A stretch of DNA of 64,000 nt from Zygnema cylindricum (Eukaryota > Streptophyta > Zygnematophyceae > Zygnematales > Zygnemataceae): assembly GCA_037447655.1 (NCBI GenBank), contig JBBHKE010000214.1, positions 17,919-81,918 on the forward strand, given 5' to 3'. How positions within the stretch are numbered: the first letter of the stretch is position 1; each line of letters starts with the position of its first letter. The notes below the pieces were generated by a model. The model was not told the origin of the DNA and searched no databases. It was given only the letters and a program-made list of their open reading frames with translations. This document shows positions 1 through 64,000 of the stretch, one piece after another. The translations under genes were made by a program, and so were the position numbers.

Positions 1-2002
1 TGTGCACCGTTCTATATAAACCCTTCGCCACAATTTGACTACAATCCTATGCAGTCTAGACTCCCTTGAGTTCACAGCAAAAAGAATCACTGAAAACGCC
101 CAACCAGGCGATTAGTTATCAAGTGGCAAATATACCAATATTTATACAAGCTTGTTGGGAGAGAGGCGGCTACCTCCTCAATCCTCTAAGTCCTAAACCC
201 CTCTCACAACCCCTATCTACTGATGTACGAACCAATCAGAAGACTGTACAGTACAAAAAGTACTAAGGCCGATGTACTTTCTGTACGGATTGTGTACGAC
301 AAGGCCATGGAGTGGACGCATGTCTCTTTCGGACTCGTCCTCATGCTTTCCGAGATTCCCGCTTCCCAAATATATCTTGCCACGTGTTGCCAGGTCATGT
401 CACGTCAAAAAACCGCCAAGACGGCCATTCAGGGATCTCGACGATGATGGGGGCCGTCGGATCAAAACTGGCTTTTACTGTTCGCCGTCCAAAATAATGA
501 ATGACGGGTACATTTGTTTCGTGCGCATTAACTAGTTTTTATGTTCTTAATTTATTATTCTGTTGAACGAATTAATGATCTTGCTAATGTTTAAATAGCT
601 ATCAAACCCTATGTATCCTAACGGACTACTACAACAGACCGGTAAGAGTTGATGGCTACGCCTCGCTCTGTTGGCCATAGCCTATTTCAGCCATGGATTA
701 CTCACGGAAGACACCCACAGACTACCTCAAAACAGTTGTGTTTCAGACAACACAAATTACTCCACGATAACCAAAAGCAGCTGAAAATGCACCAGTGTGC
801 AGTATATCGTAAACACTGTAACCTCTCAAAGTTACAGCCAAATCCACCAAGGCATCTAAAAGATATGAGCTGCAGAGTTTCCCAAAAACATTTGACAGCT
901 TACCAAACTAACCAGGTAGACTCCTCCCAGAATTCTACAAAAACAACAGAACACTATGAAATTACATAAACAAATAGTTTCTAGGTCATCAAAGATCTCC
1001 ACAAATTTTCATACAAAGACATCAATCAAGGTGATCACACCATCAGGTCAAAGTTGCAGAAAAATAGTGTGCCATTACTTTGATGAGCTCAACTGTGATA
1101 CTCATAATAATCTAAGTCCTACAAGTTATACTCAGATAGTTCACTACTGACTGTACGGAGGCATACCAGCCTTACGTTATCTACCTCTTACCTAAATTAC
1201 TGTGAGTATACCCGAATAATTCGAGGTATGTCAGAATGAATGAATCTACACTAATAAACTAATAAACGAAAAGACAAACCTCACTTGAATAGAATATTTA
1301 CACCGACACCTCCGCAAAATCCGCATACTAAACGTCAACTTGCTTAGTCACTTGACGACGAGTCTATGTAGCAAACCGACATCACAAACGTACAGTCCAC
1401 CTGGTAATACATCATCAGAAATAGTGTGATCCCACAAAAATATCGGCGGACGTCGTCCGCCCTCCAAATGTACTATGAACCACTTGTCGAAATTAACACG
1501 TACCCTCCAAATCTTATCGTTCCAAAATTGCGTCCTTCGCCATAAATGTCGCTGACTTATTTAACATCCACTTGTCAAATAAGACGCTTCGTACGTTCGC
1601 TCCCCCAATCCGTGAAACCATTCGAATAATGCATCCGTATTCATTACGTAAACTTATGATTTGATTTCTCCCCCATTACGTACGACTCATACCGTATCAT
1701 TAAGGCTACACTAAAATAGGTGCGTACGAAATTAAGTCTTTAAAACAACACGCTTTGCCGATCGGAGGTTCAACTCCTGCTGGACTCAACCTTTTTGTTG
1801 AGAGTGACTTAGGTCATTCTTTAGTTCTGCCCATGGAGCTGAGGCAGACATGGCTCCACCGCCCTCTCTCTCCTTCAATGACTACAACAAGTATGGGGGC
1901 TAGAGAGAGAAGGTGGAGGCAGGCTGCCTTTGCTTTGTCTTTTGTTTATTTTACCTAATTTAAGTCCTGGAAAATACCTTCCATAAATCAGTGATTTCAA
2001 CA
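1..2002 (-). repeat. 3' LTR of element A (left end cut off; split by an insertion at 671-1750)
   Basis: The sequence matches the element A 5' LTR (13900-14899) closely from about position 25 to 670 and again from 1757 to 2002. It ends in ..TTTCAACA and is followed at once by a minus-strand polypurine tract, as expected at the start of a 3' LTR read on the minus strand. About 100 bases of the LTR should lie to the left of the window. The break at 670/1757 falls inside the antisense tRNA-like module of the LTR. Confidence 0.88.
671..1750. mobile_element. Unidentified 1,080-bp insertion in the LTR of element A
   Basis: The uninterrupted LTR copy at 14646-14665 reads straight through this point. 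Here it is split between CGCTCTG (664-670) and CGCTTTG (1751-1757), which looks like a 7-bp target duplication with one mismatch. The insert starts TTGGCCATAGCC and ends TTTAAAACAACA. I see no terminal inverted repeat, no poly-A tail and no convincing protein; the open frames inside are short and of low complexity. It matches nothing else in the window. It could be a non-autonomous element or captured sequence. Confidence 0.7.
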
Positions 2003-2015
2003 CTCCCCTTATTTT
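2003..2015 (-). other. Polypurine tract of element A
   Basis: The plus strand reads CTCCCCTTATTTT, so the minus-strand RNA reads AAAATAAGGGGAG directly before the LTR start TGTTGAAATC. This is the plus-strand primer site for reverse transcription. The same tract precedes the 3' LTRs of B, E1 and E2. Confidence 0.85.
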
Positions 2016-3899
2016 CTAGTCTAATTTCAGTTTCTCTTTTAAACCACACTTTTCTCTACAGTATTTTAAGTTGGGAGATGGCACACGTTTTGTCATCATA
2101 TCAGCCACCATTTCCCGATCACCCCTATACACGAGATTCACAATTTTGTTTTCAACTTTTTCCCTCACAAAACTCAATCTTATATCCATATGTTTAGCTT
2201 TGAAATGATGTTTTGGATTGGCTGCAATTGCAATTGCAGCCTGATTATCACAAAATACTTCATGCACTCCCTTCTTCATATACCCTAGTTCTTGCAATAA
2301 AGACTTGACCCAGATTAGCTCTTTCACAGCAGAACAAGATTCCATGTACCCAGCCTCCATAGTGGAGTGAGCAACCTCCTATTGTTGCTTGCTACCCCAG
2401 CAGCAAGCACATTCTCCCACATACAACACATACCCAGAAGTGCATCTTCTCATAGGTGCATCCCCATAACTGGCATCACTCCAAGTGGTGATGTCAGTGT
2501 GCTCCCCTCCTAAGTGCAACCATAAATTCCTGGTTACTACCAAGTATCTCATGACTCTCTTGGCTGCCTCCCAGTCTCTCTTCCTAGGATCATTGAGACT
2601 CCTACTGAGGACTCTGAGTGCTGCCGCTATGTCCGGTCCGGTACAATTCATAAAGTAAATAAAGCTTCCTACAACGTCTTTGTAAGGAATAGACTTCCTT
2701 AATTGTCTCTCTTCTGAACTCATATGATCATCTAGTATCATCACTCCTTCTACACTCCCATCACTTACTTTCTCCCAGTCCATGGGAGTGGTACAACTGT
2801 TTGCCTTTTCCATCTGAAATTTCTCAAGCATATTTCCGATAGCTTCTTTCTGAGTAAGTCTGATTATCCTCTTCCCCCTATCTCTTTCTATTTGAATCCC
2901 CAAAATATATTTAGCCTCTCCTAAATCCTTCATGTCAAATCTGCTCCTAAGATCTTTCTTTAGCTTATTGATCTTTTTCCATGGACTTACTTAACACCAA
3001 CAAATCATCGACATAAATTGCAATAAAAATCACACCATTCTCATCCTCAAACATATAAATAGAATGGTCATAACTGATCTGAAGAAATCCCAGACCAGTG
3101 AGGAACTCATCTAGTTTCTTGTTCCATTGTCTGGAAGCCTGCTTCAGTCCATATAAGGACTTTATGAGCCTGCAGACTTTGCTCTCCTCTCCTTCCTCTA
3201 CAAAACCCTCTGTCTGCCGCATGAAGATTTCTTCCTCTAGTTCACCATTGAGGAAGGCAGTCTTGATATCCATCTTGTGAATTTCCATGTCTTCCGCTGC
3301 TGCTAGACTAAAGAGAATCCTTACAGATGGGAACCGGACCACTGGAGCAAAGGTCTCATCATTATATATCCCTTCTTTTTGGGTGAACCCCTTTGCTACC
3401 AACCGAGCCTTAAATCTGTAATGGTATTATTTGGGTTCAGCTTCAGTTTAAATACCCATTTGCACTGGATACGTTTTTTTTCTGGAGGACAGTCCACCAG
3501 CTCCCAAGTATTAGCCTCCATAATTGAAGCCATCTCATCATTTATGGCTCTAACCCATCTATCTCTCTCCGGACTGTCCATTGCCTCCGAGTATGACTGA
3601 GGCTCATCTGGGTGAGATAGCTTTGTTACCTTGTGAGCAGCCTGTTTTTCTTGTAATCGTTTGCTGCTCCTCCGTCCTCCCTCAAAGTCCGAAGTTGGAA
3701 TGGAGGGAAGTCTTGGATTCCTCTGCACTGTCTCCTCAGCTCCCCTATCGATGGAAGTCGGTTCTGGCTCTTCTTCCTCTCTCTCTCTTCAGAGTGTGTA
3801 GAAATATGAGGAGATTTTGAGATATCTCCCCCATCTTTGATCTCCCCTGAATCTTCAATCACGTTTTCACTAATGTCCATTTTGGGAAGATCTAAGTCT
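2016..3899 (-). pseudogene. Copia pol 3' part of element A: reverse transcriptase and RNase H
   Basis: The minus-strand frames carry the copia RT core in order: the WVFKLKLNPNN region, VAKGFTQKEG, MDIKTAFLNGELEEEI, KSLYGLKQASRQWNKK and the catalytic IYVDDLL (near 3.0 kb). LGEAKYILGIQIERD follows, then the RNase H block TTWSDASYGDAPMRRCTSGY and VFCDNQAAIAIAANPKHH. At least four frame breaks (near 2370, 2940, 3400 and 3650) separate the pieces. The 5' side stops at solo LTR C and pol continues at 5008. The YVDD catalytic residues and the RNase H aspartates are still present, but the gene cannot make a full protein. Confidence in family is high. Confidence 0.92.
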
Positions 3900-4607
3900 T
3901 GCAATTCTGTGTCCTCCATTGGACCACAAAATACAGGAAGCCTCTAGATAGTATTTAACTAACCCACTTCAAGCCACAACCACTGCTGTCCAAGAAGGCA
4001 AAATGACAGTTTGATTGCACCCGTATGCAGCTTGGACTACCTTGAGTCCGTAGCAAAAAGAATCACTGAAAAAGGCCAACCAACCGATTAGTTATGAGGC
4101 AGTAAAAATGCCAATTTGTACAAACTCTCAAAGGGAGAGGTGACAACCTACCAAAATTTTCTAAGTCCTGATTCCCTCTAATAAATTCTATCTAATGAAG
4201 TACAGACCAATCAAATTACTATACCGTACCAAAAAGTACTACTGCCGGTGTACCTTTTGTACAGCCTATGTACGATAAGGCTATTTAGCGGACGCGTGTC
4301 TACTTTTCACTCGTCTGTACATTCCTCGGAATTCTCATGACCGAATGTCATCTCTCCACGTGGCTCCAAGTCATGTCACGTCACAAAACGCCAAAGTGAC
4401 CGCTCCGGGATTTTGGCGATGATGTGCGCCGTTGGATTTACAGCGAGATGCAATCTTAGCCATTATAAATACTTGCGCCACATTTGTTTCGCTGTTGGAA
4501 AAAAAATGCGTGGTATCCGTTTTGAAATAGTTTCTTACTTCGTACTTTCATAAAACTGTATCTATGCATGCCGTATAAAGTTTTAGTTAAATGGATTTGG
4601 TCCTCTC

Positions 4608-4610
<3 letters not shown>

Positions 4611-4688
<78 letters not shown>
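4611..4688. repeat. (AT)n microsatellite, about 39 units
   Basis: An uninterrupted AT dinucleotide run of 78 bp lies inside solo LTR C. The related LTR at 44493 has no such run, so it arose by expansion after the two copies separated. Confidence 0.97.
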
Positions 4689-4694
<6 letters not shown>

Positions 4695-4722
4695 CACATA
4701 CTATTGCTTTTAGCATTCGTCC

Positions 4723-4801
4723 TAGTCTAATAGGATAAAGTTGACCGCTAGCGTACAACTTGATGAACCGCAGGTACCGGGATCAAGTCCCGGGTCTGTC
4801 A
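4723..4801 (+). other. tRNA-like module in LTR C, antisense to the element
   Basis: TAGTCTAATAGG at 4723 fits the Pol III A-box consensus TRGYNNARNNG at every fixed position. About 50 bp on, CCGGGATCAAGTCCCGG forms a perfect 5-bp T-arm with a 7-base loop and holds a B-box-like GGATCAAGTCC. I could not build a convincing acceptor stem, so this is a tRNA-derived or tRNA-mimicking piece and not a working tRNA gene. Equivalent modules occur in every other LTR family of the window, always on the strand opposite to the element. Confidence 0.6.
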
Positions 4802-5007
4802 GGTATATTTTTAGTAACCTACTAAAAATAATTGTCTGTTTGAACTAAGGCACCCATGGATCAACCTCCCTCTCTATCGTTCAGTGACTACAACAAGTAT
4901 GGGGGCTAGAGAGAGGAGGTGGAGGCAGGCTGCCTGTCCTTTATTTTTCCTTTTATGCTAACATATTTAAACCTAGAAAATACTATAGAAATCTATAAAT
5001 TTCAACA

Positions 5008-6321
5008 AGTCCTCCTCACTCTTGGACTCAAAACTTATTCCGATTTTCTTAGTGTATTTGAAGGGATCAAAAGACTTCCTTCATCCATGACAACTAGATG
5101 CTTTACCAGAATGATATCTTGTTTAGCTAAGTCATAGACTCTGTATTCTTTGACATCCTCATCATATCCCACAAAGTATCCCCGTTTCCCTTTAACATCT
5201 AGTTTCCAGTTTTTCTTATCTGTGTCAAGACTGTAAACTTGACTACGGAATACTTTCAAGTGAGAAATATTCGGTTTCCTTCCAACCCATCTCTCATAAG
5301 GTGTCATTCCTTTAATGGCTGTAGTGAGGACTCTATTTTTAATGTAATTAGCACAGTTTGTGGCTTCTGCCCAAAATCTTTTTCCTATTTTCTTATCTGC
5401 CAAAATACTACATACTATCTCCCAAAGTCCGGTTCAACCTCTCAGCTACCCCATTTTGTTATGGATTATTCGGTACAATTTTTTGATGCTGAACTCCCTC
5501 ATCTCTCAAGTATTTTTCAAACTGGTTAGAGGTGTACTCTCCCCCATTATCACTTCTTATTCTTTTAATGGTGGTTCAGTGCAACTTTTCACTCCAGGCT
5601 GGGTATTTTTTGAAGTACTTTGGTATTTAAGACTTTGTTTTCAGGAAGTAGACTCTAGAGTATCTAGACCAATCATTAGTAATTGTCACCATATACCTCT
5701 TCCCCCCAACCAAAGGTACTCTGGCTGGTACCCAGATATCTCTGTGGACCAAATCTAGTATTTTCTCACATCTATATGTTGCAGTTTTGGGAAAGGGAAG
5801 TCTGTGAGCCTTACCTTGGGCACAACCACTACAATCATCCATCATTTCATTATCACCAAACTGAATACCTTCTACTACACCCAGCTTCTTCATTTCCCTC
5901 AGCCTATCAAAATGCACATGCCCCAACCGCTTATGCCAGATTATCAAGCTCGGGACACCACCATAGTAAGCACTCTTCTTTTCATTACTCAAGTTAAGCC
6001 TAAACATTCTTTGGCTACCCTTATCTGCTGTGAAGTAGACTTCATCTCCATACTTAGCTGTAAAGATTCCCTTACTAGTAAAGGTATCAAAATCCTTGTC
6101 ATGTGATGTAGAAGTCGACACAAGATTTTTACTCAGCTGAGGAATGTAGAGCACATCTGAGTAGGTGTGTATGGAAGTCTTACCCTCCACTAAAACTTTC
6201 AAATCTACCGAGCCCACTATATCTGTGATAACTACTCTCCCATCCCCATACTCTATTTGTACAGTAGGGATCTTTCTTAGCTTAGTGAAGAGGTGCCTGT
6301 CACGGCACATATGCATGGATG
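5008..6321 (-). pseudogene. Copia pol middle part of element A: protease tail and integrase
   Basis: Read on the minus strand from 6321: a short protease tail beginning MHMCRDRHLFTKL, the GAG-pre-integrase segment (IIWHKRLGHVHFDRLREMKK, then CSGCAQGKAHRLPFP, an HHCC zinc site), the integrase core start DLVHRDIWVPA (first acidic residue) and TNDWSRYSRVYFLK, then after a break the later integrase region FWAEATNCANYIKNR and the GYDEDVKEYRVYDL block. Frames shift near 5.4-5.65 kb. The left end abuts solo LTR C and the right end abuts element B at its target duplication GGATG. Joined across B, the protease reads DSGAS then MHMC, so B entered just after the catalytic Asp-Ser-Gly. Confidence 0.9.
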
Positions 6322-7368
6322 TGTAACTCTGAGAACTCCATAAGTCCTCAGAGTGGACAGCTTCTAAGAAGCCTCTAGAATAACTCTGACCCCTTTGTGT
6401 TTCTGCAAAAACAACTGCCATCCTGACAGACAAAAACTCTGACCACTTGCACCCCTATGAAGGGAAGACTCCCCTGAGTCTATAGCAAAAAGAATCTCTG
6501 AATTTGCTCCCCTGAGCAGTAAGTTATCGAGGGTCAAAGTTGACCTTTTGTACAGAAGCTCTCTGGGAGAGAGGGTCCTATCTTCTAATTTTTCTAAGTC
6601 CTATCTCTCTCACAGACTCTATCTACTGATGTACGGAACCAATCAGATTATAGTTCCGTACGTAAAAGTACAGCTGCCGGTGTACTTTATGTATGGAAAC
6701 TGTACGACATTGCCTAAATGTCCACACGTGGTATGCCCGGATTCACTCCTTTAATTCATGAAGATGTTGACCTCTAATGTAACATCGCCACGTGTCATCT
6801 GATGTAGCGATGCCCACAAACCGCCGAATTCTTCTCCCGCGATCTCGGCGCTAATTGCGGCCGTCCGATTAAACTCGCATTTGATCGTAGCAGTAATAAA
6901 TACATGCGCGGTATTTGTTTCGCTTATGAAATCAATGCGCGGTATTGATTTCTTATCCGTACCGCAATTCGTACTTTTACACTACCAGATCTATGTATCC
7001 CGTTAACAATTATAGTTAAATGATTTAACCTACGAATTAATGTTTAATTAATTATCGTACTATATAATACGTAATACTACTGCTAGACTTAACGGCTAAG
7101 GCTACCGTCTATCTAATGTTAGTCGACCGGCAAGTACCAAGATCGAATCCTGTGGCCGAAACATACCTTTTAGTAAATAATCCCTTAAACTAATATAATT
7201 TTCCGTAAACCTCAGGATAGCCTAGGTAGCCATGGCTCTAGCTTCCTCTCCAATTTCTTAGTGACTGCGACAAGTTTGAGAGTTGGAGAGAGAAGTTAGA
7301 GGTAGACTGCCTCGACTCTTTATTTCTATTCAGACCTAGAAAATATCTTAAAACCATTAGTTTCTACA
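6322..7368 (-). repeat. 3' LTR of element B
   Basis: It starts TGTAACTCTGAG and ends TTAGTTTCTACA on the plus strand, with the polypurine tract immediately after. It holds the antisense tRNA-like module near 7085-7165 (T-loop AGATCGAATCCT) and the U3 hairpin near 7228-7315. Confidence 0.94.
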
Positions 7369-7381
7369 CTCCCCTTATTTT
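7369..7381 (-). other. Polypurine tract of element B
   Basis: CTCCCCTTATTTT on the plus strand, AAAATAAGGGGAG on the element strand, directly upstream of the 3' LTR. Confidence 0.85.
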
Positions 7382-7486
7382 CTAGTCAATCTTTAATTTC
7401 AGACCACACTTCTCCCTGTAGAAAAGTAGCTTAGGGGAAGGCACAGGTTTGGTCATCATATTTGCTACCATCTCACTATCTGGTCT

Positions 7487-9760
7487 CTACTCTAAACTGA
7501 TTATTTTGTTTTCTACTCTCTCTCTAACAAAGGTGAGTCTGATGTCCACGTGTTTGGCTTTAAAATGAGGTTTAGGATTGGCAAAAATAGCGATTGCTGC
7601 CTGATTATCACAAAAAAATTTCTGCACACCACTCTTAAGGTGACCAAGCTCACCAAGCAAAGACTTGACCCACATCAATTCTTTTACAGCAGAGCAAGAG
7701 GCCATATACTCAGCCTCCATGGTGGAATGAGCAATAACCTTTTGCTGTTTGCTACTCCAACAGCAAGCCCCATCACCCACAAATAATACATATCCAGAAG
7801 TGCATCTCCTCATCGGAGCATCATCATAACTTGCATCACTCCAAGTAGTTATGTCAGTATTCTCCCCACCCAAATGCAACCATAGATCCCTAGTTCCTAT
7901 TAAATATCGAAGGACTATCTTAGCTGCCTCCTTATCCTTCTTAGTGGGAGCATTTAGACTTCTACTCAGCACTCCTACAGCTGCAGCTAAATCCGGCCGG
8001 GTACAATTCATAAAATAGATTAGACTTCCCACTACTTGCCTGTAAGGAATAGTCTGCATGAACTTCTGTTCTTCAGGAGATAATTCTTCGTCTAAGACTA
8101 TGACTCCTTCTTCCTCACTCCCCTCACTTCCCTTCTTCAACTCCATTGGAGTTGTACAACTGTTAGCTTTATCCATTTGAAATTTTTCAAGCATGTTCCC
8201 TATTGCTTCCTTTTGAGTCAGTCTTATAATTTTTCTTTTTCGGTCTCTCTCTACTTGAATTCCCAAAATATATTTTGCTTCCCCCATATCCTTCATTTCA
8301 AATCTCCCCTTAAGATCGGTTTTCAGTTTATTAATTATTTCCATTGATTTACTTAACACAAGCAAATCATTAACATAAATTGCAATAAATATAAAACCTT
8401 CCTCATCTTCGAAAACATAGATTGAGTGATCTGAGCTGATCCGAATATATCCCAGACCGGTAAGAAACTCATCAAGCTTCTTATTCCATTGTCGAGGCGT
8501 CTGTTTCAAACCATAAAGAGATTTAATCAGCCGGCATACCTTACTCTGCTCTCCTTCCTCCACAAAACCTTCGGGTTGTCGCATGAAGATCTCCTCTTCC
8601 AATTCTCCATGCAAAAAGGTTGTCTTGATGTCCATCTGGTGCACTTCCATATCTTCCGCTGCTGCTAAACTGAGAAGTATGCGGACGGAGGGAAATCTGA
8701 CCACCGGGGCAAAGGTTTCCTCGTAGTCAATTCCCTTCTTTTGTGTAAATCCCTTTGCCACTAATCTGGCCTTGTAGCGCTCGATTGTATTATCTGGGTT
8801 CAGTTTTAATTTGAAAACCCACTTACAACCGATTGGTTTTCGGTTAGGTGGACAATCCACCAGCTCCCAAGTATCGGCTGCCATGATTGAGGCCATCTCC
8901 TTATTGATGGCTGTCTTCCACCGGTTTCTTTCTGGACAAGTCATCGCCTCTCCATAAGTTTGAGGTTCATCTTGATGAGATAGTTTAGTTACCTTGTTAT
9001 TAACCTGTTTTTCTCGCAGTCTTTTGCTACTTCTCCTCCCCCAATCAAAATCTGAGGTCGGAATAGATGGTTCTCGTGGATTCTTTCGAACAAACTCGTC
9101 TTCTCCCCTATCCCTTGATTTCGAATCAATTTTCACCACGTCTTCCGCTTCGGGTAGAGTTGTCACTGGAGTTTCCACAGCCGAGTCCTTTTCGGTCTGA
9201 TTTGTACCTGCAAGAATGTCATCTTCTCTAAAACCTGGATAGTTAGGAAGCTCAAAGTCATCGGAATTTTCTGACTCAAATCTGATTTTTACTAACTTCA
9301 TATATTTGAAGGGATCCACAAACTTTCCTTCATCCATAACTACTAGATGCTTTACTAAGATTATATCTTCCCTTTTTAGATCATAAACTCTATATCCTTT
9401 AACATCCTCATCATATCCTAATAAGTATCCCGGTTTTCTTTTAGGATCTAGCTTCCAATTGGACCGATCAGTATCTAGACTGAATACTTGACTGCCGAAA
9501 ACCTTTAAGTGAGATATGTCTGGTTTCCGGCCTGTCCATCTCTCATAAGGTGTTTGATCTTTTATAGCTGAAGTAAGAACTCTATTCTTGAGGTAATTAG
9601 CACAGTTCATTGCTTCTGCCCAAAACCTTTTTCCTATCTTCTTATCTGACAACATACTTTTAGCACTATCACTTAGTGTTCTATTTAACCTTTCAGCTAC
9701 CCCATTCTGTTCCGCGTTTTCTGGGACTCTCTTTTGGTGTTGGACCCCATCTTCCCTCAA
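7487..9760 (-). pseudogene. Copia pol of element B: integrase C-terminal part, RT, RNase H (757-codon open frame)
   Basis: This is the longest intact copia frame in the window. In order it shows the end of the integrase core (ENAEQNGVAERLNRTL, with the catalytic Glu), the GYDEDVKGYRVYDL region, a variable acidic linker, then RT with KPIGCKWVFKLKLNPDN, VAKGFTQKKGIDYEETFAP, MDIKTTFLHGELEEEIFM, KSLYGLKQTPRQWNKKLDEF and the active-site block IAIYVNDLLVLS. Here YVDD has become YVND, so one catalytic aspartate is lost. RNase H follows (TTWSDASYDDAPMRRCTSGY, TMEAEYMASCSAVKEL, DNQAAIA). The frame ends early at a TAG replacing a Tyr codon in ISLEYRPDSE. The first Met is arbitrary because the frame is open from a stop at the integrase. 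Confidence 0.93.
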
Positions 9761-9844
9761 AAAATCCTCAAACTGGTTAGAAGTATACTCTCCACCATTG
9801 TCACTCCTTATTCTCTTGATTGGAGTTTCAGGAAGTTTTTCGCT

Positions 9845-10576
9845 TTATGCTTTATATTGTCTAAAACAATCCTCAGCTTCTGACTTGTTTTTCAAAAAAT
9901 ACACCCGGGAATACCGAGACCAATCATCAGTGATAGTCATCATAAATCTCTTCCCCCCCGGTGAGGGCACTTTAGCCGGTCCCCAAATATCTGTGTGTAC
10001 TAGATCTAGAATTTTTTCTCCCTTATAGGTGGCTAATTTAGGAAAGGGTAATCTATGTGCTTTACCTTGAGCACATCCACTACAATCACTTATATCATCA
10101 CTCTCACTCAACTGAATCCCTTCCACCACTCACATCTTTTTCATCTCTCTTAACTTATCTAGATTCACATGCCCAAGCCTCTTATGCCACATCATAATAT
10201 CATGAACACCAGCATAATAAAGTTTCTTCGTTTCATTACTTAAAATCAGCCTAAACATCCCATGGCTACCTTTCTCAGCAATGAAATAGACATCCTCCTC
10301 AAAACTTGCAGTAAAGACTCCTTCCCTAGTGCTAGTGAAAAAATCCTTATCATCTAATACAGATGTAGAGATAAAGTTTTTGTTCAGCTCCGGAATAAAC
10401 AATACATCGGAGAATGTTAATATGGATGTCTTTCCTTCTACTAACACTTTCAGATCTACCGATCCTACAAGAGTAGTGGTGACTATCCTCCCATCCCCGT
10501 ACTCTATCTCTACGGTGGGAATCTTTGTTTTCTTAGTGAACAGGTGCCTATCCTTAAACATGTGCATGGAGGCACC
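9845..10576 (-). pseudogene. Element B protease tail and integrase N-terminal part
   Basis: Directly after a UGA inside the protease Asp-Ser-Gly motif, the frame resumes with MHMFKDRHLFTKKTKIPTVE and runs through the protease tail and GAG-pre-integrase region (MMWHKRLGHVNLDKLREMKK). A second UGA follows, then VVEGIQLSESDD, CSGCAQGKAHRLPFP (zinc site) and DLVHTDIWGPAKVP with TITDDWSRYSRVYFLK. A TAA replaces Trp in QYKAWSEKL near 9842. The first two UGA codons sit at exactly the same codons in element E1. Confidence 0.9.
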
Positions 10577-11740
10577 TCAATCTATAATCCAGCCTACTTC
10601 ACCTTTCAATCCACCGTAAGCACATTTCTGCCTTCGTGGAATTTCGACCTCATTTTTCGCCTCCAACTCCTCATCCAAAAGGAGCTCATCGTACTCGTCC
10701 TCGGATTCCGCCTCAAGTACCTGTGTGACAAGGGCCTTTTTCTTTCCTCTCGGGGTACCACCGGTCTGCCCCTCCTTTAACCAAAGCTCGGTTAGCTTAG
10801 TGCACTCTGCCATATAGTGCCCCGGTTTCTTACAAAAATGACATAAACCTTTGGGAGCCCTTGGTTCGAACTCGTCGGCCTGTTTTTTCTGCTCTCTACC
10901 CCCATAGTTTCCGACCGGTTTTCGGGAATCCTTGTTCCTCCAATCAGTTGCTGTTGCCAAGGCTTGGCCACTCTTTCCTCCCTTTCGGATCTCAATTGTA
11001 TTCTCTCGAACGAGAATCATCCCTACCACTGAGTTCCATATCCACCTTAAGTCCGTCAAGTCCTGCACACGGTTGACTTTGTTCTCGAACTCATTAGGTA
11101 ACTTCATCATTAAACAGTTAACCTTTTCTTTTTCACTAAAATCTTTTCCCGCACTCTCTAGCTCCATGAAGAGTGTAGCAAGCTCATTGCAAAAATCCAA
11201 CATATTTCCCCCTTTGTATACATACTCCTTAACTTTCTGAGCAGCCAAATGTTGTTGCTGAATCGTACCACTTCGGTACATCTCTATGAGAGCCATCCAA
11301 AGATCGGATGCCGTTTCTACCTGCAAATGAGGACAAGCAAGTCCTTAAGTGAGATGGCGTAGGATGAAGTGCTTTGCCGCCATATTGTTGAAGTCCTAGG
11401 TTTCAATATCATTCTCCTCGTTCCTCGGAATAGGTGACATGAATGCCGAACCAGTTGTTATTGGTGTGGTCGTCTCCTTCTCCTTTCCTTTGTCCACCAC
11501 CTCTCCTTCCGTTGTCTCCTCCGTTGAAGGTGGATCCTTTTTCTTGGTGAATCTACTTCCTCCAAACCTAGGAGGGATTCCAAGACTTGATGGATGCCCC
11601 AATCGTCCACTCACTATCCCCGAAAACCTTTTTTCGCATAGAGCTCCTATCATCATACTTTCCTAGTATATGAAGCCAGTTCCATTAAAGATTGGTACCA
11701 TAGAGGGTGGGCCCATAACCTGTAACTCTGAGACCTCCAT
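10577..11740 (-). pseudogene. Copia gag of element B
   Basis: The frame opens inside the 5' LTR at ATG 11740 (MEVSELQ) and passes in frame through the primer site, where a second ATG at 11716 gives MGPPSMVPIFNGTGF. It continues through a nucleocapsid-like body (LDFCNELATLFMELESAGKD, VVGMILVRENTIEI) to one CCHC zinc knuckle, CHFCKKPGHYMAEC. The protein stops in the protease at WIID. Trp codons at IYWES (TAG) and ETWDF (TAG), and a Gln or Trp codon before GLACPHL, have become stops. Gag would package the RNA and form the particle. Confidence 0.88.
11709..11720 (-). other. Primer-binding site of element B (initiator tRNA-Met anticodon arm)
   Basis: On the element strand GGTTATGGGCCC follows the terminal CA of the 5' LTR without a gap. 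It is the reverse complement of the initiator tRNA-Met anticodon stem-loop (GGGCCCAUAACC), not of the tRNA 3' end. This matches the half-tRNA priming known for Drosophila copia and yeast Ty5. The gag ATG is inside it. Confidence 0.85.
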
Positions 11741-12766
11741 AAGTCCTCAGAGTGGACAGCTTCCAAGAAGCCTCTAGGATAACTCTGACCCCTTTGTGTT
11801 TATACAAAAACAACTGCCACCCTGATAGACAAAAACTCTGACCACCTACACCCTTGTGAAGGCAAGACTCCCCTGAGTCTATAGCAAAAGAATCTCTGAA
11901 TTTGCTCCCCTGAGCATTAAGTTATGGGGGGTCAAAGTTGACCTTTTGTACAGAAGCTCTCTGGGAGAGAGGGTCCTATCTTCTAATTTTTCTAAGTCCT
12001 ATCTCTCTCACAGACTCTATCTACTGATGTACGGAACCAATCAGATTACAGTTCCGTACGTAAAAGTACAGCTGCCGGTGTACTTTATGTACGGAAACTG
12101 TACGACATTGCCTAAATGTCCACACGTGGTATGCCCGGATTCGCTCCTTTAATTCATGGAGATGCCGACCTCCAATGTAACATCGCCACGTGTCATCTGA
12201 TGTGGCGATGCCCACAAACCGCCGAATTCTTCTCCCGCGATCTCGGCGCTAATTCCGGCCGTCCGATTAAACTCGCATTTGATCGTAGCCGTAATAAATA
12301 CATGCGCGGTATTTGTTTCGCTTACGAAATCAATGCGCGGTATTGATTTCTTATCCGTACCGCAATTTGTACTTTTACACTACCAGATCTATGTATCCCG
12401 TTAACAATTATAGTTAAATGATTTAACCTACGAATTAATGTTTAATTAATTATCGTACTATATAATACGTAATACTACTGGTAGACTTAACGGCTAAGGC
12501 TACCGTCTATCTAATGTTAGTCGGCCAGCAGGTACCAAGATCGAATCCTGTGGCCGGCACATACCTTTTAGTAAATAATACCTTAAACTAATATAATTTC
12601 CCGTAAACCTCAGGATAGCCTAGGTAGCCATGGCTCTAGCTTCCTCTCCAATTTCTCACTGACTGCGACAAGTTTGAGAGTTGGAGAGAGAAGTTAGAGG
12701 TAGACTGCCTCGGCTCTTTATTTCTATTCAGACCTAAAAAATACCTTAAAACCATTAGTTTCTACA
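11721..12766 (-). repeat. 5' LTR of element B
   Basis: It starts TGTAACTCTGAG and ends TTTCTACA, followed by target duplication GGATG. It holds a G-box CACGTG, the antisense tRNA-like module near 12480-12563 and the U3 hairpin near 12627-12715. Confidence 0.94.
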
Positions 12767-13919
12767 GGATGCACCTGAATCGATGATCCATACTTCCTCT
12801 AGAGCTTCCCGAATGGCTCCAAGGGCACACTTCTGTTTCTGAGGAATTTCCTTCTCCTCCAAGTTCTCATCAATGAGAAGCTCCCCATCCTCCTCCTCAG
12901 AAGACTCGTCCTCCTCGATCTCTCCTTTCACTCTTGTGACCACAAGTGCATTTTTTCTTCCGTTCGGAAGAAACAACACAATCAATTTTCTTGGAGCCTC
13001 GACTTTGACAGCTTGATGGAATCAGCTATGAAGTGTCCCGATTTTTTGCAAAAATGGCAAAGACCCTTTGGAGGCCTAATTTCTCAAGATTGATCCGCTT
13101 TGAAGTTGTTGTACGGCTTCTTCGGGTCCTTCCTCCACCGGTCTGCTCCGGTAGCTAGAGCTTGAATGCTCTTTCCTCCTCTAGGGATCTCGATGGCGTT
13201 CTCCTGCACGAGTATCATTCGAACCACGGTGTTCCACTTCCATGAGTTATCATCCATTTCTAGCACCCGGTACACTGTGTTTTTATACTCCTCAGGTAGC
13301 TTCACGATGAGAGTGTTAACTTTCATTTTCATTGTGTCTGTCCATCTGACACACTCAATCTCTATATAAAGGCAAGAGAGATCATTACAGTAATCTAACA
13401 TCTTCCCTCGTTTGTAAGTATAACTCCCCAACCTTTGCTCCACAAGCTGGAGCTCCTGAATGATACCAGCTCTATAGATCTCTTCTAAAGTCATCCACAA
13501 CTCCTCGGCCTTAAAGGTGTGAAGATGAGAGGTCGCCAGAGCTTGAGTGAGGTGCCTCTGAATGAAATGCGTGGCATTCATGTTGGTGTACTCCCACATT
13601 TGAATATCGTTTTCTTCTGTCTTCACCACCACCCATCCAGGTGCCTTGGCAATAGGAGTGAGATGTGTCTCCTTTTCTTTCCCCTTTTTGGACACACTGC
13701 TGTCCCCATTGTCTGTCTTCTCCGTTGGAGCAGATGCTGCTGCCAAAAACCTCACTCCATCAAAACCTGGTGGAGTCCTTTGAAATGGACGTTTCACTCG
13801 TCTAGAGACGATACCCCAATATCGTTTTTCATCATGGATTCCCAGTAAATGAACCCATATCAATTGAAGATGGGCACCCTAGAGGATGGGCCCATAACCT
13901 GCAATTCTGTGTCCCCCAT
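12767..13919 (-). pseudogene. Copia gag and protease start of element A
   Basis: The frame opens in the 5' LTR at ATG 13919 (MGDTELQ) and continues through the primer site to MGPSSRVPIFN, where a stop replaces Gly. It then reads WEYTNMNATHFIQRHLTQA, a nucleocapsid body with EEYKNTVYRVLEMDD and VVRMILVQENAIEI, and a decayed CCHC knuckle near 13.05 kb (CHFCKK...GHF). It ends in the protease catalytic motif WIIDSGAS, which is intact (Asp-Ser-Gly) but cut here by element B. Frameshifts lie near 13.08 kb. This is the same protein family as the gag of B, E1 and E2, with more divergence. Confidence 0.88.
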
Positions 13920-14899
13920 TGGAACATTGAATTGAAGAAGCCTCTAGGTAACTTTTGGCTAGCCCTCTTTCAATTTGGATCACTGCTACCCAAGCACGAA
14001 AATAAACAATCTGACTGCACCCCTGTGCAGTCTAGACTCCCCTGAGTTCACAGCAAAAAAAATCATTGAAATCGCCCAATCGGGCGATTAGTTATCAAGT
14101 GGCAAATATGCCAATATTTATACAAGCTTGTTGGGAGAGAGGCGGCTACCTCCTCAATCCTCTAAGTCCTAAACCCCTCTCACAACCCCTATCTACTGAT
14201 GTACGAACCAATCAAAAGACTGTACAGTACAGAAAGGTACTAAGGCAGATGTACTTTCTGTATGGGTTGTGTACGACAAGGCCATGGATTGGACGCATGT
14301 CTCCTTCGAACTCGTCCTCATGCTCTCGGGGATTTCGGCTTCCTAAATATATCTTGCCACGTGTCGCTAGGTCATGTCACGTCCGAAAACCGCCAAGACA
14401 ACCATTCAGGGATCCCGGCGATAATGCGGGCTGTCGGATCAAAACCGGCTTTTAATGTTCGCCGTCCAAAATAACGAATGTCCGGTATATTTGTTTCATG
14501 CGCACTAAAACTTAACTAGTTTCTATGTTCTTAATTTATTATTCCGTTAAACGAAATAATGATCTTGTTAATATTTAAATAGCTATCAAACCCTATGTAT
14601 CCTAACGGACTACTACGACAAACAGGTAAGAGTTGAAGGCTACGCCTCGCTCTGCCGGTAGGAGGTTCAAGTCCTGTCGGACTCAACCTTTTTGTTGAGA
14701 GTGACTTAGGTCACTCTTTAGTCATGCCTATGGAGCTGAGGCAGCCATGGCTCCACCGCCCTCTCTCTCCTTTTGTGATTACAACAAGTATGGGGGCTAG
14801 AGAGAGAAGGTGGAGGCAGGCTGCCTGTGCATTGTCTTTTGTTTATTTTACCTTATTTAAGACCTAGAAAATTCCTTCCCTAGATCAGTGATTTCAACA
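13900..14899 (-). repeat. 5' LTR of element A
   Basis: 1,000 bp, TGCAATTCTG to TGATTTCAACA, bordered inside by the primer site GGGCCCATAACC (plus strand, ending 13899). It holds the antisense tRNA-like module at about 14620-14690 with GGTTCAAGTCC, an exact match to the Pol III B-box consensus, a CCACGTGTCGC G-box region, and the large U3 hairpin at 14739-14826. Confidence 0.92.
14739..14826. other. Long U3 hairpin in the LTR of element A
   Basis: AGGCAGCC, GGCTCCACC and CCTCTCTCTCC on the left pair with GGCTAGAGAGAGAAGG, GGTGGAG and GGCTGCCT on the right. This gives a stem of roughly 30 bp with a few bulges around a loop holding TGATTACAACAAGTATG. Other families have the same design with other stem sequences. 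The element-strand loop is close to CTTGTNGCAGTCACTGA. Confidence 0.75.
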
Positions 14900-15078
14900 A
14901 GTATTACCTCCTAGACCTTCGAAAAGTATCGGCAAAATTTGTTGTATTGTTGTTTTTCGTATAAAAACACAACAAGCGGTAAAATTTGGTACGGATAGTC
15001 GCGGATTTTTGTAAACTACCCCACTTTTCGTCTGAAAGAACGTCACCCTTAGCCGCGAATTGGAATCTAACCGCGAAC
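14900..15078. other. Host or repeat DNA between element A and solo LTR D1
   Basis: 179 bp with no gene. The last ~40 bases (TTAGCCGC... CCGCGAAC) match the fold-back repeat R (37.55 kb and 42.35 kb). R continues at 29198, so LTR D1 entered a copy of R. Confidence 0.6.
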
Positions 15079-17112
15079 TCAAATTCTATGGGGTCAATTT
15101 ACCCACAGAAATCGCAGATCTAAAGAAGCTTATCTAGATAGTGCCGATCCTAAGTTGATGCGAACCCAAATGATTGACACTTGACAATTAAAACCTCAAT
15201 ACACCTTCACCCTTGTGAAAACAAAACTTATGTGTGCTCAGTTCCCCCACAGAATGCGAAGTTAAAATATGAGTATTTGTACATGTTCCCTCACTTTAAC
15301 TTTCCCTTACAAATGCAGTCACCTTGGTAGACAAAACCTTTGACCCACTAAACCTGTGTGTAACGTGGACTCCCTTGAGTCTGAAGCAAAAAAAATATAT
15401 GAATTTGCTCCTTTGAGTAGTTAGTTATGGCTGGCCAAAGATGGCCTATAAATACAAAAGCACTCTAAGAAAGAGGTTGCTACCTAATATTTTTTCTAGG
15501 TCATAATCCCCTCTCTAAACCCTCTACTACTGGAGTACGACACCTATTAAAATCATGTATCGTACAGATAGGTATAGGTGTCGGTGTACTTTCTGTACAA
15601 CCATTGTGCTTCATGGCCAAAATGTTGTCAATTGCCATATCCGGATATGTTCTCATACTCCTCGTAGATTCTGCACCCAAATGAGAAGTCGCTACTTGTC
15701 CATTGGTGTGGCGATGACAAAAAAACCCAAAACGTCCACTGCGCGATATTGGCTCCCACTGTGGTCGTCTCATTAAAGACCGGCTATTAAATCTAGCCGT
15801 CGAAACAAAATATGCCGCACATTTGTTTGTGCGGTACCCTAATTCGTACTTAAATCTAGCTCTATTTATGTGGTGAGGATCTATTTGTTACGTTAAATGA
15901 ATAAGCCTACGTGTTCACCTTTAAATATCTATCAAACCCAATATATCTTAGTATTGGTCCTAGATTATAAGATAAAGCTAACGGCTATTAGAGATTTGAC
16001 GGATGGCAGGTACCATAATCAAATCTTGGGTCCGTCAATCCCCTTTTAGGTGAATGTACCTGTTGAAATATGTGATGTCTTTATGTATTTTATAGGTCAC
16101 TTATCCTTTAAACAAAATGTGTTTGAAAGCAGCTAGGCTCTAACCTCTCTCTCTCCCTCTCTCTCCTCTCCATACGTGTTGTAGTGACTGATGATCGAAA
16201 AGAGAGAGAGCTAGATCTATGGCTACCGAAAGAGAGAGAGATAGATGCATGGCTACCTGAGCAGCCAAGAGAGGACTAGAAGATATTCTTAATAGACTGT
16301 ATCAAAAAGGTAACGGACCAGCTAGGTATTGATCCTGGTCCCTACATTTCGTCGGAATAGCCAATAGCATTGTCCTATAGTCTAAGACCTTTGCTAGGAT
16401 ATATAGGGTTCGTTAACTACTTAAAGATTTACATACGGGATAAACGAATTAACTAGAGTTACATGGAATAGTATATAGAAACAGTGAACATTTTGTATGA
16501 CCGCAACGACCGCCGATACCTCACTAAACAAATAAATTGGACATTCATTTTCAACAGCGGACATTAAAATTCGCCTTGGATAAAACCTATATTATTTAAA
16601 CAAACATCACGCAATGGCACTCTTGGCGGTTTATAAACATTTTGTCACCGGGTGACACGTGGCGCAATATAATTGGAATGCGGAATTTATAGAGAAAATC
16701 AGAACTAGTCTTAAAATGACATGCGTCTCCTCCATGGCTATGTTGTCCTGTGACAAACTCCTCCATCGCTATGCCGTCCCGTGACCGTACACAAGATACC
16801 CGAAGAACAGTACCTTCTTGTACGGTAAAATCCTCTGATAAGTGTAATACTTCAATATAGAGAGGTTTAGAGAAGGTTTTAGGACTTAGTCATGTTGTTA
16901 GGTAGCCGCCTCTCTCCCAGAAAGCATCTGTACAAATACACATTTTTGCCTCTTCATAATTAATCGCGTGATTAGGCATTTTGAGCAATTTTTTTTTCTT
17001 CGGACTCAAGGGAGTCTAAGCTACACAAGGGTGTTATTGGTCAGAATCATTGCCTGCCAGACTGGCAGTTGTATCTAGACAAAGGGAGATACTTAAATTT
17101 TATCCCAGAGGC

Positions 17113-18161
17113 TGTAGAAATTAATGGTACATTTTTTTTTGGGTATTTTCTAGGTCTAAATAGAAATATAGAAAGAAGCCGAGGCATTCTACCTCTAACT
17201 TCTCTCTCCAACTCTCAAACTTGTCGCAGTCACTGAGAAATTGGAGAGGGGGCTAGAGCCATGGCTACCTAGGCTATCCAGAGGTTTACGGGAAAATTAT
17301 ATTAGTTAGGGTTTATTTATTTAAAAAGAATGTGCCGCCGACAGGAATTGATCCTTGTACCTACCCGCCGGCAGACACGAAATAGCCGGTAGCCTTAGCC
17401 GTTAACTCAAGGAATAACATTACGTAGTATGTAGTTTGATATTTATTTAAACACGTAAACATAAGATAAATCATTTAATTGTAATTGTCTACGGTATACA
17501 TAGATCGGGTAATGTTTAAGTACGGAATACGGTACGAGCAAGAAATCAATACCGGCATTTATTTCTTAAGTGAAATGAATACCGCGCATGTATTTATTAC
17601 GGCTACAATTAAATTCAATTCTAATCGGACGGCCGGAATTAGCGCCGAGATCGCGGAAGAAGATTTCGGCGGTTTGTGGCCATCGCCACGTCAGATGACG
17701 CGTGGCGAAATTACATTGGATCGTGGAATCTCCAGAGATTATAGCACCGAATCCGGATATGACATGTGTCGACATTTAGGCCATGACGTACAATGTCCGT
17801 ACATAAAGTACACTGACAGCTGTACTTTTTCGTACGGAACTGTATTCTGATTGGTTTCGTATATCGGTAAATAGAGTATGTGAGAGAGATATGACTTAGA
17901 AAAATTAGGAGATAGGACCCTCTCTCCCAGAGAGCTTCTGTACAAAAGGTCAACTTTGACCCTCCATAACTTACTGCTCAGGGGAGCACATTCATAGATT
18001 CTTTTTGCTATCAACTCATGGGAGTCTTGCCTTCACAGGGATGCAGGTGGTCAAAGTTTTTGTCTGCCAGGGTGGCAGTTATTCACAAAGGGGTCAGGAT
18101 TATCATAGAGGCTTCTTGGAAGCTGTCCACTCTGAGGACTTATGGAGGTCTTAGAGATTCA
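17113..18161 (+). repeat. 5' LTR of E1
   Basis: TGTAGAAATTAATGG to TTAGAGATTCA. It holds the U3 hairpin (about 17180-17275), the antisense tRNA-like module (about 17330-17415) and conserved GTAC-rich promoter-proximal sequence with an inverted CCAAT box (GATTGG near 17850). The gag frame opens in its last 20 bases. Confidence 0.94.
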
Positions 18162-19301
18162 GGTTATGGGCCCACCCTCTAGGGTACCAATTTTTAATGG
18201 AACTGGATTCATATACTTGGAAAGTATGATGATAGGAGCTCTATGCGAAAAAAGGTTTTGGGGAATAGTGAGTGGACGGTTGGGGCGTCCATCAAGTCTT
18301 GGAATTCCTCCAGGTTTGGAGGAAGCAGATTCACCAGGAAAGAGGATCCATCTTCAACGGAGGAAAAAGAAGGAGTGGTGGTGGACAAAAGAAAGGAGAA
18401 GGAGACGACCACACCAATACCAACTGGTTCGAAATTCATGTCACCTATTCCGAGGAACGAGGAGAATGATACTGAAACCTGAGACTTCAACAATATGGCG
18501 GCAAAGTACTTCATCCTACGCCATCTCACTCAAGGACTTGCATGTCCTCATTTGCAGGTAGAAAGGGCATCCAATCTTTGGATGGCTCTCATAGAGATGT
18601 ACTGAAGTGGTACGATTCAGCAACAACAGTTGGCTGATCAGAAAGTTAAGGAGTATGTATACAAAGGGGGAAATATGTTGGATTTTTGCAATGAGCTTGC
18701 TACACTCTTCATGGAGCTAGAGAGTGCGGGAAAAGATTTTAGTGAAAAAGAAAAGGTTAACTGTTTACTGATGAAGTTACCTGATGAGTTCGAGAACATA
18801 GTCAACCGTGTGCAGGACTTGCCGGACTCAAGGTGGATATGGAACTCAGTGGTAGGGATGATTCTCGTTCGAGAGAATACAATTGAGATCCGAAGGGGAG
18901 GAAAGAGTGGCCAAGCCTTGGCAACAGCGACTGATTGGAGGAACAAAGATTCCTGAAAACCGGTCGGAACCTATAGGGGTAGGGAGCAGAAAAAATAGGC
19001 CGACGAGTTCGAACCAAGGGCTCCCAAAGGTTTATGTCATTTTTGTAAGAAACCAGGGCACTATATGGCAGAGTGCACTAAGCTAACCGAGCTTCGGTTA
19101 AAGGAGGGGCAGACTGGTGGTACCCCGAGAGGAAAGAAAAAGGCCCTTGTCACACAGGTACTTGAGGCGGAATCCGAGGACGAGGACAATGAGCTCCTTT
19201 TGGATGAGGAGTTGGAGGCGAAAAATGAGGTCGAAATTCCACGAAGGCATAAATGTGCTTACGGTGGATTGAAAGGTGAAGTAGGCTGGATTATAGATTG
19301 A
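18142..19301 (+). pseudogene. Copia gag of E1
   Basis: ATG 18142 lies in the LTR (MEVLEIQ), and the frame continues through the primer site to MGPPSRVPIFNGTGFIYLES. A frameshift near 18.3 kb, a TGA in place of Trp in ETWDF, and a TGA in place of Arg after WRNKDS break it. The body shows LDFCNELATLFMELESAGKD, VVGMILVRENTIEI and a CCHC knuckle (near 19.04-19.08 kb, C..C..PGHYMAEC, partly out of frame). It ends at the UGA within the protease motif D-stop-G-A-S at 19299-19301. Confidence 0.88.
18162..18174 (+). other. Primer-binding site of E1 (initiator tRNA-Met anticodon arm) containing a gag ATG
   Basis: GGTTATGGGCCCA follows the LTR CA directly. The internal ATG (18166) is in frame with gag and would pair with the CAU anticodon of the primer tRNA. 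Confidence 0.85.
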
Positions 19302-22300
19302 GGTGCCTCCATGCACATGTTTAAGGATAGGCACCTGTTCACTAAGAAAACAAAGATTCCCACCGTAGAGATAGAGTACGGGGATGGGAGGATAGTCACC
19401 ACTACTCTTGTAGGATCGGTAGATCTGAAAGTGTTAGCAGAAGGAAAGACATCCATATTAACATTCTCCGATGTATTGTTTATTCCGGAGCTGAACAAAA
19501 ACCTTATCTCTACATTTGTATTAGATGATAAGGGTTTTTTCACTAGCACTAGGGAAGGAGTCTTTACTGCTAGTTTTGAGGATGATGTCTATTTCATTGC
19601 TGAGAAAGGTAGCCATGGGATGTTTAGGCTGATTTTAAGTAATGAATCGAAGAAACTTTATTATGCTGGTGTTCATGATATTATGATGTGGCATAAGAGG
19701 CTTGGGCATGTGAATCTAGATAAGTTAAGAGAGATGAAAAAGATGTGAGTGGTGGAAGGGATTCAGTTGAGTGAGAGTGATGATATAAGTGATTGTAGTG
19801 AATGTGCTCAAGGTAAAGCACACAGATTACCCTTTCCTAAATCAGCCACCTATAAGGGAGAAAAAATTCTAGATCTAGTACACACAGATATTTGGGGACT
19901 GGCTAAAGTGCCCTCACCGGAGGGGAAGAGATTTATGATGACTATAATTGATGATTGGTCTCGGTATTCCCGGGTGTATTTTTTGAAAAACAAGTCAAAA
20001 GCTCAGGATTGTTTTAGGCAGTATAAAACGTGGAGCGAAAAACTCAATGAAACTCCAATCAAGAGAGTAAGGAGTGACAATGGTGGAGAGTATAGTTCTA
20101 ACTAGTTTGAGGATTTTCTGAGGGAAGATGGGGTTCAACACCAAAAGACAGTTCCAGAAAATCCGGAACAGAATGGGGTAGCTGAAAGGTTAAATAAAAC
20201 ACTAAGTGATAGTGCTAGAAGTATGTTGTCAGATAAAAAGATAGGGAAAAGGTTTTGGGCAGATGCAATGCACTGTGCTAATTACCTCAAGAATAGAGTT
20301 CTTACTTCAGCTATAAAAGATCAAACACCTTATGAGAGATGGACAGGCCGGAAACCAGACATATCTCACTTAAAGGTTTTCGGCAGTCAAGTATTCAGTC
20401 TAGATACTGATCGGTCCAATTAGAAGCTAGATCCTAAAGGAAAACCGGGATACTTATTAGGATATGATGAGGATGTTAAAGGATATAGAGTTTATGATCT
20501 AAAAAGGGAAGATATAATCTTAGTAAAGCATCTAGTAGTTATGGATGAAGGAAAGTCTGTGGATCCCTTCAAATATACGAAGTCAGTAAAAATCAGATTT
20601 GAGTCAGAAAATTCCGATGACTTTGAGCTTCCTAACTATCCAGGTTTTAGAGAAGATGACATTCTTGCAGGTACAAATCAGACCGAAAAGGACTCGGCTG
20701 TGGAAACTCCAGTGAGAACTCTACCCGAAGCGGAAGACGTGGTGAAAATTGATTCGAAATCAAGGGATAGGGGAGAAGACGAGTTTGTTCGAAAGAATCC
20801 ACGAGAACCATCTATTCCGACCTCAGATTTTGAGGGGGGGAGGAGAAGTAGCAAATGACTGCGAGAAAAACAGGTTAATAACAAGGTAACTAAACTATCT
20901 CATCAAGATGAACCTCAAACTTATGGAGAGGCGATGACTTGTCCAGAAAGAAACCGGTGGAAGACAGCCATCAATAAGGAGATGGCCTCAATCATGGCAG
21001 CCGATACTTGGGAGCTGGTGGATTGTCCACCTAACCGAAAACCAATCGGTTGTAAGTGGGTTTTCAAATTAAAACTGAACCCAGATAATACAATCGAGCG
21101 CTACAAGGCCAGATTAGTGGCAAAGGGATTTACACAAAAGGAGGGAATTGACTACGAGCGAACCTTTGCCCCGGTGGTCAAATTTCCCTCGGTCCGTATA
21201 CTTCTCAATTTAGCAGCACCGGAAGACATGGAAGTGCACCAGATGGACATCAAGACAACCTTTTTACATGGAGAATTGGAAGAGGAGATCTTCATGCGAC
21301 AACCCGAAGGTTTTGTGGAGGAAGGAGAGCAGAGTAAGGTATGCCGGCTGATTAAATCTCTTTATGGTTTGAAACAGACGCCTCGACAATGGAATAAGAA
21401 GCTTGATGAGTTTCTTACCGGTTTGGGATATATTCGGATCAGCTCAAATCACTCAATCTATGTTTTCGAAGATGAGGAAGGTTTTATATTTATTGCAATT
21501 TATGTTGATGATTTGCTTGTTTTAAGTAAATCAATGGAAATAATTAATAAACTGAAAACCGATCTTAAGGGGAGATTTGAAATGAAGGATATTGGAGAAG
21601 AAAATATATATTTTGGGAATTCAAGTAGAGAGAGACCGAAAAAGGAAAATTATAAGACTGACTCAAAAGGAAGCAATAGGGAACATGCTTGAAAAAATTC
21701 AAATGGATAAAGCTAATAGTTGTACAACTCCAATGGAGTGGAAGAAGGGAAGTGAGGGGAGTGAGGAAGAAGGAGTCATAGTCTTAGACGAGGAATTATC
21801 TCCTGAAGAACAGAAGTTCATGCAGACTATTCCTTACAGGCAAGTAGTGGGAAGTCTAATCTATTTTATGAATTGTACCCGGCCGGATTTAGCTGCAGCT
21901 GTAGGAGTGCTGAGTAGAAGTCTAAATGCTCCCACTAAGAAGGATTGGGAGGTAGCTAAAAGAGTCCTTAGATATTTGATAGGAACTAGGGATCTATGGT
22001 TGCATTTGGGTGGGGAGAATACTGACATCACTACTTGGAGTGATGCAAGTTATGGTGATGCTCCGATGAGGAGATGCACTTCTGGATATGTATTATATGT
22101 GGGTGATGGGGCTTGCTGTTGGAGTAGCAAACAACAAAAGGTTATTGCTCAGTCCACCATGGAGGCTGAGTATATGGCCTCTTGCTCTGCTGTAAAAGAA
22201 TTGATGTGGGTCAAGTCTTTGCTTGGTGAGCTTGGTCACCTTAAGAGTGGTGTGCAGAATTTTTTTTGTGATAATCAGGCAGCAATCGCTATTTCTGCCA

Positions 22301-22497
22301 ATCCTAAACATCAATTTAAAGCCAAACACATGGACATCAGACTCAGCTTTGTTAGAGAGAAAGTAGAAACCAAAATAATCAGTTTAGAGTACAGACCAGA
22401 TAGTGAGATGGTAACAGATATGATGACCAAACCTGTGCCTTCCCCTAAGCTAATTTTTTGCAGGGAGAAGTGCGGTCTGAAATTAAAGATTGACTAG
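19302..22497 (+). pseudogene. Copia pol of E1: protease tail, integrase, RT, RNase H
   Basis: In order: MHMFKDRHLFTKKT, the GAG-pre-integrase region with MMWHKRLGHVNLDKL, a UGA, the zinc site CSECAQGKAHRLPFP, integrase core DLVHTDIWGLAKVP and RVRSDNGGEYSSN, a TAG for Gln, PENPEQNGVAERLN, then a TAG for Trp in DRSNWKLD and a TGA for Arg in RRSSKRLRE. RT is well kept (MDIKTTFLHGELEEEIFM, KSLYGLKQTPRQWNKK, catalytic IYVDDLLVLS intact) until a small deletion at 21590 in MKDIGEAKYILG shifts the frame. RNase H resumes at 21592 (TTWSDASYGDAPMRRCTSGY, TMEAEYMASCSAV, DNQAAIAISANP) and ends normally at KLKID. Confidence 0.93.
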
Positions 22498-22510
22498 AAA
22501 ATAAGGAGAG

Positions 22511-23569
22511 TGTAGAAATTAATGGTACATTTTTTTTTGGGTATTTTCTAGGTCTAAATAGAAATATAGAAAGAAGCTGAGGCAGTCTACCTCTAACTTC
22601 TCTCTCCAACTCTCAAACTTGTCGCAGTCACTGAGAAATTGGAGAGGAAGCGAGAGCCATGGCTACCTAGGCTATCCAGAGGTTTACGAGAAATTTATAT
22701 TAGTTAGGGTTTATTTATTTAAAAAGAATATGCCGCCAACAGGAATTGATCCTTGTACCTACCGGCCGGCAGAAAGGAAAAAGCCGGTAGCCTTAGCCGT
22801 TAACTCTAGGAATAACATTACGTAGTATGTAGTTTGATATATATTTAAACACGTAAACGAAGGATAAATCATTTAACTGTAATTGTTTACGGTATACATA
22901 GATCCGGTAATGTATAAGTACGGAATACAGTACGAGCAAGAAATCAATACCGCGCATTTATTTCTTAAGTGAAACGAATACCGCGCATGTATTTATTACG
23001 GCTACGATTAAATTCGATTCTAATCGGACGGCCGGAATTAGCGCCGAGATCGCGGAAGAAAATTTCGGCGGTTTGTGGCAATCGCCACATCGGATGACGC
23101 GTGGCGAAATTACATTGGATCGTGGAATCTCCAGAGATTATAGCACCGAATCCGGATATGACATGTGTCGACATTTAGGCCATGTCGTACAATGTCCGTA
23201 CATAAAGCACATCGGCAGCTGTACTTTTTCGTACGGAACTGTATTCTGATTGGTTCCCTACATCAGTCAATAGAGTCTGTGAAAGAGATAAGACTTAGAA
23301 AAATTAGGAGATAGGACCCTCTCTCCCAGAGAGCTTCTGTACAAAAGGTCAACTTTGACCCTCCATAACTTACTACTCAGGGGAGCAAATTCAGAGATTC
23401 TTTTTGCTATCGACTCAGGGGAGTCTTGCCTTCACAGGGGTGTAGGTGGTCAGAGTTTTTGTCTGCCAAGGTGACAGTTATTCTTGCTGAAACACAAAGG
23501 GGTCAGGATTATCCTAGAGGCTTCTTGAAGCTGTCCACTCTGAGGACTTATGGAGGTCTTAGAGTTTCA
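22511..23569 (+). repeat. 3' LTR of E1
   Basis: Starts TGTAGAAATTAATGG after the polypurine tract and ends TTAGAGTTTCA before GAGGC. The in-frame ATG of the LTR leader is kept (MEVLEFQ). Confidence 0.94.
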
Positions 23570-23603
23570 GAGGCTTCAAGCAAGCTGTGTATTCTGTGTA
23601 CCA

Positions 23604-24810
23604 ATGGAGGTCACACAAATGCAGGTTATGGGACCACCCTTTAGGGTGCCCATCTTTGATGGAACAGTGTTTATTTACTGCAACAAGATGATGGTAGGAG
23701 CATTACTTGGAAAGAGATTATGGGTATTGTGAGTGGACGCGTGGGGCGGCCATCCAAACCATTGGGAGCTCCACCAAGATTCGGAGCTCTACGATTCTCA
23801 GCAAGATATGGAGAGTTAGAGAAAAAGGATGAAAAAAGTAAAGGTATCGTCTCCGATGTGGAAAAAGAAAAGGAGAAACTGACACCGGTGACTTCAAGAT
23901 CGCAACCAAAGCTGGTACCGGTGGAAGTGATGTCTAAAAGTGAGGAGAATGATTGTGATATTTGGGACTTCAACAACTCCATCGCATATCACTTCATTTT
24001 AAATCTTCTCTCTCGGAAAATGGCCACACCTCATCTTAATGTAGAGAGAGCAGCGGATCACTGGGAAGCACTCGAAGATATTTATCAAAGTGACATGATT
24101 CAAGAACAGAAACTAGCAAATCAAAAAATTTAGGCATTTGTTGACAAAAGAGAGAAAGTGCTTGACTTTTGCAATGATTTGGATGATTTGTTTGTGGAGT
24201 TGAAAAGTGTTGGAAAGGTGGAATCTGAAAAGGAGAAGGTGAATACCTTGCTGATGAAGCTCTTAGAGGAGTATGACATCATCGTCGACAAGGTACAAGA
24301 TCTGCCAGAGATCTGTGGGTTTGGAAGGTTTGGAACATAGTGGTTGGAATGATCTTTGTTAAAGAGAACACTATTGAGTTTCGGAGCGGCGGAAAGAGTG
24401 GTCAAGCTTTGGCTGCTCAAACGAATTAGAGAGATTGAGAGATCAAGAAACCATATAGGAACTTTGGTGGAGGCGGAGGAGGAACTCACCCAGATGGATC
24501 CGGATCTCGGTCTCCAAAGGTGCTTTGCCATTTTTGTAAGAAACTTAATCACTACATAGCAAAGTGCACCAAGCTGACCGAGCTGAGGCTTAGGGAGAAC
24601 AAATCTGGTGTATCTTCCGGAAAAAAACAAAGCACTTGTAACCACATAGGTGATAGAGGAGCCCGGAGAAGAGGAGATCTCGGACGAAGAGGACGAGGAG
24701 CTTCTTCTCAACAAAAAACTGGAGGAGAAGGAGATCCTAAGAAGCAAAAATGTGCAATCAGGGCTGTTCAAAAAGCTTTGGAGGAAGGTTTGATCATTGA
24801 TTCAACTACA
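23604..24810 (+). pseudogene. Copia gag of E2
   Basis: ATG 23604 in the LTR gives MEVTQMQ, then through the primer site (GGTTATGGGACC, one base off) MGPPFRVPIFDGTVFIY. Further on: GRVGRPSKPLGAPPRFG, CDIWDFNNSIAYHFILN, LDFCNDLDDLFVELKSVGK, VGMIFVKENTIEF (frame-shifted) and the CCHC knuckle CHFCKKLNHYIAKC near 24.53 kb. Several frame breaks. The protease motif at the end reads LIIDSTTSMHM: the Asp is present but the catalytic Gly is replaced. Confidence 0.86.
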
Positions 24811-27800
24811 TCAATGCATATGTGCCGAGAAAAGCAGTTGTTTACCAAGTTGAGAAAGATTTCCACTATAGAGATAGAATATGGAGATGGGAGAGTCGTA
24901 ACTACAAATCTAGTGGACTCGGTAGATCTAAAGGTACTAGTGGAGGGTCAGACATCCATAGTTACATTTTCAAATGTCCTCTATATACCTCAGTTAAGCA
25001 ACAATCTCATATCTACCACCATTTTAGATGATAAATACTTTGAAACTTACAGTAGAAAGGGAAATTTCACAACAAAGTATGATGATGAGATCTATTTCAC
25101 TGCTGAAAAGGGTAGCCAAGGAATGTTTAGGCTTAACTTGAGCAATGAAAAGAAAAATGCTTATTATGTTGGTGTCCCCGAGATAATGATATGGCATAAG
25201 TGGCTGGGTCATGTTCATTTGACAGTTTGAGGGAAATGAAAAAGGTGTGGGTTGTAGAAGGGATCACTTTGGTGATAGTGAAAAGATGGATGATTCTAGT
25301 GGTTGTGCTCAAGGTAAGGATCACATGTTGCCCTTCCATAAATCTGCCACGTATAAAGGGGAGAAGGTGCTAGATCTTGTACACACAGATATCTAAGGAC
25401 CGGCTAAAGTACCTTTGGTAGGAGGAAAAATATATATGCTAACTATAATTGATGACTGGTCTAGATATTCAAGGATTTACAGTCTTAAATACAAATCTGA
25501 AGCACCACTTTACTTTGAAGAATATAAAGCATGGAGTGAGGAGTTGCATGGAACCCCGATTGAGAGAATCCAAAATGATAACGGGGGGGAATACACATCT
25601 AACCAGTTTATGGAATTCTTGGGAAATGAAAGAGTGCAACATCAAAAGACTGTCCCTAATAATCCATAACAGAATGATGTAGCCAAAAGGCTGAATAGAA
25701 CTCTAGGTGATACTACCCAAAGCATGCTAACAGATAAGAAAATAGGAAAACGCTTTTGGGCCGAAGCTATGAACTGTGCTAGCTACATCAAGAATATAGT
25801 TCGTACTGCAGTAATAAAGGGGGAAACACCTTATGAGAGGGGGAAACACCTTATGAGAGATGGGTTGGCAGGATGCCGGATGGATCTCATCTGAAAGTAT
25901 TTGGGAGTCAAGTGTTTAGTCAGAGAAAGGATTGGAAAGTAGATGCTAAGGGAAAACCTGGATATCTAGTGGGATATGATGAGAATGTCAAAGGATATAG
26001 AGTGTATGATCTCGAGAGAAAAGATATAATAATGGTAAAGCACTTAGTTGTCAAGATTGAAAGAAAGTCAATAGATCCCTTCAAGTACTCTAAAAAAATC
26101 AGAATTAGATTTGATTGTGATAGTGAGGAAGAGTCAAAATTCCCTGAAAGAAATGTTAGTCATCAGACCATTGCAGATTCCGAAGAAAATCAGACATCGA
26201 TGAATCTGCAAGCTCCAGCTCAATCTAAGGGCATAGAGGAAGAGGAGGCAACTCTAATGAATAAAGGAGCAGATGTGATCCGGAAGAACCCAAGACTACC
26301 GTCTATTTGAGCTTCCAAGTTTGAGGGAGGACAAAGAAGCAACAAAAGGTTGCAAGAAAAGTAGACAGTTCACAAGGTTACAAAATTGTCCCACCCTCAT
26401 GAGCCTCAAACTTGCTCAAAGGCAGTAAACAGTCTTGAAAAAGATAGGTGGGTTAAAGCCATTAATGATGAGATGGTTTCCATTATGGAAGCCAATACAT
26501 GGGAAAGTGAATTGTCCGCTAGACAGAAAGCCAATTGGGTGTAAATGGGTGTTTAAGTTGAAACTTAATCCAAATAATACCATTGAGAGGTACAAAGCCA
26601 AAATTGATAGCAAAGGGTTTTACCCAAAAGGAGGGGATTGACTATGAAGAGACCTTTGCACCAGTTGTATGTTTTCCCTTTGTTAGGATTCTCCTCAGTT
26701 TAGCGGCAGCGGAAGACATGGAGATTCATCAGATGGATATCAAGACTACCTTCCTCAATGGTGAGCTAGAAGAAAAGATTTTTATGAAACAGCCGAAAGG
26801 ATTTGTGGAAGAAGGAGATGAGTGTAAAGTTTGCACACTTATTAAGTCTTTGTATGGACTGAAACAGACGCCCACACAATGGAACAAGAAACTCGACAAA
26901 TTCCTAACCAATTTGTGATATGTCAAAATTAGTTTTACCACTCTTTTTACATGTTTGAAGATGAGAAGGGGGTTATTTTTATTGCCATATATGTAGATGA
27001 TTTGCTGGTTAAGAGTAAATCCATGAAAAAAACAAATAAATTAATGAAAGATTTAAGAAGCAAATTTGACATGAAAGATTTAGGGGAGGCAAGATATATT
27101 CTAAGAATTTAGATGGAAAGAGATTGAAGAAAAATAGTAATCATATTAACTCAGAAAGAAGAAATTGGGAATATGCTAGAAATTTTTCAGATGGATAAGG
27201 CAAATAGATGTACTACTCTCATGGACTTGAAGAAAGTAAGTGACAGAAGTGTTGAAGGTGGAGTGATTATTATAGATGAGGAAATGAGCATGGAAGAGAG
27301 ACAGTTTATGAAGTCAGTTCCTTACAGATAGGTCGTAGGAAGTTTGATTTATTTTATCAATTGTACAAGACTAGACATAGCTGCAGCATTTGGGGTCCTC
27401 AGTAGGAGTTTTAATGGTCTTAGAAAGAAAGATCCGGAGGCAGCCAAGAGGGTTATGAGATATCTAATAGGAACCAGGGATCTATGGTCACATTTCCGAG
27501 GGGAGAATACTGACATCACCACTTGGAGTGATGCCAGTTATGGGGATCCTCCTATGAGGGGGTGTACATATGGATATGTTTTGTATGTTAGGAATGGTGC
27601 TTGCTGTTAGAGCGGTAAGCAACAAAAGGTGGTTGCTCAGTCCACTATGGAGGCTGAGTACATGGCCTCTAGTTCTGTTGTCAAAGAATTGATGTGGGTG
27701 AAGTCTCTTTTACAAGATTTTAGGTTTATCAAGGTTGGAATTCACAAAGTGTTTTGTGATAACCAAGCCGCCATTGCAATTGCAGCTAATCCAAAGATCC

Positions 27801-27985
27801 ATTTGAAAGCTAAGCACATGGACATAAGGCTAAGCTTTGTAAGAGAAAAAGTAGAGAACAAACTTCTAAATTTGGAATATAGACCAGATGGGGAAATGGT
27901 GGCAAATATGATGACAAAGCCAGTCCCATCTCCTAAACTTAAATTTTGCAAAAAACAGTCTGGACTTAAACAAAAAAGTAACTAA
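24811..27985 (+). pseudogene. Copia pol of E2: protease tail, integrase, RT, RNase H
   Basis: The parts are recognisable but heavily broken: MHMCREKQLFTKLRKIST, IMIWHKWLGHVHL, zinc site remnants (CAQGKDHMLPF), TIIDDWSRYSRIYSLKYK, NDNGGEYTSNQFMEF, then a TAA in NNPEQND, FWAEAMNCASYIKN, GYDENVKGYRVYDL, VAKGFTQKEGIDYEETFAP (in a shifted frame), MDIKTTFLNGELEEKIFM, YGLKQTPTQWNKK, AIYVDDLLVKSKS, IYFINCTRLDIAAAFGVLSRS, TTWSDASYGDPPMRG, then STMEAEYMASSSVVKELM and VFCDNQAAIAIAANPK. A 16-bp direct duplication (GAGGGGGAAACACCTTAT) sits at about 25835-25860. It is the most decayed of the near-complete copias. Confidence 0.9.
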
Positions 27986-27998
27986 AAAATAAGGGGAG

Positions 27999-29021
27999 TG
28001 TTGAAATATGTGATGTCTTTATATATTTTATAGGTCACTTATCCTTAAAACAAAATGTGTTTGAAAGCAGCTAGGCTATAACCTATCTCTGTCTAATCTT
28101 CATACTTTTTGTAGTCACTTATGATCGAAAAGAGAGAGAGATAGATCCATGGCTGCCTGAGCAGCCAAGAGAGGATTACAAGATAGATTTAATAAATTGT
28201 ACCAAAAAGGTTATGGGCCAGCTAGGTATTGATCCTGGTCCCTACGGTTCGCCGGAATAGCCGGAAGCCTTGTCTTATAGTCTAAGACCTTTGCTAGGAT
28301 ATATAGGGTTTGTTAACTACTTAAAGAATTACATATCGGAAAAACCAATTAACTAGAGTTACATAGAATGGTGCATAGAAAACAGTAAACATTTCGTATG
28401 ACCGTCGGTTTCGCACAAAACAAATAAATCGGAAATTTATTTTCGACGGCGGACATTAGAAGTCGCCTTAGATCGAATGACTATTATTTAAGCCAACATC
28501 ACGCAATGGCATTCTTGGTGGTTTATGGACATTTCGTCACCGGTGACACGTGGCGCAACATGATTGGGATACGGACTATCTGGAGAACATCAGAACTGGT
28601 ATTAAAGTGGCATGCTTCTCCTCCATGGTTATGCCGTGCAATGACCATACAAAAGCTACCTCGAGAACTGTACCGTCTTATACGTTACAGTCATGTGATT
28701 GGTGTAGTATTTCACTATAGTGAGGTTTAGAGAAGGTTTTAGGACTTAGTCATTTTGTTAGGAAGTCGCCTCTCTCCCAGAGAGCATCTGTACAAATAGG
28801 CATTTTTGCCTCTTCATAATTAATCGCCTGATTAGGCATTTTGAGCAATTCTTTTTACTCCGGACTCAGGGGAGTCTAGGCTACACAGCGGTGTTGTTCC
28901 TCAGAATCATTGCTTGCCAAGGTGGCAGTTGTATCTAGACAAAGGGAGATACTTAAATCTTATCCTAGAGGCTTCAAGCAAGTTGTGCATTCTGTGAACC
29001 TATGGAGGTCACAGAATTGCA
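27999..29021 (+). repeat. 3' LTR of E2
   Basis: Preceded by the polypurine tract AAAAAATAAGGGGAG (27984-27998), starting TGTTGAAATATG and ending ACAGAATTGCA. It carries the antisense tRNA-like module near 28200-28290 and the in-frame leader ATG (MEVTELQ). Confidence 0.92.
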
Positions 29022-29197
29022 CTACCAAAACTACTCTATGTTTCTCAAGAGGGCGTAGGCAACCATGGCTCTAGCTCCCTATCCAGCCTTCAATGACTAC
29101 AACAAGTGTGGGGGCTTGGAGAAGGGAGTTAGAGGTTAGACTGCCCTTGCTCCTTTTCTATCCTAATACAGACCTAGAAAATAGATAAATTTCAACA

Positions 29198-29830
29198 CGA
29201 ACCGTTCTTTGAAGTTGGACACGAATTAAAGGACGACGTCATATGTATAAAATAACTCGCACGAAACAAAATAAACTGCGTACAAGATAAAAAAGCGTAC
29301 CCACCTAAAAATATCGATGAGACTAAATGATAAAAAACGCTTTGTCAAGCGTGATCAGATACAGCCACATTATTTACGAATCAACATTCGTACATTGACA
29401 ACATACGTCACATTGATTCACATTGACGGAAAAAGTAAAATGCGCACATAAAAACAAAATAAAGTACGCATTTAAATGCCAACATGTGCTCTCACAGTGG
29501 AGATCACATGAAGTACGAAACTACTTGCGCGCATCCATTTTATTTACATGTGGTTGCCTCAGTTTTGTTACCGCAAACCTGCGCCGACCGTGTGAATTGT
29601 TTTTGTTTTGTGACAGTCGACGTTCGCAAGCGCGACACTTTTTAAACCGTCATTACAATATTTCGCTAGTCAAAGTTGTTCTACGGATTGATCGTCAAAT
29701 TTAAACTCAAAGGTACGTAACTTGTGCTATGATGTACTTCAAATTTACAATTTTTGAAATCTACCTGTGCGCAGCAAAAATTGTCTCTGCGATAAGCAAT
29801 TCTTTAAATCTTTAATCAAAAATAGTAATA
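29198..29830. repeat. Repeat R, copy 1 (interrupted on the left by LTR D1)
   Basis: ATTAAAGGACGACGTC and CTCGCACGAAACAAAAT match R copies near 37.6 and 42.4 kb in the same orientation. 29500-29815 is an inverted match of the R core (CTGCGCGCAG...GCAATTC) found at 36.68-36.96 and 42.02-42.30 kb. A piece at about 29345-29425 resembles the 57-bp tandem unit of 40.3 kb. No coding potential. Confidence 0.65.
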
Positions 29831-29904
29831 CAACTTAGGGTGGCGTTCTATCACGATTTTTTGTAATTGTACGGTCAACATTACAGGATGCTACATTTTG
29901 AATG

Positions 29905-30517
29905 CTACATTGTACGGCATGGCCTAAATGTCAACACATGTCATATCCGAATTCGGTCCCGTAATCCGCGGAGATGTCGCGATCTAACGTAATCGTGCCA
30001 CATGTCATCCGATGTGGCGATGACCACAAACCATCGAGATTCTCTTCCGCGATCTCGGCTTTCTTCCCGGCCGTCCGATTGAATGCAGATTTCAATCGTA
30101 GCCATCATAAATACTTGCGCTCTATTTGTTTCGTAAAAGATTCAAAATGCGCCGTACTCGTTTCTTATCCATACCGTAATCCGTACTTTTACATAACTGG
30201 ATCTATGTATGCGTAAACATCCGACGTTAAATGAGTTATCCTACGTGGCAACATTTAAATAAATATCAAACCCCATAGTATGTATCACTAGTCCTAGACT
30301 TAACGGATATGTCTACCGGCTACCGGCATCCTAGCGGACGGCAGGCACCAGGATCAAATCCTGGATCCGACATCTTCCCTTTTAGCAAATAAACCTACCT
30401 ATCCGTAAATCAACTAATCTATTTCCCGTAAACCTCTGGATAGCCTAGGTAGCCATGGCTCTAGCTTCTTCTCCAACTTCTCAGTGACTGCAACAAGTGT
30501 GGGAGTTGGAGAGAGAT
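29905..30517 (-). repeat. Truncated LTR related to the B and D families
   Basis: From TTGTACGGCATGGCC to the hairpin, this follows the usual LTR order: G-box-like region, GCGATCTCGGC block, TTTGTTTCGTA, the tRNA-like module at 30293-30371 and the U3 hairpin. It stops inside the 3' arm of the hairpin at 30517 (GGAGTTGGAGAGAGATCG). The remaining LTR end is missing. Confidence 0.8.
30293..30371 (+). other. tRNA-like module with perfect T-arm
   Basis: CCAGGATCAAATCCTGG is a 5-bp stem with a 7-base T-loop, and CAGGCACCAGGATC resembles the T-arm side of initiator tRNA-Met. Upstream are D-arm-like bases TAGACTTAACGGATATG. It is antisense to the LTR in which it lies. Confidence 0.55.
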
Positions 30518-30720
30518 CGTTTTGCCAAATTCTGTACGAATACCTTATTTACAGTAGAGGATACTAGCGTGCCAAATTAGAGTACTTCAATAAATTAGAG
30601 TAAACTTCATAGTTGAAGAAGTTCTATCACATAAATTAGCGTTATTTACTCTAATTTTATTTTTCAGTTTTTGTACTCTAATTTTTTCGTTACCCTAGTT
30701 ACGATTTGCGGTGTACAGTA

Positions 30721-31279
30721 CACCGCCAATTGCTATTAGCATAGTGTACGCTAATTCTGTCCCGTTTTATTTTTTTTATTCTCCAATAGCGTAGCTTATT
30801 CTATGTTTTTCTGTACGCCATTTAAGGTTATTTTCCAAGTACCGTTCAAAACGAAAGTATGTTGTCGTTTAAATAGTGTGGTGTATGGCAAGTGTCAGAC
30901 CTTACAAAATTGTACCTTTTTAAGTGAAAAATTATAATTAATGAGTTTTAGTAACCGCGGAGGCATGAGAATATGCGCTCTAAAAAGGGGATGAAATCGG
31001 GCTGTCAAATATCACGTTCGCACATATTCGTCCAACAACCACGTTTCGACTATGTGAACGTACGATTTATGTACAATTTGTCAAATTTTATACAAGTACC
31101 TATATTAGTGTAAGCATGTTTGCGACTGACATTTATTTTTTTCAAAGACCCAAATTAGCATTAGTAAACAATTAGAATGTATGTTTTTTTTCAAAAATTT
31201 CAAATTCATAATTAGCGTAAACCACGCTAATTATTTGTATATGCTAAAGAAACTTCTACGCTAATAACGATTGGCGATG
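30721..31279. mobile_element. MITE with TA target sites
   Basis: The ends CACCGCCAATTGCTATTAGC and CGCTAATAACGATTGGCGATG are imperfect inverted repeats and are flanked by TA on both sides (30719-30720, 31280-31281). This is the Tc1/mariner (Stowaway-like) signature. It belongs to the same family as the MITEs at 35912 and 36966. Confidence 0.72.
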
Positions 31280-31281
31280 TA

Positions 31282-32101
31282 GTGTTGGGTATCGGGTAAA
31301 TTCATATCGCGATAACTTCGATATTCGATATATCGAATATCGATCGAGCAGACTCCCCGATATACCGTACCGAGATCAACATAAACCATCGCGATATATA
31401 TCGCGATATATAGTGTTTTTAAATTTAATATTTTATATTTTAATATAATATGTTATTTTAGCGAAAAAAACAAATTGTCTGATACGCCACGTACGACGTG
31501 ATTTTCGTTCCGTGACTTAAAGGTAGACGCCGCAAAATCTAACCGACAAAAAAGTACAAATAGAATAATTCATATAATTACTTATTTGGGGTATGGTTAT
31601 ATGAGGAGGTCTTTGTAATAGTACAAACAACAAAATTTAGGCCTCGGTTAACATCACGTATATTCTGTAAATAAGTTTTATATACGTGTTTTGATCTAAG
31701 TGGTTCCTTGTAAATTGACGATCAAATCTCTAAAATCGTCAAAGATTTGAAAACCAACCATTTTCGTATAAAAATCCCTACTTGCGCATTACATACGTGT
31801 ACTTCGCAAGTGTATTGTACCGAATCAATGTACCTCAGAGATCTCCTTCACTCGCTTACTTTTAGGAAAACACTGTATTTCTTTTCGGCAAAAATTTTAC
31901 GGTCACCTTGTCCGAAACCACGTGACTTTGGAGACCTGTGTTTTTATTTTATTTTAATGCCTCGATATATTGGCGATACGATATATCGGCGATATATCGC
32001 GATGTTTTGTTTTTCGATATATCGAAGCGATATATCGATTATCGGGTACCTGAAATTCGATATATATCGAATATCGGCAAAAGGTCCTCGATACCCAACA
32101 C
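31282..32101. mobile_element. MITE of a second family (GTGTTGGGTATCG ends)
   Basis: Starts GTGTTGGGTATCG and ends CGATACCCAACAC, with TA on both sides (31280-31281 and 32102-32103). The sequence near the ends is rich in ATATCG palindromes, which would give extensive secondary structure. About 820 bp with no transposase frame. Confidence 0.75.
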
Positions 32102-32205
32102 TAGTGTCAACTATAAAGTTTACTCTAATGTATTTAAGTACTCTAATTTGGCACGCTAATATCCTCTACTGTAAATAAGGTATTCGTACAGAATTTGGCA
32201 AAACG

Positions 32206-32512
32206 TACAGTTTATCGTCACTGTGACATTTGCACTACGCGGTTTGTTAAAACGTAGTTACATGACAACGGCCCGTATTAAATCATTATTTGTACTTTTT
32301 TACTTAATAAAGTACAATTTTTCACGGTCGGAGGTCGTCCGTACTCCACACTTTTTAAACCAAACCTATATTAGAATTAAAAACGCTAATTAAACTTTAC
32401 CTTAAATAGAATAATGAAAAAATTAGAATCGTTTACTCTATTTCATGTGATAGAGTCAAAATTTCGAGCAACCGAATTAGAGTAATTTACTCTAATTACG
32501 ATTCGCAGTGAA
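32206..32512. other. Short-element DNA between MITEs
   Basis: No gene. AT-rich, with several TACTCTAATT/AATTAGAGTA pairs of the kind found in the MITE ends. It ends with the MITE-type terminus ATTACGATTCGCAGTG, whose partner I could not find. Confidence 0.5.
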
Positions 32513-33056
32513 GTGTTGTGTATCGGAAAAAAAGAATCTTAATAAAATCGATACCGATAGCTATCAGTTAAAGAACGGTGAAGGGTCCTGATATATCGCT
32601 CCGAGACTAATAAATTCCTTATCGGCGATAACTCGCAAAATAATATAGTGCGCTATATAATAGTACTTTATAATATATTGTATTATATAATTTACTGCAT
32701 GTAGCGTGATATGCCACTTATGACAATCTGTTCCGTAATTTGTATAAATTCCTTATCGGCGATAACTCGCAAAAAAATATAGTGCGCTATATAATAGTAC
32801 TTTATAATATATTGTATTATATAATTTACTGCATGTAGCGTGATATGCCACTTATGACAATATGTTCCATAATTTGTATAACGGTAGAGCGAAAGTTAAG
32901 TACAACCTAATTAGTCGTCCAGCTGTACCAAACAAACCGTACAACTATTGTCGATAGTTGTCAAACCGCCTTTTTATCGCGATAACACAGGTGTCAATAT
33001 ATCGATTATCGGTATGCCAAAAAAATGGGCATATTGGTTATACAGATATACAACAC
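32513..33056. mobile_element. MITE of the GTGTTG family with an internal tandem duplication
   Basis: Starts GTGTTGTGTATCGG and ends GATATACAACAC, followed by TA (33057-33058). The left flank is AA rather than TA, perhaps a mutated site. It contains the 134-bp tandem duplication at 32611-32880. Confidence 0.65.
32611..32880. repeat. 134-bp tandem duplication
   Basis: TAAATTCCTTATCGGCG begins at 32611 and again at 32745. The two units differ at only a few positions, so the duplication is recent compared with the surrounding decay. Confidence 0.92.
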
Positions 33057-33850
33057 TACAGTACACCACGAATCGTTATTAATGCAATACAGTTAGAAGA
33101 TTCAGTTACGCAAGATTCGGTACAGTACATCGTGCCGTTAATAGTGTTAAGAAATAATTTGTGTAAAAAAACAAATAGTGTTATTGACTAAAATTTGGGT
33201 TCAAGGCCTTTTGACAGAAAAAATATTACTCTAATTTATTCACTAACGCTAATTTGGGTACGCTTTTTCCATAGTGTAGTCGATATAGCATGTGTTCACA
33301 TTGAACATGTGAAATAGGTTTGCATACTTTTGCCTCGTCTTTATCACTCAAAATCTAATCTAAGTGCGCTTTTTCATATCAACACTCTCACTTTTGCCTG
33401 TCAACGTCTTTATCTAACACTAATTATGTACAATTATACCAAACAACAAGCATATATCACATCGCGGAGGGAAATTTCATGTGGCTCGGGAAAAGGGTTA
33501 CACGTGTAACTATAGCAAGTTTATGCATAATTTTTACTTGTCAACTTAATGATAGCAATTACCAAAAGCCAATTCGATAAATATGTAAACAAATCCGATT
33601 TTATGCCGCTGTGGGGACATTAATGCAACGATGATTGTTTAACTATGAACATTGTTTTGAAATGAACAACCGGGTTTTAGGCCACGGGAAAAACATGCGA
33701 AAAATAACCATCGTTGAAATGGTAACAAATCCACCTTAAATCTAAAGACTAGATGAGCCACAATTAGAGAGACGTCCAAAAAAAACGGGAAGTGTTGATA
33801 TATGCCACCAATGATTGATCCTTGGTAACTTGTTTTGCTATGGTGGTTCT
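33057..33850. other. MITE-derived and unclassified AT-rich DNA
   Basis: A MITE-type end CACCACGAATCG follows TA at 33062-33063, but I cannot find its partner. The rest holds no gene that I can support. At 33800-33830 a short ATTGATCCTTGGTA piece resembles the T-arm part of the LTR tRNA-like modules. Confidence 0.45.
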
Positions 33851-35440
33851 AAGACTGCTAAGACCCCCAAAAAGACTTGTAAATAAAATTTCCTACAAGC
33901 AACCAGCCATTTCGAGTTGTTAAAAATACCATGGCTGGTAACGAAAGAATTAACTTAAAATCCAAACAGGAAAAAATTAAAAAATATGAGAGATAAACTG
34001 GGTGCCAAGTAGAGTGAACGTTTTGCAAAAAAAACGAGTTTATATACCAACAGTACTTATCAATTAGGTAGTTTCCAAAGGTCTTTACATTGGGCAAGAT
34101 CGTGGAAAGACTATTTTGAACAACTTATTGACAAAATTAGGTGTTTTGGTTACATGACTACAAGAGAACGTTCGGCACATTTAGAGAGTTTGATGGAAAT
34201 ACGTACTTTAAAAAGTTTTTGGGAAAAATGATCAAAGGGTGGCGACAACTTCATCTCAAGGGCTAGATGCATGTGTGCCATCATATTAGAAGCGAACAAG
34301 CATCTTCGAAAAGGAATGCCTCGTATTTTGAAACCCTTACTACGACTTTGAGAAAAAAAAGATATTAAAGTGTCATCTTAGAGCTTGCAAATACCAAAGT
34401 GGTAATGTCCCCCAATGGTCTTTGCATCGGATAAAGTAGAGTGCTGAGCATTGTGCGACACATGTTAAGAATGTGACGGAACGACGTACTTAAAAAATAT
34501 TTTCCGGAAAATTGTTGAAGGTATAAACAACCTAATATAACAGGCAAATAATATGTGTGTTAACATGGTTGAAGAGAACAAACAACTTGGATATTGAGAT
34601 TGGTTTTCTTAGAACCCTTATTTGAGCTAGAGCAAATGAAGGAGTTCCTAGAGGGTCACTTTCGCCCTTTTATGAGGGCCAGATTCGAATTGGCAACTTC
34701 TCCCCATGGTCTTTTCATTGGATAAAGTGGGGAGCTTGAGTCGGAGGAAAAAGCACGAAGAAAATATGGAAAAATCTTGTTGTTAGAGCCTAAGCTCGTT
34801 TGAGATTTTGAAAGATGTGATTACTATGAACGGTGTTGAACGCATAAGCATTGTCAACTTGGAGAACCACCCAATCCGGGTCTTAGTCACGAATATTTTG
34901 TATACTATGGACAACCGGCTCACCTCCTCATTTCACGACACCAAATTGATGTGGGAAAAAGTGATTGTGGAAAGCTTCTTGAAGTTGTAGGCACATTGAT
35001 CTAGCCAGAGGACGATGCAAAACTTCCTTCACAGGAATAAGGTAATCACCCTTTAAAGGCTTTGAGATATCAATAGTATGCGATATTTCCAAAAGTGGTA
35101 TTAAAATTGGCGACATGTATGATAGCCAATTCTAAAGGCAACTTAAGCCACAAGCCCAAACCTTGCGAAACAATTTCCTCATAGAAAATCTCACGTAAAA
35201 GTTCATATACCATTTTTTAGGGTTTCTCCGACCGAGAGATGATATAACTAAACATAATTTTTAGTAAAAGTTTCTCATTAAATATCGAAGAGTTCAAGAG
35301 GATCTCATGACTCAATAAAAGGAAAAACCTCATGCGTATTGGTGGATGAAGTGTATGGAGTGCTTCAATCATTCTTTCTTTAGTTGGTGGTAGCGTCATA
35401 GGTCGAAGTGCTCGTGCAACCTCAAGAGTTTGCCACATTG
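33850..35440 (-). pseudogene. LINE-type reverse transcriptase remnant
   Basis: Minus-strand frames give, in order, MWQTLEVARALRPMTLPP (about 35.4 kb), YLIPVKEVLHRPLARSMCLQ and FFPHQFGVVK (about 34.95-35.05), VVLQVDNAYAFNTVHSN (RT motif A with its Asp, about 34.85) and, across a stop, DPLGTPSFALAQIRVLR (motif B, about 34.65). These fit non-LTR reverse transcriptases of the type RPIAVGEVL..FSPHQFGV..QGDPLG that I know from mosses and lycophytes. Further minus-strand matches to the stretch before motif B (YPMQRPLGDI near 34.42 kb and MPNVKTFGNY near 34.09 kb) suggest repeated or rearranged pieces. Many stops; no endonuclease domain seen. Confidence 0.68.
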
Positions 35441-35911
35441 TAGAGTCTTAGAATTTGCATGGTACCTTTCATACGGCTTTCATATGCCATAAGATTTTTT
35501 TTTTGGCTCAAACCATACATTCTAAGAATTTTTGGCTTAAGCGATACATTCTACATGAGGCCACATTCCCATACAAAATGAAAGTACACATAAAATTGAT
35601 CAACTTGATTTTGAAAAGTATAGTGCATGCGTCATTAGAAAGACTCCCTTGAATATGGAAACTATTTCTTAAGACCAAGACCCGACGTCCACCTTACTTT
35701 CAAACATAAGTTGATCAACATTCAAATTCAAAACCTAAACCTTAAACCCTAAGTGACAACACCACAAAATGGAGTAGAACGAAACGCAAAACTGTTCGTG
35801 CACGCTACTCCTAATATCCTTATCCTCGTAAAACTGGAACCAAAGTAGGGAACAATGTAGGAAACCATAGTTGTCCAATTCGTACGGATTTCGACTTTTT
35901 TCCGAAAACTA
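35441..35911. other. Unclassified DNA, no gene seen
   Basis: AT-rich DNA with no supported gene. It includes AAACCTAAACCTTAAACCCTAAG at 35728-35750, a degenerate telomere-like string of no clear meaning. Confidence 0.5.
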
Positions 35912-36128
35912 CACCGTGAATCGCTATTAGCGTTAATGATTTTTTCGTTTCTTAAAACATCTTTTCGCCGTAAACATATGTCGGATCTTGGATCTGACGG
36001 TTGCGATTGAAAGCTAAGATTATCAGCTTCCAATTGGCGGTCTCAAATTGACTATCGGACAAATGTGTACGTATAAAAGATGTTTTAAGTGGCGAAAAAA
36101 TCTTTAACGCTAATAGCGATTCAAGGTG
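35912..36128. mobile_element. Small MITE with TA target sites
   Basis: 217 bp with inverted ends of about 55 bp (CACCGTGAATCGCTATTAGC matching GCTAATAGCGATTCAAGGTG), flanked by TA at 35910-35911 and 36129-36130. Nearly a full fold-back. Same family as the MITE at 36966. Confidence 0.82.
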
Positions 36129-36965
36129 TACTTAGTATTCGCTTGTTTCTTATATTTCACAGATTTCGTACTTTATACTGTACGGCATATATGAAAATGT
36201 TCGAAAAGCGTGACCCTAGAAAATCCTTTAAAAATCTAAAAGGTACGAAAGACATACGGTATCAGTACGAAAAATCTAAGACAGTTGTCCTGAATTATAC
36301 GGGGATTTACAAGAATGTACCCTAAAATCCCTAAAATCCGGCATAATAACCCTAAAATGTACGAAAGTGTACGGCAGTGCCAATAAATGTACGAAAATTT
36401 GTAACGCAGTTGTTCTTAATATAACGGCAATGTACGGCGGCCTACTGTGAAAAATCTAAAATAGATAATCATAGAAGGTACGGAAAAATAAGGACACTGT
36501 ACGTAAATGTACGAGAAAATCTAAAACAGTTGTAATTAAAATACGGGTTTGGGTTTATGCATCCTAAAATTCCTAAAATCCCCTAAAACCCTTAATTAAC
36601 CCTAAAATGTACTATCATATACGGACGCTGTACGTTAGTGTACGGCGGATGTACGAATACGAGAAAGCTACAAATTTTTTAGGGAATTGCTAATCGCAGA
36701 GACGATTTTTGCTGCGCGCAGATAGTTGTCAGAAAATGTACATTTGAAGTACATTTTCGTACAAGCGACGTACCTTTAAGTTTAGATTTGACGGTCAATC
36801 CGTCAAACAACTTTGACTGGCGAAATGTTGTAACGGCGGTTAAAAAAGTGTCCCGGTTGCGAACGTCGACCGTCACAAAAAAAAAACAATTCTCACGGCC
36901 GGCGCAGGTTTAGTGAAACAAAACTGCGGCAGCCACATATAAATAAAAATGGCTGCGCGCAGGTA

Positions 36966-37504
36966 CACCGCGCATCGTTATTAGTGTCAAAGTTTAAATA
37001 GTGTGTAAGTAAATATACCGTCATTGACGCTAATTAAGAATTTGAAAATTTTAAAAAAAAAGGTTTATTCTAATTTCAGTGTTAACGCTAATTTGGAACA
37101 GCAAAAATGGAAAATTTTCTGTACGATTATATACATTATTATATGTATCCGTACAAAATATAAAAAATCGTACAACGTAATGAAATTTAAATATCCGTAC
37201 ATGTCAGACTTATTTACATGTCAGACCAATCCCGTTTTTTTAGCGCAAGTTCCTATGCGAACGCGTCCGATTTAAGTCATTTTTTGTAAAATTTTCAACT
37301 AAAAAGGTACATTTATGTACGGTCTGACATCGACAGTACACCACACTATTTACATATTAATGTACTTTCGTTCTGTACGCTAATTTGTACGGAACCTCAA
37401 TTAACGTCAAGGAAAAATTAAAATCACGTATACTATTTTTGGAAAAAAATCAAAATTTTAAGAACCCAAATTAGTGACCGTGACACTAATAACGATGCGC
37501 GGTG
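36966..37504. mobile_element. MITE proven by an empty site in the sister repeat
   Basis: Ends CACCGCGCATCGTTATTAG and CTAATAACGATGCGCGGTG are perfect inverted repeats, with TA on both sides (36964-36965 and 37505-37506). Repeat R copy 3 reads CGCGCAGATAAGTTTCTC at about 42297-42311 with a single TA and no insert. That gives a clean before-and-after pair. 539 bp, no transposase. Confidence 0.92.
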
Positions 37505-38164
37505 TAGTTTCTCACTTCACGTGAGCTCCAAGCACCGACATTTGACTTAGGCACTTAGCCGCAAAAACATAACCTAATCGCGAACCGTTATAAACTAAAG
37601 GACGACGTACGACATCTATAAACTCGCACGAAACAAAATTAACTTCATACAAAATCAAAAAGCGTACAAATATCATAGATGTCCCGTGCGCATATTACGC
37701 ACGGTATAAACTATAAAGTAACGAATACTACGTACGGTACGCATCAAACGATGTTGAAAAGTTAATAAAATGCGTACCTTACTTTGTACCCGTACAATAT
37801 TTTTACATTGACGTACAGTGTCCGTCCATGTTCGTACATTTTAGGGTTATTTTAGGGGATTTTTAGGATTTTCAAAGTACATTACCGTACTCTCCCATTA
37901 CATTTCAGTACGGACGCCGTAGATATTCCGTACTATTATGTTTTTAGGGTACACTTTCATACAATTTCATACATTTATGTTAGATTTCGGTACTGTTAAA
38001 GATTTTTAAGGATTTTCTAAGATTAAACTTTCCGTACGTTTTTGTACATGGCCGTACAGCGAATTATACACGAATTTTACGAAAAGTATGAAAAAGACTA
38101 ATATTACGTAGTTTTCGTAAAAAAGTTGAAATCCGTACGAATTAGACATCAACGACAAATATAA

Positions 38165-38389
38165 ATGAAACTATTTCAGGGCAGCTCCGCGTTAAACGAT
38201 AAAGCATCGAAGATGACAAATCGAACAGACTTACCAGAAGAAGTCTCAGGTAGAGCATGTGCTCCTTCGCCCGGAAACCTATATTGGCTTGCACTTATAA
38301 TGGAAAGAAAGGTGTTTTCTGTCACAATTAAGTTAAATGGCAGTGCCACACTTAACTACTGTTGGTCGTCGCGGAAAGGGCGCTATTGA
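38165..38389 (+). CDS. Conserved 74-residue open frame in repeat R copy 2 (hypothetical)
   Basis: I do not recognise the protein. It begins MKLFQGSSALNDKASK and ends WSSRKGRY, with the middle LYWLALIMERKVF. Copy 3 has a frame of the same length at 42956-43180 with about 85% identical residues. The DNA is about equally alike, so frame conservation alone is weak evidence of coding. No signal peptide or known motif is visible. It may be chance or the end of a lost transposase. Confidence 0.3.
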   Translation: MKLFQGSSALNDKASKMTNRTDLPEEVSGRACAPSPGNLYWLALIMERKVFSVTIKLNGSATLNYCWSSRKGRY

Positions 38390-38627
38390 ATAGTGGAGAT
38401 ACCTCTCTATTTCGGAAGGAAATTATGAGTACCTCCATTGATGTTTGTAGGAAAATCTGGTCAAATTCTACTCTGTAATTCTCCCCTCGTCAGAAATGGG
38501 GCAATTGACGGTCCAACTATATAGAAAGAACCGAATTGAAACCTGAAGAAATCTGACCAAAGTCCATTTCTGTAGAATATAGTGGCACATTTTGTTCTAG
38601 ATTGGGTACTAGATATAGTGCCTTGAT

Positions 38628-39555
38628 TACGCTGAACATACATAGTTGTTATCTTTATAGACATTGTAGACCCTTTAGTGAGCTGTAGGCAAATTTTTTC
38701 TCATTTTTTCTCTGTACAAACAAAGTGCAAGTGCACTTTCCCCACAATAATTGCATTAGACTTTTTTAGTTTGTATTTAAACTTGTTTTCAACATTCTTT
38801 CAAATCCTTTGGCTTAGTTGCATTTAATCTTTGTGTTTTACGTGACTTGTTCTATCTCTCCCAGTTATGGGAAGTTTTGGGCTTGGTTAAACATTTCATG
38901 CATGCAAACGCTTTCTCAAAATTTAATGGCCTTAATTTTATGACCTGGCTTTTATAGCGCAGTTTATTTGTTTAGTCTAGAAAATAAGGAAAAATATAAA
39001 CAGTTGCGGATGTTCCTCTCCGACAAGCTCTTGATGATTGGACGTGTGCCAATGTGGTCTCGTTCGCGCTTTATATGGTCTTGGAGATCTAACAAACTCG
39101 TGTTGTTTGTAAACGGACGGTTTCAGTCGAAGCTTTTACTCTTCTCAAGTGGACCTATGGAACCAAAAATTGGTCAACCTTTGGACATCTTCACAGGTAA
39201 TTGCTTTGTTACACCAAATATCCTAATGACACGGTGGAGACTTACATACTGTATCAACTACCCCTTGAACTTGAGAAAGAAAAGGGTGCAGTTGAGCTGA
39301 ACTTTTTGAATATTGTCTTGTGGCAAAAGCTAAAACATTCATGAACTCTTAAATACTCGTTCCCTAAAGTTAATTGAACCGGCTCCGACCCGTTACTAAC
39401 TTAGATCACTTGTGTATTATTGTAAATTATGTGAAAATGCTCGCTCGCAAGTGTTAGTCGTTCGGTCATCGCTGAAGACATCAATATTGGTCTACTCGAT
39501 GGGATCATGTGACACTTTTTCTGCATTTTTTTCAGCAAATGACGATTTACCAGAG
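38628..39555. other. Unclassified DNA, no gene seen
   Basis: The open frame at 38968-39300 is basic and Trp-rich and matches no family I know. T-rich and A-rich runs are present. Nothing here is repeated elsewhere in the window as far as I can see, so it is one of the few stretches that could be single-copy DNA. Confidence 0.45.
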
Positions 39556-39838
39556 ATAGGACTTAGAAAAATTAGAAGATAGGACCCTCTCTCCCAGAGA
39601 GCTTCTGTACAAAAGGTCAACTTTGACCCTCCATAACTTACTGCTCAGGGGAGCAAATTCAGAGATTCTTTTTGCTATTGACTCAGGGGAGTCTTGTCTT
39701 CACAGGGGTGAAGTTGGTCAGAGTTTTTGTCTGCCAGGGTGGCAGTTATTTTTGCTTAAACGCAAAGGGGTCAGGATTATCCTAGAGGCTTCTTGGAAGC
39801 TGTCCACTCTGAGGACTTATGGAGGTCTCAGAGTTTCA
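39556..39838 (+). repeat. Truncated LTR of the B/E1 family (last 283 bp)
   Basis: It matches the end of the E1 LTR from AGAGATAGGACTTAG to GAGTTTCA, including the in-frame leader ATG (MEVSEFQ). The first 3/4 of the LTR and the internal region are missing. Confidence 0.85.
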
Positions 39839-40262
39839 CCACCTGTCGCACCTACGCATAAGAATTCCAATGTTTTTTTCAAATTTCAAGAATCTAAAGC
39901 TTAACAATTATTTCCCAAAATCTTACTTTGTGACAATCGTGGTGCTTACTGCTTCAAATGTTTTAACATTTTTTTTTGTCGCTTATGAGCAAACGGGTTC
40001 TCGACATTGCTGGATGTCTCGGGAAGAGAGCCAAAATGGAGTTAAATGGCAGTCGTCTGCCGATTAAGTCATTTCAGGACTATGTTGGGTTGTATTTAAA
40101 ATCATCCGTCAACCTTGACCGCGAATAGCCCCTTCTAAGGTTAGCATTGCCGTAACTTGGAGACTTCAATAAATTTAGTGCCTCAATGGTAGATTAAGAA
40201 TTGGCTTGTCGAACAGATATCGGTTTAATTTGTAAGCTTGCAACAAGGTGTACCTCGTAATT
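39839..40262. other. Unclassified DNA, no gene seen
   Basis: No supported feature. It lies between the LTR fragment and the long inverted-repeat element. Confidence 0.45.
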
Positions 40263-41695
40263 TTGGTTTGGAATGTCTGATTGGTATTCCTACATTGAAA
40301 GAGTACTTCACATTGATTCACCCACACTAAATACGAATCATTATTCCTACATTGAAAAATTACTCCACATTGATTCAGCCACACTATTTACGAATCAACA
40401 TTCTTAAATTGAAAAATTAGTCCACATTGATTCAGCCACACTATTTACGAATCATCATTCCTACATTGACAACGTCCTTCACATTGATTCTCATCAGCGC
40501 AAATTTTGAACAGCGAGTTCTACGTAGATGGTAAAAATTTAGGCGCATGTAACCAAAGTTTCGAACAGCAAGGGAAAAATATGGGAAAAGTTTCATAAAA
40601 GCAAGTAAGACCCATATGGTTTCGTAGTTCTGATTGGCAATGAACCACGCAAAAGTGAAATATACAACAATTTTACCAAAAAATTGAAACCTTGGATATC
40701 TTTCGAGGTTTACGGAGGTTACTTATTTCTGTTCAATCATTGATCGTTATTACAAATTGGGAGTTCTAAACTTTCATAATCACCAATATACTGCTCTGGA
40801 GTAAGGGTTTGGACTTGAATGAAAAAGAAGAAATAAAAAAAACACATTTAAGAATCATTCCAGTCCAATGACACACTAGTTTCACGCCAACAAGACATAC
40901 AACAGGGTGAGAAAATTCAGAAAAAGGCAAAAAGACTGGGGTAATTTGTTGACATTACAATGAACTAAGAGTATCAAACATTTCTACAAGCATTCAAATT
41001 TCCATGCTATCAAAAAATTATATAAAACACCTTAGAACATTCAATGTAAAGAAAAACTAACATATTCGAAATTGTTTGATGAATTAAACAACGTAAACAA
41101 AAGCTTTTCAAAACCATAGATTTTAAAATCTTTTCAAATTGTGAAGTAAAAAGCCTAATACATTGAAATAAAGCTAGTGAACCTTAAGGAAACCAATTAC
41201 TCGTTCTAAAATGACACTCCTCCAAAAACGGAGAAATGAAAACAAAAAAATCGTGAGAACAACACCAAAATAAATAAAAGAAAAGTTTGATGATAATGTT
41301 TAAATTTCATCTTCTAAAGAAAAGAGAAAGTAATATTAACAAATACGAAATAGAAGACACATAGAGTTTTTAACTTTAAACCTAACCAACCTGTAAATAT
41401 ATCTATACCTCTAACCCTAATTGTTGAATTGCATGGAGAATCTTTTGAAATTTTTCCCTTGCTGGTCGAAACTTTGGTTACTTGCACTTAAAATCTTACC
41501 ATCTACGTAAACCTCGCTGTTCGAAATTTGCGCTGATGAGATTCAATGTGAAGTACGTTGTCTGTAAAGGTGTTGATTTGTAAATAGATGAAGCTCGCTG
41601 TTGAAAATCTTCGCTGATGAGAATCAATCTGAAGTACGTTTTCAATGTAAGGATGTTGATTTGTAAATAGTGTGGCTTCAGTTGGTCGAGCGTGA
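40263..41695. mobile_element. Fold-back-like element with tandem repeats in its arms
   Basis: The left part (40263-40595) and the right part (41440-41695) are inverted relatives. TCTCATCAGCGCAAATTTTG with GTTCTACGTAGATGG on the left answers ACCATCTACGTAAACC with CAAATTTGCGCTGATGAGA on the right. The outer arm holds 57-bp tandem units on the left and longer units on the right. The 0.85-kb centre is AT-rich without a gene. Foldback elements of insects and plants have this layout. No target duplication could be fixed. Confidence 0.62.
40265..40490. repeat. 57-bp tandem repeat, about four units
   Basis: CATTGATTC recurs at 40311, 40368, 40425 and 40482, each with CCACACTATTTACGAATCA and TACATTGA between. 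The 57-base period is constant. Confidence 0.93.
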
Positions 41696-41857
41696 CGACG
41701 CGTCATTTTAGTTTCATTGATATTTATACTGGGGTACTGTTATTGATTTTGTATGAAGTTAATTTCGTTTCGTGCAAGTATATAGATGTCTTATGTCGTC
41801 CTTTAATTTATAATGGTTCGCGATTACATTATATTTTTGCGGGTAACTGCATAATTT

Positions 41858-41917
41858 AAATGTCGGTGTGTGGAACTCACGTGAAGTAAATGTCGGTGTG
41901 TGGAACTCACGTGAAGT
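41858..41917. repeat. 30-bp tandem duplication
   Basis: TGTCGGTGTGTGGAACTCAC followed by GTGAAGT occurs twice with a 30-base period inside the left arm of R copy 3. Confidence 0.95.
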
Positions 41918-42955
41918 GAGTAACTACAGTACAGATCTGCGCGCAGCCATTTTTATTTATATGCGGCCGCCGCACTTTTGTTTCAGTAAACCTGCGCCGG
42001 ATGTGTGAAATGTTTTTTTTTAGGGAATTGCTAATCGCAGAGACGATTTTTGCTGCGCGCAGATAGATGTCAGAAAATGTACACTTGAAGTACATTTTCG
42101 TACAAGCGACATACCTTTAAGTTTAGATTTGACAGTCAATCCGTCAAACAACTTTGACTGGCGAAATGTTGTAACGGTGGTTAAAAACGTGTCCCGGTTG
42201 CGAACGTCGACCGTCACAAAGAAAAAACAATTCTCACGGCAGGCGCAGGTTTACTGAAACAAAACTGCGGCAGCCGCATATAAATAAAAATGGTTGCGCG
42301 CAGATAAGTTTCTCAATTCACGTGAGCTCCATGCACCGACATTTGACTTAGGCACTTAGCCGCAAAAACATAATGTAATCGCGAACCATTATAAAATAAA
42401 GGACGACGTACAAAATCTATAAACTCACACAAAACGAAATTAACTTCATACAAAATCAAAAAACGTACAAATATCATAGATGTCCCGTGCGCATATTACG
42501 CACGGTATAAACTAACGAATATTACGTACGGTACGCATCAAACGATGTTGAAAAGTTAATAAAATGCATACCTTACTTTGTACCCGTACAATATTTTTAC
42601 ACTGACGTACAGTGTCCGTCCATGTTCGTACATTTTAGGGTTATTTTAGGGGATTTTTAGGGTTTTTAAAGTACATTACCGTACGCTCCATTATATTTCA
42701 GTACGAACGCCGTAGATATTCTGTACTATTAGGTTTTTGGTACACTTTCATACAATTTCATACATTTATGTTAGACTTCGGTACTGTTAAAGATTTTTAA
42801 AGATTTTATAAGATTAAACTTTCCGTACGTTTTTGTACGTGGCCGTACAACGAATTATACACGAATTTTACAAAAAGTATGAAAATGACGAATATTACGT
42901 AGTTTTCGTAAAAAAGTTAAATTCCGTACGAATTAGACATCAACGACAAATAGTA

Positions 42956-43180
42956 ATGAAAATATTTCACGGCAGCTCCGCGTTAAATGATAAAGCATCG
43001 AAGAGGACAAATCGAACAGACTTACTAGAAAAAGTCTCAGGTAGAGCAGGTGCTCCTTCGCCCGGACACCTATATTGGCTAGCACTTATAATGGAAAGAA
43101 AGGTGTTTTGTGTCACAATTAAGTTAAATGGCAGTGCCACACTTAACTACTATTGGTCGTCGCGGAAATGGCGCTATTGA
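42956..43180 (+). CDS. Conserved 74-residue open frame in repeat R copy 3 (hypothetical)
   Basis: Counterpart of the frame at 38165-38389, same length, beginning MKIFHGSSALNDKASKRT and ending WSSRKWRY. No family recognised. The upstream Met at 42833 is not shared, so I place the start at the shared Met. Confidence 0.3.
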   Translation: MKIFHGSSALNDKASKRTNRTDLLEKVSGRAGAPSPGHLYWLALIMERKVFCVTIKLNGSATLNYYWSSRKWRY

Positions 43181-43420
43181 ATAGTGGAGATACCTCTCTA
43201 TTTCGGAAGGAAATTATGAGTACCTCCATTGTTGTTTGTAGGAAAATCTGGTCAAATTCTACTCTGTAATTCTCCCCTCGTCAGAAATGGGACAATTGAC
43301 GGTCCAACTACATAGAAAAAATTGAATTGAAACCTGAAGAAATCTGACCAAAGTCCATTTCTTTTGTAATGGCACATATAGTTCTAAATTGGGTACTAGA
43401 TATAGTGCCTTGTGTTCTTT

Positions 43421-43926
43421 TTGATTAAATTCGGCTTTAATCGTAGCCGTAATAAATACATGCGCGGTATTTGTTTCATTTACGAAACAAATGCGCGGTA
43501 CTGATTTGTGTCCGTACCGTAAGTCGTACATTATATATTACTGGATCTATGTATCCCGTAATTCATTGCAGTTAAATGGTTTTTCGCACGTATACCTATT
43601 TAAATAACTATCAAACTATATATTACGTAACAATACCGCTAGACTAAACGGCTAAGGCTACCGGCTATATCCTGTCTGCTGGCCGGTAGGTATAAGGATC
43701 AAATCCTGCCGCCGGCACATAACTTTTACTTAAAGAAATAAACCCTAATATAAATTTCCCGTAAACCTCAGGATAGCTAAGGTAGCCATGGCTCTAGCTT
43801 CCTCTCCAATTTCTCAGTGACTGCGACAAGTTTGAGAGTTGGAGAGAGAAGTTAGAGGTAGACTGCCTCGACTTCTATATTTGTTTTCAGACCTAGAAAA
43901 TACTATTAAAACCATTAGTTTCTACA
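43421..43926 (-). repeat. Truncated LTR of the B family (U3 side)
   Basis: Follows the B LTR from GATTAAATTCGGCTTTAATCG to TAGTTTCTACA, with the antisense tRNA-like module near 43635-43720 and the U3 hairpin near 43785-43875. The other half of the LTR is lost. Confidence 0.85.
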
Positions 43927-43928
43927 CA

Positions 43929-44322
43929 TGGCTGATATGCCTTACTACCTTTGTTAGGTTATCGAGTAGCTATTAGCTTTCAGAAGGTTAGATCTTTTAG
44001 GTATAACAGTAGGACTTAACCATTTCAGAAGTTAGGAACTTGTTGTATCAAATTATGCTTTAGCATTTTGATATCTTTGACTGAGAGTATTTCTCAGATC
44101 TGTTTGCAGATTTCTTTGTAAATTTGCACTTGTGTTTTTCTTTTTATTCTCTGCATTGTGGAAGATTTGTAGGCTATTTGGTTGCCTAAATTTTCTTTGG
44201 TTGTGTTCCAAAGTTGTATGTTTTTCTGATCATCTGTGAGAGCTTTTTGCTTGTTTTAACAATGTGATGACTACTCCTGCATCATCTTCATCTTCAGTGG
44301 GTGTAGTATCCAAAGAACAACA
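43929..44322 (+). mobile_element. Probable LTR fragment or solo LTR related to element F
   Basis: It ends ..AAAGAACAACA, like the F LTR (..AAAACAACA). Just before lies an ATG (44267) opening MTTPASSSSSVGVVSKEQ, the same design as MSTSTTTAGSQPATVVV in F. The start is not certain (TGGCTGATATG at 43929 is a guess) and no target duplication is clear. To its right, gag of a C-type element continues on the other strand. Confidence 0.5.
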
Positions 44323-44492
44323 TAGAAAACCTTACTCCAAATCTTGGTGGAGTTCCCGAAGGTGGACGTTTTACTTGTCCATTGACAATACCCTAGTATC
44401 GTTTTTCGCACAAAGCCTCCATTATCATAGCTTCCCAATAGATGAACCCAGATCCATTGAAGGTGGGCACCCTAAAGGGTGGGCCCATAACC
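44323..44492 (-). pseudogene. Copia gag start (family C), remnant
   Basis: From the primer site GGGCCCATAACC (44481-44492) the minus strand reads MGPPFRVPTFNGSGFIYWEA, then IVNGQVKRPPSGTPPRFGVR, the N-terminal part of the same gag family as A, B, E1 and E2. It is cut at 44323 by the F-type LTR. A stop (TAG) lies between. Confidence 0.8.
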
Positions 44493-45375
44493 TGCAATTC
44501 TGTGTCCTCCATTGGACTAAAGAATTAAAAAAGCCTCTAGATAGTTTTTAGCTAACCCACTTCAAGCCATAACCATTGTTGCTCGAGAAAGCAAATTGAC
44601 AGTTTGACGGCACATCTGCGCGGCTTAGACCCCCCTGAGACTGTAGCAAAAAGAATCACTAAAAACGGCTAACCAACCGGTTAATTATAAGTGGCAAAGT
44701 TGCCAAGTTTATACAAAACTCTCTAAGGGAGAGAGGTATCTACCAAATTCTCTAAGTCCTAAACCCCTCTCACAACCCCTATCTTCTAACATATGAACCA
44801 ATCACATGACTGTAGGGTACCGAAAGGTACTACGACCGATGTACTTTCTGTACGGCCTATGCACGACAAGGCCATTAAGTGTACGCGTGTTCGCTATTAA
44901 CTTGTCCTTTTGTTCCCAGGTTTTCCAGCAACCGAATGTTATCTCTCCACGTGTTGCCAGGTCAAGCCAAGTCCAAAAATTGCCAAGGTGACCATTTTGT
45001 GATTTCGACAGCGATATGTGCCATCGGATCACAAATCAACATTCAATATTAGCCGTAGAAACAAATGTCCGATCCATTTGTTTCGTGCGAGATAATGATC
45101 GCACTATATATCACTTGGTTCTATGTTCTTTCATACGTCACTCTGTTAATCGGATTCATGGTCAAAACATTGTTTAAATAACTATCACATCCTATGTATT
45201 TCAACGAACTTCTACGACAAACTGGTTAGAGCTGACGGCTACGCCTCGCTCTGCGTGTCAGAGGTTCTAGTCCTGCCGGACTCAACCTTTTGTTGAGAGT
45301 GGCATGAGTCACTCTTTAGTCCTGCTTGCTGAACTATGACTACCATGGCTCAACCACCCTCTCTATCCCTCAGTG
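44493..45375 (-). repeat. Truncated 5' LTR, family C
   Basis: Begins TGCAATTCTGTGTCCTCC next to the primer site and follows solo LTR C, including the antisense tRNA-like module (about 45215-45290: TGGTTAGAGCTG and GGTTCTAGTCC). It stops in the loop of the U3 hairpin (CTCTCTATCCCTCAGTG) where the gypsy fragment begins. Confidence 0.82.
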
Positions 45376-46790
45376 GGTTAGTAAGAAGGGTAAAGGGCTT
45401 GCCATAGAGATAATGTCGGAAATGCACAATACCCCAGACTGCGGCGAGGCACTCCCCATCATAACTACTGTAATTTGACTCCGCTTGATTGTTGCTCCAA
45501 ATGGCATAAGCCACCACATTTTCCTCACCTGTGAGTTCACGCTGAGTTAGGATAGCTGCAATACCGGGCTTACCAAAGTCCGTCTTCAGGCAAAATGGCA
45601 ATTTATGATTTGGGGAACGAAGAATAGGAGCGGTGGACAATGCGTCCTTTAATCCCTGAAATGCCTCGATCTGGGAGGGTCCCAACGTGAACGAAACCGA
45701 CTTCCTCAAGTGTTCATTCAGTGGAGATGCAAGTGTGCTGAAACTAGGAACAAACCGTCGGTAAAAATTTGCTAACCCCAGTAATGAAGCTGATCCTATC
45801 TGTTGGGGCCGGGAGTTTACTGATTGCTTCCACTTTGTCTTCTAACGGAGTAATTCCCTCGGATGAAATAAAGTGCCGCCTTCGGCCCCGCAAGTGCATT
45901 TGGCAAGATGACATTTGAGTCCTACCTTTTTTAATTCCTTCAATACCCACTCTAAATACACTACATGTTCCTCTATAGAGGCTGAAGCGATGATTAGATC
46001 GTTGATATAGCAACGGGGAAACTTACATCCCCCCAAGACTGAGTCCATGACTTTCTAGAATACCGTCGGTGCAATTTTCTGTCCAAAGGGCATAATCGCC
46101 CGTTCCCAACGTCCGTCACTACCCCTAAATGCGGTCTTGTGTCGATCTTTTTCCTCTATTTCGATTTGATTAAATCCTTGTCGCACATCTAGGATGCTGA
46201 AATATTTAGCTCCTCCAACATGATCAAAAATATCCTCTACCAACGGCATTGGATGTGGGTCTTAGATTGTACGTGAATTCAGTTCCCGATAGTCCCCACA
46301 TGGCATTGGATGTTGGTCATGGATTGTACGTGAATTTAGTTTTCGATAGCCCCGACACATGCGACATTCTTTAAAATTCCCCTCTGCTTCTTTTTTACGA
46401 GGCATGACGGTAGGCGCCACAAAGGTGGAATCGGATCTATAAATCAAATCTGCCTCTTCTAATTCGGCGTAAAGTTTGTCTACAGATTCCCATTCAGTTT
46501 CTGATAGACGATGCTTCGGCTTAAATATGGGTCGGTCATCTTTCAAGTCAATAGACATTCTGTAAGTGGTGTGTCGACCTAAAACTTTCATGGAGAAAAC
46601 GAACGTGTCTACGTTTTGGTTTATAACTTAATCTAAAAGTTCGTGTTTCTGTTTTGTTGGCCCTTTTCCGAATTTCCATGTCGGTTTTTCAGATGTGTTG
46701 ATAGTCATGGCTTCCATGGCCTGTGCAACTGTTAGCTGCTTATCCACTATTAACAAGTGTCCCAACTCATACTCGATTAGGAGCTAATGC
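45376..46790 (-). pseudogene. Ty3/gypsy pol fragment: protease end, RT, start of RNase H
   Basis: Minus-strand frames give LGHLLIVDKQLTVAQAMEAM, KVLGRHTTYRMSIDLKDD, the RT fingers RLSETEWESVDKLYAELEEA, FSILDVRQGFNQIEIEEKDR (motif A), MPFGQKIAPTVF, the catalytic block CYINDLIIAS (YxDD changed to YIND, so inactive), then the RT thumb, FCLKTDFGKPGIAAILTQRE and VVAYAIWSNNQAESNYSSYDGECLA (RNase H). It ends at TLLTNPL. Several frameshifts; no integrase or gag. The lineage differs from element G. No methyltransferase is seen next to it. Confidence 0.88.
46247..46360. repeat. 56-bp tandem duplication inside the gypsy RT
   Basis: GGCATTGGATGTGGGTC at 46247 and GGCATTGGATGTTGGTC at 46303 begin two similar units. 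They duplicate the RT segment CGDYRELNSRTI..PMP. Confidence 0.9.
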
Positions 46791-47150
46791 AAACAACTTA
46801 CTGCATGATGCCAATTTTTAGATGGAAATGCAACAGTCTAGTGTGGTGATGCCAGTACCGCTACCTGAAATCTATCAGCTGTGTATGTTCGGAGAGACCA
46901 ACTCATGTGACTTGGTTCCAAAAAATCATAAATATTACGATCTGTGTCAGACTTAGCAAAGAAAGGGAAAAAGGAGAGCTGAAATATTGTACTCGAAGAG
47001 AAGGTGAGGACATCGATGTTGTGTGTTTAAATGGTGTATACCCCCCCCAGCTGATTGTGACAGATGGTTTTGTGCGTATCCACTATCTGCGAACCCCATG
47101 CCCAAGACAAATGACACTGATTAGGGATCAATGCCACGACTAAGTAAGGT
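46791..47150. other. Unclassified DNA, no gene seen
   Basis: It lies between the gypsy fragment and the LTR of element F. A short plus-strand frame at 46907-47143 resembles nothing I know. Confidence 0.4.
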
Positions 47151-48250
47151 GCACTGCTGCCTCTCGGTGAGTCCCGGAGAAACGGTGGTGCCTGAGATGA
47201 AATGTAAAAGATGTTCTCGTTCTACAACAGTAGGTTCTTCTTGTTGTAATTTATAAAATCTTTATTTCAGTAAATAGGGGTAAAAATAACTTAGATTATT
47301 TTTCTAAGTAGTCTACTGTAATACTTACCTTAATTAGCATTACAGTAGCAAAAAGTACAGTAGAGTGTATTGTACTTTTACAGGGACACGTGTCGGCAAA
47401 AGAACGTATGCAGGTTTTTCGGAGTGGCGCCGACAGTCAGCCACACGCGTCACGCAGTTGACGATTTGATTCACAAGATCGGACGAACGGGATCTGAACC
47501 GGGTATTATGGAAATAAATGGTAGAGTTCGACGCTACCATCGTCGATTGAATTTGTCCTAACGGACGCGATTCATCTGGGACCACAAGCGTGATTCACGA
47601 GGGATCATAAGCGTGATTCGCGTGGGACCACAAGTGACGAAGCACTCTGCTTCGTACTACACGACCACATTCGACTGGACTTTAGCTGTCACCGCTAACT
47701 AAGCATTTGGAACTTTTTGTGTACGGTTCAATTTCTGTAAATATTTGAATAACATTAGTTTGTCGTTTAGTGTGATATACAATAGTGTTATATTAATCAG
47801 GTTTTTAGAAAATAGTAATTAGGGTTTTTGAGGCACAGTGACGTATGGGTAGGATGCTTTGTGGTTACTCAGGATAATAACCGTAGTAACGGTTACCCAA
47901 ATTAGTGTAGATCAATAGATACACACTGTCAGTTTATCAATTAGGACATAGCCAATTTTGTAGTATCCAGTTTTGGGAATATGATTTTCTAATGGCAGTT
48001 TTTGGGAAACTTCTTGATATCATATCTTATGGTTTACTAAGTCATTTGGGCTACAATTTTGGGAATTGTTAGTTCACTGTATTTTGTAACACTCTATCAA
48101 ATTTGAAACTTATTGGGGTTCTGAGTCATATTTTGTGTCAGTTCAAAGTTGGCTGTTGAGTTTGTATTTTGATAGTTTCTGCTGTTTTTTCATGTCTACT
48201 TCTACTACTACTGCTGGTTCTCAGCCTGCAACGGTGGTTGTAAAACAACA
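47150..48250 (+). repeat. 5' LTR of element F (left border approximate)
   Basis: The right border is sure: AAAACAACA followed by the primer site GGTTATGGGCC at 48251. The left border is not; I find no second LTR copy in the window. The sequence holds an 11-bp inverted repeat CTACTGTAAT / ATTACAGTAG (about 47313-47350), the antisense tRNA-like module (47470-47565) and the gag start at 48192. Confidence 0.6.
47470..47565 (-). other. tRNA-like module with acceptor-like pairing in LTR F
   Basis: On the minus strand GGACAAA at one end pairs with TTCGTCC at the other (six of seven). GGTTCAGATCC fits the B box at ten of eleven positions, and TGGTAGCGTCG.. lies in the D-arm position. It is the only module in the window with an acceptor-like stem. 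Anticodon assignment is not possible by eye. Confidence 0.5.
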
Positions 48251-49150
48251 GGTTATGGGCCTTTTGTCAAGAATTCCTATCTTCAATGGCCAAAAGTATG
48301 CGTACTGGGCGGCGATGGTTGAATCGTCGTTTGAAACTGCTGACTTATTGGGGGTCTTGGATGGCTCCCTTGATGAAACAGATCCAACTTGGGCAAAAAA
48401 GAATTCAATGGCAAAAAATAATCTGATTCTTAGTATTTCACAAAATTTGGTAATGTCTCGAATGAAAATGAAGAAGGCGAGGAGATTTGGACATCACTAA
48501 AATCCGCTTTTGAGAAAGTGAATGTTCAAGAGGAGTTGCTGGTGGCTGGAAAATTTTGGGGATACAAATACTTGGGGGGAACTATGGTCGAGCATTGTGA
48601 CAATTTTCGTGCCTTTATTGATGCTCACTCTTCTGCTCGGGGGTCATTTCCTGAGTTTCATCAAGCAGCTCTACTTATTAGAGGTCTCCCTAGTAGCATG
48701 AAAGGTGTGTCTGTTCAATTAAAGAGTCATGATAAAGCTAGCTGGTCATTTCAGTTAGCCTATAATCTTATATTGGAGGAAGAGACTAATTCTAAAATCC
48801 TTGAAAGAGAAGGAATAGTTTAAGCATTTGCCACAGACTTTGACAAAAGAAATCAGATTAATAAAAACAGGAGTTAATTTAACCAGATGCAAAACCAGTT
48901 TAATCAGAGTTAGAATAGGTCATCTACTACTACTTGTTTCTATTGTTCTGAAAAGGGTCATAGATACACGTACTGTCCTAAACTGAAAAAGGCTAATGAA
49001 ACAGGTTTATACAGGCCAAGTTGGCAGCAAAGCCAGTAACACAAAGGCTTTTCTGGAAATCCTTCCCGTGGAAATGCTCTTTTCTCAGCTTCTGCAACTA
49101 ATGCAGATGAGTCTTTAAGCTTCAATGAGCAAGAGGAGGCGGAGCTCTTT
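48192..49150 (+). pseudogene. Copia gag of element F
   Basis: The ATG at 48192 is inside the LTR and gives MSTSTTTAGSQPATVVVKQQ. The frame crosses the primer site (VMGLLSRIPIFNG) and reads QKYAYWAAMVESSFE, GVLDGSLDETDPTW, a typical copia Gag N-terminal (UBN2-like) pattern. A frameshift near 48480 leads to EVWTSLKSAFEKVNVQEELL-like sequence and LIRGLPSSMKGV, then LILEEETN. A CCHC knuckle CFYCSEKGHRYTYC lies near 48.94-48.98 kb. Stops occur after GIV and near 48.88 and 49.04 kb. Confidence 0.85.
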
Positions 49151-49153
49151 GCT

Positions 49154-51187
49154 ATGGCGGCTGCAATGGAGGGTCCAAAAGATGCAGGATGGATCATGGA
49201 CACGGGAGCGTCTGCCCATATGTGCTGGAACAAAGCGGCTTTTGCAAATCTGCAGCAAACATCTCCAAGGAGTATTTACTATGCTTGTGGCATGAGTGTT
49301 CAAAACTCAACTCAGGGTTATGTATCTTTGATGGTAGATGTGGGGGGAAATTCGGTAGAGAGAACCCTTCACAATGTTTTGTATGTTCTAGAATTTAAGA
49401 AAAAAATATTTTCTACATCATTAGTGGAGAGCAAAGGCTTTAAAGTTGTTATGAAAGGAGGGAGACAGGTGGTTAGCAACAAAGGGAAAGTAGCAGTAAC
49501 AGGAACTAAAGATGCTAGCAAAATGTAGCGGATGGACATGGCTGAATATAAAGAAAATGATGTTCTCTACTCCAGTGTCCAATCTGACAATGAGTTGTGG
49601 CATAAAAAATTAGGACATATAAATTATGATAGTCTTAAGAAAATGGTGAATTTGGGAAAAATCGAGGGAGTTTCTCTTAGTTATCATCCTATAAAATCAT
49701 GTGATGGTTGTTATTTGGCAAGATTCACAAATTACCATTTCCACAGGAAACAGACCACAGATCGGAGAAAGTTCTGTAGCTAATACACTTTGATGTTCTC
49801 GGTCCTTCACAAGTGGCTTCAGCTGCAGGCGTCCACTATATGGTTACATTCCCACATGACTACTCGAGGTACACTAAAGTCTACTTCATGCAACATAAGA
49901 GTGAAGTGTTCACTCACTTCAAACACTAAAAAAGGTGGGCGGAAAAACTTCATGGAGTTCCAATCTTGGCGTTGAGATCGAACAATGGGGGAGAATACAC
50001 ATCAAAGGAATTCGAATATATTCTCATTCAAAAAGGTATTAGTCACAATCTTACTTTTCCATATACACCGGAACAGAATGGTATTTCTGAAAGATTAAAC
50101 AAGACAGTGACAGAGAGTGCTCGGTCCATGCTTGCAGATAAAGGGCTAGATTTGAAATTCTGGGCTGAAGCATTGAATGTGTTGTTTATATTAAGAACAA
50201 AATTGCTTCTAGATCTGTTAGCACCACACCTTATGAGTCTTGGACATGAGAGAAACTTGATGTTAGCCACTTTAAAATCTTTGGCTGCAAGTGTTTTTGT
50301 TCTACATACTTCACAAGATAGATGGAAAATGGAGGCTAAGGGCTTACCAAGAATTTTTATGGGGTATGATGATAATGCAAAAGGATATAAAGTTTTTGTA
50401 TTTGAAAAAAAAAAGTGATTATTTCTACGAATATCCAGATTAAAGATGAACAGGATTCAGTTGACCTTTTAAAATGTCAAATCAGCCGGCAAATGAAAAG
50501 CAAGAATATGTCATTTTTGTCACCATACGCAGCGAGACTACTTTCCACCGGCAAGTGGACACCTCTTCCTTCAGTTCCTCTGGTGCCTTTACAGGATGCT
50601 TCACCACAAGCTACGCCTCAGGTGGAAAGAACTACTAGAGACTATGTACTAGATCAAGTTTACGGTTCACACTAAACAGAAAAATCAGAAGTTGCCGACG
50701 ATCTCAGTCTCAGAATTTTCGGGGGGAAAGAGATCTAGCAGCCGTCTACAAGCAAGCTCTCACTTTGATTTTTCTGGAGCTACAGATGAGCCTCTTACGA
50801 TCCAGGAGGGCCTTGTCATCACCTGAGAGAAATCAATTGATCGAGGCGGCAGACGATAAAATGAAGTCTATTAGGGAGGCACAGACATGGGAGCTAGTGG
50901 ATCTTCCTTCGGGTAGGAAAGCCATGGCAACAAATGGGTATTCAAGGTGAAGCTGAACCCGGACAACACCATCGAAAGGTATAAGGCCACACTAGTGGCT
51001 AAGGGGTATAACAAAAAATAAGGTATTGACTTTGAGGAAACCTTCTCTTTAGTTGTCAGATTTCCCACTGTCAGAATTTTGCTAAGTCTAGCAGCTATAG
51101 AGAATATGGAAATACAAACCAAATGGATGTTAAAACGGCCTTTTTGCGTGGAGAGTGAGAAGAAAACCATTTATATGAAACAACCTG
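49154..51187 (+). pseudogene. Copia pol of element F: protease, integrase, first part of RT
   Basis: The protease has WIMDTGASAHMCWNKAAF with an intact Asp-Thr-Gly. Then come the GAG-pre-integrase region (ELWHKKLGHINYDSLKKM, CDGCYLARFTNYHF), a decayed integrase core, LRSNNGGEYTSKEFEYI, TPEQNGISERLNKTVTESAR (catalytic Glu present), MGYDDNAKGYKVF, and RT start MKSIREAQTWELVDLPSGRKA, VKLNPDNTIERYKA, FEETFSLVVRFPTVRILLSLAA. Many stops and frameshifts. The frame is cut at 51187 by element G inside YMKQP(EGYV). Confidence 0.87.
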
Positions 51188-51473
51188 TGTCGAGCGTGCC
51201 AGAGAAACACAAGGGAAGGGCCCTAATGCCCGGAATGGCCGGGTCCTCGGCGTCCAGCAAAGAACCCACCAATGCGAATGCTTCCCATAATAATGATAAT
51301 GCCCACTGCTGACCCCATCCCTCCCAACAGGAATGCATGCACAGATACGAGAGGCACAAGGATTGGGAATAGGGATGAGTGCATGGGGAAGCGAAAAGAT
51401 CTCCCCTCCCCTTTATTTTCCCTATGAAGCCGGGGAAAGGGGTTGGGTTCTTAGTAATCAGGTCGGTGCTCCA
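51188..51473 (-). repeat. Candidate 3' LTR of element G
   Basis: 286 bp, TGTCGAGCGTGCC to CGGTGCTCCA on the plus strand, next to a polypurine tract. On the element strand it contains GGGAAAATAAAGGGG, a possible TATA region. The partner LTR near 63.6 kb was not recognised, so the border at 51473 rests on the tract and the TG..CA ends only. Confidence 0.6.
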
Positions 51474-51488
51474 ATTTCCCCCCCTCTT
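51474..51488 (-). other. Polypurine tract of element G
   Basis: ATTTCCCCCCCTCTT on the plus strand, AAGAGGGGGGGAAAT on the element strand, directly before TGGAGCACCG. Confidence 0.75.
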
Positions 51489-51524
51489 AGTCAATCGTGA
51501 CTAAGAAAAAGAAACAGTTACCCG

Positions 51525-52870
51525 CCCAATTCACAGTTCCCGCAGAACCATGGACTGGGGGATGGAGGGTGTGGTTCCCATGAGGAGGGTAGACAAGCTG
51601 GATGCCAGTACTGCCCGCACTGATGGCAGACTAAGATTTCGTGCTGCTGGGAGGACAAGTTGCAGGATGATGAACAGGAAGGAGGATCTGCAAAGTAAGT
51701 CAAATGGAAAGTGGGGTCGTCTTCTAATCCTCGGAGGTGACAAGGGGCCACATTGATTTGATTCTCTTTAATTCTTCGCCCATCTTTCCCCTCCAAAGTC
51801 AGAACTCCCTTATTTGAAACTTCCACCACTTTTAAGATTACCCGCCCGGCAGAAATGTCAAGCGTGTCCTTTTTCTGTTGCATGCGATACACAAAGTCTC
51901 CCGGCATAAATCGTCGCTGTCGGGGCACATAATCTCCGCTCCGGCGATGGGAATACCACAATTGATCCCGGTGTTGTGCCGCCTGTAAATTCCCCATGGC
52001 GAGAGGCATCTCCCGGTGGAAAATTTTGGCACAGTCAGCGATCAGTTTTTCGACAGTTCCCTTGTCATCCATTGCCAGAGGACCACCGCTTGGGCAGAGG
52101 CAGCCCTGGGCAGAATAGGATGCCATCCAAATAAAATGAAGTAAGGGTTGTAGGAGTGAAGAGAAGCCTGTCTGCTGAATCACTATCCCATGGCAATCCA
52201 AGGCACCCTTCTGTCCCACTCTCCAACTGCATATTTTCGTAGTGACCGCTTCACTGTCTGTACGCACCTTTCGGCCAAACCGTCGGCTTGGGGGTGGTCG
52301 CGGCTGGTAAGTCGATGGTCGATGAGGCATTTCTCCCAAAGATTGGTAAATTCTTTGGCGAATTCCGATCCCTCGTCGGTCAGAACCTCTGCTGGCGCCC
52401 CAAACTGTGACAGGACTCTCTGTAGAAAGGTGTCGGAAATGAACTTGGACTCCTTTCGGGGCAGGACCACAAGCTCTATCTATTTTGAGAAATGTTCAAT
52501 CATGACCAGAACGAAACGATTCCCACGTCTGCTGGTCAGAAGAGGTCCCAAAAGATCCAAAGACCACCGATAAAACATTCCCATGATGGGAAGAGAATGG
52601 AGCTCAGTCCCGCCCTTTTTGTCAAAAGCTGCCTTAACTCGATCGCAGGAAGAGCAAGTCTGTACAATTCGGTTGACTTGGGCCCGCAACCTGTGCCACC
52701 AGTAAGATCCTGTAACCAAGGAAGTGGTTCGCTTCTGTCCGAAGTGTCCACATTGTTTATGGAAATTGGTAATCAGAGTTTCTCGATCTGAGGGAGGAGG
52801 AACCACTCTCCTAGTACCGTCTGTCCATTTCCGGAGGAGCACTCCTCGGTCCCACTCATACGCCGCCATC
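51525..52870 (-). pseudogene. Integrase of element G with C-terminal PHD finger
   Basis: Read on the minus strand: an HHCC zinc domain (..NFHKQCGHFGQKRT.., VQTCSSC), the integrase core with RWSLDLLGPL (first Asp), a TAG replacing Trp in FSKWIELVV (52478), VLTDEGSEFAKEF (second Asp), GLAERCVQTVKRSL (Glu), then after a frameshift near 52.19 kb the C-terminal part RRFMPGDFVYRMQQKKDTLD and VLTLEGKDGRRIKENQINV. The last 50 residues form a cysteine-rich module: C222, C226, C238, C241, H246, C249, C266 and C269 of the terminal open frame (51530-51680), with WHPAC and PWFCGNC. This C4HC3 pattern fits a PHD finger, which usually binds histone H3 tails. Many gypsy integrases have a chromodomain in this place. 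The stop is TAA at about 51525. Confidence 0.85.
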
Positions 52871-53480
52871 GGGTCTGAACACGGGATAATTGAATTCCAG
52901 CCAATTGGGGAAGAGGGGATCCCTGCTGAATAGATTGTAGAGCTTCAGAGTCATTCCAAATGTCTTTCCGTCCGGCTCCCATGGGTGCTTGCCCCTCAAC
53001 ATCTACTGCAAAAGTTGACAATTCCCCCTCAGATGGAAGAAGCCAAATGAAGGCGGAAGATGCTCGAATGAGTCCCAAACTGATTTCCGGATCCTCGTCG
53101 TGCCGAGCCCCGGTGGAATCCAGGGTACAAGGATCGGGGTTTCGGCTCAGTCCGTCGGCATTCCCATGAATTTCCCCTGTCCGGTGGACAATGTTGAAAT
53201 CATATTCCTGCAAGATAAGAACGAATCTGGCGAGTTTGCCGGTCAACTTACTATTTTCCATGATCCACTTCAAGGGTTGGTGATCGGTCATTAGTGTGAA
53301 ATGGACCCCGTACAAATAAGGTCTGAAATGCTTGATGGCCCAAACCGCGGCAAGAAGCGTCCCATGATAACTTCTATAATTTCCCTCAGCTCGGTTATTG
53401 CTCCGGCTGGCGTAAGCCGCCATATACTCGGCACCTCCGTCGTCAACTTGAGCCAAAACAGCTCCCAATCCAAACCTGCT
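52871..53480 (-). pseudogene. RNase H of element G
   Basis: After a frameshift near 53.48 kb the minus strand reads MGAVLAQVDDGGAEYMAAYASRS, EGNYRSYHGTLLAAVWAIKHFRPYLYG and LMTDHQPLKWIMENSKLTGKLARFV, then DFNIVHRTGEIHGNADGLSRNP. These are the standard gypsy RNase H and tether motifs with the acidic residues (Glu of the NYRSYHGTLLA region changed to His, Asp of MTDHQ, Asp of NADGLSR). The domain would remove the RNA template. Its separation from RT by one frameshift is probably decay. Confidence 0.9.
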
Positions 53481-56017
53481 CCAATCATGTAAAAGAGGAA
53501 AGGTCTCTGGTGATCAGGCATCCGGAGCACTGGGTGCTGCTTCAGGGCATCCTTCAAGAACTGGAAAGCGATCTGCTGTTCCTCGGCCCACTGCCATTCT
53601 TGATCTTTCCGTAATAGCTTATTGAGGGGCTGGGCGTGACTACTGAACTCGGGAATAAACCTGCGATAGTAGTTAGCCAGGCCGAGAAAGGTGCGCAAGG
53701 CAGAAATGTCCTGCGGGGGAGGAAGAGCGTCGAGGGCTGCAACCTTCACCATATGGGGACCCAATGTCCCAGGAGTTACCTCATGTCCGAGGTAAATGAT
53801 TTTCTGCACCCCAAAAATACCCTTGCCCGGGTGACATTTCAAGCCCGCTGCTTGAAGAGCCCGGAGAACGATCTGGATATGCTCCAGGTGTTCTTCAAAG
53901 GTCTTGGAAAATATTATCACATCGTCGATGTAGCATTTGGCACAATCGATTCCTCGGAGCGCTTCGTCCATGGCCCGTTGGAACTTTGCTGGTGCATTCT
54001 TCAGTCCGAAAGGCATGTAAATCCACTCATAAAGTCTGGATCCGGCCCAGAATGCCGTTCTCTCCCGGTGTTTTGGTTCCATGGCAATCTGGTGGAAACC
54101 ATTCTTCATGTCCAGTGTGGAGAAAATAGTGGCCCCAGCGAGAGAGTCGAATATCTCTTCCGGAGTTGGCATTGGGTACCGGTCAGGAATGGTGGCCGTG
54201 TTCAACATGCGGTAGTCCCCACACATTCGGAAGTCCACAGTTTTCCCGGATGAATCCTTCTTAGGAGGGAGAACTGTGGGGGAAGCAAACCCATGGAGTC
54301 CGGTACTTTCCTGAACCAACCCTGCGTCCACCAAAGTTTGAACCTTTTCAGTAATAAACTCTTTCTCCTTGAAGCTGAGAGGATATTGTTTCTGCCAAAC
54401 CGTTGCGGTTTCGTCGATCAAATCTATCCGAAAGGGGGTTCCTTTGTAGATTCCGACATCTGTTTCGGACCATGAGAAAACCTGAGCGTTTCTAGCCAAG
54501 AGTTCTGTTAGCTGTTCTTTCTGCTGAGGGTCCAGCTGCTCCCCCAGAGTCCAGTCCATTTTCCCCGGCTCAACCGCAGCCCAAGCTTCCGGTGGTTTCC
54601 CCCAGAGGTTGATGTCGAATTCTAGCCCAACCTGTGGATCTGTCTCTATTCCTCCAGATAATACTTTACTGCTGACAACTCCCGCTAAGTTATCTCCTTC
54701 TGAGCTCCTGTTCCCCCCCACTGAAGGAACTCTCTGGTGTAGAATTTTTCTCTTTTCTCTCCCCCCCTCAAGCTGCAAAGTTGCTTGCATGGACAGTAAC
54801 TGTGGAGCTTGAAGGTAATTTTTGCGCGAATCTGGAGCGCGGATACTGGAATAGGCAAGAGCATGCTTTACAACCCATGTAATGGCATTTAAATCCATGC
54901 TTTGCCCTATGAGGCTGCACCTCTGTTGGTCTGAAATACCTGGTGCTGCCGTTGTCTCCGGTTGAAATCCCATTGCCTGTTCTCGTTCCGATATTGTTGG
55001 TGTTGTCCAAAGTCTTTCCTTGCTGTCAAAAATCATTCCAGCCGCCCCTTTCCGGTAGGCGTGACTGTGAGGAAAAGATACCAACGTGGGGAGTGCTCGA
55101 CGTGGGTATCCGGGGATATTGCATTGGAAGAAAGGTGTACGATCCGGCTTCGTTACAGGTGTCGCTTTTCTCCCTTTTCCAAGTATTTGTTGTACTGAAA
55201 TCTGGGGGTCGGGGGTTTGTGTCTCCAACAGTTGTCGGAGGACTGGAAGAGGGATCATATTGGTCCAATATGCCCGGAGTCTGTGCGCTCGAGATCCCAT
55301 TTGAGCCGCGTCAAAAACCAAGGGAGCTCCCAGGATACGTGTTACCTGCTTCCAACTTTCTGCAACCTGCTTTCTTTTATCATCTCCCGGGTGGACATTC
55401 TCCAGAATGTACCCCACTGGTGTGTCATGGAGTTGCTGAATCCATGATATCAATGTAATCATCTGATAGAAGGTTCCACTTCGGTGATCCTGATGCCCTT
55501 TTCCTCGTGTTCCTAGAGAGTATCCCTGACAAGGCCATCCCGCCACAACCATATCTACTCTTCCCAGACTAGCCAAATGAGGTGCCATTATATTATCCAC
55601 ATTCTGGGGAATACTCCGGTGAGCTTTGGAAATGGAAGACACTAGAAGTTGTTGAGGATATAAGCGGTGCAGCTGATGTAGGCGGTATTCGCTGACAGCT
55701 CGCGCTTCCGGTGAAATTTCCACTGCCGTGTAGGACTCCACTCGATACCCTGCCTTTAAAACTGCCTCCAAATCAGAACTGATTCCTGAAAATAAAGATA
55801 AAATCCGAAGTCCGGAGTCGGGGACTGTCAATGACACCACTTGTCGATTGAAGTCTTCGCTCCCAGTCTGGTTTTTGAAAACATCTGACTGTATCGTCGA
55901 ATCTGTTTTCGGTAATAGTAAGGCCGAGAATGTTTGATCCACTCCCCGCCGGAGTTTCGCCACCTGCAATAATCTGTCTGTGTATTCTTTTTCCCACCGC
56001 TTGGAAATCGGGAATTG
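53291..56017 (-). CDS. DNA cytosine methyltransferase fused to gypsy reverse transcriptase
   Basis: One open frame follows the protease after a single TAG (56018-56020) and runs about 908 codons; residues here count from codon 55969. Residues 54-375 are a C5 methyltransferase: motif I LRILSLFSGISSDLEAV, motif IV GWPCQGYS with catalytic Cys147, motif VI ILENV (189-192), motif VIII SRAHRLRAYW (226-235), motif IX LWTTPTISEREQAMGF, motif X RCSLIGQSMDLNAITWVV. The SLFSGI start and HRLRAYW pattern point to the DRM/DNMT3 type rather than MET1, a weak inference. After a linker, residues ~450-870 are RT: LVQESTGLHGFASPTVL, DFRMCGDYRMLN, FSTLDMKNGFHQIAM, MPFGLKNAPAKFQRAM and catalytic CYIDDVIIFS (679-688). 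The expected role is methylation of cytosine 5-carbons and cDNA synthesis. RT and methyltransferase motifs are all intact; the frame ends in a frameshift at RNase H. Confidence 0.92.
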   Translation of the reverse strand, partial: QFPISKRWEKEYTDRLLQVAKLRRGVDQTFSALLLPKTDSTIQSDVFKNQTGSEDFNRQVVSLTVPDSGLRILSLFSGISSDLEAVLKAGYRVESYTAVEISPEARAVSEYRLHQLHRLYPQQLLVSSISKAHRSIPQNVDNIMAPHLASLGRVDMVVAGWPCQGYSLGTRGKGHQDHRSGTFYQMITLISWIQQLHDTPVGYILENVHPGDDKRKQVAESWKQVTRILGAPLVFDAAQMGSRAHRLRAYWTNMIPLPVLRQLLETQTPDPQISVQQILGKGRKATPVTKPDRTPFFQCNIPGYPRRALPTLVSFPHSHAYRKGAAGMIFDSKERLWTTPTISEREQAMGFQPETTAAPGISDQQRCSLIGQSMDLNAITWVVKHALAYSSIRAPDSRKNYLQAPQLLSMQATLQLEGGREKRKILHQRVPSVGGNRSSEGDNLAGVVSSKVLSGGIETDPQVGLEFDINLWGKPPEAWAAVEPGKMDWTLGEQLDPQQKEQLTELLARNAQVFSWSETDVGIYKGTPFRIDLIDETATVWQKQYPLSFKEKEFITEKVQTLVDAGLVQESTGLHGFASPTVLPPKKDSSGKTVDFRMCGDYRMLNTATIPDRYPMPTPEEIFDSLAGATIFSTLDMKNGFHQIAMEPKHRERTAFWAGSRLYEWIYMPFGLKNAPAKFQRAMDEALRGIDCAKCYIDDVIIFSKTFEEHLEHIQIVLRALQAAGLKCHPGKGIFGVQKIIYLGHEVTPGTLGPHMVKVAALDALPPPQDISALRTFLGLANYYRRFIPEFSSHAQPLNKLLRKDQEWQWAEEQQIAFQFLKDALKQHPVLRMPDHQRPFLFYMIGAGLDWELFWLKLTTEVPSIWRLTPAGAITELREIIEVIMGRFLPRFGPSSISDLICTGSISH

Positions 56018-56763
56018 CTAGATGTCTTCGGCAATATCTGTGGAACTGTCAAACAGCTCCGCCGGAGAGGTTGTAGAATACACGGGGTAACAGCCAGACA
56101 CCGGAACATTGGTCTTTCCCCGGTTCCATAAATCCAAAGGAACCACAACTTTGGTTCCTTCGGGATTTCCTGGGTCCCGAACTGTACATTGCTCCTTCCA
56201 AACACTCAAACTCATATTCATGCGGGTCCAAGTTGTCATTCCCAACAGAATTTCAAACTGATTCCCTTCTACCACTAAGAAAATAAGTCCAATTTTCACC
56301 TTTTGTCCCTCATCATCTGAGAATTCAATGTCCATGGCTTTGATGATCCCATGGACTGGCTGTTTTCGCTGCTGACTGTGCTCAAGCAGATGTTACTCGG
56401 GCAGATCTGGGGTCCGAGTTCTTCCGGCATTTTTTGCAATGCAGAAGTAGTTATGAGGTTGGGAAGGGCTTCCGTATCCACCACAGCGTCCTAATACCCG
56501 CCGTACCCATTCAGTTTTAAATTCCCGGTCCGGTTTAGAATGAGTGCCACGGAAAAAGTTTTGTAGTCCCTATCCGCCATAGGGGTCTTAGGATCTGAAG
56601 ACAAGTATACCGCCGTGGGTGGTGTCACCCTGTCGACTTTGTCTTTTCCATAATGGATCTCTTCTCCCAAGGCCTGAATGAGGATCTCTTCGGGCAGATT
56701 ATGGGAGGAAGCAAGGGTCTTGACATGGGTCAAGGCATAAGGCATCAAATGCCGGACCAGCAT
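56018..56763 (-). pseudogene. Protease region of element G
   Basis: From 56763: MLVRHLMPYALTHVKTLA, VDRVTPPTAVYLSSDPKTPM, then a TAG, DAVVDTEALPNLITTSAL (the catalytic region; Asp-Thr-Gly appears as Asp-Thr-Glu, a GGA to GAA type change), a frameshift near 56.34 kb, and MDIEFSDDEGQKVKIGLIF, FEILLGMTTWTRMNM (retropepsin C-terminal ILLG). It cleaves the polyprotein in active relatives. With Glu for Gly it is probably dead. The TAG at 56018 separates it from the methyltransferase in the same frame. Confidence 0.75.
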
Positions 56764-57853
56764 AAAAGCAGGCTTGGAGGAATGGAGCGGAGCTTATGGG
56801 GAGGATGTCGGCGAATTTTGTTCCTGACCGGTTCTATCTCTTCGTTGCCATCAGTTTCAGAACCGGAATCGGGTACGGGTGGAGTTTTTGGTGCATCTTC
56901 GTCCGGGCGTTCGGCCATAAACCGTTCAAACCAATCCTGTGTACTTTGGTTGTCCTCTTCCAGTGATTTTGTCTCCTGCTGCAGTTTCTCTTTCTTGTAA
57001 TTTTCGAAACCGGGAGGCAGTCTAGGTTGAGGAGGAAGAGGAGGGGGTTGAGTGGGCTTGATCCCAAGGCCTATGTCACTGTTCAGAATGACTGCCCTGG
57101 GCGTGAAAGACAACGGCCCGGTGGCCTTCCGGTTGTGGTCCTTTTGGCCCATTTTCCGCCGGTCTCTCCTTTGATCCGAGGTTGAGGAGCGGAGTTGTCT
57201 ACGACCATCTCCCACTCCAACATTCCATGCTCCGTGCAGGAAACTGTTTGCATGGTGGGCATTTGGGGGTTCCAAATCCCAGCCCATCAAATCATCGTCA
57301 TTAACACCCGATTTGCTTTGAAGCTCAAGCTCCGCTAGCTTTTGTAGTAACTCTTGCTTCTGTCTTTGAAGTCATTGCGCTCCCGTAAGAGGAGCAGGCC
57401 GGTAAGTCGACCCCAAACGAGGTGCAGCGAATTCGGCAGCCATGGCAGCCATCTGCTGACTCTGCTGTTGGATTATTATCTCTGGGGTAAGTCTTGCGGG
57501 AGCACTCGTTAATGGTTCTGGCGTCACTGGTGTAGGCAGCACTGGGCGCTCCCAAGGATAAAGGAGTTGTAGGGGAAGAGGGTTAACGGCAGTCTCTCCT
57601 CCTCCCGTGAACAAAGCGAATTGCATCATTTCCTTAGGTATCCCGTTCTTCTGAAAACATTGTCCCTCCTTGTGCCTTATAAAACCACAGGCTTCGCATT
57701 TGTGACCTCAGTGGTATACTTGCTTTGAATCTCGTTGGAGATCTGAGCATCGTCAAACTTTGGCAGTTTGATTTGCCACAGTTGGGACTGGGACATTTTC
57801 GAAGGTTCGCTCCGGGGAGTGGGTAGGTAATTGTTCTTTGGTGTTCTCTCCCC
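56745..57853 (-). pseudogene. Gag C-terminal part and linker of element G, with second zinc knuckle
   Basis: Just after the solo LTR the minus strand gives a CCHC knuckle CEACGFIRHKEGQC (57660-57705), then MMQFALFTGGGETAVNPLPL, a Gln- and Pro-rich stretch, a TGA replacing Arg, and a basic and acidic linker (RRDRRKMGQKDHN, PDSGSETDGNEEIEPV) up to 56745. Frame breaks lie near 57.73 kb and before the protease. The family of the linker is unknown to me. Confidence 0.72.
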
Positions 57854-59048
57854 TGTTGGAATTCAAGTATTTTGTAGGTCTAGAGATTGCAAAATAAAAA
57901 GCAAAATAGTAGATATTGACAGCCTGCCTCTAACTCCTCCTCAAGTCCCCACACTTGTCGCAGTCACTGAAGACTGGAGGAGGAGTTAGCCATGGCTGTC
58001 TGTGCTGTCTAGAGGGAGACAGACAGTTGTTTTATAGGGGGTTTTTTCTCTAAAAGGTAGTTTTGACACAGTCAGGATTTGATCCTGGTGCCTGCCATTT
58101 GTCAAAACCGCAATAGCCGGTAGTCTTATCCAAATAGTCTAAATTGTATTTGATATTACTGGGTATGATATTTATTTAAATAGTTACAATAAGACTAATT
58201 CATTTAACTAGAACTATATGCATACTGCATAGAAACAGTTGTGTAAAGTACGACGTACGATACGGATACGAAATAAATACCGCGCAGTTTGTTTGACGCC
58301 GGAAAGAATACCGCGCAGGTATTTATGACGGCCACGATTGAAATCCAAAATTGATCGGACGACCGCGAAGGATGCCGAGATCGCGGCGTACGATTTTGGC
58401 GGTTTACGATCACCGCCACATTGAGTGATACGTGGTAACACTACATAAGATTACGGCAACTCCAGAGATTACGGGAACATATCCGGATATGACACGTGTC
58501 GACATTTTGGCCATGTCGTACAATGGCCGTACATAAAGTACACCGGCACCTGTACTGTAGTGTACGACACAGTAATTTGATTGGTGCGGTACTTCAGTAG
58601 ATAGAGTTTTAGAGAGGGAATAGGACTTAGATAAATTTTCGGTAGGCAGCTGCCTCTCCCAGAAAGCACTTTGTATAAATGGCAAACTTTGGCCAACAAT
58701 ATCTATCAATTTACTTGACCATTTTCAGTGATTTTTTTTGCTGCGGACTCAGAGGAGTCCAGGCTACACAGGGGTGTAGTCGGTCAGAGTTTTTGTCTGC
58801 CAGGGTGGCTGCATTTCTAAGGCAAAGTCAAAGTAGGTGAATGTGTCCAAATCTCATATTCTAACTTTGGATTCTGTGGTGGAACTGAGCACACAGAAAG
58901 TGTTATTTCACAGGGGTGAATCTATATTGGGGTTTTGACTATCAAGGGGTCAGTCACTTGGTTATATATCAACTTGGAGTCGGCACTATCTAGATTAGCT
59001 TCTTTTGGACTGCATACTCTGAGGGCCAATGTAGGTATCAGAGTTTCA
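57854..59048 (+). mobile_element. Solo LTR D2 inserted in gag of element G
   Basis: TGTTGGAATTCAAG to TCAGAGTTTCA, 1,195 bp, related to D1. The flanks TCCCC (57849-57853) and CCCCC (59049-59053) differ at one base. It holds the U3 hairpin (57920-57998, stem CTAACTCCTCCTC / GAGGAGGAGTTAG), an antisense tRNA-like module (58062-58140, AGGATCAAATCCT on the minus strand) and a leader ATG at 59029 followed by TAG where relatives have GAG. The gag of G continues on both sides. Confidence 0.88.
57920..57998. other. U3 hairpin of LTR D2
   Basis: CAGCCTGCCTCTAACTCCTC pairs with GGAGGAGTTAGCCATGGCTG around a loop containing ACTTGTCGCAGTCACTGA. The stem differs from A and E1, yet pairing is kept. Confidence 0.75.
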
Positions 59049-62000
59049 CCCCCCTGCTTTGAGCCTTTCTTCATGCTGCTTCTGGCTCCTTTCTGAACGC
59101 TCTACCTCCCATTCTTTCAACTTGGGGGCTAGCTCCGGTTTGAGTTTCCTGCTGCAGCGTTTCCATCCATGTCCTGGTTGTTGGCAATTTAGGCAATTGT
59201 ACAATATTACCCATTCGTCTGCTCCAATTGCGGGTTCGAGTCTGCTGTCCACAACTTGCTTCCCTTTAAGCTTCCGCAAAGCTTGAAGTTCCGCTTGTTC
59301 TTCCCCACTTAAGGAAGTTTTCTGGCGAATCTTGCAATTTTCACTCTTGCCTTGTCGGTCATGGCCTTTTTCCTCGCCTCACTGTGAACGAAGTGGTCGT
59401 ATAACTTCATGGCCACCAGTGAGATGTCCTTGGCAGAGGGATTTCTGTCCTGGATTGCTTGTCTTGCAATCCACTTATGCAAGGCAGTCTGCCCTGTTGG
59501 TCGGAAGGAATTACAGACAACGATGAAATACTTTGTGGCCATTGTATGAAGATCAATGGTCAACAGCTTAGTTTTCTGGCACAGGCTCGATAGGTTGTTG
59601 AAGAGAGTTTGGGGAGTCTCGTTCTGCAAGCATCGGAATTCCGTGAATTCCTTCATGGCCGATTCGTTCCTCTCGGTGTAGAGGAGTCGCCAGATATTGA
59701 GAAGGGTGGTGCAAAGGGTGGGATTGGCCACCATGCGTGTAGCTGCTTGAGCTGCCTGAATAGCTTGCAGCTGGTTTACATAGGCCCTTCCTTAGGCCTG
59801 CAGCTTCATATCATCGGTGAATGTGGCTGTCACAGGGGTGGCCGCCGCTGTAGCCAAGTCACCCTCCGCTTGTAAAATGGTCGCATCAAGAGCCGGATCA
59901 GATATCTTGATGCTAGGAGCTATCAAAAGAGATTGACGCTCCTTATAATCTGCCAACGCCCCTCCAGAGAGGTAGTTAACCATCATGGGAAAGAGGGTCG
60001 TCTTGAAGTCATCCGACATCGCTTCTCCCCTCTACTTATTGATTTCTGATTGGGTAAACGATTTCCAAAACAACTCGAAATCTGAGAAAGCGATCCCCGA
60101 GCTGTCCCCTGTAAATTTTCGAATGACTCCCATTTCTTTCTCTTCTTTCGCTGTTTAGGTGAACTGAGGAAAGGCCGGTGGGTCTGACAAACTGTGCCAG
60201 CGAAGTGACTCCTTTGTCCTCTTCCCCGGGATCGGAACCTCCTTCCCTCCGGTAGGAGGTGCTGCTCCGCTAGGCGCGGATACTCCTCCCGCAGAGGAAG
60301 TACCAACCCCTGAAAGGATGGCTGGAGGAAGGGTATTCCTCACGGGAAGAATTCCTGGCCCCCGGTGAGCAGAGGGTATCTGCGTCTGAAGACTGGTATG
60401 GCCTGGTGTCGCAGAAGGAAGGGCCCACTCCCCTTTGTCCACTCCCCGATATCCACGGGAATACCTTTCGTCCCTAAGAACTTCCTCCTCTGAAGGAATG
60501 TGGATTCGAGGTCTGTTCAAAGGTTGATCTTTGAGCTGGGATGGAGAAGAAGACGACGAAGGCCGGTTCGGAGGGGAAGGTGTTCCCCTCCGGAAAGGGG
60601 TCTGTTTCCGGGACCGTCTTCGAGAGGTTTCAGGCGGTGGAGTTCCGGAACTGGAGGAGGGGGAACGCCTGTGAGGAGGGGAGTATACGTCGTACTTATA
60701 GGGTAAATTCAGCGGACCTGGGGACCCCCGGTCGGCTCCAGTAAGAGAAACGGAAGGAGATGGAGAGGAGATGGGATTGTCCCGGGGTTTTGCTACCGGG
60801 GCCTGGGCGTGGGAAGTAGGAGGACGAGGAGGGAAAAGAGGAGGATCAGGGGACAGTCTGGGTGGAGGAGAAGGAGGGGTAGACGGCCTCAAGGGGATGT
60901 GAATTCTTTCGTCCGGTCGTAACTCCACTAAGGCCTCAACAGCTTCAGAAACCTCCACCGAAACAAAAGTAGGCTCTTCCCGCGGAGCCGCTTCGAGTTC
61001 AGACGGTAAATCTGCACCCAAACCCCCAATATTAGGTCTTGTGTCTGCCCCCTCTTCCCGCTGAAGAGGAGGTTCCCGACCAATCTCAGAAGGAGGAGCC
61101 TGGGGTGGAGCTCCGGGCGGGGTTTCCGCTACTGGTGTTGGAGGGATCCGCCCACTGAGGATCCCACTGGTCCTCCGCTTAGCTTCCCGGATAAGATTCA
61201 ATTCCTGCTCCCACAACTTTCTCCGTTCTTCCTCCAATGCTTCCCAATCCACTATAACGGTTCCAGTCCCCGCCGTAGCCGAGCCCTGGGATTTTAAAAT
61301 TTCCACTAGTTCCTTAGCCCTTTCCACGACTCCGGTCAGATCAGCTATCCCTGCTCCTAGAATTTCTGGATCTGTAGGCCTGGCTCGAAACAATCCCTCG
61401 GAAAACTCTTCTGGTTCGGTTTCCGGGACCTCTGGGTCAGTGGGTTCGGGTCGCCAGAACCCTCCATCAGGGCGGACCCGGGGTGCTGGAGGGGTAGATC
61501 TCTCGGTGGAGACTAGCACTGGAGTTGGGAAAGGTTCTTCCTTGGGAATAGGTGCAAATCTACCCTTGCTATCCCTGTGGTCAAACTTCTTCCCCCTCCC
61601 CGGCTCTGGAGCCCCTCAATCTTTGCCATCAGCTCTACTACGAGACCTCGTAGTCGGGCGCCCTCGGGACGGTCGGCTTGCTGCAGTGTCTTGGGAAGAA
61701 GATGGAGGAGGGCGAGAAGGAGGAGCCCTCCTAGGCCTTTCCTGCAAGGACTGTGAGGAACCACTCTCTGAAGAGCTGCTTAGAATCTCCACTACCCCTC
61801 CCACTGGTTTAACCACCCGAGGTCGATCCGACCGAGACACTCTTTGCACCAACTCCTGCTTAACCTTCAGTTCATGAAGATCTGAAGAGCAAGGAGTTCC
61901 TTTCGACCAGGGCGGCTGGGATCCGTCAAAACCGCAGGGTCAATCTGAATTTCGGCCCTGGGAATCTTTGATCTAGTGTGAAGCCCGACCTCCGAAGAGG

Positions 62001-62426
62001 ACCCAAAAGGGGCTCCCGCAGAGCTTGCCTTTTTGGCCTGGCCCGGAGTGACACTCGGTTTCTTTCTTGAGCCTGTGCTCTGGACTCCTTTCTTTCCTCG
62101 GCAAAGAATCTAGAGGCCTCCGTCAAGGAGGGAAAATGTTCAGGAGTGAGGCTAGGAGGAGATAGGGGCGAAGTTTGCGGTTCGGGCGGTTTTGTAGGAG
62201 TCTCAACTCTAATAGGCTCAGGCATCATCCCCTGGAGAAACCGCTCTACGTTTGCAGACGAGGTGAAAGGGACAGATTCTTGGGGAACCTGTGACTCTTC
62301 CATTGGTGCCACCGCTTCTTGATTCGCCCGCTCTTGCAGCCTGGCATCGGAGAGATTCTTATCTTGAGCTTCGCCTCCCCGCATGATGACAAAGGTCTCG
62401 AAAGAAGAAGAAACGAAAGTAAACAA
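59049..62426 (-). pseudogene. Gag of element G, N-terminal and central parts
   Basis: The start is probably ATG 62384 (MRGGEAQDKNL); an upstream ATG at 62426 is also in frame. A long Pro/Ser/Arg-rich, low-complexity N-terminal region (62.4-60.15 kb, with a stop at 61926 and frameshifts) precedes a structured part at 59.3-60.0 kb (LCTTLLNIWRLLYTERN, FRCLQNETPQTLFNNLSSL, FIVVCNSFRPTGQTALHKW) that looks like a gypsy capsid helix set. A CCHC knuckle CLNCQQPGHGWKRC lies at about 59.17 kb. The 454-codon frame at 60155-61519 is the longest open piece. It would form the particle and bind RNA. The very long disordered N-terminus is unusual for gypsy Gag. Confidence 0.72.
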
Positions 62427-63686
62427 AACTCGCTTACGTCAAGAGAGAGCTTCTAAAGTGGAAAGCTCCTATCCCCTCTAATCCGAAAGAGACAGGTGGC
62501 TTTTCAGTACTGTACTTATTCACGGGAAGTCTATAGCATTTGTTCCCTCAAAACCCACGGTTTCGATACAAGGAAGTGGCAGTTTTACTCCGGGGATTCC
62601 ACGCCAAAGCAAAAGAAACTACAAGCGAATACACCAATGCACTACCACGTGGACACATAGAAATAAATAGGAATGGCAGTTTCAGATTTAACAATATCAC
62701 CTTGACCACAGAAATAAAATATAAGATGGAAGATATAAAAGATGGCGAAGCAAGCTTAACATACCCCGACAATTTACGAAGACAAAGAGACAAGGGCGAA
62801 CTCTCTCCCGATGGTAGTGTAAATAGGTATGGCACTCCTTCAACCCTCGGTGTCCGCAGTTCGGAACCGACCAGACTCTTCTCAGTTTCAAGCAGCGAAA
62901 GATCCCAAAATCACCCAAAGGGACGATAATGCCAACTACCAGCCCGAACTATGATTCCCACAATGGACAAATCCGAAACAAAGATGGCAATAGAGTCAAA
63001 CAAAACAAAGATTATTCCAAAAGAAAGTTTGTTGGATTTTCTGAGGGTTTTCACACGAGACAGTACTGAAAAGCAACCTGTCTCCTTCGGCCCCAAGTGC
63101 CTTATACAGCAAAAGCTTGTCCAGTTTCAGGTCCAAAAGTCAAACCTACGCTATTAGCCAATGAGCGGCCAGCAAGTGCAACCGAACTGACATAAGACAA
63201 AATAATGTGTACTACACTTGGGGCAAAAAGTTAGACCTCTGACTACGGCTAGATCCGCGGCCGCAAGTTATTATTTGTTCCATAGTTTGTAAGACAAAGT
63301 ACTAAAAGGACACGGAAGTGCCAAGCTTTGACTTATGTAATTAATTAACCACTGGTCAACTGAATCTGAACTGAATTGCTACAGACAGCTAACAGCAAAA
63401 TCTAGATTACAGTCCGGAAGTCTACGTGGCAATCCACAATGTACCCTCCACTAGGGCTGGTGGAAGCTAGTACTATGTGACGGAACTGCGATCTTTTAGA
63501 CGGTAGAACTTTGTCGTCCAGCCTCCGTTAGGCACGAAACAAAGTGCGTCTTGTTCAGTAGAGGAAATGCATTAATCCTTCCGGCAGGTTGTACGGGCTT
63601 CTCTGAAATTTGAGAATAGTACGGGTCGGAAGGTACGGAAATCCTCGGTAATATAGAAGTGTGCATGAAAAGCACTCGAGCTTGAC
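62427..63686. other. 5' leader and presumed 5' LTR region of element G
   Basis: No protein is supported here. The right end GAGCTTGACA next to ACCTG marks the insertion border. The sequence does not match the candidate 3' LTR at 51188-51473 by eye, and I found no sure primer-binding site. An inverted repeat at 62487-63085 suggests a further insertion in this stretch. Confidence 0.5.
62487..63085. repeat. Inverted-repeat-bounded segment in the leader of element G
   Basis: CCGAAAGAGACAGGTGGCTT with TTCAGTACTGT at the left is the inverse of ACAGTACTGAAAAGC with AACCTGTCTCCTTCGG at the right (about 30 bp, two mismatches). It could be a small TIR element or a fragment of LTR duplicated in inverse. 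No clear target duplication. Confidence 0.55.
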
Positions 63687-64000
63687 ACCTGAAATGTACG
63701 TTCAAAAGGGAAAGGAAGAATTAGTGTGTAAATTGATGAAATCTTTGTATGGGCTAAAACAAGCCCCTCATCAGTGGAATTTGAAGTTAGATGAGTTTTT
63801 GACTGGGCTGGGATTTAAGAGAATTAGCTCAGATCATTCTGTACATGTCTTACAAGGGGAGGATGGGATACTATACATTGCTGTATATGTGGATGACTTA
63901 TTATTAATCAGTAAGTCAATGGATGAAATAAACCGCATTAAAGCGACTTTAAGGTCTAGGTTCGAGATGAAGGACCTCGGTGAGGCCAAGTATATTTAGG
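63687..64000 (+). pseudogene. RT of copia element F, continued
   Basis: Picks up the frame broken at 51187: YVQKGKEELVCKLMKSLYG, APHQWNLKLDEFLTGLGF, then the catalytic block YIAVYVDDLLLISKS (YVDD intact) and RFEMKDLGEAKYI. A TAG or one-base loss occurs at the last codons of the window. Confidence 0.9.

Follow-up and report, generated by a model that had tools for sequence, protein, structure and literature searches.

The window, a 64,000-nucleotide stretch of Zygnema cylindricum DNA, contains an LTR retrotransposon of the plant lineage, now decayed, whose family is large in the host genome and whose polyprotein includes a DNA methyltransferase. The minus-strand ORF at 53291-56017 is open over 908 codons and encodes, in this order, a C5 methyltransferase of the DNMT3 type and a gypsy reverse transcriptase (RT). 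In Pfam, residues 71-250 matched DNA_methylase (E 5.3e-8) and residues 585-747 matched RVT_1 (E 2.9e-28), both over the cut-off, and sequence searches of the PDB returned DNMT3A/B as well as gypsy/Ty3-type RTs. These matches confirmed a sequence-only reading of the window, which had proposed a gypsy element with a C5 methyltransferase between protease (PR) and RT. Its placement of methyltransferase and RT in one frame also held, but not for the last ~55 residues of the ORF, which are out of frame; by comparison with the open copy C1374, RNase H carries on in the ORF at 52773-53513.

The methyltransferase domain comprises ORF residues 61-395 (54833..55837, minus strand) and was identified by Pfam, PDB and profile searches, an AlphaFold2 model (pLDDT 90.5, pTM 0.90) and Foldseek. 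All 50 Foldseek matches listed for the model were DNMT3A, 3B or 3C, some with DNMT3L, and among these the best E value was 4.7e-19 with TMq of 0.64-0.71. In the profile comparison DNMT3A scored best (6e-25), ahead of chain 4onj (1.6e-10), which we take to be a plant DRM, HhaI (4.9e-9), DRM2 (2.7e-7) and DNMT2 (2.9e-7). By profile and Foldseek, DNMT3 is thus the family of C5 enzymes nearest to this catalytic fold. DRM methyltransferases are marked by a rearranged motif order. As an alignment of 16 sequences showed motifs I-IV-VI-VIII and the C-terminal motifs to be unrearranged, DRM identity was rejected. Of 30 copies, decayed ones included, 29 retain the catalytic Cys, 28 the Glu and all 30 the motif VIII His, and all three residues lie within the 36 columns that are invariant among twelve relatives.

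The remaining coding parts are likewise on the minus strand. The RT, with its YIDD motif, reaches as far as the frame break (53464..54547; Pfam, PDB) and is followed by RNase H in a shifted frame (52773..53513; RT_RNaseH, E 1.9e-29), a DDE integrase in several broken frames (51680..52944; Integrase_H2C2, E 4e-16; rve, E 2.2e-4, below its cut-off) and a C-terminal PHD finger (51519..51680), which was recognized by alignment with relatives and by a Pfam match just under the cut-off (E 2e-4). Upstream of the ORF, an aspartic protease region was delimited by comparison with the PR frame of C1374 (56018..56570); a Pfam search of its stretch 56018-56392 gave no match. Gag is split into several frames (59046..62438, from ORFs compared with the gag ORFs of C1374). 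It includes a zinc-knuckle remnant (59046-59378) and a second zinc-knuckle part (57372..57707, CEACGFIRHKEGQCFQKNG), both found among the ORFs; the motif of the latter also occurs in C1374 and in the relative P0004. A later insertion of a ~1.1-kb repeat in gag (57920..59013), ~69-76% identical to several other repeats of the window, is possibly a solo LTR or a fragment. As evident from Pfam, the PDB and the open relative, the Pol order is PR-RT-RH-IN with a gypsy-type RT and a DDE integrase, into which the DNMT has been placed after PR and before RT.

At least 50 copies with the PR-DNMT-RT order were found in the host genome (62 matches merged into 50), a lower bound because 50 of 5049 candidates were scored; the other copies that the sequence-only reading had proposed to look for therefore exist. 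Among 30 fetched copies, 23 matched the 335-residue domain over at least 334 residues without gaps. In the methyltransferase domain of the 30 best-matching copies, 25 had one or more in-frame stops and one more (L039) had a frame break, and the window copy is therefore among the better preserved. The same counts gave no support to the earlier suggestion that the methyltransferase, being intact where PR, RNase H and integrase are broken, had been kept functional for longer. The domain is under purifying selection, which is seen between lineages and not in the window copy: the median pairwise dN/dS, a value that the sequence-only reading had proposed to compute, was 0.166 for 38 pairs at dS 0.5-0.8 and 0.132 for 32 pairs at dS 0.8-1.5.

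The methyltransferase ORF is preceded by an in-frame UAG (56018..56020, minus strand), which was followed through the copies and genome-wide. The codon was TAG in 28 of 29 copies and TAA in one, and of 159 sites across the genome, 147 had the UAG with exactly the same 21-base downstream context. Thus, the stop is a conserved feature and not decay. Earlier, the protease had been called broken; this applied within PR of the window copy, where a single in-frame stop occurs as well as a frame break, but not to the boundary with the DNMT. The conserved UAG and its context suggest programmed readthrough. TAG was considered as a sense codon in this family and rejected, since C1374 has 1520 open codons after the UAG and no TAG among them. 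The genome also holds a second DNMT family. Neither in that family nor in P0004 was a UAG present at the PR-DNMT site, and the feature is not general among DNMT elements. A putative stem-loop lies just after the UAG (55984..56015, minus strand). Over 29 copies, 3 of 290 pair cells were broken, and 21 one-sided and no two-sided changes were counted; when five copies were folded singly, one (L029) formed the whole hairpin, and the window copy did not form it. Alifold energies after the UAG were 3.0-5.2 SD below those of column shuffles. A long RNA structure was rejected, as behind these low energies there was only the short hairpin with its one-sided changes.

The whole element is a nested insertion of 12.5 kb (51188..63687, minus strand) within a plus-strand copia RT gene, whose reading frame breaks off after 51187 and is picked up again at 63688. 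The insertion ends in TGTC...GACA and is flanked on both sides by the target-site duplication CCTG (51184..51187 and 63688..63691). No direct repeat of at least 60 bp was found in 44000-64000, so that two like LTRs are absent from the ends of the window copy; ordinary LTRs were rejected for it, as its terminal alignment was equaled by 18 of 100 shuffles in direct and 78 of 100 in inverted orientation. Comparison with other copies explained the ends as two different repeats. Terminal repeat A (copy A1; 62511..63687, minus strand) contains a TATAAG motif and is 90.3% identical to A1 of C1856; terminal repeat B (copy B1; 51188..51477, minus strand) is 94.8% identical to B1 of C1856 and directly follows a polypurine tract read in the sequence (AAGAGGGGGGG; 51478..51488, minus strand), which has counterparts in C1856, C2026, C1374 and C544. 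In related copies the repeats are split in the form A-coding-B-A-B, for example A1-B1-A2-B2 in C1856. The element is thus gypsy by its RT and aberrant by its repeat layout. Five copies were checked for target duplications at both ends: these were exact over 4 bp, within the 4-6 bp typical of Ty3/gypsy elements, in the window copy and in C1856 (TGTT), matched in 3 of 4 bases in C2026 (GCAC/ACAC), were crossed in C544 (GAAC and AGCT, matching only under an assumed inversion), and were not found at the ends of C1374. DIRS elements have a tyrosine recombinase and make no target-site duplications; DIRS class was rejected on account of the DDE integrase in Pol and the duplications seen here. A B-GC-A junction occurred at 127 exact places in the genome (0 for the reversed control) and lay 2.1-2.7 kb downstream of 14 of 42 checkable copies. 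Two copies share an identical deleted A-B junction, which a circle model does not predict.

Repeat A also carries the 5' arm (63060..63090) of a 31-bp inverted repeat, a putative self-primer, whose 3' arm (62483..62513), a putative primer-binding site, is placed directly after A; both are on the minus strand, and their duplex has an energy of -51.6 kcal/mol. Complementary arms were present in all six A1 copies examined, with lengths of 27-33 bases, and in C544 a 1-base length change was matched on both arms. In self-priming gypsy elements of the Tf1/sushi type, the RNA 5' end is complementary to a site just after the 5' LTR. The window family may share this layout, and the inverted repeat suggests Tf1-like self-priming; the Tf1 arm measures 11 nt, and Tf1 is not known to carry a DNMT.

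Retrotransposon-borne DNMT3 was described in 2018 (de Mendoza et al., PMC5890265), and the kinship with these elements to which the sequence-only reading had pointed was upheld. As there, the DNMT lies within the Pol ORF of a multi-copy element and is under purifying selection. KnitGypsy-Dnmt3 of Klebsormidium nitens is an LTR gypsy whose Pol has a DNMT3-type domain, like the window element; its repeats are DIRS-like, A-coding-B-A-B, as in the related copies here, and purifying selection and a streptophyte alga host are shared with the window family (PMC5890265). The K. nitens genome measures 104 Mb (PMC11096116, Table 1) versus 353 Mb for the host of the window element. SymbioDIRS-Dnmt3 of Symbiodinium likewise has a DNMT3-type domain in one ORF with RT and methylates CG in yeast (PMC5890265); in contrast to the window element, with its DDE integrase and 4-bp duplications, it is a DIRS element with tyrosine recombinase and an RT of an unrelated class.

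Outside the host, the PR-DNMT-RT layout was found in Closterium (a green alga), in Marchantia (a liverwort) and on separate contigs. In Marchantia polymorpha, a land plant, Mp_2g26090 (P0167) and MARPO_0091s0058 (P0199) encode the DNMT immediately before RT within a single ORF, as in the window; the DNMT tree gives them a well-supported branch of their own (100/100, length 0.81). Polyproteins of Haematococcus lacustris (P0101, P0103) and Cymbomonas tetramitiformis (P0022) have related DNMT and RT, but their DNMT follows RNase H (RH-DNMT-IN). P0103 also has an integrase and a PHD finger; its DNMT, unreported by Pfam at E 1e-3, was called by our own profile and by an alignment that covers 97% of the P0014 domain at 46% identity. 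In the RT and methyltransferase trees, the DNMT-bearing elements make up one green-lineage clade with two layouts.

The explanation that we consider probable as a whole starts from what was observed directly (domains, order, copy number, selection, conserved UAG, repeat structure and duplications) and combines a captured DNMT with UAG readthrough, cDNA methylation, self-priming and circle integration. A Ty3/gypsy lineage that occurs in green algae and in early land plants would have captured a DNMT3-type methyltransferase, probably once, and has since retained it under selection. Gag-PR would end at the UAG, and occasional readthrough would yield a long Pol with DNMT first, then RT, RNase H, integrase and PHD finger; as the first domain of Pol, the DNMT would be packaged with RT. 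Most likely, the enzyme would methylate freshly made double-stranded cDNA of the element itself, or a circle derived from that cDNA, either ahead of integration or as it takes place; self-methylation of cDNA, already proposed by the sequence-only reading, is a hypothesis. The RNA would probably be primed through fold-back of its own 5' end, and the integrase would probably open circular DNA at a palindrome within the LTR, so that both A-coding-B and A-coding-B-A-B forms arise, flanked by 4-bp duplications. We put forward only tentatively, as rather doubtful, a wider scenario in which a single DNMT3 capture predated the chlorophyte-streptophyte split and the lineage survived from prasinophytes to liverworts, the enzyme moved once within Pol, UAG readthrough set the dose in some families, and a DDE integrase opened self-primed circles within the LTR for integration.

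Taken alone, the window copy is broken and sits in a nest of other elements, as would be expected if a host methyltransferase gene or retrocopy had landed by chance in a gypsy copy that was already dead. Such a one-off fusion is refuted by the copy number and has a negligible probability; moreover, the order recurs in separate contigs and named organisms, the domain is mostly gap-free and dN/dS is low. That related gypsy elements acquired related DNMT3 genes on two occasions, one for each layout, rather than by one capture followed by a move, is unlikely. In its favor, the DNMT position differs between the groups, and the trees, in which host DNMT3 genes could exclude two captures, covered retrotransposon sequences with one DNMT3A fragment on a very long branch as outgroup. 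However, the RT and DNMT trees each separate the layouts at one branch, and in a quick RT tree all 30 rows with a visible DNMT fell into a single clade apart from ordinary gypsies, with one PR-DNMT-RT row (P0017) beside the other layout.

Two further alternatives concern the function of the enzyme. The DNMT might act on the host genome rather than on the cDNA of its element, either as a product made in trans or under the guidance of the PHD finger, and so shape chromatin at insertion sites. A PHD finger indeed ends the same polyprotein in many relatives, and PDB neighbors of that of P0014 include KDM5, UHRF1, BAZ2 and CHD4; yet the DNMT adjoins RT inside Pol, as packaging would predict, and the PHD finger of the window copy is diverged (best PDB E 1.9e-5), making this reading improbable. 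Even less credence is given to a structural or nucleic-acid-binding domain without catalysis. The Klebsormidium gypsy DNMT produced no methylation in yeast, a result that its authors judged inconclusive (PMC5890265), but the three residues named above (Cys, Glu and motif VIII His) are conserved across copies and relatives.

Transposons are classic victims of DNA methylation. That selection has maintained an element-borne methyltransferase throughout a lineage reaching from green algae to a land plant suggests that self-methylation can be of advantage, a question now testable in growable, transformable hosts, Marchantia above all. The family also offers a concrete model of how a gypsy element may acquire DIRS-like repeats. 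According to a 2019 paper, land plants, such as tracheophytes, have no methylase-bearing transposons (PMC6338049); the Marchantia copies speak against that statement, at least for liverworts. A viral origin of the DNMT was also considered: a scan of IMG/VR found no relative with a single protein as query, and a profile retrieved 12 distant loci with 26-44% identity over short stretches.

The minus-strand ORF at 53291-56017 comprises 908 open codons. Pfam assigned its residues 71-250 to a C5 methyltransferase (E 5.3e-8) and residues 585-747 to a reverse transcriptase (RT; E 2.9e-28), both over the cut-off, and the closest solved structures were DNMT3A/B for the first part and gypsy/Ty3-type RTs for the RT part. 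The sequence-only reading of a frame of about 900 codons with a C5 methyltransferase followed by a gypsy RT was thus borne out. The final ~55 residues are out of frame because RNase H runs on in another frame. The suggested comparison with DNMT families likewise returned a C5 methyltransferase match: a profile built from twelve related domains ranked DNMT3A first (6e-25), with 4onj (1.6e-10), HhaI (4.9e-9), DRM2 (2.7e-7) and DNMT2 (2.9e-7) at lower ranks. The entry of 4onj is titled DNA methyltransferase; we take it to be a plant DRM. AlphaFold2 modeled the domain confidently (pLDDT 90.5, pTM 0.90), and all 50 rows listed by Foldseek for this model were DNMT3A, 3B, or 3C entries. In the alignment, the catalytic motifs, named according to what we take to be their counterparts, follow the usual order. 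Therefore, the domain is not of the rearranged DRM type, which was ruled out on this ground.

The whole insertion occupies 51188-63687 (minus strand). It lies in a copia element of the plus strand and interrupts its RT gene, the frame of which halts after 51187 and picks up again at 63688; CCTG flanks the insertion left and right. From the 5' end, the order is terminal repeat A, gag, protease, UAG, DNMT, RT, RNase H, integrase, PHD finger, polypurine tract, and terminal repeat B. The gag is broken, and a repeat of 1.1 kb lies within it at about 57920-59013; this repeat has relatives of about 69-76% identity at several sites elsewhere in the window. In window 1-51000, nine frames reach at least 170 amino acids, and several of them look like parts of copia gag or pol, lying in either orientation and variably broken.

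The search for other copies that the sequence-only reading proposed yielded 62 matches in the host assembly (352.8 Mb in 2689 contigs); merging left at least 50 copies with DNMT before RT, a lower bound because scoring covered 50 of 5049 first-look candidates. Exons of the phytochrome family were also found in this assembly and look plant-like. In a Pfam DNMT search of the genome, 123 of 782 candidates were scored and all those listed were over the cut-off. Among the 30 best copies fetched, 23 matched at least 334 of the 335 DNMT residues without gaps. The domain carried at least one in-frame stop in 25 of the 30 and a frame break in one, and was free of both in four (L013, which is the window copy; L015; L022; and L040). 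In the copy on contig C1374, 1520 codons are open from DNMT through PHD. The window element belongs to a real, multi-copy, once-active DNMT3-gypsy family. An RT stretch of the window copy (53794-54394) is 98-100% identical to several copies (compared with L039, L015, and L047/L048), and over much of the adjoining DNMT and RNase H its identity to the same copies is 89-96%; such mosaic copies probably arose by template switching or gene conversion. Contig C1344 harbors another, distinct DNMT-gypsy family (L057, G000:C1344:89900-92600), with DNMT before RT in an open frame listed as 2395 amino acids and 38% identity to the window protein. No stop preceded its DNMT in the 2701-base stretch read.

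The dN/dS of the methyltransferase domain, also proposed by the sequence-only reading, was computed (NG86) for those pairs among the 30 copies that had >200 common codons and finite dS. The DNMT median was 0.524 at dS <0.1 (17 pairs), where pseudogene decay is included, and was 0.391 (60 pairs), 0.229 (11), and 0.244 (14) in successive bins of rising dS, 0.166 at dS 0.5-0.8 (38 pairs), 0.132 in the next bin (32 pairs), and 0.089 at dS >1.5 (143 pairs), where dS is near saturation; the pairs are non-independent. The RT median dropped from 0.353 (28 pairs) to 0.034 (198 pairs). Retention among the 30 copies was 29 for C103, 28 for E146, 30 for H185, 26 for R186, 24 for R188, and 27 for G311 (domain numbering), and 16 copies retained all six residues. 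Across the copies, the DNMT and RT domains carry 110 in-frame stops; 74 can be derived from CAG, CAA, CGA, or TGG codons by C-to-T or G-to-A, and CAG to TAG accounts for 38 of the 74. This spectrum would fit deamination of methylated cytosines as one possible cause.

Protein searches gave 21 and then 209 matches (120 listed) for DNMT queries and 161 (120 listed) for an RT query, amounting to 257 proteins with the window's own. Among the first 140, the order RT-RNase H-DNMT-integrase-PHD was present in 79 and DNMT before RT in 7; many others were fragments. The layouts protease-DNMT-RT and RNase H-DNMT-integrase separated at one branch in an RT tree of 51 of 93 rows (98/94). They did so also in a 79-row DNMT tree that contained DNMT3A in addition (99/98; from 138 proteins with a usable domain, every second one being taken from P0023 on) and in a 50-row DNMT tree including named streptophytes (100/99), P0005-P0009, P0013, and P0016, with DNMT and no RT, being scored as protease-DNMT-RT by inference in both. 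In the 50-row tree, Closterium and Marchantia fell with protease-DNMT-RT, and Haematococcus and Cymbomonas with RNase H-DNMT-integrase. A 73-row RT tree (quick method, midpoint root) included insect and spider gypsies and left out P0021, P0199, and proteins with RT matched in pieces. All 30 rows with visible DNMT fell in one 51-row clade (SH-aLRT 99). The other 21 clade rows are interspersed among them and show no DNMT, which is mostly because their frames begin at or just before RT; in P0180, also of this clade, 390 residues precede RT and DNMT is absent. P0017, with DNMT before RT, stood beside RNase H-DNMT-integrase rows. Pfam matches to DNMT passed the cut-off for P0002, two Closterium proteins, and the Marchantia pair, and none was found at E 1e-3 in Haematococcus P0103. 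P0167 and P0199, both from gypsies of the liverwort Marchantia polymorpha, are polyproteins in which DNMT precedes RT; a second liverwort, Calypogeia fissa, encodes a close RT (P0156) in a frame that begins at RT.

That retrotransposons bear DNMT3 is already known. The main text of de Mendoza et al. 2018 (PMC5890265) describes DNMT3 in a Klebsormidium gypsy whose repeats are DIRS-like and in DIRS elements of Symbiodinium, with the Symbiodinium enzymes methylating CG in yeast; the words PHD, protease, chlorophyte, Closterium, Marchantia, and liverwort are absent from that main text. A passage in a 2019 paper gives methylase-bearing transposons as absent from land plants, e.g. tracheophytes (PMC6338049), and one in a 2025 survey notes DNMT3 within retrotransposons of streptophytes and dinoflagellates (PMC12344493). 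Among the titles and abstract openings listed by literature searches that covered few subscription journals, none named DNMT-gypsies of Marchantia, Closterium, or chlorophytes. The new points are the conserved UAG, the putative self-priming arms, the inside-out repeats, and a clade extending to a land plant.

Immediately 5' of the ORF lies an in-frame stop, TAG in 28 and TAA in 1 of 29 copies (31 loci entered; L023 and L041 were without usable context), the next two codons being CAA (28 copies) and TTC (27 copies). The 21 bases 3' of the stop had 159 exact matches genome-wide, 147 directly preceded by TAG; reversed controls gave 0 and 1 in both counts. Synonymous identity was 0.86-1.00 at codons 1, 2, 4, 5, 6, and 7 after the stop and 0.40 at codon 3; elsewhere, five-codon stretches, some possibly misaligned, gave 0.49-0.92. 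The tobamovirus readthrough context is UAG-CAR-YYA, and UAG-CAA-UUC is like it except for the final base. Counting from the U of the stop, a short hairpin begins five bases on; of its 290 pair cells, 3 were broken, 21 changed on one side, and none on both. Folding of single copies gave the entire hairpin in one of five, and the window copy was not that one. We infer from these sequences that the UAG may undergo programmed readthrough. Among relatives, P0004 has no stop at this place, its frame being continuous from gag to RT, P0008 lacks RT and has its protease and DNMT in a single frame, and P0016 (DNMT) and P0144 (RT) are separate proteins reported from contigs of equal length. Therefore, the stop place seems to vary, and a UAG between protease and DNMT is evidently not general among them.

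The window and C2026 copies are arranged as A-coding-B and the C1856 copy as A1-coding-B1-GC-A2-B2, with TGTT on both sides. Flanks of five copies were read at both ends. They were exact for the window (CCTG/CCTG) and C1856 (TGTT/TGTT) and read GCAC/ACAC for C2026; no duplicated flanks were found at either end of the C1374 copy. The palindromic junction GACA-GC-TGTC, in its 17-base form, occurred at 127 exact places genome-wide (reversed control, 0). Positions were listed for 100 of the 127, and 42 copies lie on the contigs so covered; the junction was 2.1-2.7 kb downstream on the same strand in 14 of these 42 and at 6-8 kb in 4 more. The polypurine tract is directly 5' of B. An inverted repeat has its 3' arm directly 3' of A and its 5' arm inside A, about 16 bases past the TATAAG start. 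In six of six A1 copies, the two arms can form a duplex of 27-33 bases (-33.8 to -51.6 kcal/mol), both C544 arms having one extra base; as expected, no comparable pairing was found in two A2 copies.

On the simplest reading of these repeats, the LTR would be B-GC-A, the RNA of the element would prime its own reverse transcription, and integrase would cut circular DNA at the palindrome within the LTR. A-coding-B would then arise from a circle with one LTR, and A-coding-B-GC-A-B from a circle with two. In C1856, the A-B junction is a clean join of both LTR ends and one A-B junction of C544 retains G residues from the polypurine tract, as two-LTR circles would give. A deleted A-B junction common to the C1374 copy (L046/L053) and the C544 solo unit (L043/L054), at different loci, counts against the circle model and is left unexplained by it. 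The C544 flanks (GAAC and AGCT) are crossed with this solo AB unit. On this contig (L043/L044/L054), two oppositely oriented copies bear one another's 4-bp flanks, a swap that looks as after inversion by recombination between A repeats.
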